Source of the DNA: a virus
Strand: one strand, 5' to 3'
Virus record (IMG/VR): IMGVR_UViG_3300020172_003222
Span: 1 to 33,493 of that record
DNA: 33,493 nt
This document shows positions 1 to 33,493 of the stretch, one piece after another; the stretch's first letter is position 1; each line of letters starts with the position of its first letter. The translations under genes and the position numbers were made by a program. A model generated the notes under the pieces. It searched no databases. It was not told the origin of the DNA and saw only the letters and a program-made list of their open reading frames with translations.

Positions 1-858
1 CATGCGAGTCTTATTCAAGGTACCTTTCTTGCCTACACGATCAGTTTTATATAGATCATCTGGACCTGCGACAGTTCTTCCACCAAGTTTATCAAAATCT
101 TGTGCTTTGCCGGTGTTTGATCTGATCTGTACTGTGATATTCTTTAACACCTTCATGGCATCACCAATGGAATCAAAAGTGTCATTTACATCACCGCTGT
201 GTTCACCGGCTCGGTCTTCGAACTCTATTTTTACACGACCAGTTTTTACATTGTGATAGACTGTTCCTTGAGCGTACCAACCGCCTTCACGGTCATCAAA
301 CACCCAAATTCTTATGTCAGGATTGTCTGATTCTTCTTCATGCCAGCCGGATAGATTGTCAATTGCTTGTGCAAAATCACCTTTACCTTCCGCCACACCT
401 TGCTCTTGTATTCTTGGGTCAGTAGATAATCTACGACCATACTTGTCCAGTTTTTTAAACACAATAGCAGCGACACGATTAAAGATTGTTGTGGAAATAT
501 TGTTTTTAGCAAAATAACGTTCTAACGCACGATAAATGGTACTATCATGGGCCATGTCATTTAACTTTGCCAAATTTTTATCAGTAATCAGTTTATCAGC
601 AATGTCTAGAGCCTGTCTATCCAAATCTTCTGCACCTTCCTCTACACCTTGCTGATCGTTAATCCAACCTTGATTAGTTTTTAAATCAAATTCACCAATG
701 GTGTCACCGGACCAGCTTTGCGCTACCATACGAACTCTATCCTTCTGTGGATGTACTTCGCCGCCTTGTGCAGCAACTTGATCACTCCAAGTGTCGTAGT
801 CCGATACTGCTTGTTTGCTTTCGGTCACTTTGGTGTTAAAAAAATCATTAATAAACAT
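1..858 (-). CDS. Hypothetical phage protein, partial (C-terminus outside window), possible internal head protein
   Basis: The frame is open from an ATG at 858 to the window edge (286 codons, no stop), so the C-terminus is missing. I do not recognise a catalytic family. The N-terminus MFINDFFNTKVTE is short, acidic and aromatic and resembles the leaders of proteins encoded just upstream, in a style reminiscent of T4 internal-head proteins; its V-T-E fits the gp21-type L/I-X-E cleavage rule less well than theirs. Two near-identical heptapeptides, QQGVEEG (residues 69-75) and EQGVAEG (152-158), bracket a helical segment. The part after residue 160 looks like a compact alpha/beta domain rich in W, G and D. 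The ATG overlaps the stop of the upstream gene by one base, with GAGG upstream as ribosome site, so it is probably translated by coupling. Confidence 0.8.
   Translation of the reverse strand, partial: MFINDFFNTKVTESKQAVSDYDTWSDQVAAQGGEVHPQKDRVRMVAQSWSGDTIGEFDLKTNQGWINDQQGVEEGAEDLDRQALDIADKLITDKNLAKLNDMAHDSTIYRALERYFAKNNISTTIFNRVAAIVFKKLDKYGRRLSTDPRIQEQGVAEGKGDFAQAIDNLSGWHEEESDNPDIRIWVFDDREGGWYAQGTVYHNVKTGRVKIEFEDRAGEHSGDVNDTFDSIGDAMKVLKNITVQIRSNTGKAQDFDKLGGRTVAGPDDLYKTDRVGKKGTLNKTRM
385..404 (-). repeat. 20-base direct repeat, copy 1 (encodes QGVAEG)
   Basis: It matches 634-653 at 18 of 20 positions in the same frame and orientation. It encodes the core of EQGVAEG in the gene at 1-858. The two copies are 249 bases apart. 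Confidence 0.7.
634..653 (-). repeat. 20-base direct repeat, copy 2 (encodes QGVEEG)
   Basis: Partner of 385-404, differing at two positions, both of which fall in the central codons. Encodes the core of QQGVEEG. Confidence 0.7.
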
Positions 859-1376
859 TATACAGTACCTCTTCTTGCTGCGGCCACTTGGCCCATTAAA
901 TCTTCTATCTGTCTACCTAATTGAACCTTTTGTGATTGCATATCACGCATTGTCATTGCCTTTTCCACAGGGTTAGCACCTTGTGGAAATTGTTTATTAA
1001 TTGCTGCAAGTTGACTTCTTGCACCTTGAATCTGTGCCAATAGATCATTGACTTGACCTTGTGCCTCGGCTTTACCGGCCAACTGTTGTTGACGTAGTGC
1101 AGCCTGTTCTTGTGGGTTAGTTCCTGTGTCATTACCAATGCCCGAACCTGGAGCTCCGTACTCGGCAAGATATTTCTCGTATTCTTGATACAGACTTTCT
1201 TCAATGCTTTCCGATGTACCGCCATCACCTACTAAACGACCAGCATAAGGATGCTTTTTGCCTCCGCCCTTCTTGGGCATTGGCTCACTGCCACGAACTT
1301 GGTCGCCAGGCTTCTGCCCGACTCGCTCGCCGGCAAATTTATTCATGCTCTCTAATAGGTCACGCATGTTGCTCAT
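858..1376 (-). CDS. Hypothetical phage protein with coiled-coil C-terminus
   Basis: 172 residues, no enzyme motif seen. The N-terminus MSNMRDLLESMNKF has an L-L-E that would fit a T4 gp21-type cleavage site. Residues about 30-50 are basic and glycine-rich (PKKGGGKKHPYAGRLVG), followed by an acidic helix (SIEESLYQEYEKYLAEYG). From about residue 85 it is Q/A-rich with a heptad-like pattern, probably a coiled coil. It sits between two genes with TAATG one-base overlaps on both sides, so the three are co-translated. Likely a virion or assembly protein by context; this is inference. Confidence 0.75.
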   Translation of the reverse strand: MSNMRDLLESMNKFAGERVGQKPGDQVRGSEPMPKKGGGKKHPYAGRLVGDGGTSESIEESLYQEYEKYLAEYGAPGSGIGNDTGTNPQEQAALRQQQLAGKAEAQGQVNDLLAQIQGARSQLAAINKQFPQGANPVEKAMTMRDMQSQKVQLGRQIEDLMGQVAAARRGTV

Positions 1377-2353
1377 TAGTAAACGCCTTTACCTACTGCG
1401 ACTTTTTTTGACTTGTGTGCATTACTAATTTTCTTTGGTACGCCCGATGTTGGCTTATGTCCAGGACCGCCCATACTTGTAGCAATGCTGCCTGAACTTG
1501 ATCCACCACCTGTGGCCATTTCACCAATAACTGCACTTGAGTTAGCTTTCTTTATATCATCGGGCGTAGCTCGCATTCCTGGTACCGTAGTTGTTGCAGT
1601 AGATGGAATGCCACTTTTTTGTGGAGCTGGGGCAGGACTCATTGCTACTTCTTTTACACCCTTACCAGCTGCCCACATTCTATCTTTAGCATCTTTTTTA
1701 GCAGATCTAGCTTGATCCGCAACATCTTTGGCTCCGCTACCTTTTCCTTTACCAGCTGCCCATCTATTAAGTTCTGCATCACGCTTGTCGTTACGAGCCT
1801 TTGCAAATTCGGTATTGGCGCCTTCATCCTCACCTAGACCAGCTTGTCCTGCAACAGCTTTACCTGTTGGCCTAGAACTTATTCCTGTGCGACTTGCTTT
1901 CATTTTGTCTCCACCGCCGCCAATATGTCTACTACCGCCTAAACGTTCTGATTTTCTTGGCTTATGTGTTTTACCTACTGTGGGTTTGTTCTTAGATAAG
2001 AAATTAGCTACAGCATCATCATAGTCATCTTCTACTAGCAATTGATCAAATGCATACTCTGCAGCTTCGGCAGTAAAGCCCATCATTGCCTGCTCTTGAC
2101 CATGCGCCATTTCGTGCATCAGATACTCGTGTACTGTACGTAAGTAGTCATTTGCTAGAGTAATCTTTTCGCTTACCCAGCCATCTAGTCCTTGTTGTTC
2201 GCTAATCTCTTTAAGCATACGATGTAGCTCAATTGCGTACTTGGCTGCACTATAGCAATCAGATCTGGCCATTTGTACTTCATGGTCAGCATGCATGTCA
2301 TCTGCTTCCTGTGCAATTTGGCTAGTTTCTACAATAAATTCTGTTGGTTTCAT
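1376..2353 (-). CDS. Hypothetical phage protein with internal repeats, possible internal head protein
   Basis: 325 residues. The first residues, MKPTEFIVETSQIAQEA, resemble the T4 internal-protein targeting peptide as I recall it (MKTYQEFIAEA) and contain I-V-E, a fit to the gp21 cleavage rule. Residues about 17-50 carry a helical segment (DDMHADHEVQMARSDCYSAA) of a type recurring in marine T4-like phages. The middle is low-complexity, basic and glycine-rich, with a duplicated (R/M)WAAGKG unit about 30 residues apart. The C-terminus is G/S/T/K-rich and probably disordered. A T4-late-type box lies at 2376-2383, giving a predicted 17-base leader. The function is not known; a DNA-associated internal protein is one possibility. 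Confidence 0.75.
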   Translation of the reverse strand: MKPTEFIVETSQIAQEADDMHADHEVQMARSDCYSAAKYAIELHRMLKEISEQQGLDGWVSEKITLANDYLRTVHEYLMHEMAHGQEQAMMGFTAEAAEYAFDQLLVEDDYDDAVANFLSKNKPTVGKTHKPRKSERLGGSRHIGGGGDKMKASRTGISSRPTGKAVAGQAGLGEDEGANTEFAKARNDKRDAELNRWAAGKGKGSGAKDVADQARSAKKDAKDRMWAAGKGVKEVAMSPAPAPQKSGIPSTATTTVPGMRATPDDIKKANSSAVIGEMATGGGSSSGSIATSMGGPGHKPTSGVPKKISNAHKSKKVAVGKGVY

Positions 2354-2375
2354 GTTAATTACCTATAATAATTAG

Positions 2376-2383
2376 TATTTATT
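2376..2383 (-). promoter_or_regulatory. T4-late-type promoter box AATAAATA
   Basis: Minus strand reads AATAAATACT, against the T4 late consensus TATAAATACT. The predicted start at about 2370 gives a 17-base leader to the ATG at 2353, with a weak AGG ribosome site. It overlaps the stop region of the upstream gene. Confidence 0.6.
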
Positions 2384-2687
2384 AGTTTACAATAAAGGTT
2401 AATACTTCACCAGTGGGCTCAATGCCGTGATTAGGATGAAGTGCATCAGTTCTTCCCTCAACGGTTAAATTATCTACTATAAATCTACCATGGCCCATGA
2501 CATTTTCAATTCTTAGTTTATGTATGCCAGGTTCTAGATCGCATACCATTTTTTCACGAATAAAGATTTTGTATTGTGGCCACCCAAATGTACGTTCAGT
2601 TAACAAATCACCGTTGACATATATCCTGTACACTGGTGCCTTGTCACTCCAATGCCCGTGTATGTCCAGGGATATGTGCTGTAACAT
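2382..2687 (-). CDS. Small beta-sandwich protein, carbohydrate-binding-module-like
   Basis: 101 residues, almost all predicted beta strand. The patterns VYRIYVNGDLLTERTF and LEPGIHKLRIENV are typical of compact beta-sandwich carbohydrate-binding modules (ligand-binding xylan-type modules show a similar layout). No catalytic residues and no signal peptide were seen. A second protein of the same general build is encoded at 3619-4086, on the other side of the nucleotidylyltransferase. The start overlaps the upstream stop by one base and has no clear ribosome site, so coupling is likely. A virion decoration or adhesin role is inference. Confidence 0.7.
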   Translation of the reverse strand: MLQHISLDIHGHWSDKAPVYRIYVNGDLLTERTFGWPQYKIFIREKMVCDLEPGIHKLRIENVMGHGRFIVDNLTVEGRTDALHPNHGIEPTGEVLTFIVN

Positions 2688-3589
2688 TATTTTTTTCTAC
2701 CACGGCAATGAGCACGTTGACTAAACCCTTTTGGATTGTTACAGTTGATGCTTTTTTTATACTTCGTGGACCATTTTTCTTTAACTTGTTCTAGCTCTTC
2801 TCGAAGCTTGTTGTAACGTTCAGTTAAACGATACCCCCGCATCATCTTAGGAAGTGTAGCAGCGGTTACATCATTATCGTCGCCCATTGTGGCCATGCTA
2901 TAACGTGGATCATTGCCGTCTTTAACTACACCAACCCCGGCTGCATCTTCAGTTACTGGGCGAGATATTTTGTCAAGTACGCGGCCTAGTTCTGCATCGT
3001 CCCTGCCGTACATTTGTAGTAAAAACTCACTGCGTTGCTTGGGGTCGTCGCGTACTAGGTTCCATACTTCGCGAGTTGGTGTACCGTGACTTACATCATA
3101 CTGTTTACCACCAATGGTAATAACCTTTTGTCTTTCGTTGGCCACAATAACGTATCCGTGCTTGTCGGCAGTGGCACATTCTTTTATACTTTTGAAAGTT
3201 TTGAAATAGCCCTCAGTACCATCCTTTTTAATACTATCCGGAGCTAGACGTTGTACATCCGGAGCACCTATTGCTGCTATAAAGATAGTGTTTGCGGGAT
3301 TAAATTGTGCGGGTAGTTTGTAAGGACTTACAACTTCTAATATACGATCGCTGGGTACGCCTGCGGCGTGCATCAAGGTACTTTTGTCACTGAAGTTAAA
3401 GGGGCTTTTTGGGAGTTCTGTTTTATTGCTGGTAGCGATATAGACGCTATCGCGCCCAAACTTGCTTTGCAGGCTCTGGAATACTTCTCCGTGCCCTAAA
3501 TGAAAAGGCTGAAACCGTCCTGGGTAAAGTACCACCAGTTGCGGTCCAGCCTCTGCGATATAACTTTCAAATAATTCAGCAATAAACAT
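2687..3589 (-). CDS. Nucleotidylyltransferase (NMN adenylyl-/cytidylyltransferase-like) with putative head-targeting leader
   Basis: 300 residues. Residues 18-33 carry VVLYPGRFQPFHLGH, the N-terminal nucleotide-binding region of the HxGH (30-33) nucleotidylyltransferase superfamily, which joins NMN, pantetheine phosphate or similar substrates to a nucleotide. The domain runs to about residue 190. The substrate cannot be assigned from sequence; NMN is one option since T4-like phages such as KVP40 encode NAD-synthesis enzymes. The leader MFIAELFESYIAE-A has the I-A-E/A pattern of a T4 gp21 prohead-protease site after residue 13, suggesting the enzyme may be packaged. The C-terminus ends in a basic Cys/His motif, CNNPKGFSQRAHCRGRKK. 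A late-type box CTAAATA is at 3611-3617. Confidence 0.85.
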   Translation of the reverse strand: MFIAELFESYIAEAGPQLVVLYPGRFQPFHLGHGEVFQSLQSKFGRDSVYIATSNKTELPKSPFNFSDKSTLMHAAGVPSDRILEVVSPYKLPAQFNPANTIFIAAIGAPDVQRLAPDSIKKDGTEGYFKTFKSIKECATADKHGYVIVANERQKVITIGGKQYDVSHGTPTREVWNLVRDDPKQRSEFLLQMYGRDDAELGRVLDKISRPVTEDAAGVGVVKDGNDPRYSMATMGDDNDVTAATLPKMMRGYRLTERYNKLREELEQVKEKWSTKYKKSINCNNPKGFSQRAHCRGRKK

Positions 3590-3610
3590 GAAAAATCCAT
3601 TCTATTGCTA

Positions 3611-3618
3611 TATTTAGC
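3611..3618 (-). promoter_or_regulatory. T4-late-type promoter box GCTAAATA
   Basis: Minus strand GCTAAATATAG, close to the CTAAATA late motif described for T4-like cyanophages. The predicted start at 3605 leaves a 16-base leader before the ATG at 3589. Confidence 0.5.
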
Positions 3619-4086
3619 TTAAAGGTTTTCTAGCAGCCAAATGTAAAAAGGGCTCTGAAATGGTAATCTCCATGTCCCATTCCACCCTAAAGTTACACAA
3701 CCAACTATATCTTTAACGCTTTTTTGATCTTGGTCTAGATAAGATTCGGGGTAGATTGGGTTATAAATGCTAACAGACCAAAGCAAACTTCCTAGATCAA
3801 TTTCATCTATTTCAATGCTATCAATGTTTAATAACATATCACCAATAATGCCGCCGTTACTATCTTGTACAGTATCTGCAGAATCTTTGTTTAATAGAGA
3901 AATTTGTAATTCATGCAGCTCTTCGGTTAAAGAAACATCAAATTCAAAATATTCAGTTACACCGGGTGCTTGGCTAAGAGTACCTTCTTGAACAATGTTT
4001 CCGTCAATTGCTATCAAAAACTTGGGCTGTTTTTTCTCACTGGACCCACTTAATCCTACTTTGAAATGTAATGTTTCTTTGTCCAT
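3619..4086 (-). CDS. Beta-sandwich protein, carbohydrate-binding-module-like
   Basis: 155 residues, mainly beta. The segment FLIAIDGNIVQEGTL followed by a strand-rich stretch and ELHELQISLLNKDSAD has the same layout as the smaller protein at 2382-2687 and suggests a related fold; identity between the two is low. The C-terminus is aromatic and hydrophobic (GWNGTWRLPFQSPFYIWLLENL region), which could be an oligomer or virion interface. Strong ribosome site AAGGAAT seven bases before the ATG. No enzyme motif. Family membership is by pattern only. Confidence 0.7.
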   Translation of the reverse strand: MDKETLHFKVGLSGSSEKKQPKFLIAIDGNIVQEGTLSQAPGVTEYFEFDVSLTEELHELQISLLNKDSADTVQDSNGGIIGDMLLNIDSIEIDEIDLGSLLWSVSIYNPIYPESYLDQDQKSVKDIVGCVTLGWNGTWRLPFQSPFYIWLLENL

Positions 4087-4095
4087 GCTTATTCC

Positions 4096-5052
4096 TTATG
4101 CTGGTGCTTTTTGTGCCATCTTGATAGCATCTTGTAACGCAGCCGGAGTACCTGCATCCATTGGTGGAGCATCACCAGTTGGACCAAACTGAGGCATCTT
4201 GGCAAGATCGCCAACAAACTCGTAGTGCCCAATATGGTTCAAGAGTACTTTGCCGTGTGCCCAGATTTCCCCACCAAGCGCACTCCATCTACGGCAGAAT
4301 AACCAATCTTCAGACAGGTAGTGTCCTTTTTCGTCAATTTCACAATCAAAGATGCTAAACATTGTAGGCTCATACTGTTTACCTAAACCAACATCATCAA
4401 CATACTTGCATTCTGGATGTGCTACACATAGTTGCTCGTATACGTGGCGTTTAAATAATAAGAATCCAGTACCCATTGTGTCTACAGTAAAGATATCACC
4501 CTGTACTTTAGTTTCACGACGTAGATTAATAACGTAGTTAACTGGCAATGCTTTCTTAGGATACAATCCGCCAATGACATCTTTATCACAGGCCATCATT
4601 TGTAGTATAGATTCTGGTTGGAATCGAATGTCAGCGTCAATGAACATAAAGTGTGTAGCAGCCTTGTTGGTCATCATCTTGGCCATCAAGTTATTACGAG
4701 CTCTAGTAACCAAACTTTCGTTAACCATGGTATCCAGTGACCAGTTTAACCCTACTTGTTGAGCCATAAGAATAAAACGCAACAATGATGTCATTGTGGG
4801 TTCGCTTACGTTACCACCGTAACAGGGCATACCAATATGTAAATGACATTTAGCAAAGTCAAATGGTTGTCCCTGTTGTTGTTCCGGGGCTTGATTTTGT
4901 TTTGCCGCTGCAGCCTTAATCATGGCAACTGCATCCATTGGACTTTGTGATGGTGTTTCGCTTGCAGAACGTGCTGCGGCCGCTGCTTTAATTGCTGCTA
5001 CCGCGTCGGCTTGAGTAGAGGCGCTGGTATCGCCGATTACTTTTTTGGTCAT
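4096..5052 (-). CDS. Glycosyltransferase-like protein (GT-A fold)
   Basis: 318 residues. After an alanine-rich N-terminal arm with a duplicated unit (DAVAAIKAAAA at about 16-26 and DAVAMIKAAAA at 40-50), a domain begins at about residue 68 with HIGMPCYGG. FMFIDADIRF (about 135-144) contains the DxD-type motif DAD (139-141) that binds metal and sugar nucleotide in GT-A glycosyltransferases. GGLYPKK and TVDTMGTGFLLFKR follow as expected for this group, and EDWLFCRRW is a probable acceptor/catalytic region. It could modify a virion protein, DNA or host glycan; the substrate is unknown. Ribosome site AAGAGAG. Between two beta-sandwich/CTS-type genes and a 54-residue ORF. Confidence 0.8.
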   Translation of the reverse strand: MTKKVIGDTSASTQADAVAAIKAAAAARSASETPSQSPMDAVAMIKAAAAKQNQAPEQQQGQPFDFAKCHLHIGMPCYGGNVSEPTMTSLLRFILMAQQVGLNWSLDTMVNESLVTRARNNLMAKMMTNKAATHFMFIDADIRFQPESILQMMACDKDVIGGLYPKKALPVNYVINLRRETKVQGDIFTVDTMGTGFLLFKRHVYEQLCVAHPECKYVDDVGLGKQYEPTMFSIFDCEIDEKGHYLSEDWLFCRRWSALGGEIWAHGKVLLNHIGHYEFVGDLAKMPQFGPTGDAPPMDAGTPAALQDAIKMAQKAPA

Positions 5053-5078
5053 TGATTTCTCTCTTGGTTAAAATTTGA

Positions 5079-5243
5079 TTATGCTTTGCTTACTTCGACA
5101 ACAACCCCGCTGCCGAGTAATTCTTCTGTCACAGAACCCAATGCTGCGATAACGTCATCGCCGGCAATAGCTGTTTCTGATTCGTCGTTTTTGACTAATT
5201 TACTAATTGTGATTACGATCACTTCTTCTTGAATTTTGGCCAT
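5079..5243 (-). CDS. Small acidic hypothetical protein (54 aa)
   Basis: ATG at 5243 to TAA at 5079-5081. It begins MAKIQEEVIVITISKLVKND and is rich in V, E and I, with two or three beta strands and a short helix. The ribosome site AAGGACACC lies at normal spacing, and a late-type box AATAAATACTG (5267-5274) precedes it, which makes it a real gene despite its size. No known domain. Likely expressed late, with the glycosyltransferase-like gene 26 bases downstream. Confidence 0.75.
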   Translation of the reverse strand: MAKIQEEVIVITISKLVKNDESETAIAGDDVIAALGSVTEELLGSGVVVEVSKA

Positions 5244-5266
5244 TTTGGTGTCCTTGAATATAACAG

Positions 5267-5274
5267 TATTTATT
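5267..5274 (-). promoter_or_regulatory. T4-late-type promoter box AATAAATA
   Basis: Minus strand AATAAATACTG. The predicted start at 5261 gives an 18-base leader that contains the AAGGA ribosome site of the 54-residue ORF. Confidence 0.6.
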
Positions 5275-5989
5275 CCTGTATATATACCAGCTCACAAACT
5301 TCTCTAATAATATCTGGATTAATAATACGTACCAAATTGGCTACTCCGGGATCGTTAGTGTAGAAATAACAGCCCCACATCCAATCCCCGGATCTAGTTA
5401 ATTGTTCTTCAGTATTCGAAGTCATCTTTACTAAATCACCAAGGCTTACAAGATAGTTGTGTATTTGGGCTCTTGACGTTATGTCAAACCGTTTTTCTTT
5501 AAAGTAAACACGATATTTGAATTCTGGTTGCCGTTTTACCAAAACAGCGTTGCTCTTCAAGATGTTTTCTTTGAAACTGCTCTCCGGGCCTGTAGCCGAA
5601 ATGATATGATGTCTATAATCAGGACTGATAGATTTAGCCACACTTTGCAGCATGATCTCGCAGTCAGCATAAATGGATACTTTTGGTTCTTCTGTTCGAA
5701 TCCTTACATCAGGATACTCATAAAATATATCTTTAAGGGCATGTAAAAATCCCAAATCCGCAGTAGCCAGAATCTCTTTTAATCTTTTATCCCACCAGGA
5801 TCCACCGTAGTTATAATCTCGTGCAAAAGATTTTCTACGAGCAATGTTTGCACCTATATCGTCACTGCGAATGCTTTTGCATCCGGGTGCATGAATCTCT
5901 AATCGATATAGATATTGTTTGTAAAACTGCTTGGAAGTATACTCTATCTTTATATTGTTAGATAGGCTCTTCCAGAACGATGTATCCAT
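5270..5989 (-). CDS. Hypothetical phage protein
   Basis: 239 residues, mixed alpha/beta, no motif I recognise. It is rich in aromatic residues (for example SGDWMWGCYFYTNDPG near residue 205) and has several charged pairs but no signal peptide or membrane segment. The ATG at 5989 lies inside the 3' end of the clpA-like gene, a 32-base overlap; the next Met is more than 100 residues in, so this start (or a nearby non-ATG one) must be used. The upstream ribosome site is weak, suggesting translational coupling to the ClpA-like protein. Confidence 0.75.
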   Translation of the reverse strand: MDTSFWKSLSNNIKIEYTSKQFYKQYLYRLEIHAPGCKSIRSDDIGANIARRKSFARDYNYGGSWWDKRLKEILATADLGFLHALKDIFYEYPDVRIRTEEPKVSIYADCEIMLQSVAKSISPDYRHHIISATGPESSFKENILKSNAVLVKRQPEFKYRVYFKEKRFDITSRAQIHNYLVSLGDLVKMTSNTEEQLTRSGDWMWGCYFYTNDPGVANLVRIINPDIIREVCELVYIQE

Positions 5990-8237
5990 TTTCGTCTATT
6001 CTGTGAGTTGTGTCTGTGTTAGCAATTGGCTGAAATGTAAATTCTTTATCATGAAAATCAATTACAACGGTGCTCAGCGGGGCAATTTTGTCAAACAGTA
6101 TACGCTTACTCAATGGTACTTTGATAAAATCATTGATTTTTCTTTGTAAAGGTCTTGCTCCCATCTTGGGATCAAACCCTTGATTAACCAATTCATCAAC
6201 AGCAGATTCAGTTAGTCTAACACGTAACTGCTTGTCTGTCAACAAGTCATTTAATTCACCAATGAACTTGCTGACAATCTTACGCATACTTAGGTCATCA
6301 AGTTTAGCAAACTTAACAATACCATCTAAGCGATTACGGAATTCAGGTTTAAAGAAGTCCTTAACTGCTTTGTCATCTTCGCCAGACTTCTGTAGTTCTT
6401 TGGTAAATCCAATTGTGTTACGTTCATTGTCTGCAGCGCCAAGATTACTGGTTAGAATGACAATGGCATTACGGCAGTCAGCTTTCTTACCGTTACTGCT
6501 AGTAATAGTACCTTCGTCCATCATTTGTAGTAAAATATTACTAACATCAGGGTGCGCTTTTTCAATTTCATCCATCAATATAATACAGTTGGGATTTTTT
6601 TCAATGTCACTGATTAGTAATCCGCCGCCAAGATTACCATCTTCGTAGCCCACATATCCCGGGGGTGCACCAATAAGTTTGGCTACAGTGTGCTTTTCTT
6701 GATATTCACTCATGTCATAGCGCAACAACTTCATGCCAAGATTCTCTGCCAGCAACTTTGCTAGTTCTGTTTTACCAGTACCAGTTGGTCCCAGGAACAA
6801 GAAGTTACCAATTGGCTTGCTCAATGATTTTAATCCTGCACGACTGACATATATTTTTTCTAGTACAGTATCTACGGCAGTATCTTGTCCGTACAGTCGA
6901 TCTTTAACATTTACCTCCAGGCTTTCGATTCCTTTGGCACCTTCGGTATTTCCAATTTGTTCAACAGGAATCCTAGTTAGTCTACTAATAGTATTAATGA
7001 TAACAGCACGATCCACAGTCCAAATAGCATTTTTAATCTTTAACTTAGCACAGGAAGCATCTATTAGATCAATTGCTTTATCTGGAAGCTTTTTATCTGT
7101 TTGATAACGCACACTTAGTTCAACTGCTGCGTCAATAGCATCGTCAGTAATACTACCGCCATGGAATTTTTCAAAGTTTAATCTAAGTCCATACAGGATT
7201 TCTTTGGCTATATCGGAACTAGGTTCGTCAATTGTAACACGCTGGAAACGGCGCATCAATGCACGATCCTTTTCAAAGCTCTGGCTGTATTCTTCCCATG
7301 TAGTACTTGCAATAACTTTAATGCGGCCTTTGCTTAATGCAGGCTTAATCATGTTACTAAAGTCTACACTGCTTTGATTACCTGCACCTGCACCCCGCAT
7401 CTGATGTGCTTCATCAATGAATAAAATACATTTACCTTTGACATTTAGTGCTGCAAGAATTTCGTGAATCTTTTCTTCAAAGTCGCCGCGGTACTTGCTG
7501 CCTGCAAGTAAACTGCTAATGTCAAGATTGTATACAGTATAGTCTAGTAGATATTCTGGTACCATTTTTAATACAATGGCCAAAGCCAATCCCTCGGCAA
7601 TGGCAGTTTTACCTACACCAGGATCGCCAACCATCAATACGTTACTTTTATTTCTACGTGCCAGAACTTCTACAATCTCGCTAGTTTCACCAGCCCGACC
7701 AATAACAGGATCTATTTTACCCTCTTCGGCCTGTTTGTTTAAGTTATCGCAGTAGTGTTCTAATATTTTGTCAGCTTGGCCTGCACTGGCCACAGCCTTG
7801 CTTGCGTCACTCTTGTATCCTTTGTTGTACATTTCGGCAAGTTGATTTCGATCTAGGCCGTATTTGATCATGAAATAATGTGAATAACTATTTGTTTCGG
7901 CATGCACACTCACAAATAAATCCATTAGTTGTAGATGTGTCCTTCCACTAAACAAAACCTGAGTAAGAGCACGATTAAACACTCGCTCAAGAGCATGTGT
8001 TTTCTTTGGATCACCATTGGTTGATATTAGGTATACTTGTTCTATTAAATAGTCGTTTAAGTCAGTCTCTAATCCTTGGACGTCGGTACCAAAAGAAATC
8101 AAAAATTCTTTAAAGGGTTCGTAACGTACCATGGATAAAAATACATGTTCTAAAGTTACATACTCATGACTTAGTTGACGAGCTATATCTGTAGATTCCT
8201 GTACAATATGATCTATTTCTGGATTGGTCTGTAACAT
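5958..8237 (-). CDS. clpA: ClpA-like AAA+ unfoldase
   Basis: 759 residues, the same length as bacterial ClpA (about 758). An N-domain (1-145) is followed by two AAA+ modules: D1 with Walker A GDPGVGKT (204-211), Walker B LFIDEA (about 272-277); D2 with Walker A GPTGTGKT (483-490), pore loop GYVG (527-530), Walker B ILMDE (about 553-557) and sensor-2 GARPL (693-697). There is no ClpB-type middle domain, and an IGF tripeptide (609-611) sits where ClpA/ClpX carry the loop that docks on ClpP. It should therefore unfold proteins and could feed host ClpP; no ClpP gene is in the window. Directly downstream of dnaJ. No ribosome site is visible; a late-type box AATAAATA ends five bases from the ATG. 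Confidence 0.95.
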   Translation of the reverse strand: MLQTNPEIDHIVQESTDIARQLSHEYVTLEHVFLSMVRYEPFKEFLISFGTDVQGLETDLNDYLIEQVYLISTNGDPKKTHALERVFNRALTQVLFSGRTHLQLMDLFVSVHAETNSYSHYFMIKYGLDRNQLAEMYNKGYKSDASKAVASAGQADKILEHYCDNLNKQAEEGKIDPVIGRAGETSEIVEVLARRNKSNVLMVGDPGVGKTAIAEGLALAIVLKMVPEYLLDYTVYNLDISSLLAGSKYRGDFEEKIHEILAALNVKGKCILFIDEAHQMRGAGAGNQSSVDFSNMIKPALSKGRIKVIASTTWEEYSQSFEKDRALMRRFQRVTIDEPSSDIAKEILYGLRLNFEKFHGGSITDDAIDAAVELSVRYQTDKKLPDKAIDLIDASCAKLKIKNAIWTVDRAVIINTISRLTRIPVEQIGNTEGAKGIESLEVNVKDRLYGQDTAVDTVLEKIYVSRAGLKSLSKPIGNFLFLGPTGTGKTELAKLLAENLGMKLLRYDMSEYQEKHTVAKLIGAPPGYVGYEDGNLGGGLLISDIEKNPNCIILMDEIEKAHPDVSNILLQMMDEGTITSSNGKKADCRNAIVILTSNLGAADNERNTIGFTKELQKSGEDDKAVKDFFKPEFRNRLDGIVKFAKLDDLSMRKIVSKFIGELNDLLTDKQLRVRLTESAVDELVNQGFDPKMGARPLQRKINDFIKVPLSKRILFDKIAPLSTVVIDFHDKEFTFQPIANTDTTHRIDENGYIVLEEPI

Positions 8238-8242
8238 AAAGA

Positions 8243-8250
8243 TATTTATT
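8243..8250 (-). promoter_or_regulatory. T4-late-type box AATAAATA placed for a leaderless clpA message
   Basis: Minus strand AATAAATATCTTTATG. With the T4 late spacing (+1 six bases after the box) the first transcribed base is the A of the ATG at 8237. No Shine-Dalgarno-like run is present. Confidence 0.5.
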
Positions 8251-8265
8251 AGGTTGTTGGTGGAA

Positions 8266-9123
8266 TTAAATGGTACGTAGAATTTCTAGCTGATTGCTGG
8301 TTAAGTCTGTTGGAACAATTAAGTTAACAACCACGATCAATGACCCACGGTGATTTTGATTCATCAAGTACAACCCTTGTTGAGGAATTCTAAATTTGGT
8401 ATTGTTTTGTGTACCCGGTGGCATAGTAATAGTAAACTTTTTACCATCAAGGCCTTCAACAAAAATATCATGCCCAGTTATTGCATAGATGCAATTAACA
8501 TCAACTGTTTTAACTAAGTCTATGTTGTCAACATAGAAATTTGGATTGCCTTCGACGTGTAATCTAATATATAAATCACCACGAGCCAAAGTGGCAAAAA
8601 AGTTATCACCCAGGCCCGGATACTTGATTGTACTGTTGGGTCGAACTCCTCTAGGTATCTGTACTTCTACGGTACTGCGTTCTCCGTTGGTAGTCTGAAC
8701 ACTGATAGTTTTTGTTTGAGCATCTAAGGTACTAGCCAAGGAAACAACTACATCAACCTGCATGTCTTTGTTTTTTCTTGGCTGTCTGAACTGTGCAAAT
8801 GGATCTCCGTGTGCTGCAAAACCTGGACCAAAACTGAATCCAAAGTTACGTAACATCTCCTCCATGTGCCGAGGCATTCCGTCACCGCCAACATCTTGTC
8901 CGTTTACACTAAAATGAAATCCACCGTGTCCGCGACGTTCGCCATCATACTGAGCACGTTTTTGCTCGTCACCGATTGCGTCATAGGCCGCTTGTATTTG
9001 CTGGAATTGATTTGTGTCGCCGCCCTTGTCGGGGTGATGTTGATTGGCTAATTTACGATAGGCCTTTTTAATTTCATCCAGACTGGCAGACTCAGGAACT
9101 CCTAAGGTATCATAGTGTGTCAT
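8266..9123 (-). CDS. DnaJ-family co-chaperone (CbpA-like, type II)
   Basis: 285 residues. J domain at 1-70 with the HPD motif at 30-32 (HHPDKGG), which stimulates Hsp70 ATPase. A short Gly/Phe-rich linker (about 65-115) follows, then a CbpA-type C-terminal peptide-binding region (about 120-275). The zinc-finger cysteines of full DnaJ are absent. It would recruit host DnaK, perhaps for virion assembly or to work with the ClpA-like protein encoded 28 bases downstream. The start follows the DnaJ family pattern (MTHYDTLGV). It has no ribosome site; the promoter at 9130-9158 puts +1 on the ATG. Confidence 0.93.
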   Translation of the reverse strand: MTHYDTLGVPESASLDEIKKAYRKLANQHHPDKGGDTNQFQQIQAAYDAIGDEQKRAQYDGERRGHGGFHFSVNGQDVGGDGMPRHMEEMLRNFGFSFGPGFAAHGDPFAQFRQPRKNKDMQVDVVVSLASTLDAQTKTISVQTTNGERSTVEVQIPRGVRPNSTIKYPGLGDNFFATLARGDLYIRLHVEGNPNFYVDNIDLVKTVDVNCIYAITGHDIFVEGLDGKKFTITMPPGTQNNTKFRIPQQGLYLMNQNHRGSLIVVVNLIVPTDLTSNQLEILRTI

Positions 9124-9129
9124 AGTAAT

Positions 9130-9158
9130 ATTATATAGTATAAATGAAATACGGTCAA
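9130..9158 (-). promoter_or_regulatory. Sigma70-type promoter of dnaJ (TTGACC-17-TATAAT)
   Basis: The -35 TTGACC is at 9153-9158 and the -10 TATAAT at 9130-9135, separated by exactly 17 bases. The predicted +1, seven bases after the -10, is 9123, the A of the dnaJ ATG. The -35 lies in the 3' arm of a perfect inverted repeat (9150-9178). Confidence 0.75.
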
Positions 9159-9178
9159 TACTTTTGGCATTGACCGTA
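9150..9178 (-). terminator. Perfect 10-bp inverted repeat, terminator or operator
   Basis: TACGGTCAAT and ATTGACCGTA form a perfect 10-base stem with a 9-base loop. On the minus strand it is followed by TTTCATTT, a poor U-tract, so it is a weak terminator after the gene at 9197-9385, or a binding site overlapping the dnaJ -35. Confidence 0.55.
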
Positions 9179-9196
9179 CGATTGAGTTACAGCGTA

Positions 9197-9385
9197 TTAC
9201 TTCTTCTTACCATCTGGAATTGCAGTGCCTTCAAGTTTCTTGTGAACCTTGATAGTTTTGCAAACTTCTTTTTCCTTCTTGGTTTTTGGATCCATTTGCT
9301 TTACGCAGGCTTTTTTAGTTTCTGCTTCGGCATATACTGCTGTGGTTGCAAATAAACCAATCATAATTGCTAATAGATATTTCAT
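9197..9385 (-). CDS. Small secreted basic protein (62 aa)
   Basis: A Sec signal peptide (MKYLLAIMIGLFATTAVYA, cleavage after A-Y-A-type site near residue 19) leaves a mature lysine-rich peptide of about 43 residues with two cysteines (in ACVKQ and EVCKT) that could form one disulphide in the periplasm. It has no lipobox. The start overlaps the stop of the upstream holin-like gene by four bases (ATGA); ribosome site AAGGAAGAG. Its place at the end of the lysis block suggests an envelope role, but the function is unknown. Confidence 0.75.
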   Translation of the reverse strand: MKYLLAIMIGLFATTAVYAEAETKKACVKQMDPKTKKEKEVCKTIKVHKKLEGTAIPDGKKK

Positions 9386-9609
9386 TTTTTCTCTTCCTTT
9401 TTAATAAATTTTTCTGCAGATGTAAATCCCAATCCACCAATTACAATATACATCATTGTGTCAATGGTAGGTTGACTCACTTTCATACCATAGAACAATT
9501 CAGTAATAAAACTAGTACCAAGTAATAAAAAAGCCAAAAAGGCAATAGTCCTTTTACTACTAGGATTACTATCGCCTTCTGCTTTTAGCATATCAGTCAT
9601 AAAGCTCAT
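9382..9609 (-). CDS. Small membrane protein, holin candidate
   Basis: 75 residues with two predicted membrane segments (about 21-41, TIAFLAFLLLGTSFITELFYG, and about 48-65) joined by a short loop, an N-terminal polar stretch and a charged tail ending KKEEKK. This is the layout of class II holins, which permeabilise the inner membrane and release the endolysin. The GH19 endolysin gene is 0.7 kb upstream in the same transcript. Strong ribosome site AAGGAAAAT. The neighbouring 148-residue membrane protein is an alternative holin. Confidence 0.6.
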   Translation of the reverse strand: MSFMTDMLKAEGDSNPSSKRTIAFLAFLLLGTSFITELFYGMKVSQPTIDTMMYIVIGGLGFTSAEKFIKKEEKK

Positions 9610-9621
9610 ATTTTATTTTCC

Positions 9622-10068
9622 TTAAATTTCTGGAAAAGCTGGCTGAGTTGGAGCTGGCTTGCCATTTACTATTTGTACTGCATCATTAGTTGGTGCTGCT
9701 GCCATTGCTGGTGCTGGACTAAAGCTAGGTGCCGGTGCAGCCATAGGAGGCGGTGGGGGTGGTGTGTACGGTTTAGTTGCAGCATCAATCGCTTTACCAC
9801 GCAAATCTTTGTCATCACCGGCCAACATGATACCTGACAATGTACCAGTCAAGAATGTAGCAACGGGAATAATAAGCTCAAAGAACTTGTTATCAACCGG
9901 ACTCATTCCGTTCATGGGTTGTGTAACAAAAATCAAACTGAACAAAACAACAAACACAATACCAAATAGTGTTAAACCTAAGATGATACCGATGAAAAAC
10001 TTCAATCGTGCATTTAGTTCATCGGTTGTGTACTTCTCTCCTGACCATAATTGTTGAATCATTTGCAA
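9622..10068 (-). CDS. Membrane protein with proline/alanine-rich tail, second holin candidate
   Basis: 148 residues. Two hydrophobic segments (about 23-50, FFIGIILGLTLFGIVFVVLF, and about 62-82) are followed by a hydrophilic region and a Pro/Ala-rich tail (TPPPPPPMAAPAPSF and onward), probably extended. It could be a holin, antiholin or membrane anchor in the lysis block. Ribosome site AAAGGAGAT at ideal spacing; the start overlaps the upstream lipoprotein gene by 10 bases. Confidence 0.65.
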   Translation of the reverse strand: MQMIQQLWSGEKYTTDELNARLKFFIGIILGLTLFGIVFVVLFSLIFVTQPMNGMSPVDNKFFELIIPVATFLTGTLSGIMLAGDDKDLRGKAIDAATKPYTPPPPPPMAAPAPSFSPAPAMAAAPTNDAVQIVNGKPAPTQPAFPEI

Positions 10069-10304
10069 TCTCCTTTAGATGTATTTTTTTGTGGTGCTTG
10101 TAGTGGTACCACAGGTTGAATAGGGTTACCTGCTTTATCTTTTTGGTAGTGTTGTAAGTCTTCGGGGCAAGTTCCGTTCGCACTACAGAACGGTTTCTTA
10201 CACTCTTGGCTGTCCCAGTTATTTGGATCCTGGCAAGGATACCGATAGCGTTCATTACATGCCATGAGAGCGAAAGGTAATACTAGAAGTAGTAGATATT
10301 TCAT
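10059..10304 (-). CDS. Small lipoprotein (81 aa)
   Basis: A signal sequence MKYLLLLVLPFALMAC with lipobox L-M-A-C, lipidated on Cys16, predicts an envelope lipoprotein. The mature part has several cysteines (YPC, KKPFC, GTC) that suggest two disulphides, followed by a short hydrophilic tail. Lies between the endolysin and a holin candidate. It is not the best o-spanin candidate, because the classical adjacent pair is at 11487-12199. Role unknown. Confidence 0.7.
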   Translation of the reverse strand: MKYLLLLVLPFALMACNERYRYPCQDPNNWDSQECKKPFCSANGTCPEDLQHYQKDKAGNPIQPVVPLQAPQKNTSKGDCK

Positions 10305-10305
10305 A

Positions 10306-10920
10306 TTATGCCCCTAACACATGCAACATGTGATTGTAATGCTTGATACGATCATCCAGGCCAATATAACCACCGTTAATCTTTTTGGTCATTTGCTTGA
10401 TATCACCAGCATCGGCTTCTTTGTTTAAGTTGTTACTTTCCCAGAACCAACATGCTGATTGTGCAGCACCTTCGAATGTTTCCAAGTATGCACTGGCTTC
10501 TTCGGGTTTGACTTCAATACTGGCAGCAAACCATTCATAGTTTGTCTTGCCGGTCAATTGAATTAGGCCACGCCCACGATATTTAAAGCCATCGCCCGAG
10601 GCTTCGTCTCCGTTGCCCATACGATTCGCATAGATTTTATTTGCAATCTTTGCAGGTTGCTTTTCATAAGCTTTAGCAGTAGACATGTCTGAAAAATATT
10701 TTGCAAATATTTTCATTAGACTTTCTGCTTTATAATTCAAGTTCTCGGACAAAAACTTAAATCCGCCTGATTCATGAGCACACTGAGCGACGAATGCTGC
10801 TACACGCTTGGGTGTGTTAATTTCATAATCAGGTAATAGTTGATTAAGAGCCTCAACCCAATGGTCAGCATACGGAATACCTGGAACCATTTCTTTTAAT
10901 TGACTTACCGTTAATTGCAT
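10306..10920 (-). CDS. GH19-family endolysin (chitinase/lysozyme-like)
   Basis: 204 residues, a complete glycoside hydrolase 19 domain. CAHESGGF (47-54) holds the catalytic acid E50; a second catalytic Glu is probably E59 (SENLNY). GDGFKYRGRGLIQLTGKTNY (about 109-128) is the GH19 substrate-groove signature. Phage GH19 enzymes cleave the glycan strand of peptidoglycan at the end of infection. There is no signal peptide, so a holin is needed for release. Ribosome site AAAGGAGATGAA. Centre of the lysis block. Confidence 0.92.
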   Translation of the reverse strand: MQLTVSQLKEMVPGIPYADHWVEALNQLLPDYEINTPKRVAAFVAQCAHESGGFKFLSENLNYKAESLMKIFAKYFSDMSTAKAYEKQPAKIANKIYANRMGNGDEASGDGFKYRGRGLIQLTGKTNYEWFAASIEVKPEEASAYLETFEGAAQSACWFWESNNLNKEADAGDIKQMTKKINGGYIGLDDRIKHYNHMLHVLGA

Positions 10921-10934
10921 TTCATCTCCTTTTA

Positions 10935-11123
10935 TTAAACTACTGCCATCGCTACATTACATGCCTGTACAATATACCTAAACATTTCTTCATTGCCTGC
11001 ACATTCCTGTGCAGCCTGAATGTCTCTTACTTCCTGCAACATGTAATCACGTTCATCTTTGGTTATATTACCAAATTGATATTCTAATTGTATATTTTGT
11101 ATCGTTTGTTCTAGTGGATGCAT
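10935..11123 (-). CDS. Small hypothetical protein conserved in T4-like phages
   Basis: 62 residues, predicted all-helical, pattern MHPLEQTIQNIQLEYQFGNI then KDERDYMLQEVRDI and a C-terminal MFRYIVQACNVAMAVV helix. I recall similar short ORFs in marine T4-like phages but no function. Ribosome site AAAGGGAGAT. Between the endolysin and a lipoprotein gene, one base from the latter. Confidence 0.7.
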   Translation of the reverse strand: MHPLEQTIQNIQLEYQFGNITKDERDYMLQEVRDIQAAQECAGNEEMFRYIVQACNVAMAVV

Positions 11124-11124
11124 T

Positions 11125-11490
11125 TTATCTCCCTTTCCATGCAGACTTTGCTGCTTCTATTCTTTGTGCGGCGGTCTTCTTGCCTAGTTCACAGAACGTC
11201 TTACTGCCACCGTGACTCATACGTTCTGCATGATTTAACAATCCTTTGAGATTGTCTGCTTGAGGATCACCACGCCATGCTGCTGAGCGGGATAAATGAT
11301 TTGATACTTCTACTACTTGACTCCAGTCTGGCTGACCGCAATCAATCATTTCAACTGCAATACTTAGAGTTACTAAATGATCAAACATTACCGGATCATG
11401 ATCTCTTGGCCAGTATTTCTTAACTGTGTCCACTGTAGCACAGCCTGATAATGCGATTGCTAATGCAGCGATAGTTATTATTTTTTTCAT
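11125..11490 (-). CDS. Lipoprotein (121 aa)
   Basis: MKKIITIAALAIALSGC is a signal peptide with lipobox L-S-G-C (Cys17). The mature 105 residues are mainly helical with two cysteines (IDCGQPD and TFCELGK). The start overlaps the previous gene by four bases (ATGA), so it is probably translated by coupling with the o-spanin candidate. An outer-membrane lipoprotein of the lysis block; not assigned to a family. Confidence 0.75.
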   Translation of the reverse strand: MKKIITIAALAIALSGCATVDTVKKYWPRDHDPVMFDHLVTLSIAVEMIDCGQPDWSQVVEVSNHLSRSAAWRGDPQADNLKGLLNHAERMSHGGSKTFCELGKKTAAQRIEAAKSAWKGR

Positions 11491-11750
11491 TTTACGCTAT
11501 CAAAGTTTTCTTTTTGTTTAATGTACCACTCTTTCCACATCTCGTAACGTTGTACAAGTTCTCTATACTTGCCGTAGTTGTCTGCGGAGTTAGAAATTAA
11601 CTTATCTAAGTCGGTTGTATTTGATGGAAGTGGTTCTAGTATAGGTGCAGGTTCAAACATAAATGGATCTGCATCAGGAAATTTACGTTTAACAGGAACA
11701 GCGGTTGTACAGGCAGCAAGGAACACAGTTAACAGTAATAAATATCTCAT
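11487..11750 (-). CDS. Outer-membrane lipoprotein, o-spanin candidate
   Basis: 87 residues. MRYLLLLTVFLAAC has lipobox L-A-A-C (Cys14). A proline-rich segment (ADPFMFEPAPILEPLPSN, about 26-44) precedes a helix ending in KQKENFDSVK. Small size, lipidation, proline-rich linker and a four-base overlap with the upstream two-membrane-segment coiled-coil gene match the i-spanin/o-spanin layout used by phages of Gram-negative hosts to fuse the two membranes after endolysin action. The assignment rests on architecture, not on homology. Confidence 0.65.
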   Translation of the reverse strand: MRYLLLLTVFLAACTTAVPVKRKFPDADPFMFEPAPILEPLPSNTTDLDKLISNSADNYGKYRELVQRYEMWKEWYIKQKENFDSVK

Positions 11751-12199
11751 TTGCTGTCCTCTGCAGGTCCTGTGACGCCTTTGTTATACATTTCAACTGC
11801 TGTAGGATTTAACTTACAGCCTTCGTTGATAATTTCGCGTTTAATTTCAATTTCTTTCTTGATAACTTCAACTCCGCGTTTAACTATAAGTATCTTGTCC
11901 TTGTATTTTGTTACTATTTCTTTAGTGATTACGGGAGCCTTTTCCTCAGACTTTCTAATTTCTTCTTGTAGTCGTTCAGTTTCTCCACGCCACCACATTT
12001 CAGTACTATACCCGCCGTACCAGTACACGCCAGCAGTCAGCAACAGAATAGATAAAATCTGTATAGGTGTTCTATAGATGTTTATAAAGGGAATGAAACG
12101 AATTACGTAGCTGATAATAACACCAGCAACGCCTAGGGCTATTGCTGCGTAAACTACGTATAAAATAAAACTATCTGGTAAAAAGTGTAGTACCCACAT
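11747..12199 (-). CDS. Membrane protein with coiled coil, i-spanin candidate
   Basis: 150 residues. Two hydrophobic segments (about 9-31 and 44-62) are followed by a long charged heptad region (about 73-123, rich in K, E and I) with a single late Cys. The coiled-coil periplasmic part and the overlapping lipoprotein gene downstream fit an inner-membrane spanin; the second membrane segment is unusual for Rz-type proteins. First gene of the lysis block, with its own late-type box (12218-12225) and a hairpin covering its ribosome site (12201-12217). Confidence 0.65.
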   Translation of the reverse strand: MWVLHFLPDSFILYVVYAAIALGVAGVIISYVIRFIPFINIYRTPIQILSILLLTAGVYWYGGYSTEMWWRGETERLQEEIRKSEEKAPVITKEIVTKYKDKILIVKRGVEVIKKEIEIKREIINEGCKLNPTAVEMYNKGVTGPAEDSK

Positions 12200-12200
12200 A

Positions 12201-12217
12201 CTGTATCCTCGATACAG
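12201..12217 (-). promoter_or_regulatory. Hairpin covering the i-spanin ribosome site
   Basis: CTGTATC, GAG, GATACAG on the minus strand: a perfect 7-bp stem with a 3-base loop. The Shine-Dalgarno GAGGA sits in the loop and 3' arm, and the ATG is two bases further on. A transcript from the late box at 12218-12225 would start at about 12212 and lack five of the seven 5'-arm bases. Confidence 0.7.
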
Positions 12218-12225
12218 TATTTATG
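12218..12225 (-). promoter_or_regulatory. T4-late-type promoter box CATAAATA
   Basis: Minus strand CATAAATACTG, against T4 TATAAATACT. The predicted start falls inside the 5' arm of the hairpin at 12201-12217 and gives a 13-base leader. Confidence 0.65.
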
Positions 12226-12231
12226 GGCAAA

Positions 12232-12783
12232 TTAGAGAATTCCGGCCAAGGAGCGTAAATTTTGTGTAAAATCGTTCTTGGGTGCTTTGGTTGTTACAGC
12301 AACACCAGCTGCTGTACGCATTTCGTCTAGTTCTTTAGTACCAAATCTGCGTAGATAATCTTGCGAAGTTAACGGAACATTATTGCGTATATCGTCGGCA
12401 GTAACTTCAAATTCTTCAGTACTTGATCTAAACATCAAACGCCAGTCTGATATTTTTTGTTCTGTTAAATTCATAACATCTTCTAGCATAGTAACTACAT
12501 CATCAGGGACACTCTGAGTTCTGTCGCATTCAACAAAAACAAGATAATCGCCATCATCCATTTCACCAGAACTAACATCAGCATCAATGACCCATTCGTA
12601 ACCTTTTTCAATGAAGTTTACTAAGTCTTCTGCAGGTTCACGCCCGGTAATTTTAAAGCTCAGTACCACGATATCTTCATCGCGTCCCATTTTACTTTTA
12701 TATGCGTCAATGTGTAGTTCAGGATGAACTAAACGCTTAAGATCAGAATGCTCTAGACCTTCATTGATATTAGAATCCTGCAT
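12232..12783 (-). CDS. Conserved T4-like phage protein, possible virion protein
   Basis: 183 residues from the ATG at 12783, chosen because AAGGACAGC lies at ideal distance; the in-frame ATG at 12906 would add 41 residues that lie wholly inside the previous gene. LKRLVHPELHIDAYKSKMGR (about 15-34) and SFKITGREPAEDLVNFIEKG are conserved, as I recall, in cyanophage and other marine T4-like proteins of unknown function. Acidic, mixed alpha/beta, with a helical C-terminus. It overlaps the upstream gene by 14 bases and is probably co-expressed with it. Confidence 0.8.
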   Translation of the reverse strand: MQDSNINEGLEHSDLKRLVHPELHIDAYKSKMGRDEDIVVLSFKITGREPAEDLVNFIEKGYEWVIDADVSSGEMDDGDYLVFVECDRTQSVPDDVVTMLEDVMNLTEQKISDWRLMFRSSTEEFEVTADDIRNNVPLTSQDYLRRFGTKELDEMRTAAGVAVTTKAPKNDFTQNLRSLAGIL

Positions 12784-13342
12784 TTTGCTGTCCTTGCGAA
12801 GTAGATTCAATTCCTTGTGCTGCATCTGTTGGAGCAGCACTATCAGTTTTGTACATATTCTCATCTGCACCAGTTTCGTAGCTTTGCTCAATATCTTCGG
12901 CGTCAACAGTACCGGATTCTAGCTCTAAGCTGCCTTGATTAATTTCTTGCATTAGCTGCTTGGGCATTACAATTTCCACTAGCCAGACCGGGACTCGAGC
13001 TTGTTTAGCTACTTTAGTGCCAGGTTTAAAATCGTCAGGATCTTTAACTTTGATAGGGTATTGTAAATGATCTTTTTTATAACGGATTTCACAGCCGTAA
13101 TCTAGTAGACGTTCTCCACCGCGTGGATCAGGCATGAGTTTATAAGGCCACATGAACGTACAAGCAACAAAGTACTTTTCGTATACGGGTCCTTGTACTA
13201 GCTCTCCGCGTTTCCAATTGTCAAACGCATAGACATCTAATTCGTCAATTACACGTTCAAAATCCAAAAGGCTGTTTATTGCACTATCTGTCATTGAGAT
13301 AGTTTTAATGTTTTCAATTATGTCTTTAATATCTGTAGCCAT
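12770..13342 (-). CDS. Conserved T4-like phage protein of unknown function
   Basis: 190 residues. A helical N-terminus is followed by a conserved core (LDFERVIDELDVYAFDNWKR, about 26-45, then GPVYEKYFVACTFMWPYKLM and DPRGGERLLDYGCEIRYKKD) familiar from marine T4-like phages. The C-terminal 45 residues are Q/S/T/D-rich and probably disordered. No catalytic motif. Ribosome site AGAGATTACC, with a GGTAAATA late-type box at 13361-13368. Always paired, in what I recall, with a protein like the one downstream. Confidence 0.8.
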   Translation of the reverse strand: MATDIKDIIENIKTISMTDSAINSLLDFERVIDELDVYAFDNWKRGELVQGPVYEKYFVACTFMWPYKLMPDPRGGERLLDYGCEIRYKKDHLQYPIKVKDPDDFKPGTKVAKQARVPVWLVEIVMPKQLMQEINQGSLELESGTVDAEDIEQSYETGADENMYKTDSAAPTDAAQGIESTSQGQQNAGF

Positions 13343-13359
13343 GGTAATCTCTATATTAG

Positions 13360-13908
13360 TTATTTACCTAATAATTGTGCTATCTCATCAGGAATCCAAG
13401 GCACCAACATACGCTCAGGGTGCCACACTATACCAGCAGTATTCCCGTCAATCCAGGCTTCGCAGTTTCCATGATCGTCCAGTGCCAAGATAGTGGCTGA
13501 TTTTTGTGGTGCTTTAATCCCCAATGAGTGATAGCTGTTCACTGTAATCAAGTCACCCAGGTAGTTAATTTGATGGTCGCAATCAGTATGGTTATTGATT
13601 TCTGCCACTTCCCCGCCCATTATTTCGGTAAGCAGAAATGCTCCGTGACAGATTCCAATAACTGGCTTGCGTCTAGCAATCATATGTGTGGCCAGTCGCA
13701 GTTCAGTTAATCGACGTACGGTGCTGTCATCACCGCCAGTGATGACGAATGCATCTAGCTCGTTGGCTAAATGATTAAAATCTTGTTCGGGTCTGTTTGC
13801 AATAGGAAAGAGCGTATGCGCTTTTAAGTATGAATACCATCCATGCTCTAAGGCGTCATACGCTCTATTTTTGTGTAACAGGACTCGTTGACTAAGTCCT
13901 ATATTCAT
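13360..13908 (-). CDS. Class I glutamine-amidotransferase-like protein (peptidase C26 type)
   Basis: 182 residues covering a single GATase1 domain. FVITGGDDST (54-63), GICHGAF with nucleophile Cys87, and VWHPER with H163 and E165 complete the catalytic triad, so it should be active. This group either hydrolyses gamma-glutamyl bonds or releases ammonia from glutamine for a partner enzyme; no partner synthetase is seen. The start MNIGLSQRV is typical of the family. It overlaps the sulfotransferase-like gene by four bases (ATGA), so the two are co-translated. Confidence 0.88.
   Translation of the reverse strand: MNIGLSQRVLLHKNRAYDALEHGWYSYLKAHTLFPIANRPEQDFNHLANELDAFVITGGDDSTVRRLTELRLATHMIARRKPVIGICHGAFLLTEIMGGEVAEINNHTDCDHQINYLGDLITVNSYHSLGIKAPQKSATILALDDHGNCEAWIDGNTAGIVWHPERMLVPWIPDEIAQLLGK
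13361..13368 (-). promoter_or_regulatory. Possible late-type box GGTAAATA
   Basis: Minus strand GGTAAATAAC. The predicted start at 13355 leaves a 13-base leader with GAGA before the ATG at 13342. It overlaps the end of the amidotransferase gene, so conservation may be for coding. Confidence 0.4.
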
Positions 13909-14903
13909 TCAATTATTGATACAAAGTCTTTAGTATTTGTAGGAAGAGTATCCAGCTCAAAACATTTAATGGCCACATTATTATCTAGCAGTAATTTTTG
14001 AATATATGCTTCATCAATGAAAGTCAAATTTTGATCTTCCCAGTTGTAGGGTATGTTATACAATATTGAAGAAACTATTGTTTTAACAATATCGTCCTTA
14101 TTAATATGAAACTGCGATTTATTCCAGGATTTAATTACATTCTTATTATCAGCAGTATCACCAATCCTTAAGTTAAAAAATTGTAAGTAATCTTTCATTA
14201 CACTTAGTGAATTATTTTTTAAGCTGCTAAGAGAAATAAATTTTATGTTTGGGAATCTGTTGGCTAACTGATCCCAGCAAGTTAAGAAATCGTCATGACG
14301 GTTAAACCAATATAATGATAGTAATTCTCTTAATTCCCATGTAGACAAATCATATACGGAATCTTTACCCCAATTTTTAATATCATCTGTATCTAACTCT
14401 CTATGTAATATATGCTTAATTCTTTGCTCAATTGAATAATCATCAATTGCATCTTTGTATAGTTCTTTCTTGTATCCATGTGGACTATACCAATGATTAA
14501 AAAATTCGTCAGTCATAACGGCTTTTTCAAGACTGTTATTTTCTAACCATAATAAGGTATCCAATGACGGATGTACTACTAGTATTTTATTGAAATGTTC
14601 TTGTGCATACAGTAAATCTTGGACTGCAATGTTGTAAAATTCATCGGTCCATCCTGATCCACGAGAATCCTTGTGTTGAAATAATCCTGGATGGGCCCTG
14701 GCGAATTTTTCTTTTTTATTAGACTGTACATAATCAAATAATACTTCCGGCGGGTAGAGAAAATTACCAAAATATTTGTGACTACTTCCGTTGTCAGTAA
14801 AAGGAAGATCTAGATTAAAATTACTAAAATAATAACAACTCCACTCAATGAAGGTCCCGTAACAGCCGGCGGGGTAATAGATCAGATTAGTAGAATTTTT
14901 CAT
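13905..14903 (-). CDS. Sulfotransferase-like P-loop protein
   Basis: 332 residues. The N-terminus LIYYPAGCYGTFIEW (about 8-22) fits the phosphosulfate-binding P-loop of sulfotransferase-like proteins (G-x-x-G-T). A later strand, KFISLSSL (about 220-227), precedes helices as in that fold. Similar N-termini occur in marine phage proteins annotated this way. The sulfate donor site and acceptor are not certain. No ribosome site is seen upstream, only a hairpin terminator (14917-14940), so its translation start is unexplained. Confidence 0.6.
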   Translation of the reverse strand: MKNSTNLIYYPAGCYGTFIEWSCYYFSNFNLDLPFTDNGSSHKYFGNFLYPPEVLFDYVQSNKKEKFARAHPGLFQHKDSRGSGWTDEFYNIAVQDLLYAQEHFNKILVVHPSLDTLLWLENNSLEKAVMTDEFFNHWYSPHGYKKELYKDAIDDYSIEQRIKHILHRELDTDDIKNWGKDSVYDLSTWELRELLSLYWFNRHDDFLTCWDQLANRFPNIKFISLSSLKNNSLSVMKDYLQFFNLRIGDTADNKNVIKSWNKSQFHINKDDIVKTIVSSILYNIPYNWEDQNLTFIDEAYIQKLLLDNNVAIKCFELDTLPTNTKDFVSIIE

Positions 14904-14916
14904 TGAATTTGAAAAT

Positions 14917-14940
14917 ATATAGGGGCCAGTGCCCCTATAT
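14917..14940 (-). terminator. Rho-independent-type terminator
   Basis: ATATAGGGGC and GCCCCTATAT form a perfect 10-bp stem with a 4-base loop, followed on the minus strand by AUUUUC. It lies between the diiron gene stop and the sulfotransferase-like ATG, so it would separate the abundant late diiron transcript from the genes downstream. Confidence 0.75.
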
Positions 14941-14949
14941 TGTATTAAA

Positions 14950-15645
14950 TTACCAACCGTAAGCGTCGGCTACTAGTTGTTTACCATCGTCGGCGGCAGT
15001 AGTGTTCTTGCAGCTGATGTCATACAAGTCTTTACGCATTTGTGCAACTAGTGCTTCGATACGTGCTTGCTCTGCTTCGGTAACGACTAGCTTTTCTAAA
15101 GCACGAGCACCAATCTTGCTGTGGAAACCTTCGTCCTTGGCAATCTTGGCGTATGCGCTAGAAATAAACTCATCTTCGATACACTCAGCCATTTGATTCC
15201 ACACGGCCTCTGCACGACCTTCAGCAACTAACTGATAAGCAGCTAGGGCAGCAGCGTCGTCTTGTGCATCGTATTTTTGTAGTAGGCTGGCACCTTTAGC
15301 TGTGGGCTTTGCAGCTTCAGCAGCGATAGCAGCTTGTACGTCAACTGGTGAGCCTTGAATATGTTCGATTACTTCTTTAACTAAGCGGAAATGTACAGCT
15401 TCGTCGTGTGCCTGTTGAGTTAACAGTTGTAGTTCAACTGGGTCAGCATCTGCAGGCATGTTAGCTACTTGTTGAGCAATTTCAACCATATTCATACGTT
15501 CGTTGATCATGCGACCGATGAAATGTTCTACTAGCTCTTCTTTAGCCGGCTTGCTATCAAAGTAAGCCTTTACGTTGTGTTGACTAGCACGGAAAAGTGC
15601 TTGATTTTCATCAACGATTTTCTTTACAAATTGTTTTGCGTCCAT
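14950..15645 (-). CDS. Ferritin-like diiron protein (probable oxygenase/oxidase)
   Basis: 231 residues, all helical. Two ExxH motifs, E82-AV-H85 and E172-GF-H175, on separate helices, with candidate ligands E49 (INERMN) and E142 (VAEGRAE), make up the canonical four-Glu, two-His diiron site of ferritin-like oxygenases, desaturases and R2-like proteins. The substrate is unknown. A strong ribosome site AAGGAGATCC and a late-type box CATAAATA (15674-15681), plus its own terminator, suggest high late expression. Alanine-rich and more optimal in codon use than its neighbours, as expected for an abundant protein. Not ribonucleotide reductase: too short and no R1 nearby. Confidence 0.8.
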   Translation of the reverse strand: MDAKQFVKKIVDENQALFRASQHNVKAYFDSKPAKEELVEHFIGRMINERMNMVEIAQQVANMPADADPVELQLLTQQAHDEAVHFRLVKEVIEHIQGSPVDVQAAIAAEAAKPTAKGASLLQKYDAQDDAAALAAYQLVAEGRAEAVWNQMAECIEDEFISSAYAKIAKDEGFHSKIGARALEKLVVTEAEQARIEALVAQMRKDLYDISCKNTTAADDGKQLVADAYGW

Positions 15646-15673
15646 GTAGGATCTCCTTGTGTATATACTTAAA

Positions 15674-15681
15674 TATTTATG
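15674..15681 (-). promoter_or_regulatory. T4-late-type promoter box CATAAATA
   Basis: Minus strand CATAAATATT. The predicted start at 15668 leaves a 23-base leader containing AAGGAG for the diiron gene. Confidence 0.6.
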
Positions 15682-15693
15682 TTATTTTGGCTA

Positions 15694-16371
15694 TTATTTT
15701 AGATTAGCCGGATCTGTTATATTGCGTTCTTTGTATGGCCTACGACCTGCTCGAATATGCTCATCTAACCAGTGTGTCTCTATTGGTGTAATATATTTAT
15801 GATTAGCGTCTTTTTCCACGAAGTCATATATAGAATCGCTATCCCACGCAATAGGAAAATTCATTATTTTTGACAACCATTTAAGATAATGCTTTCCGTG
15901 AAGGAAAAACGCCTCGTGATCCACAAAATGTACAGTATGTTCGCTGTTTAGGATGTTATCGTAATAATACTCTTGTGCTGTTGCTAGTGAACTAAACCCA
16001 TTCATCAGGCGTTGCTGCTGTACTGTATTGATATTTTTATCACGTACAATTATAGCAATAGTTACTTGTACACCTAGTTCTTGAGCACGATCAGCGACTT
16101 CACGTATTTTAGGAATAATACGTGTACCATCCATATACACTGGGCAAGATACGTTAGCCAGGAAGTATTGGCTATTGGCAAATTTTTCCGATGTGAGTCG
16201 CTCAGGGAATCGCCAATATTCTGCAAATGGTTCTATATCGCTAGGTACCCAATATTCTTTTTTGAGATCTTCCCATCCCTCAACATCTGGGTGCTGACTT
16301 AGAATTCTACTAAAAAGATGATTACCTGAACCTTGTGGTCCGGTAACAATTAATAAATGTTTGTTTGACAT
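15694..16371 (-). CDS. Sulfotransferase-like P-loop protein
   Basis: 225 residues. LLIVTGPQGSGNHLFSRIL (about 6-24) is a P-loop with a following helix and HPDVEGWED, like the phosphosulfate loop of phage and bacterial sulfotransferase-like proteins. VTIAIIVRDKN (about 102-112) resembles the second (R-containing) phosphosulfate-binding strand. It could also be a divergent P-loop kinase. Ribosome site AAGGATAGC. In the same transcript as two other P-loop proteins and the diiron protein. Confidence 0.65.
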   Translation of the reverse strand: MSNKHLLIVTGPQGSGNHLFSRILSQHPDVEGWEDLKKEYWVPSDIEPFAEYWRFPERLTSEKFANSQYFLANVSCPVYMDGTRIIPKIREVADRAQELGVQVTIAIIVRDKNINTVQQQRLMNGFSSLATAQEYYYDNILNSEHTVHFVDHEAFFLHGKHYLKWLSKIMNFPIAWDSDSIYDFVEKDANHKYITPIETHWLDEHIRAGRRPYKERNITDPANLK

Positions 16372-16380
16372 GTGCTATCC

Positions 16381-16611
16381 TTATTTGAAAAAATACATAT
16401 AAATCAATCCCGGAATGATTATAAAATACTGCGGTATAAAGTTTAGCATTAGCGCACGTTCATTCCATCTCCATCCAACATATATCCAACCTGCAGCACC
16501 TATCATTTGTAATATACTATTCCAGGGAGTTATGCCCAATACATGGAACACCATTGCTACTAAAATAGTACAGGCACTTGCGTACTTGATATACCAAACA
16601 TGGTCTTTCAT
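16381..16611 (-). CDS. Small membrane protein (DUF6552-like)
   Basis: 76 residues with three hydrophobic helices (about 9-26, 31-48, 56-75). WYIKYASACTILVAM followed by GWIYVGWRWNERALML is the pattern I recall for small DUF6552-type membrane proteins of marine phages. Its start overlaps the upstream stop by four bases (ATGA). It lies between two sulfotransferase-like genes and may anchor an enzyme or act on its own; unknown. Confidence 0.65.
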   Translation of the reverse strand: MKDHVWYIKYASACTILVAMVFHVLGITPWNSILQMIGAAGWIYVGWRWNERALMLNFIPQYFIIIPGLIYMYFFK

Positions 16612-17192
16612 TTAATCAGCGCCACTAAAATGTCTGGGTGGATTGTTGGAACTTCTACATCTGCATTAAAATTATTTTTAATCCACTCTGGGGTAAAGTA
16701 ACTCCATGCAGCACGTTTTTCGCATGCATATTTTAACATCAGTTTGTTGTTCCTTGATATCTCGTGTAACATATCTGCTTCGTCTTGATACCATTTGTAA
16801 CTAGGATATTTAATTTGAAATCCACCTGCTTCGTGCCACCAGGCGAAACTGGTCATGTCCGGGCGATATACTAGCATAATCCAATCATCGGGATAGTGAC
16901 GTTCAATTTCAGTAAACTTATCGGGCCATTGATGACTTTTAACCAATTGACATCCTCCTGGCACAGTCCACGCTTGATCAATATGTTCTTGACCTACCCA
17001 ACTAATCACAGGATCAAATTCCATCTTCCACCCAAAATAAGCACCTTTGTGCCCTGTATACGAATGGTGTTCGTATGTGCGCTCGGGTGTGCGATCACTG
17101 GTGTTAAATCCCGGAATGGATTCTAAAATTTGAGCAATACCGCTCCAACGCGATCCTGGAACGCCAGTAAAAAATATTCTCTTGGGTAGCAT
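16608..17192 (-). CDS. Sulfotransferase-like P-loop protein
   Basis: 194 residues. RIFFTGVPGSRWSGIAQIL (about 5-23) is the P-loop, and IMLVYRPDMTSFAWW (about 124-138) fits the second phosphosulfate-binding element, with an arginine after a hydrophobic strand. Both are seen in marine phage proteins called sulfotransferase-like. First gene of the leftward accessory block. Its ATG is only 13 bases from the ATG of the divergent methyltransferase, without a visible ribosome site. Confidence 0.65.
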   Translation of the reverse strand: MLPKRIFFTGVPGSRWSGIAQILESIPGFNTSDRTPERTYEHHSYTGHKGAYFGWKMEFDPVISWVGQEHIDQAWTVPGGCQLVKSHQWPDKFTEIERHYPDDWIMLVYRPDMTSFAWWHEAGGFQIKYPSYKWYQDEADMLHEISRNNKLMLKYACEKRAAWSYFTPEWIKNNFNADVEVPTIHPDILVALIK

Positions 17193-17205
17193 AATAAGTA
17201 ATTAT

Positions 17206-17730
17206 ATGAATCAGCAGCTACTCAATAATTATTTCAGCCAATTCTGGCGCGGACACTTAAACATATACAATTATTCTGGACTTAGTTTAGCAAAAAAAAT
17301 TAAACCTGAAGAATGGGTCTTAGATGTTGGCTGCGGTATAAATCCTTTTAAATCACTTATAGCAAATCTGGTTGGAATAGATCCTGCCTTTGGGCAGGCC
17401 GACTACCAAACCACAATAGAAGATTTTGAAACAGAACAACGCTTTGATGTTGCTTTCTGTCTAGGTAGTATAAACTTTGGCACAGAAGAAACAATTAAGA
17501 ATCAAATTAACTGTGTAGTTAATTTACTCAATCCCGCTGCTAGAATATACTGGCGTGTAAACCCGGGTAGACAGGATCACGGAAACAAAGAATGCAAAGA
17601 AATAGACTTTTTTCATTGGAACGAAAAACTACTTAAAAAATATGCTAAAGACTTTGGGTTTCGAATAATGGATATCAAACAAGATTTAAACAATAGACTT
17701 TACTGCGAGTGGGCACGGTCTAATACTTAG
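17206..17730 (+). CDS. SAM-dependent methyltransferase
   Basis: 174 residues from the ATG at 17206. VLDVGCGINPFKS (38-50) is motif I of class I methyltransferases, LVGIDPAFG (55-63) gives the acidic ribose-binding residue, and FDVAFCLGSINF (80-91) is motif IV-like. The substrate is unknown; the form is that of small-molecule methyltransferases. A TTG at 17182 could extend it by eight residues, but it lies inside the divergent gene and has no ribosome site. First gene of a three-gene plus-strand island. Confidence 0.85.
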   Translation: MNQQLLNNYFSQFWRGHLNIYNYSGLSLAKKIKPEEWVLDVGCGINPFKSLIANLVGIDPAFGQADYQTTIEDFETEQRFDVAFCLGSINFGTEETIKNQINCVVNLLNPAARIYWRVNPGRQDHGNKECKEIDFFHWNEKLLKKYAKDFGFRIMDIKQDLNNRLYCEWARSNT

Positions 17731-17777
17731 TCCAGTATAATCAAATTTCTATAGTCATTAAATGAACAATTCTAGTC

Positions 17778-17785
17778 CTTAAATA
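17778..17785 (+). promoter_or_regulatory. Possible late-type box CTTAAATA before phoH
   Basis: Plus strand CTTAAATATT. The predicted start at 17791 would give a 68-base leader to the TTG start of phoH. Confidence 0.35.
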
Positions 17786-17858
17786 TTTGCGTGGACTTAT
17801 TGACAAGCCCACTAACTGGCAAATGTCAACAGAACCACCATACAAAAAGGAGGCAGTC

Positions 17859-18581
17859 TTGAGCAAACGCCGTCGAAGCGAAGTAGCACAATTATCTGTT
17901 GTAAGTAACATTGAATCTTATCAAAAACAAAGAAGAACAATAACACTAATACCCAAAAGCCGCAACCAAGAAACATATATAGATTTACTAGAAGATCCCC
18001 AACGCTTAATAGTTTTCGCTACTGGCCCGGCAGGCACAGGTAAAACTATGCTGGCTGTGTTGGCCGCACTAAAAGCATTTAGAGCAGGAGAATGCTCTAA
18101 GATTGTTATTACTAGGCCCGCAGTAGGCGTTGATGACGAGCAACATGGATTTTTGCCGGGTACATTAAATCAAAAGATGGAGCCATGGACACGCCCTATC
18201 TTTGATATCATAGAGGAGTATTACAAACCACAGGAAGTAGCTCGTTTGCTAGACGAAAAATATATAGAGATTGCTCCACTAGCATACATGCGGGGGCGGA
18301 CATTTAAAAACTCGTGGATCATTGCAGATGAAATGCAAAACGCGACACCTTCACAAATGAAAATGCTGCTCACTAGACTAGGAGAAAATTCCAAGATGGT
18401 TGTAACAGGCGACACACAGCAGGCCGACCGTAAGGCCAAGGACAACGGATTGCTAGACTTTCAGCGGCTCATGGCCGACTTTGAAGACAGCCAATACATT
18501 GCTGGTGTGGAATTTGCCGTCAAGGATGTTCGTAGACATCCTGCTGTGGCAGAAGTTCTTAAATTGTACGGGGAGGATTAG
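17859..18581 (+). CDS. phoH: PhoH-like ATPase
   Basis: 240 residues from the TTG at 17859, chosen because AAGGAGG lies five bases upstream and the N-terminus (SKRRRSEVAQL) then fits phage PhoH proteins. An ATG at 17823 would add 12 residues and a TTG at 17787 would add 24. Walker A GPAGTGKT (56-63) and Walker B IIADEMQ (154-160) with the downstream GDTQQ (sensor region) show the P-loop ATPase of the PhoH family, widespread in marine phages and often linked to phosphate stress, with proposed RNA-related roles. The exact phage role is unknown. Confidence 0.93.
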   Translation: MSKRRRSEVAQLSVVSNIESYQKQRRTITLIPKSRNQETYIDLLEDPQRLIVFATGPAGTGKTMLAVLAALKAFRAGECSKIVITRPAVGVDDEQHGFLPGTLNQKMEPWTRPIFDIIEEYYKPQEVARLLDEKYIEIAPLAYMRGRTFKNSWIIADEMQNATPSQMKMLLTRLGENSKMVVTGDTQQADRKAKDNGLLDFQRLMADFEDSQYIAGVEFAVKDVRRHPAVAEVLKLYGED

Positions 18582-18586
18582 ATTAT

Positions 18587-18594
18587 TGTAAATA
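18587..18594 (+). promoter_or_regulatory. Late-type box TGTAAATA placed for a leaderless radical SAM message
   Basis: Plus strand TGTAAATACTGG. The expected +1 is 18599-18600, at the ATG of the radical SAM gene. There is no ribosome site at usual distance. Confidence 0.4.
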
Positions 18595-18598
18595 CTGG

Positions 18599-19600
18599 AT
18601 GCTAAGTTATTCTGAGATCCGCCGTGTTCATTTAGAAATATCAACTAGGTGCAATGCGGCGTGTCCTGAATGTCCAAGAAATTTTCGCGGTGTAGATATT
18701 GTAGACACCTATCCTGTTTGTGATATGAGTTTGGATCAAGCCAAACAAATATTTACAGTTCCTTTTCTGCAACAACTTGAACAAATATTAATTAACGGCA
18801 ACTATGGTGATTTTATCACAGCCCGCGATGGTTTGGAAATTGTTGAATACTTCCTTGCTGCAAATCCAAGATTAAAAATTATTATTAGTACCAATGCTAG
18901 TGGACGTCCACATATATGGCGTAGATTGGGTGAACTTGGAGTGGAAGTTCAGTTTAGAATTGATGGATTAGCAGATACTCATCATCTGTATAGACAATAT
19001 ACAAACTTTGAATTAATATTGGAAAATGCATTAAAGTTTATACAAGCAGGAGGCCGTGCTGTATGGGCAATGATTAAATTTGATCATAACAAGCATCAGA
19101 TATCTCAGGCCGAAATATTATCTAAAGCAATGGGATTTAAAAGATTTGAATTGGTTGATGCTGGCAGAGACACCACTGTGGTCTTCACTAGAGATAAACG
19201 GCTTAGTCATATGATAGGCAATTACCAAGGACCAACGGACTATGATTTATTGTATGATCAATATCAACAGTATATTAGCGATCCTGACGTTACACTAAAA
19301 AAAGTGCAGATACAAGAAAGAACTATTAGCTGTTATTCAAAACAAAATCGAGAAATATATGTGTCCGCTAATGGAGAAATATATCCTTGTTGTTGGTTAG
19401 GATTTTATCCATTAAGCAAACAAGGAAATCCTAGTACGTTTCAATTGCGTCCGTTAATCAAAGAAAACAATGCACTTGAATATGGAATAGAACATGCAAT
19501 TGCATGGTTCAATCAAATTGAGTCTACATGGGGTAAAACAGTTTCAGATGGGAAAATCTACACCTGCAATGAGACCTGCGGAAGTAAGGCTTCAAGCTGA
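18599..19600 (+). CDS. Radical SAM enzyme with SPASM/twitch-type C-terminus
   Basis: 333 residues. CNAACPEC (C18, C22, C25) is the CxxxCxxC motif binding the SAM-reducing 4Fe-4S cluster. Further cysteines C245, C264-C265, C323 and C327 lie in a C-terminal region (ISCYSKQNREIYVSANGEIY, then PCCW) of SPASM/twitch type, which binds an extra cluster and is common in peptide or protein modification. The substrate is unknown; no precursor peptide ORF was found nearby. It ends inside the nucleotidase gene on the other strand (43-base convergent overlap). Confidence 0.88.
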   Translation: MLSYSEIRRVHLEISTRCNAACPECPRNFRGVDIVDTYPVCDMSLDQAKQIFTVPFLQQLEQILINGNYGDFITARDGLEIVEYFLAANPRLKIIISTNASGRPHIWRRLGELGVEVQFRIDGLADTHHLYRQYTNFELILENALKFIQAGGRAVWAMIKFDHNKHQISQAEILSKAMGFKRFELVDAGRDTTVVFTRDKRLSHMIGNYQGPTDYDLLYDQYQQYISDPDVTLKKVQIQERTISCYSKQNREIYVSANGEIYPCCWLGFYPLSKQGNPSTFQLRPLIKENNALEYGIEHAIAWFNQIESTWGKTVSDGKIYTCNETCGSKASS

Positions 19601-20061
19601 TTGACTGTATCTGCGTAATCTTTATGTAAGATAGCTAGGCCACCAGCTGCTCGCCATTCTTCAATATTACTTGCCCTATCATCAATTAGTATATCTCCAG
19701 GCTGACAATGTTGATGTTTGTCTTTGCTAAAAGGACCAAACATAACAGGTATGGTTGCAAAGTAATTACGTGCCCAATACACTTTATCATTGAAAGCCCA
19801 GGGCACATCATTGCCTTTTGGTACTGCAGTTAAAAATTTAAGATCATATTTCTTTTTATTACAAAACTGTTCGCACTGGTAGACCAATTGGGCTGCATAA
19901 GGAGTTGGTATTAGATCACGATATAGCCTAGCATTAGTTGCTAACTTATACCAAATTTCGTCAGGATAGATTCCTTGACTTGGCGGAACGCCTAAGGTAC
20001 GGGCAGCATATTCGTCAAAGTCGGCGACTACGCCGTCCATGTCTAGATAAAGTGTTGGCAT
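19558..20061 (-). CDS. 5'(3')-deoxyribonucleotidase-like HAD phosphatase
   Basis: 167 residues. DMDGVVADF (7-15) is HAD motif I with nucleophile D7 and general acid D9; FLTAVPKG (76-83) provides the motif II Thr; GDILIDDRASNIEEW (122-136) carries the motif IV acidic pair D127-D128. This matches the NT5C/T4-like 5' nucleotidases that dephosphorylate (deoxy)nucleoside monophosphates, a fit with phage nucleotide metabolism. No ribosome site; the ATG follows the upstream stop at once, so coupling is likely. Confidence 0.85.
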   Translation of the reverse strand: MPTLYLDMDGVVADFDEYAARTLGVPPSQGIYPDEIWYKLATNARLYRDLIPTPYAAQLVYQCEQFCNKKKYDLKFLTAVPKGNDVPWAFNDKVYWARNYFATIPVMFGPFSKDKHQHCQPGDILIDDRASNIEEWRAAGGLAILHKDYADTVNQLEALLPQVSLQV

Positions 20062-20298
20062 TTATTTTTTAAGTTTTGAATGTAGTGCTTGTAGATAATT
20101 GGTTTGATTGTTTAATTTATTTTCAAGACGCTGTACGGTATCTTTTAATCTATGTACATCACTGGACAGCATATTAATAACAGTCTCTTGATCACGCAAT
20201 TTCACTTGGTGTGTCATTAGATTAGGACGCGGCGGTGCGTTTGGGTCAACTGCACGTTTCTTCTTAGACCGCATGGCCTTAAATAACTTTGGGTTCAT
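20062..20298 (-). CDS. Coiled-coil hypothetical protein (78 aa)
   Basis: A basic N-terminus (KAMRSKKKRAVDPNAPPRPN) is followed by a long amphipathic helix (about 30-78) with clear heptads (TVINMLSSDVHRLKDTVQRL), likely a dimeric or trimeric coiled coil. No known family. It has no ribosome site, the ATG overlaps the cupin stop by four bases, and a GATAAATA box at 20305-20312 would place +1 one base before the ATG. Confidence 0.7.
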   Translation of the reverse strand: MNPKLFKAMRSKKKRAVDPNAPPRPNLMTHQVKLRDQETVINMLSSDVHRLKDTVQRLENKLNNQTNYLQALHSKLKK

Positions 20299-20618
20299 AT
20301 ATAATATTTATCGCCGGGCACACTAGGAGTTTTAATGGCAAAAACTTCGGTGTCCTCGACGTATTCAGCATAGTAGGCTTCCCCAGGTTCTAGTACACAA
20401 ATATCACCTACACCAAACTCAACATTGTTAATTATCATACGTCCTCGTGTAATTAACTGCACTTCTGTGGCTTTGACATGATAATGCGGAATATCTTTTT
20501 TACCAGCAGGGTTAGCTTGCCAACAAGCTTCAAAATGTTCGGACTGTATAACAGCCGAAGGGAAGTTACCTATGAACCATCCGCGATCACCGGATTCACT
20601 GTGCTTGAGTTTCTTCAT
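20295..20618 (-). CDS. Cupin-fold protein
   Basis: 107 residues. H45-Y-H47 and E52 (HYHVKATEVQLITRGRM) form cupin motif 1 with the metal ligands. The second motif (PGEAYYAEYVED) lacks the usual His, so the metal site is incomplete. Cupins may be dioxygenases, isomerases or binding proteins; the role is unknown. Ribosome site CAGGAGAA. It overlaps its upstream neighbour by 24 bases. Confidence 0.78.
   Translation of the reverse strand: MKKLKHSESGDRGWFIGNFPSAVIQSEHFEACWQANPAGKKDIPHYHVKATEVQLITRGRMIINNVEFGVGDICVLEPGEAYYAEYVEDTEVFAIKTPSVPGDKYYI
20305..20312 (-). promoter_or_regulatory. Late-type box GATAAATA close to the 20298 start
   Basis: Minus strand GATAAATATTATATATG. The expected +1 is 20299, one base before the ATG. 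It lies in the 3' end of the cupin gene, so it may be a coding coincidence. Confidence 0.4.
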
Positions 20619-20976
20619 TATGTTCTCCTGAATCTACTTCTGTTTGCATTTCGTCAAGCATCTTATTAAAATACTCAGCATCAAGTTGGACCATTACGTC
20701 TGTAATATACTTGTGATATCCTTTAAAGAAATACTTAAATAGCTCATCAAAGTTCTTATTACCATTGAAACTATTTTTTTGTACTTGCTTTGTACTAAGA
20801 TCTATAATAATCTTAGCACCAGTAATATCTTTTGAGCGCAGTCTTGTGCTGACATGAACCTGTTCATCGTATTGATGATTAGCAGGATCTTTCATATATC
20901 CTGCAATATGCGTCATCTTGGGATTCTTTGGTCTAGTTACATAGTGTGCTACAAGATAAATTGATTTTGTTTTCAT
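20596..20976 (-). CDS. Hypothetical phage protein
   Basis: 126 residues, mixed alpha/beta with a lysine- and aromatic-rich middle (NFDELFKYFFKGYHKYITD) and an acidic tail. It lies directly after the clamp-loader gene (four-base overlap), the position held in T4 by the small clamp-loader subunit gene 62. The sequence does not resemble T4 gp62 as I know it, so that role is speculative. Confidence 0.7.
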   Translation of the reverse strand: MKTKSIYLVAHYVTRPKNPKMTHIAGYMKDPANHQYDEQVHVSTRLRSKDITGAKIIIDLSTKQVQKNSFNGNKNFDELFKYFFKGYHKYITDVMVQLDAEYFNKMLDEMQTEVDSGEHNEETQAQ

Positions 20977-21896
20977 GATATTTGACTAAGTTCTACAAAC
21001 GTTGCTGATAAATTGATTTCATGATCAGTTACCAAGGAATGAGTTGCTGCACCTTTACGTATAACTTTAATTGCTTCATCCTGGCCTTCTGGTGTGCTGG
21101 ACCATAAATCAAGATTCTGATGCATCCAGGTAAACACACCTTCGCATTCATCAGCTGAAGTATGCGAACAAAATAATGTCCTGGCTTCTCTTATTTTTCC
21201 CTTTTTAAACAGCTCAATGACTTCTAATTTATAATCGGCGGTACTGTCATTGCTGCTACTCTTGGCGATAGTTAAAGTACCACTTACACCGTTACTTTGT
21301 AATAAATTTAAACACTTCCGTAGATCAGGGTAAGTCGCTCTAACATAACTGTCAAGAGAGTCTAGATCAAATTCTACACCTTCAGTCACTAACACAGTGG
21401 CAGCTCTAGCAGTAAATTCAGTCTGATCAGTTTTATCAATTATGATTTGCTGACAACGACTCTTTAACGGATTAATAATCTTGTGTGCTAGATTTGCAGT
21501 TAAAATAAATCTAGCTTGACTTTGATACGTTTCCATAAGTCCACGCAAGATGGCCTGTGCATTGTGCGACAAATAATCTGCTTCATCTAGTAACACAATC
21601 TTTAAGTCGCCAAAGGGCATTGTACTAACAAAGCCTTCAATTTTATTCTTAAGGAAGTCTACACCATTATCTCGACTGGCATTGACCTGCAAAAAGTCAT
21701 ATGGATCAATATCCAAACTGTTAACTAGTATCTTGGCCAGTGTGGTTTTACCAGTACCAGCTGGTCCAGTAAACAATAGATGAGGAACGCTTTTTTCTTT
21801 AACAAAATATTCAATTTGTTCCCGTTGTGCAGGATCAGTGAACACGTATCCATCTATAGTTGACGGGCGATATTTCTCAGTCCAAAGTTCTTTCAT
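20973..21896 (-). CDS. 44: Sliding-clamp loader large subunit (T4 gp44-like)
   Basis: 307 residues. AAA+ RFC-type ATPase: Walker A GPAGTGKT (44-51), Walker B VLLDEAD (101-107), sensor-1 TANL and the arginine-finger motif SRC (146-148). The first residues WTEKYRP are diagnostic of RFC/gp44. With gp62 it loads the gp45 clamp on DNA; gp45 is not in the window. Ribosome site GAGATAATC. It follows a small coupled ORF. Confidence 0.92.
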   Translation of the reverse strand: MKELWTEKYRPSTIDGYVFTDPAQREQIEYFVKEKSVPHLLFTGPAGTGKTTLAKILVNSLDIDPYDFLQVNASRDNGVDFLKNKIEGFVSTMPFGDLKIVLLDEADYLSHNAQAILRGLMETYQSQARFILTANLAHKIINPLKSRCQQIIIDKTDQTEFTARAATVLVTEGVEFDLDSLDSYVRATYPDLRKCLNLLQSNGVSGTLTIAKSSSNDSTADYKLEVIELFKKGKIREARTLFCSHTSADECEGVFTWMHQNLDLWSSTPEGQDEAIKVIRKGAATHSLVTDHEINLSATFVELSQIS

Positions 21897-21899
21897 AGA

Positions 21900-22010
21900 T
21901 TATCTCGATGTACACAGACTAAATCCTCGCCAAAAGCAACTTTGCTCCGGCCAGCCGTACTCATCTAGGTCAAGTTTATGACCATTTCTAATAGGTAATG
22001 ATGTTTGCAT
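21900..22010 (-). CDS. 36-residue ORF coupled to its neighbours
   Basis: ATG at 22010, TAA at 21900-21902. The product, rich in aromatics (EYGWPEQSCFWRGFSLC), has two cysteines. The ATG overlaps the upstream stop by one base (TAATG), the same coupling seen across the window, and AAAGAGAA stands at fair distance. It fills the space before the clamp-loader gene, which starts four bases after it. No known family. Confidence 0.6.
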   Translation of the reverse strand: MQTSLPIRNGHKLDLDEYGWPEQSCFWRGFSLCTSR

Positions 22011-22192
22011 TAAGTTCTCTTTATTAAATTGACTAATTTTTTAAGTTTTGACACATTGGATTGGGTGTCAATCTTAAATTCTGGTGGATGGTGAGGACAC
22101 TGCCCTTGATTAAAATTGCATGAAGGGCTATATGGCTTTCGACAAATAGCACATTTGGGTGTTTTAGTACTCACGGGTCTTGCGTTCGGCAT
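22010..22192 (-). CDS. Small zinc-binding-type protein (60 aa)
   Basis: C-A-I-C, then PSC, then GQCPHH in a short core (CAICRKPYSPSCNFNQGQCP) gives four Cys and two His, enough for a zinc knuckle. Similar 60-residue proteins are common in marine T4-like phages. The C-terminal 25 residues are a basic helix. It overlaps the GroES-like gene by 29 bases and precedes the 36-residue ORF. Perhaps nucleic-acid binding; function unknown. Confidence 0.75.
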   Translation of the reverse strand: MPNARPVSTKTPKCAICRKPYSPSCNFNQGQCPHHPPEFKIDTQSNVSKLKKLVNLIKRT

Positions 22193-22580
22193 GTACTGCA
22201 GTTGACATTGTGTTTATGTCTTCGGGTTCTTCGTCACTAACAAACATAATTGCTTCAGGATCTGCTCGTCGTATAACAAATTCTGCATTATCTTTGACAA
22301 TCTTAAGGCCACGACTCCACCGCCCGTGTTCAACCAGTATCCACTGTCCAACACGGATGTCTTGTTGTTCGGGACCAACGGCATATACCTTACTCCAGCG
22401 GGGACGAATACCGTCGGTCCTTCCGTCGTCTCCGAGTAACAGTACTCCACTGGCCAATTTGCGATCACTAAAGTCCATGTCGGTGACAATAACACTGTCA
22501 TGCAATGGTTTAATCGCACCCTCTATTTCTATTCCAAATTGATATCCACGTTTTTGATCAAACGGATTTTTGACTGCCAT
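22164..22580 (-). CDS. GroES/gp31-like co-chaperonin
   Basis: 138 residues. IKPLHDSVIVTDMDF (about 23-37) and VYAVGPEQQDIRVGQWILVE (about 65-84) match the GroES beta-barrel; the segment between (SDRKLASGVLLLGDDG) corresponds to the mobile loop that contacts GroEL. The extra N-terminal 20 and C-terminal 30 residues go beyond host GroES (about 95). In T4, gp31 replaces GroES so that the large major capsid protein can fold; the same role is likely. No GroEL gene in the window. Ribosome site AGAGAGG. Confidence 0.85.
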   Translation of the reverse strand: MAVKNPFDQKRGYQFGIEIEGAIKPLHDSVIVTDMDFSDRKLASGVLLLGDDGRTDGIRPRWSKVYAVGPEQQDIRVGQWILVEHGRWSRGLKIVKDNAEFVIRRADPEAIMFVSDEEPEDINTMSTAVHAERKTREY

Positions 22581-22592
22581 TTATGCCTCTCT

Positions 22593-23018
22593 TTAAATTC
22601 GTTGTGGTCCGGTTTTTTTAGGTACTTCTTTTTCAGCTGGTTTGGTCTTTGCTACTGCGTCGGCTAAGTTTCCACGAAGCCTTGGTTGTACCGGTTGTTG
22701 TGGTTCCGGATTAGTTTCCGGAGTTTCTTCATTGTTAGCATCGGCTGCAACAATAGGCTCGACCCAATCTTCGGTTAAGTCTCGTTTAACTTCGCGCTGA
22801 CGTGGTTCAATTTCCTTGTCAACTGCAACTGGAGAGTTTAATTTATAGTAATCTGCCATCATTTTACTTTTAGACACTTCTACAACACCTCCGGGGCCAA
22901 GTTGATCACCACGTGCATTTACTTTCATGTTACCAACAGCAATTGTTTCTTCGTTTTGAGCAATAATAGCATCAATATTAATTCTTTTTCCATTTGCCGT
23001 ACTGTATACTCTTTTCAT
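22593..23018 (-). CDS. Conserved T4-like phage protein of unknown function
   Basis: 141 residues. MKRVYSTANGKRINIDAII then NEETIAVGNMKVNARGDQLG is a pattern recurring in marine T4-like phages. The C-terminal half is proline- and charge-rich (about 75-141), probably disordered. Located in the replication block before GroES. Ribosome site AAGGAGAAC; a GGTAAATA box (23039-23046) gives a 15-base leader, so it may have a late start too. Confidence 0.78.
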   Translation of the reverse strand: MKRVYSTANGKRINIDAIIAQNEETIAVGNMKVNARGDQLGPGGVVEVSKSKMMADYYKLNSPVAVDKEIEPRQREVKRDLTEDWVEPIVAADANNEETPETNPEPQQPVQPRLRGNLADAVAKTKPAEKEVPKKTGPQRI

Positions 23019-23038
23019 AGTAGTTCTCCTTGTACCGA

Positions 23039-23046
23039 TATTTACC
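23039..23046 (-). promoter_or_regulatory. Possible late-type box GGTAAATA
   Basis: Minus strand GGTAAATATC. The predicted start at 23033 leaves a 15-base leader that contains AAGGAG. It overlaps the stop of the previous gene. Confidence 0.45.
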
Positions 23047-23569
23047 GCAAAAATTCATGTATGTCTAAATCATAATACATACTGTTGATTTTGTGAACAC
23101 CAAGTAAATATAGCACATAACTAGCCACACTTGATCCTCGTCCCACACCCCAAACTACGTTATTAGAACGCCAGGTATCTACGGTATACTTTAATTGTTT
23201 GAGTAAGTCAAACAATTCTCGTTCTTGATACAATAATAATTCTTCACCAACACGTTGTAGTTCTTGTTGAGTTTGGCACTTTCCCAATAACCATTTTGCT
23301 ATGTCTAACTGTTTGTACTCATCAGGCATAGTCCATTTATCTTGTAGCACACAATCAAACAATTCTATAGGTACGTCGTCCTTGTAATTGACAGGGAAGT
23401 ATCTTTTTAGTATAGGCAAATCATGACTGTGTGTATGTTCTCGAGATTGATTATATTGCCCGGGATCTGTTACATAGAATTTGGTAAGGTCAATGTCTGG
23501 CTGTTGATATAATATACCAACCAAATCCTCATCAGTGCAATATGATTCACCAAAACGATTATAATTCAT
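23042..23569 (-). CDS. DNA polymerase III alpha (DnaE)-like fragment, lacks catalytic aspartates
   Basis: 175 residues. The last 40 residues, with VVWGVGRGSSVASYVLYLLG and ending DIHEFLR, match the palm-domain GRGS motif of bacterial DnaE (xGRGSaxGSLVaYxLxIT...FeRFLN). In DnaE the catalytic D-x-D comes directly after this point, but here the protein stops. The PHP, thumb, fingers and remaining palm are missing. The N-terminal 130 residues resemble the region before the palm only weakly. It cannot polymerise by itself; either a degenerate remnant or a repurposed phosphate-binding domain. It overlaps the upstream gene by four bases. Confidence 0.75.
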   Translation of the reverse strand: MNYNRFGESYCTDEDLVGILYQQPDIDLTKFYVTDPGQYNQSREHTHSHDLPILKRYFPVNYKDDVPIELFDCVLQDKWTMPDEYKQLDIAKWLLGKCQTQQELQRVGEELLLYQERELFDLLKQLKYTVDTWRSNNVVWGVGRGSSVASYVLYLLGVHKINSMYYDLDIHEFLR

Positions 23570-23802
23570 TTGATATCAATTATGCCTTTAAACTTATCGC
23601 TTTTTGCTTCCATTTCTTCTAAAGTTTTTCTATTACGTTTATCCATCTCGTAACGATAGTTTTCTAGTATCATTTGCATTTGTGGGATTATGCTTGTAGG
23701 TCCAGAACGATAGGCTTGATTCATTTTGGACATTAATTCATTATATTTTTTATGCAGATCCTCGTTAGAGAGTCCAGATAAATCAGAAACAAGTGGGTGC
23801 AT
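23566..23802 (-). CDS. Small hypothetical protein conserved in T4-like phages
   Basis: 78 residues, helical: MHPLVSDLSGLSNEDLHKKY, then a second helix with YRYEMDKRNRK and an acidic/basic tail. Close in pattern to a small cyanophage ORF found near replication genes, function unknown. The start overlaps the mazG stop by one base; ribosome site AAGGAGATATC. Four-base overlap with the DnaE-like gene. Confidence 0.75.
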   Translation of the reverse strand: MHPLVSDLSGLSNEDLHKKYNELMSKMNQAYRSGPTSIIPQMQMILENYRYEMDKRNRKTLEEMEAKSDKFKGIIDIK

Positions 23803-24236
23803 TAGATATCTCCTTCTTGCCTGTTCTCCGATGAATGTACATTAAAGTGCCCACCAGGATAACGGCTCATAAGTTTATTTACGTTTTCCGCAATGACATC
23901 GTTAGGATCTAAGTTTAACGCACGACAAGCATTGATCCAGTACCACATGATGTCACCTAGTTCACGTTTCATATGGAATACGTTTTCTTCTGTAAGTGGT
24001 TTACCTTGGAATAACATTTTTTTAGGTATTTCACAGAACTCTCCGGTTTCGGCCGCGAGTCCCAATGCTCCAGTGATTAATAATGGAACGTTAATGTCTG
24101 GCCCGTGGGTGTCTGTTTCATAATTAAAGTTGGCATCTAATGTATCCAACCGATTCATAAATGTGGTTAGATCTTTTGAAGGAACGCTGGTTACTGCATT
24201 GACAAATTGGGAATAACGATTCAAATCTACGGTCAT
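23802..24236 (-). CDS. mazG: MazG-like nucleotide pyrophosphohydrolase
   Basis: 144 residues from the ATG at 24236 (AGGAG seven bases upstream); an in-frame ATG at 24260 would start inside the promoter. ETGE (63-66) and ELGD (92-95) form the ExxE...ExxD metal site of MazG-type dNTP or (p)ppGpp pyrophosphohydrolases. FQGKPL and the end SRYPGGHF are typical of phage members. It may tune host nucleotide pools or alarmone levels. First gene of the replication block; its ribosome site lies in the 3' arm of a terminator hairpin. Confidence 0.88.
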   Translation of the reverse strand: MTVDLNRYSQFVNAVTSVPSKDLTTFMNRLDTLDANFNYETDTHGPDINVPLLITGALGLAAETGEFCEIPKKMLFQGKPLTEENVFHMKRELGDIMWYWINACRALNLDPNDVIAENVNKLMSRYPGGHFNVHSSENRQEGDI

Positions 24237-24285
24237 AAAAAAACTCCTAGTATCGCACAATTATAAACTATGCAATGCTAGGAGT
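24237..24285 (-). terminator. Terminator hairpin with embedded ribosome site
   Basis: ACTCCTAG (24278-24285 read on minus) pairs with CTAGGAGT (24243-24250), the stem extending through further pairs with one mismatch, and is followed by U7 right up to the mazG ATG. It ends the fibre transcript. The AGGAG of the 3' arm is the mazG Shine-Dalgarno. Confidence 0.85.
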
Positions 24286-24288
24286 CAA
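24260..24288 (-). promoter_or_regulatory. Sigma70-type promoter of the replication block (TTGACT-17-TATAAT)
   Basis: -35 TTGACT at 24283-24288, -10 TATAAT at 24260-24265, spacer exactly 17 bases. Predicted +1 at 24253, leader of 17 bases with AGGAG. Both elements lie within the hairpin, the -10 in its loop. Likely an early promoter read by host RNA polymerase. Confidence 0.85.
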
Positions 24289-24299
24289 TTATTTTGGTA

Positions 24300-25247
24300 T
24301 TAATTTACTTTAAACCATCTCTTAACAGTGGAATTGTATGACAATTTAACAGTAACAGCATTGGTTATGCTTGCCGATGAAGCCCAGCTATTGGCCAATC
24401 CGTAAACAGATGTTACACCTGCAGTCATATTAGAAATAAAACAAGAAGTAATTGCAGTTAATGTTGTAAATTCTAGTTCACGACCGTCTTCGATTGATCC
24501 TGGCAAAGTAATAAACAAGTTGGCTACAGTACCAGTGGGGCTACAGTTGGCAATAAATCTATTATAGTTTACATTGGCAAAAAGATTCTGTCCGGTAACA
24601 ACGTTGGCTAAAAAGTAACTGGTATTGATTCGATCAGCAACATATCTGTTACGAGTTAAGTCTTTGATACCAAGGGTGGTACCTGAATTCACTGTGTAAA
24701 ATTCAAAGAAAAAATCCTGGGCGTTTGACAGTTCGTCGGCGGTAAATGTGATAATAGGTGGACTAGTACCATTCAATCCCACAACAGTATCTGGATCACC
24801 AAGTGTAACACTTGATGGCAATGTTAGTGTATAAGCGGTAGTTTCAATATGAACCCATAATTTAACACTGGCATATTGTCCGCTGGTATTAGATGGGAAA
24901 CTAAAGGCTAGTGTAGTTGACCCATTCATGGTAATTTTTTGCCAATTACCATTGGTAAAGTCTACAGTAATTGATCCGCTAACTGCACCAATGTCGTTAA
25001 AGTTTTCTCGCCATTGCGTTAAACTTGCTCCGACAACGGCATTTCCTGATAGATTGTTATCTAATGTGGTGTTTGTTAGTGCAGATTTCAGCACTGATTT
25101 ATTCTGCAGATCTTCTACTTCAGCTTTGATATAAGTAAAATTGTTTCGAATGTTGGTAAAATTATCACGGAAACCTTGACTGTCGTTGTCTTGGCCCGCA
25201 ACAGGGTACGTACCATCAATATTATTTGGATTAACTTGGCTTGTCAT
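24300..25247 (-). CDS. Phage structural protein, tail-fibre/adhesin related
   Basis: 315 residues. The N-terminus NPNNIDGTYPVAGQDNDSQG then FRDNFTNIRNNFTYIK is a short attachment-type motif recurring in structural proteins of marine T4-like phages (a related one, TAFGTVNDNFDLIN, opens the protein at 29063-30958). The rest is beta-rich, S/T/N-rich, as in fibre or baseplate-attached proteins. It starts immediately after the large Ig-like gene's stop (ATAATG). Last gene before the terminator at 24237. Confidence 0.75.
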   Translation of the reverse strand: MTSQVNPNNIDGTYPVAGQDNDSQGFRDNFTNIRNNFTYIKAEVEDLQNKSVLKSALTNTTLDNNLSGNAVVGASLTQWRENFNDIGAVSGSITVDFTNGNWQKITMNGSTTLAFSFPSNTSGQYASVKLWVHIETTAYTLTLPSSVTLGDPDTVVGLNGTSPPIITFTADELSNAQDFFFEFYTVNSGTTLGIKDLTRNRYVADRINTSYFLANVVTGQNLFANVNYNRFIANCSPTGTVANLFITLPGSIEDGRELEFTTLTAITSCFISNMTAGVTSVYGLANSWASSASITNAVTVKLSYNSTVKRWFKVN

Positions 25248-28200
25248 TTATACGAATACTCCATTTTGTGGGAATTTAATATATTTATCTAAAGATTCTG
25301 GAACCTCATATTTGTCTCTGTTGGTACTAAACACCGTTCCGCCCCGGATTCCACCACGCTTATCTCCGGCAGCTTCTCTACATATACAGCTTCCACCATC
25401 AAAGGTTGTTTCTGCAGTTCTTGTTGGGATTTGAAGTGGTATGAATCTAGGAATTGATTCCTCAAGACTCAATTTGTATTGGAGGGTAGTAGCGGGATAT
25501 GTTCGCCCGCTTCGAATTTTAATGGTCTGATTTACTATTAATTCTCTATAGAAATCAAGTTGAACTTCGGTGTCACCACCTTGATCAAAATATCCATTAA
25601 AAGCTCCAGGGATTGGACTATCAAACCCATACTCATCGCTGTCAAATACAATTTCTGATAACGTGATAAAATTCAGTGTCCAAATACCAGAACGTTGATT
25701 TACAGTGCTCAATCCACCTAATTTGTCTAAATACCCAGGAACTGATGTCGCTCTGTCCTCATACATCCAACCGTCATTGGCTCCTGATGTTTGAAAGTCA
25801 GACTGTTGAGCAAAAATAATTTTTTCTCCGTCAACAAAACTTGATACTCTATCAATTGATCCATTGAGTATTAGATTGCTTCTAGTCGCTCCATTGATAG
25901 AATCAAATGAAGTAAAAACTGCGTAATCCGCTGCTGCAGTACCATCAATTTTTACATAGGCGCCTGCAGAGGAGGAAATAGTATCAGACAACGTGATCAA
26001 ATTACCATTGATGCTAGTAACATGAGTTTGATTTTCGACGGGAATAATTGAATCTGTGTCTACGCTGGATACATCCCAACCAACACCTATAGAAATATTA
26101 TCTTCGATTTGTATAACATTGGCATTTGTATATTGAGCTTGCACCTCAGTGACAATGACCTCTGAACCACTTGATAATTTAGCATATTTGTCAAAACTAG
26201 TTTCTTTACTTAATTTAAAAGTAGACGTAGTGGTATCATAGTACTTTGAAAGATAATTTTCCCATTGGTATCTATCTGCTACAAATGAAAAATTAGCATT
26301 GGGCCATTTAGGGGTATTTTTAAGTCTATATTGAACTAATTTTGCTGCTCCGGGTATTACATATGCAAGCACCACTGCATTTATAGGTCCTAGCACCAAA
26401 CCATTTTCTTGAACAGAAGTCATCCAAGCTGGTATCGCACCTCGGTTAGTATAGCCAATGGCATTATCAATTCTATATTGCATATTGTTAAAACTATTGG
26501 GGTATATTACATTATATGAATTTCCATTATACAGATAGTCATTAGTTATTGATAATGTTTTTTGTAATGATGGACCTACTGTATCAAATTGCTGTGTGTC
26601 AATGGCATCCACATATATTACTTCATAGGTAATATTACCCAAGTAATCAATTGCTCGAGCTGTTTTAATGTCACCAAAGTTAATGTTTTTAGTGTAGTGG
26701 TTGTTTTCTATAGCCGAGGTATATGTTGAAATTTGTGCTGGGCTTAACCCTGCCAATAATAAAATTTTCAATGATTTGCGTACCCCAAAATATGGATCAT
26801 CAGGCCTATACACTAGCGAAGTTGGGAATAAATCTTGGTCATTGACAATATCTAAATATTTTCTTCTTTGTTCAGCTGACGGCAGAGATTTTAACCATAA
26901 ATTTTCGTAAGGTGCTAGATTTCTAGTTGTTATATGCACACGGAAGTTTTTGGTACTAGATATAGATCCATCTATAGCTTCGGCTTTGGCAGTAAAATAA
27001 CAGTCTTGATCAAATGTAGTACCACCGCCATCAATCGCTGTTGATACTGCATTTGTAGTAGCAGATGCTACTTTAGTAGTTGTTTCACTAGTAAAAGTAA
27101 GTAACGATCCTTGTGTAACATAAATTGCCGGACGTACCTCAATGGTAGTATCATTGATGATAGCAGTTACTTCACACCCAGCTGCCACCCCTACACCTTG
27201 TACCGTCATTCCTACAGAAATGTCTTGGGTTGATAATAAATTAATTTTACCAACACTGCCATCTAATGAAAAGAACCTAAAGGTAACTCGACCAATGAAT
27301 CTTCCGCTTCTAAGTAACTTTAATCCTTGTGGAACTCGTTTATATGGGTTATATGTAAGACTATATTCTAATTCTTTACCTAGATTGTTTGATGCAATTA
27401 GACCTAATTCACTGATTGCACCATTATCAATATCCCCTAATAGTTCGGGACTATGCCAGGTAATTGTTTCATTGACTGACCGTTTTACTTTAAAAGTAAA
27501 TATTTTTAAATCACTTACATACGACGGTGATGATGTTCTATATGCGGTGATATTTAAACTGTAAATTTTTTCATCTTCGGCTTGCGGAGGCAAAGTACCA
27601 TAAAGCCAACCGCTGTCTTGTTGTATACTAATACCAGCTGGTAATCCTTCAATTCCTTGATCGAATAATAAGGTATCATAACCAGTGCCTGCAGGATAGT
27701 CGCCAAGATCAACATATAATATTTCAATGTTATCTGTTGTTTTTGGAGCATATTTTGACAGCGTTCCACCGCTAGATGATGCATCGGTTCCTGTTTGAAA
27801 ATATGTAATTGTTGAGTCAGTTTTGCTGGTTATGGTGAACGTACCATTAAAACTCGTATCAGTGACACCAACAATGTTTACAGTATCGCCTTCATTAAAT
27901 GCATGCCCAGCTGCTGTTACTGTTACGTACTTTGCTACCCTGGCTATAGATGCAATTGAAAAATATGTAAAGGTAATTTGATTGCTGGCTACATTGTAAT
28001 CGGTTACTGGAGTTAAATATTCCCCATTGATTCTCACTGTTATTCTATAGGCGTTGACTGGAGTCTCGTCAATTGTATAAGGACCCACAGTGCCATTGCC
28101 CGCTGTAACATTGGCAGAACGACCACGATCTAGTTCATCCATTCCACTAAAAGCTGCTTCATCAACACGCCATGATGTTGGCTCTTCTTCGGGGTCGTAC

Positions 28201-29063
28201 GCCAGTAATTTATAGGCAAAAGTATCACCGGAAATTAATGTAGGATATTCATAGGTTACAGTTTCGCTGTAAAGAGGACTGTTATCGGAACCATATGATA
28301 TGGTGGTTGTAACTTCAGGAATATTTAATATAATTGGTCTATACTTGTTATCTGCATCAATCTTAATAAATGTGTTATTGATTGACGTAATAAAGTTGTC
28401 GGCGGTATAATTTCCTTTACTTACTACTAACAATCTGACGCTAACAGTATCAAATTTTAATCCATCAGTTACTTCTACTACAAAGTTATAATATTTGTCA
28501 GTGCTTTTTTGTGGCACATCAATTATCAGACTTTCTAAGGGTCCAGCCTCAAAACCTAATAGGTCTGTATTTGATTGAATAATTCCAAGATAGCCCGACA
28601 GTTTACCGCTGGTGCTTAGGGTAACGCCATCAGGCAGAGATCCTAACAGTATTCTATAAGTTTGTTGTGCGCTTGAATTGTCATTAATAGCAGAAAATTG
28701 ATATTCTAAATAGTTACCGTCAAACCAAGAACCTATTAAATCAGGTCGTGGTATAAATTCTGGTCCATTCACATTTCCCACTGTTAATGCAAATGATCTG
28801 TCAGCAATATTTCCGTCGGGATTAGTTGCTCGTACAGTAAAGGTATATGTTAATGATTGAATTGTGGGACTATCAATTGATGGAGTACCTGCTAATACCC
28901 CACTGGTGTTGACATGCATGCCGCCAGGTAAATCTCCACTGATGACGCTATAAAATAATGACTGTTCATCACTATCTTGGGCCACCAGGTCGTGTATATA
29001 GAACTGGGTTTCGGGAATACTACCAAGACTACCTTTAGGTGTTATCCAAGAAATTACACTCAT
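25248..29063 (-). CDS. Large Ig-like (He_PIG-type) virion structural protein
   Basis: 1271 residues, beta-rich. Several segments follow the putative-Ig/cadherin-like rule L-P-x-G...S-G-x-L-x-G (GDLPGGMHVNTSGVLAGTPS about residues 43-62, GSLPDGVTLSTSGKLSG about 141-157, EGLPAGISIQQDSGWLYGTL, and VPQGLKLLRSGRFIG), so at least four domains can be seen. Such arrays are typical of tail-fibre or baseplate proteins reaching toward the host. A C-terminal Cys pair (SCICREA) is near the end. It starts one base after the next gene's overlap. The exact position in the virion is unknown. Confidence 0.85.
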   Translation of the reverse strand: MSVISWITPKGSLGSIPETQFYIHDLVAQDSDEQSLFYSVISGDLPGGMHVNTSGVLAGTPSIDSPTIQSLTYTFTVRATNPDGNIADRSFALTVGNVNGPEFIPRPDLIGSWFDGNYLEYQFSAINDNSSAQQTYRILLGSLPDGVTLSTSGKLSGYLGIIQSNTDLLGFEAGPLESLIIDVPQKSTDKYYNFVVEVTDGLKFDTVSVRLLVVSKGNYTADNFITSINNTFIKIDADNKYRPIILNIPEVTTTISYGSDNSPLYSETVTYEYPTLISGDTFAYKLLAYDPEEEPTSWRVDEAAFSGMDELDRGRSANVTAGNGTVGPYTIDETPVNAYRITVRINGEYLTPVTDYNVASNQITFTYFSIASIARVAKYVTVTAAGHAFNEGDTVNIVGVTDTSFNGTFTITSKTDSTITYFQTGTDASSSGGTLSKYAPKTTDNIEILYVDLGDYPAGTGYDTLLFDQGIEGLPAGISIQQDSGWLYGTLPPQAEDEKIYSLNITAYRTSSPSYVSDLKIFTFKVKRSVNETITWHSPELLGDIDNGAISELGLIASNNLGKELEYSLTYNPYKRVPQGLKLLRSGRFIGRVTFRFFSLDGSVGKINLLSTQDISVGMTVQGVGVAAGCEVTAIINDTTIEVRPAIYVTQGSLLTFTSETTTKVASATTNAVSTAIDGGGTTFDQDCYFTAKAEAIDGSISSTKNFRVHITTRNLAPYENLWLKSLPSAEQRRKYLDIVNDQDLFPTSLVYRPDDPYFGVRKSLKILLLAGLSPAQISTYTSAIENNHYTKNINFGDIKTARAIDYLGNITYEVIYVDAIDTQQFDTVGPSLQKTLSITNDYLYNGNSYNVIYPNSFNNMQYRIDNAIGYTNRGAIPAWMTSVQENGLVLGPINAVVLAYVIPGAAKLVQYRLKNTPKWPNANFSFVADRYQWENYLSKYYDTTTSTFKLSKETSFDKYAKLSSGSEVIVTEVQAQYTNANVIQIEDNISIGVGWDVSSVDTDSIIPVENQTHVTSINGNLITLSDTISSSAGAYVKIDGTAAADYAVFTSFDSINGATRSNLILNGSIDRVSSFVDGEKIIFAQQSDFQTSGANDGWMYEDRATSVPGYLDKLGGLSTVNQRSGIWTLNFITLSEIVFDSDEYGFDSPIPGAFNGYFDQGGDTEVQLDFYRELIVNQTIKIRSGRTYPATTLQYKLSLEESIPRFIPLQIPTRTAETTFDGGSCICREAAGDKRGGIRGGTVFSTNRDKYEVPESLDKYIKFPQNGVFV

Positions 29064-30958
29064 TATAGTATAACCGCCTCAATAATTTTATTACCGGAGT
29101 CTATGTTCTCCTCTAAGCTTTTAGCGAACACTTTTATACCATAACTGCTGTCGCCACCAACACTGGTAGCGTATCCTGATATAGTGCTGGTTACTAACAA
29201 GTCACCTTTATAAACAGGTCCTGCTACCTTAACTGGCACACGACCTCTTAGTGCAATTGGTGTTCCTGGTGTTGCAGCATTCATCAGATATGCTGGATTG
29301 GTAGACACAACACCGGCTATTCTGTGATCAGCATGTTTGTCTGTTACTGTTATTTCGTTTGCTCCGCCAAATACTACAACTGTACCTGGTTCATAGGCAG
29401 CATCAGCTTGATAATTTTCTGCCAAGTCAGCATACTGTGCTTGTGTAGACACACCGTAGAATGTATTATACCAAGAAGTTGGTGATCCTAGATTTGCTGT
29501 TAAATTACTACTTGGAATAATATGTCCGGTATGTACAATAGCTATGCCAGCACTACCACCAATGTACAAATTACCAGTAGTAATACTCATACCACCTGCA
29601 ACTTGTAAAGCACCGGTTGTAGTAGAAGTTGACTGAATGTTACTATCAAATTCTGTTACACCAGCCGCACCAATTCTGATAATAGATGCAGAGGTGTTAA
29701 ATACCTCTGCAACTGCAGTAGTAGTGGTTAATGCAGCGGCACCTGTGGTGTTAATAGCAATATTTCCGGATGCGATTACAGTTGCAGTAGCTATTCCGCC
29801 ACTGATGTCTAAGTCAGATGCCCAAATTTTACTCCATCGAGTTGATCCACCTGATCCTAGTGAATATATATTATTTGCATCAGGTATAATACTTTGCGAA
29901 GTAATCTGTCCAACCATATTCAACGATGTTAACTGTCCTAAGCTGGTAATATAAGGTTGACTTGCTGTCAGTACATTACCTATAATGTTTCCACTAATAT
30001 TACCAAGTAGGCCTGCTGTTGTAGCTACAACTAAATCACCGCCAATATAAGCATTACCATTTGCTGCTAATCCACCAGCTGATCGTAAAGCACCAGTACC
30101 AAGTCGTGTTGTTGGTGATGTGGCACTAATTTCTACTGCAAAGCCAACTGTACCACCGTTGAATCCCGTTGCTGCAGTTTGTACCGGACTGCCATTGATG
30201 TATATTGTATCAGTACCAACGAAGTTCCATGTACCAACACAATATCCAGTAACAGCAAGATTTGCAACGTTGGCTCGAGTAACAACAGCGTTGCCGGCTA
30301 CATAGAGATTCCCGAGGGTACTAACACCACCACTGACTTGTAATGCACCCGATGTGTTACTGGTAGCAGTAGTAGTATTGCTTATTAATAAAGAACCAAT
30401 TCTGACATTACCATATGTTCCGCTAATAACGTTTGCAGTATCAGTGATATCATCCATGTACACCAGAGTACCAGTGGTATTTTGCCAACCTAGGAAACCT
30501 AGTTTCTGTGCGCCTCGGTAATATTGCCACTCTAAGCCAATATCAGTTCCGTCGTTGACAACTAACGGTGATGCAGAATAATGCAATGCAAGAATTGGAG
30601 AACCTGATTGTTGACTTTGTGATGCTACTTGACTACCCGAAACATTCAAGTTTCCAATAACAGTTAAGTTACCAATTATATAACCGCCACCTTGGCTAAC
30701 ATATAAATTTCCGTTACTGGTCACTGTGTTAGCAACAATGCTGCCGGCATTTACGTAGGTATTTGCAAATATAAATGTGTTAGAAGTAACACTTCCGCTG
30801 GTTAAACTATATGCACTGATAATAGTTGATTCTGTTCCAGCAAAAAGAGCAGCATTGATTAAGTCAAAATTATCGTTGACAGTACCAAAAGCTGTGCGTA
30901 TCGGTGCACCTTGTCCGTCATTTGGTTCTGATCCTGTGTATATAAGTGTTGTTGGCAT
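29063..30958 (-). CDS. Tail-fibre-like protein with chaperone-like C-terminus
   Basis: 631 residues. N-terminal attachment-like motif (GQGAPIRTAFGTVNDNFDLI), then degenerate repeats of the type TTGALQVAGGMSITTGNLYIGG that form a beta-helix-like shaft, then a C-terminal domain from about residue 500: YADLAENYQADAAYEPGTVV, then RIAGVVSTNPAYLMN, and RGRVPVKVAGPVYKGDLL. This last domain recurs at the ends of marine phage fibres and resembles peptidase-like or folding domains at fibre tips. Role: probable host recognition. It overlaps the next gene by one base. Confidence 0.85.
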   Translation of the reverse strand: MPTTLIYTGSEPNDGQGAPIRTAFGTVNDNFDLINAALFAGTESTIISAYSLTSGSVTSNTFIFANTYVNAGSIVANTVTSNGNLYVSQGGGYIIGNLTVIGNLNVSGSQVASQSQQSGSPILALHYSASPLVVNDGTDIGLEWQYYRGAQKLGFLGWQNTTGTLVYMDDITDTANVISGTYGNVRIGSLLISNTTTATSNTSGALQVSGGVSTLGNLYVAGNAVVTRANVANLAVTGYCVGTWNFVGTDTIYINGSPVQTAATGFNGGTVGFAVEISATSPTTRLGTGALRSAGGLAANGNAYIGGDLVVATTAGLLGNISGNIIGNVLTASQPYITSLGQLTSLNMVGQITSQSIIPDANNIYSLGSGGSTRWSKIWASDLDISGGIATATVIASGNIAINTTGAAALTTTTAVAEVFNTSASIIRIGAAGVTEFDSNIQSTSTTTGALQVAGGMSITTGNLYIGGSAGIAIVHTGHIIPSSNLTANLGSPTSWYNTFYGVSTQAQYADLAENYQADAAYEPGTVVVFGGANEITVTDKHADHRIAGVVSTNPAYLMNAATPGTPIALRGRVPVKVAGPVYKGDLLVTSTISGYATSVGGDSSYGIKVFAKSLEENIDSGNKIIEAVIL

Positions 30959-30988
30959 TGTTTAATCCAGTTATTTTTTTACTTTAAT

Positions 30989-33493
30989 TTAAAATCCTGC
31001 AGCCTTGAGGCGTTGTGCAAGTTGATCCAGTGCAGAACTTATTGTGCTAACATTACTTGTCCAGTTTTGATAATTTGCCATTGTATAGTTCGACACGTTG
31101 GCAAGTTGCAAGTTGATGTCATTGACTGCCGTGTTACCTAGTGTAAAAAGTGAGAATAATGTTGAAATATTTGCACTTTGTACAACTGCATTGGCATTGG
31201 CATAAGTCTGATATGCACCAATGTTAGCATTAATGGAGTTGATACTTGTTGCCTGTACGGCTGAATTGGCGTTGGCAAAAGTTTGAAATGAACCAATATT
31301 GGCATCAATGGAGTTTATGCTTGTTGTTTGTGCGGCTGCATTGGCATTGGCATACGTCTGATATGCACCAACATTGGCATTGATAGAATCAATTGATGTT
31401 GCCTGTACGGCTGCATTGGTATTGGCATACGTCTGATATGCACCAATGTTAGCATTGATAGAATCAATTGATGTTGCCTGTGACCCTGCATTTGAGATAA
31501 TACTGACAATCTCCAAATTAGCTGACGTTATGTTTGCTCTTAAATTTGAAATTTCAATATTTGCAGCAGCTACGTTGGCATCTGTATTTTCTCCCTTGAC
31601 AAATAAAACATCAATTGATAACTGTTGTGTCGCTGCATTTGATTGTAAACCAGTAATAGCCAGATTAGCTGCTGTTACATTGGCATTAATAGTACCAATT
31701 GATGTCGACTGTGTAGATACATTACTGAACAATGTAGATACATTACTGAACAATGTGGTGATATTTGTAGTTGCTGTACCTAAATTAGCATACAATCCCG
31801 GGACATCTTGGATTGCTGTTCTCTGTATAGTAAAATCAGAAAACATTAGATTCGTATTAAACAATAAAAATGGGCCATCTTGTAATAAAATTACTACAGA
31901 GGTGTTGGCATTCATTATAATATTACTAGTAGTACGTATGGCAGCATTGCCACCAACTACCTGTAAATACCCATCATGTGGGAATTCAGAAACGCCCGAA
32001 TCTTCAAACGTTTGATCGTAGGTACTACTGGTAATACCAATATCTATATAATTAGAACTATCATCACCATCGTCGGCTGTAATTACAATATCACCAGATG
32101 ATTGTGACCCGCTGTTTTTATTTTGCAAAACAAGTTGATAGTAACCGTTGACATTTGATGTAAATGTACCAGCCAGACCAGGATAATTAATTGGATTACT
32201 AGATCCAACTTTAATAGTATTACCAACTTGTACATTGGCATTTGCGATTAAGTACGGTGCTTGCACATTACCATCGAAGACCTGTCCGTAAATATTAGCC
32301 TTGGTGCTAAGGGTTGAATAAACATTACCAAATTCCACATTTCCATTTTCTATTAATGCAAATATAGTTGTAATATTTGCACTCTGTACAGATGCATTGG
32401 CATTGGCATAAGTTTGATATGCACCAATGTTGGCATTAATGGAGTTGATACTTGTTGCTTGTGTGGCTGCATTGGCATTGGCATAGGTCTGATATGCACC
32501 AACATTGGCATCAATGGAGTTGATACTTGTTGCTTGTGCGGCTGCATTTGACGTTAACGTATTGATACTAGTTGACTGTGCAGCGGCATTGGCATTGGCA
32601 GCAGTTACATTTGCATTTAAGGCAGAAATTTCACTGGACTGTGTGCCTGCATTAGCAAGCAATGCACTGATATTAGTATTAGCATAGAATTGATATGCAC
32701 CAACATTGGCATTAATAGTATCAATTGATGTTGCTTGTGTAGCTGCATTAGACAATAAGGTGGTTAACGAAACGGCTTGACTTGCAGCATTTGATAATAG
32801 AACATTAACGCTAGACGATATTGTGCTAATATCTTGAGATTGTGTAGCTGCATTTGAAACTAATGTGTTTAATGTAGAAGCCTGCGCTCCGGCGTTGGCC
32901 CAAAGACTATCAATTTCTAATGCCTGACTAGATGCATTACTAGTAAATGAAGCGATCACTGTGTTGGCTGCGTTAATGTTTGCACGTAGCCCCGCCATCT
33001 CTACGGATTGGCTTGCTGCATTTGCAGTCAATGAATTAATACTTACTGCTTGAGTTCCGGCGTTGGCTTGTAGTACATCAATGTCACTGCTTTGGCTTGC
33101 AGCATTAGAAGTCAGTGTGGATAGTGTGGCCCCTTGTGAAGCTGCATTAGATAATAAGGTGTTTAATAGAACTGCTTGACTTGCAGCATTAGAAGTCAGT
33201 GTATCTAATGTTACTGCTTGAGAGGCTGCATTTGCCTGTAATACCGTAATAGCGGCGTTGGCAGCAGTTATGTTTGCATTGATTACTGTTAGGTTTGCAG
33301 CAATTGCAGAATTTGATAATGCGTAACTGATGCTGGTGTCTACATATGAGACATTGGCTTTGACGCTGACCAAACTGTTTATTTGCAGTGCTTGAGCAGA
33401 CGAGTTACTTTCAAGTGTGGTTATTCTTGCTGAATGATTGCTTATAACTGCATTAGCAGCAGCAACATTTGAATTAATTGAGTTGTATGTTGC
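30989..33493 (-). CDS. Coiled-coil repeat fibre protein, 5' end outside window
   Basis: 834 residues are present and the frame stays open to the edge; the TTG at 33373 is internal, not the start. From the N-terminal side, 14-residue units (SNAASQAVTLDTLT and variants) run for about 250 residues, then 25-residue units containing SINANIGAYQTYANAN, then a globular beta domain (about residues 400-500, QVGNTIKVGSSNPINYPGLA and LQVVGGNAAIRTTSNIIM), then more units and a helical end (AQRLKAAGF). The 14-residue period equals two heptads and fits a long trimeric coiled coil. Likely a fibre shaft or whisker. Confidence 0.85.
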   Translation of the reverse strand, partial: ATYNSINSNVAAANAVISNHSARITTLESNSSAQALQINSLVSVKANVSYVDTSISYALSNSAIAANLTVINANITAANAAITVLQANAASQAVTLDTLTSNAASQAVLLNTLLSNAASQGATLSTLTSNAASQSSDIDVLQANAGTQAVSINSLTANAASQSVEMAGLRANINAANTVIASFTSNASSQALEIDSLWANAGAQASTLNTLVSNAATQSQDISTISSSVNVLLSNAASQAVSLTTLLSNAATQATSIDTINANVGAYQFYANTNISALLANAGTQSSEISALNANVTAANANAAAQSTSINTLTSNAAAQATSINSIDANVGAYQTYANANAATQATSINSINANIGAYQTYANANASVQSANITTIFALIENGNVEFGNVYSTLSTKANIYGQVFDGNVQAPYLIANANVQVGNTIKVGSSNPINYPGLAGTFTSNVNGYYQLVLQNKNSGSQSSGDIVITADDGDDSSNYIDIGITSSTYDQTFEDSGVSEFPHDGYLQVVGGNAAIRTTSNIIMNANTSVVILLQDGPFLLFNTNLMFSDFTIQRTAIQDVPGLYANLGTATTNITTLFSNVSTLFSNVSTQSTSIGTINANVTAANLAITGLQSNAATQQLSIDVLFVKGENTDANVAAANIEISNLRANITSANLEIVSIISNAGSQATSIDSINANIGAYQTYANTNAAVQATSIDSINANVGAYQTYANANAAAQTTSINSIDANIGSFQTFANANSAVQATSINSINANIGAYQTYANANAVVQSANISTLFSLFTLGNTAVNDINLQLANVSNYTMANYQNWTSNVSTISSALDQLAQRLKAAGF
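31187..31490 (-). repeat. 75-bp tandem coding repeats (25 residues each), about four copies
   Basis: Each copy encodes (Q)ATSIxSIxANxGxxQTxANxNxAV. They run in frame without spacers in the coiled-coil fibre gene; codon-level similarity is high, so recombination between copies can change the shaft length. Confidence 0.85.
32385..32740 (-). repeat. Second cluster of 75-bp and related coding repeats
   Basis: Two adjacent copies of the 75-bp unit (about 32385-32540) and a third, more diverged, near 32680-32735, separated by shorter 14-residue-type units. Nearly identical to the copies at 31187-31490. Confidence 0.75.
32740..33250 (-). repeat. 42-bp degenerate coding repeats (14 residues each)
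   Basis: More than eight tandem units with the pattern (S/A)NA(A/G)(S/T)QAxxLxxL, two heptads each. They belong to the coiled-coil fibre protein and have no non-coding role visible. Confidence 0.8.

Follow-up and report, generated by a model that had tools for sequence, protein, structure and literature searches.

Leader-bearing proteins and a repeated QGVAEG linker in a putative T4-like jumbo phage: probable head-targeted cargo, partly in modular chains

Several adjacent genes at one end of a viral genome fragment encode proteins with similar beginnings, and an initial annotation claimed that these beginnings resemble those of the T4 internal head proteins, suggesting a set of proteins, one of them an enzyme, that is packed in the head and delivered with the DNA. 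The question raised by this locus is whether the short leaders are genuine head-targeting signals and, if so, what is carried behind them. The window analyzed here is the virus record IMGVR_UViG_3300020172_003222 at its full length of 33,493 nt, a genome fragment (about 33.5 kb) whose positions 1–12000 gave no match to known phages by megablast. Because the window carries genes for a gp44-like clamp loader (recognized by eye), a ClpA-like ATPase, DnaJ, and long fibre-like proteins, and its relatives carry gp46, a DNA polymerase (by N-terminal resemblance), and gp21–gp23, it was placed in a T4-like jumbo phage; judged from sequence, the source is a large phage of this kind infecting uncultured bacteria. 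Positions 1–3589 of the minus strand hold five adjacent genes, four of which encode a short leader ending in hydrophobic-x-Glu (arrows mark cut positions throughout):

1–858 (−): large modular protein, N-terminus MFINDFFNTKVTES, partial at the window end, 286 aa seen
385–402 (−): linker QGVAEG, DNA CAAGGTGTGGCGGAAGGT, predicted prohead-protease site GVAE↓G; exact copy of the 17-mer
634–651 (−): second linker, QGVEEG, two mismatches against the 17-mer; 0.01 chance matches expected in the window
820–858 (−): leader MFINDFFNTKVTE of the partial large protein; MFIND-type leaders in orthologues
858–1376 (−): 172-aa protein, N-terminus MSNMRDLLESM
1350–1376 (−): leader MSNMRDLLE of the 172-aa protein; LLE/LVE/LME kept in relatives
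1376–2353 (−): 325-aa protein with a HEVQMAR domain, common to cyanophage S-SM2 p109
2327–2353 (−): leader MKPTEFIVE (N-terminus MKPTEFIVET) of the 325-aa protein; mostly MK.T[ED]F[IV].E in relatives
2382–2687 (−): 101-aa protein inside the cluster, without a leader; a neighbour kept in relatives
2687–3589 (−): NMNAT-like nucleotidylyltransferase (NTase), 300 aa, N-terminus MFIAELFESYIAEAG; PF01467 at 27.9 bits against a cut-off of 21
2690–2809 (−): C-terminal tail KYKKSINCNNPKGFSQRAHCRGRKK of the NTase, a module also found in cyanophages (same tail in S-SM2 p108)
3566–3589 (−): NTase leader MFIAELFE, residues 1–8, likely cut after E8 as indicated by conservation in relatives

The open reading frames and N-termini were as the initial annotation had described them. 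Under a loose leader rule ([LIVMF]-x-E within about 15 residues of the start), four of the five adjacent window genes match, against a background of 17% among the other ORFs of at least 80 aa in relatives (P = 0.0035, or about 0.004). When five relatives were pooled, 34 of the 68 genes lying between the NTase and DNA polymerase genes matched, versus 139 of 823 elsewhere (odds ratio 4.9, p = 3e-9), a p value that is optimistic because the five genomes are themselves interrelated. Taken by itself, the loose motif is weak evidence; what carries the case is conservation in about 20 relatives, together with phage isolates. As a stand-alone predictor the rule was rejected, given its 17% background and its failure to tell virion genes from non-virion genes in one segment of cyanophage S-SCSM1, where 8 of 18 non-virion ORFs match it.

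In orthologues from about 20 contigs, the leaders are kept while the downstream residues diverge, and the P1 Glu is conserved in the NTase, HEVQMAR, and QKPGDQ families within leaders of at most about 20 residues. The cut-site Glu proposed for MKPTEFIVE of the 325-aa protein stood up, with IVE, IKE, or VKE kept at residues 7–9 of the family, as did that in the LLE at residues 7–9 of the 172-aa protein, whose family keeps LLE, LVE, or LME. The predicted cut of the NTase after E13 did not: this residue is not conserved and was rejected as the cut site, the conserved Glu being E8 (LFE↓S). Since E8, together with M1, I3, A4, L6, and F7, is kept in at least 90% of 20 relatives, while residues 9–13 are variable and absent from distant members, cleavage is likely after LFE8 and not after IAE13. 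The fourth family, that of the large protein, has orthologues of 297–993 aa with a longer, MFIND-type leader that mostly ends in the same hydrophobic-x-Glu form (LNE, ITE, VTE). The four window proteins thus have conserved leaders of about 8–14 residues, in which hydrophobic-x-Glu is followed by a small residue, as in the T4 capsid-targeting sequence (CTS). The NTases of two relatives, G036 and L278, are without a leader; yet L278 has the GVAE linkers described below.

Further leaders, which the initial annotation had proposed to seek elsewhere in the genome, are present in relatives, where the row extends beyond the point at which the window ends and can reach about ten leader-bearing genes at this location. 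Examples are MKYRELLEACW, MRNLIRLVEAA, and MKTHEFAS in G002, and MRASEFITEN, MRADEFVAEAW, and MRINQLLESLN in G036; G019 has about ten such genes, including one beginning MRYQEFIIEAG. The cut expected in the last, MRYQEFIIE↓AG, almost equals that of T4 IPIII, MKTYQEFIAE↓A (IPII and IPIII both start MKTYQEFIAEA, as read in this analysis), and the IPIII leader suffices to get a foreign protein packaged in the head (PMC9026906). The contents of the cluster differ greatly from relative to relative.

The gp21-like prohead protease that the initial annotation called for was found in relatives, and was found neither on the window fragment nor on the 20 closest NTase contigs. PF03420 (S77 protease), in a search validated by control runs that matched on S-SM2 and T4, gave no match on the window or on the first 20 NTase-bearing contigs, all of which are fragments; PF07068 (gp23) likewise gave none on these 20 contigs, in a search without a positive control. 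PF03420 matched 17 of 26 gp46-related contigs. Three contigs carry gp21 and the NTase gene together (G030, G034, and G036), and the first of them, 354 kb in length, carries the same cluster. A different contig, G021, has gp21, gp22, and gp23 in a row, and the gp46 proteins of G021 and the NTase-bearing G011 are 93% identical. The gp23 proteins of this clade show LME↓A or LAE↓N close to the position of the T4 gp23 cut, and its gp22 proteins LAE↓G/S or LTE↓S near their ends, both sets of sites being inferred from alignments. There are no virion data for any QGVAEG-bearing phage, which, together with the lack of gp21 on the window and the closest NTase contigs, we count against the head-cargo reading.

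The window enzyme retains an intact catalytic (H/T)xGH motif (GRFQPFHLGH) within a nucleotidylyltransferase domain of Rossmann type. The nearest solved sequences, in a search of PDB sequences, are nicotinamide-nucleotide adenylyltransferases, and a fold search returned only weak matches within the same superfamily. In the structural model, leader residues 1–13 have pLDDT below 50 and the catalytic core about 90. The protein is described as an NMNAT-like nucleotidylyltransferase of the HIGH superfamily, whose substrate cannot be deduced from its sequence. Enzymes classed as NMNAT-like or cytidylyltransferases have been detected by mass spectrometry in purified virions of three cyanophages: S-SM1 T4-GC190 (PMC3037559), S-CREM2 ORF154 (PMC10665884), and S-SCSM1 ORF91 (PMC9602691). 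They begin MKKFSAFLNE↓A, MKNFSSFLTE↓A, and MKSFLQFLKE↓A, respectively, with M1, K2, F4, F7, L8, E10, and A11 invariant at only 37–48% overall identity, and the leader is their best conserved part outside the catalytic core. Between the window enzyme and these proteins only the superfamily core aligns (61 columns, hhalign probability 71%), and they may not be orthologues; because the catalytic core is all that is common, the cyanophage enzymes lend support by kind and not by orthology.

Beyond what the initial annotation had observed, the new part of this analysis is a set of internal sites. The peptide QGVAEG recurs inside the large proteins of the leader cluster, and none was seen outside leader-cluster proteins in relatives; both window linkers lie in the partial protein at 1–858. 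Variants keep GVAE and change at the ends ([QKE]GVAE[GAEDSV]), and the linker [QKE]GVAE↓G, located at the borders of swapped modules, fits both the prohead cut-site consensus and the clade's own gp22 and gp23 sites. In these large proteins VAE is enriched 15.8-fold, VSE 3.3-fold, and VTE 2.3-fold, and permuted tripeptides are not enriched in the same comparison. In some proteins the linker comes straight after the leader, as in MFINDFFNKK-QGVAEG, MRINEILVE-QGVAEG, and MKTLREYINLIESAE-QGVAEG. A scan of IMG/VR with a codon-degenerate EQGVAEG pattern gave at least 119 stretches; among the matches listed, 48 of 79 proteins with near-canonical linker DNA have a loose-rule leader (p = 3e-16 against the 17% background; the count is somewhat generous because alternative starts were allowed), versus none of 8 with other codons, and gp21 is present in four of the five contigs above 100 kb that were checked. 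When local similarities between large proteins were computed with the motif masked, 232 of 1974 ends of shared modules fell within 10 residues of QGVAEG, whereas random positions gave 115 ± 22. QGVAEG flanks several modules on both sides, with neighbours that differ, for example a 97%-identical module in L253 and L256. Pfam matches in nine linker-bearing proteins include GNAT, NT5C-like, and DUF6321 domains and no peptidase domain. The residue composition around QGVAEG equals the protein average, leaving exposure of the linker without support. The peptide was not found in the literature searched.

The linker is conserved in its DNA as well. The 17-mer CAAGGTGTGGCGGAAGG varies hardly at all, in spite of the codon preferences of these genomes, where 6% of Ala codons are GCG and 18% of Val codons are GTG. 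Among relatives picked without regard to the motif, about 17 of 23 copies are spelled CAA GGT GTG GCG GAA. One 18-mer is common to 54% of 203 copies; the corresponding share for further conserved peptides encoded by these genes is 5–22%. A single reading frame accounts for all of the 144 unique exact copies listed. Contigs not selected for the motif contain 36 copies of the core, every one of them in frame and within a cluster protein, against a chance expectation of about 0.07. In-frame placement and codon sharing together mean that peptide and DNA are both constrained or were recently copied. A purely DNA-level signal (Chi-like, origin, or promoter) was rejected, as the element was never seen outside these genes or in another frame, and so was an internal ribosome site, no start codon following the sites inspected.

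In our interpretation, which the findings support and which we hold to be probable, the leader-bearing proteins are head-targeted cargo, in part modular polyproteins cut by gp21, that are injected together with the DNA; for this phage, presence in the virion is inferred, and so are packaging, cutting, and injection. The leader would bind the prohead core, a gp21-type protease would cut after the leader Glu, and the freed proteins would remain in the head until they are injected with the DNA. The protein at 1–858 and its relatives would each consist of swappable modules strung together by [QKE]GVAE↓[GASD] linkers, which gp21 most likely also cuts, so that several separate mature proteins may be carried by one leader. 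The NMNAT-like enzyme, its activity being inferred, would work on NAD or a related nucleotide as infection begins. The best explanation of the DNA element is a joint for in-frame module swapping, the least certain step of the account, and only tentatively do we regard CAAGGTGTGGCGGAAGG as a recombination joint and a protease site at once, a possibility open to considerable doubt. If it is both, cargo modules would be swapped in frame at the 17-bp repeat, each new joint would encode a prohead-protease cut GVAE↓G, and new injected proteins could be added behind one head-targeting leader without a new signal, making up a cargo cassette system.

The leaders could be true head-targeting signals even if QGVAEG were no more than a spacer or recombination joint and the large proteins were packaged whole. 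Conservation of the linker DNA far beyond the need of the peptide points to such a DNA-level role, and polyvalent proteins have been described as large, packaged, multidomain proteins (PMC5512222). Under this explanation the restriction of all 144 unique copies to one frame is unexpected, although descent through recombination could partly account for it; moreover, the variants hold GVAE while the flanks change, VSE and VTE, which do not belong to the repeat, are enriched too, and the peptide fits the clade's gp22 and gp23 sites. We therefore regard uncut packaging as rather unlikely, without dismissing it.

Cleavage without delivery is another way to read the sites, with the proteins as core scaffold or structural head components that are cut and mostly removed, like T4 gp67, gp68, and gp22. 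T4 core proteins do have gp21 sites (PMC9026906), and head enzymes of phages can be carried without a known function; this reading is nevertheless decidedly improbable in view of the intact catalytic motif of one of the proteins, the GNAT and NT5C-like domains among the modules, and cluster contents that vary greatly among relatives, unlike scaffold genes. Finally, the leaders might be ordinary amphipathic starts with no role in the head, a coincidence of a permissive motif within an intracellular host-takeover cluster. Such a coincidence is made conceivable by the 17% background and the lack of virion/non-virion separation in S-SCSM1, and by the possibility of lysate carry-over mentioned by the authors of the S-CREM2 and S-SCSM1 proteomes (PMC10665884, PMC9602691). 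It is made highly improbable by the conservation of the P1 Glu and other leader residues over orthologues, the preferential conservation of the leader in the cyanophage enzymes, the near match of MRYQEFIIEAG to the T4 CTS, and the presence of gp21 in relatives.

The head-cargo interpretation is worth comparing with known systems. With T4 IPI, IPII, IPIII, and Alt, whose CTS is cut by gp21, the present proteins share the short hydrophobic-x-Glu leader before a small residue, a gp21-type protease (here in relatives), and the use of one leader type by several unrelated cargo proteins. They differ in that the cargo genes form a single cluster close to the gene for DNA polymerase, one of them encodes an NMNAT-like enzyme, and there are long modular chains with repeated internal sites, not known among T4 internal proteins. 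For the large proteins, the nearest published idea is that of the polyvalent proteins of phages and conjugative elements (Iyer et al. 2017, PMC5512222), which are likewise large and multidomain, with swapped effector-like domains, and are thought to be packaged and injected; their processing is assigned to fused zincin-like metallopeptidases (frequent, not universal), whereas the present proteins showed none and have a repeated gp21-type site between their modules. The ejection proteins of the giant phages SPN3US and phiKZ are also delivered head proteins cut by a prohead protease after Glu (A-x-E, S-x-E), but they mostly have propeptides of more than 100 residues, another cut consensus, and no repeated inter-module linker (PMC5694885). 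If the interpretation is correct, sequence alone would mark the head-travelling proteins of T4-like jumbo phages, now mostly hypothetical, and predict their mature ends, and QGVAEG would be a search key for injected cargo across environmental viruses; it would also suggest a way in which phages build up new sets of early-acting proteins, and both leader and linker could find use as natural tags for packaging and release.

The virion-detected enzymes of S-SM1, S-CREM2, and S-SCSM1 are similar in placing a HIGH-superfamily NTase behind a T4-type leader, and differ in having a long linker after the leader in two of the three and in being without GVAE linkers; the leader is not pointed out in the accessible portions of the three reports (PMC3037559, PMC10665884, PMC9602691). 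A further cyanophage, S-SM2, encodes between gp16 and gp17 a small protein, p108, that has the leader MKTLKQFLKET and shares its C-terminal tail with the window enzyme, and, adjoining it, p109 with its HEVQMAR-type domain.

The nucleotidylyltransferase of the window is flanked by two small proteins that carry neither a head leader nor a family match, and most close relatives keep both alongside the enzyme.

2382-2687 and 3619-4086, minus strand: small flanking proteins
S-CREM2 (stretch L324) 3992-5226: ORF155 and ORF156, adjoining the virion enzyme

ORF155 and ORF156 were likewise detected in S-CREM2 virions (PMC10665884 Table 3), and together with the virion enzyme they form a small cluster resembling that of the window.

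The C-terminal tail of the window enzyme, rich in Cys and Lys, is shared with otherwise dissimilar proteins of cyanophages, in 15 records from Synechococcus phages and 2 from Prochlorococcus phages.

2690-2809, minus strand: enzyme tail, KYKKSINCNNPKGFSQRAHCRGRKK
Stretches L002 12759-14792 and L045 21802-23928: proteins with short Cys/basic modules

Such modules are repeated among the linker-bearing proteins and are also present in cyanophage T4-GC 119; they include the patterns KVKSRY.VWPSAYASGALV.CRK.GA.NWGNKSKK and CW.GYEKKGT..LFGK.YN.CVKKE, with DUF6321 as a further recurring one.

Two phages, Microcystis phage Mel-JY01 and an uncultured one of 484 kb, have a nucleotidylyltransferase that carries a second large domain in the same fused protein. 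In both, the large terminase gene, identified by annotation in Mel-JY01 and by resemblance in the 484-kb phage, lies a few genes downstream.

Mel-JY01 (L067) 7923-9842 and 484-kb phage (L066) 14584-17331: fused nucleotidylyltransferases
484-kb phage (L066) 18930-19250 and 20004-20609: proteins beginning MKIKESEIKELIRSTIQEE and MRVLMEKQERKLREFIRRKVHNLLNE

The latter two N-termini possibly represent a separate family of longer head leaders.

Relatives also encode giant ORFs of 4200-4700 aa, located in an apparent baseplate region.

G004 81916-96075 (L049), G011 20389-33093 and G019 15213-29051: giant ORFs of three relatives
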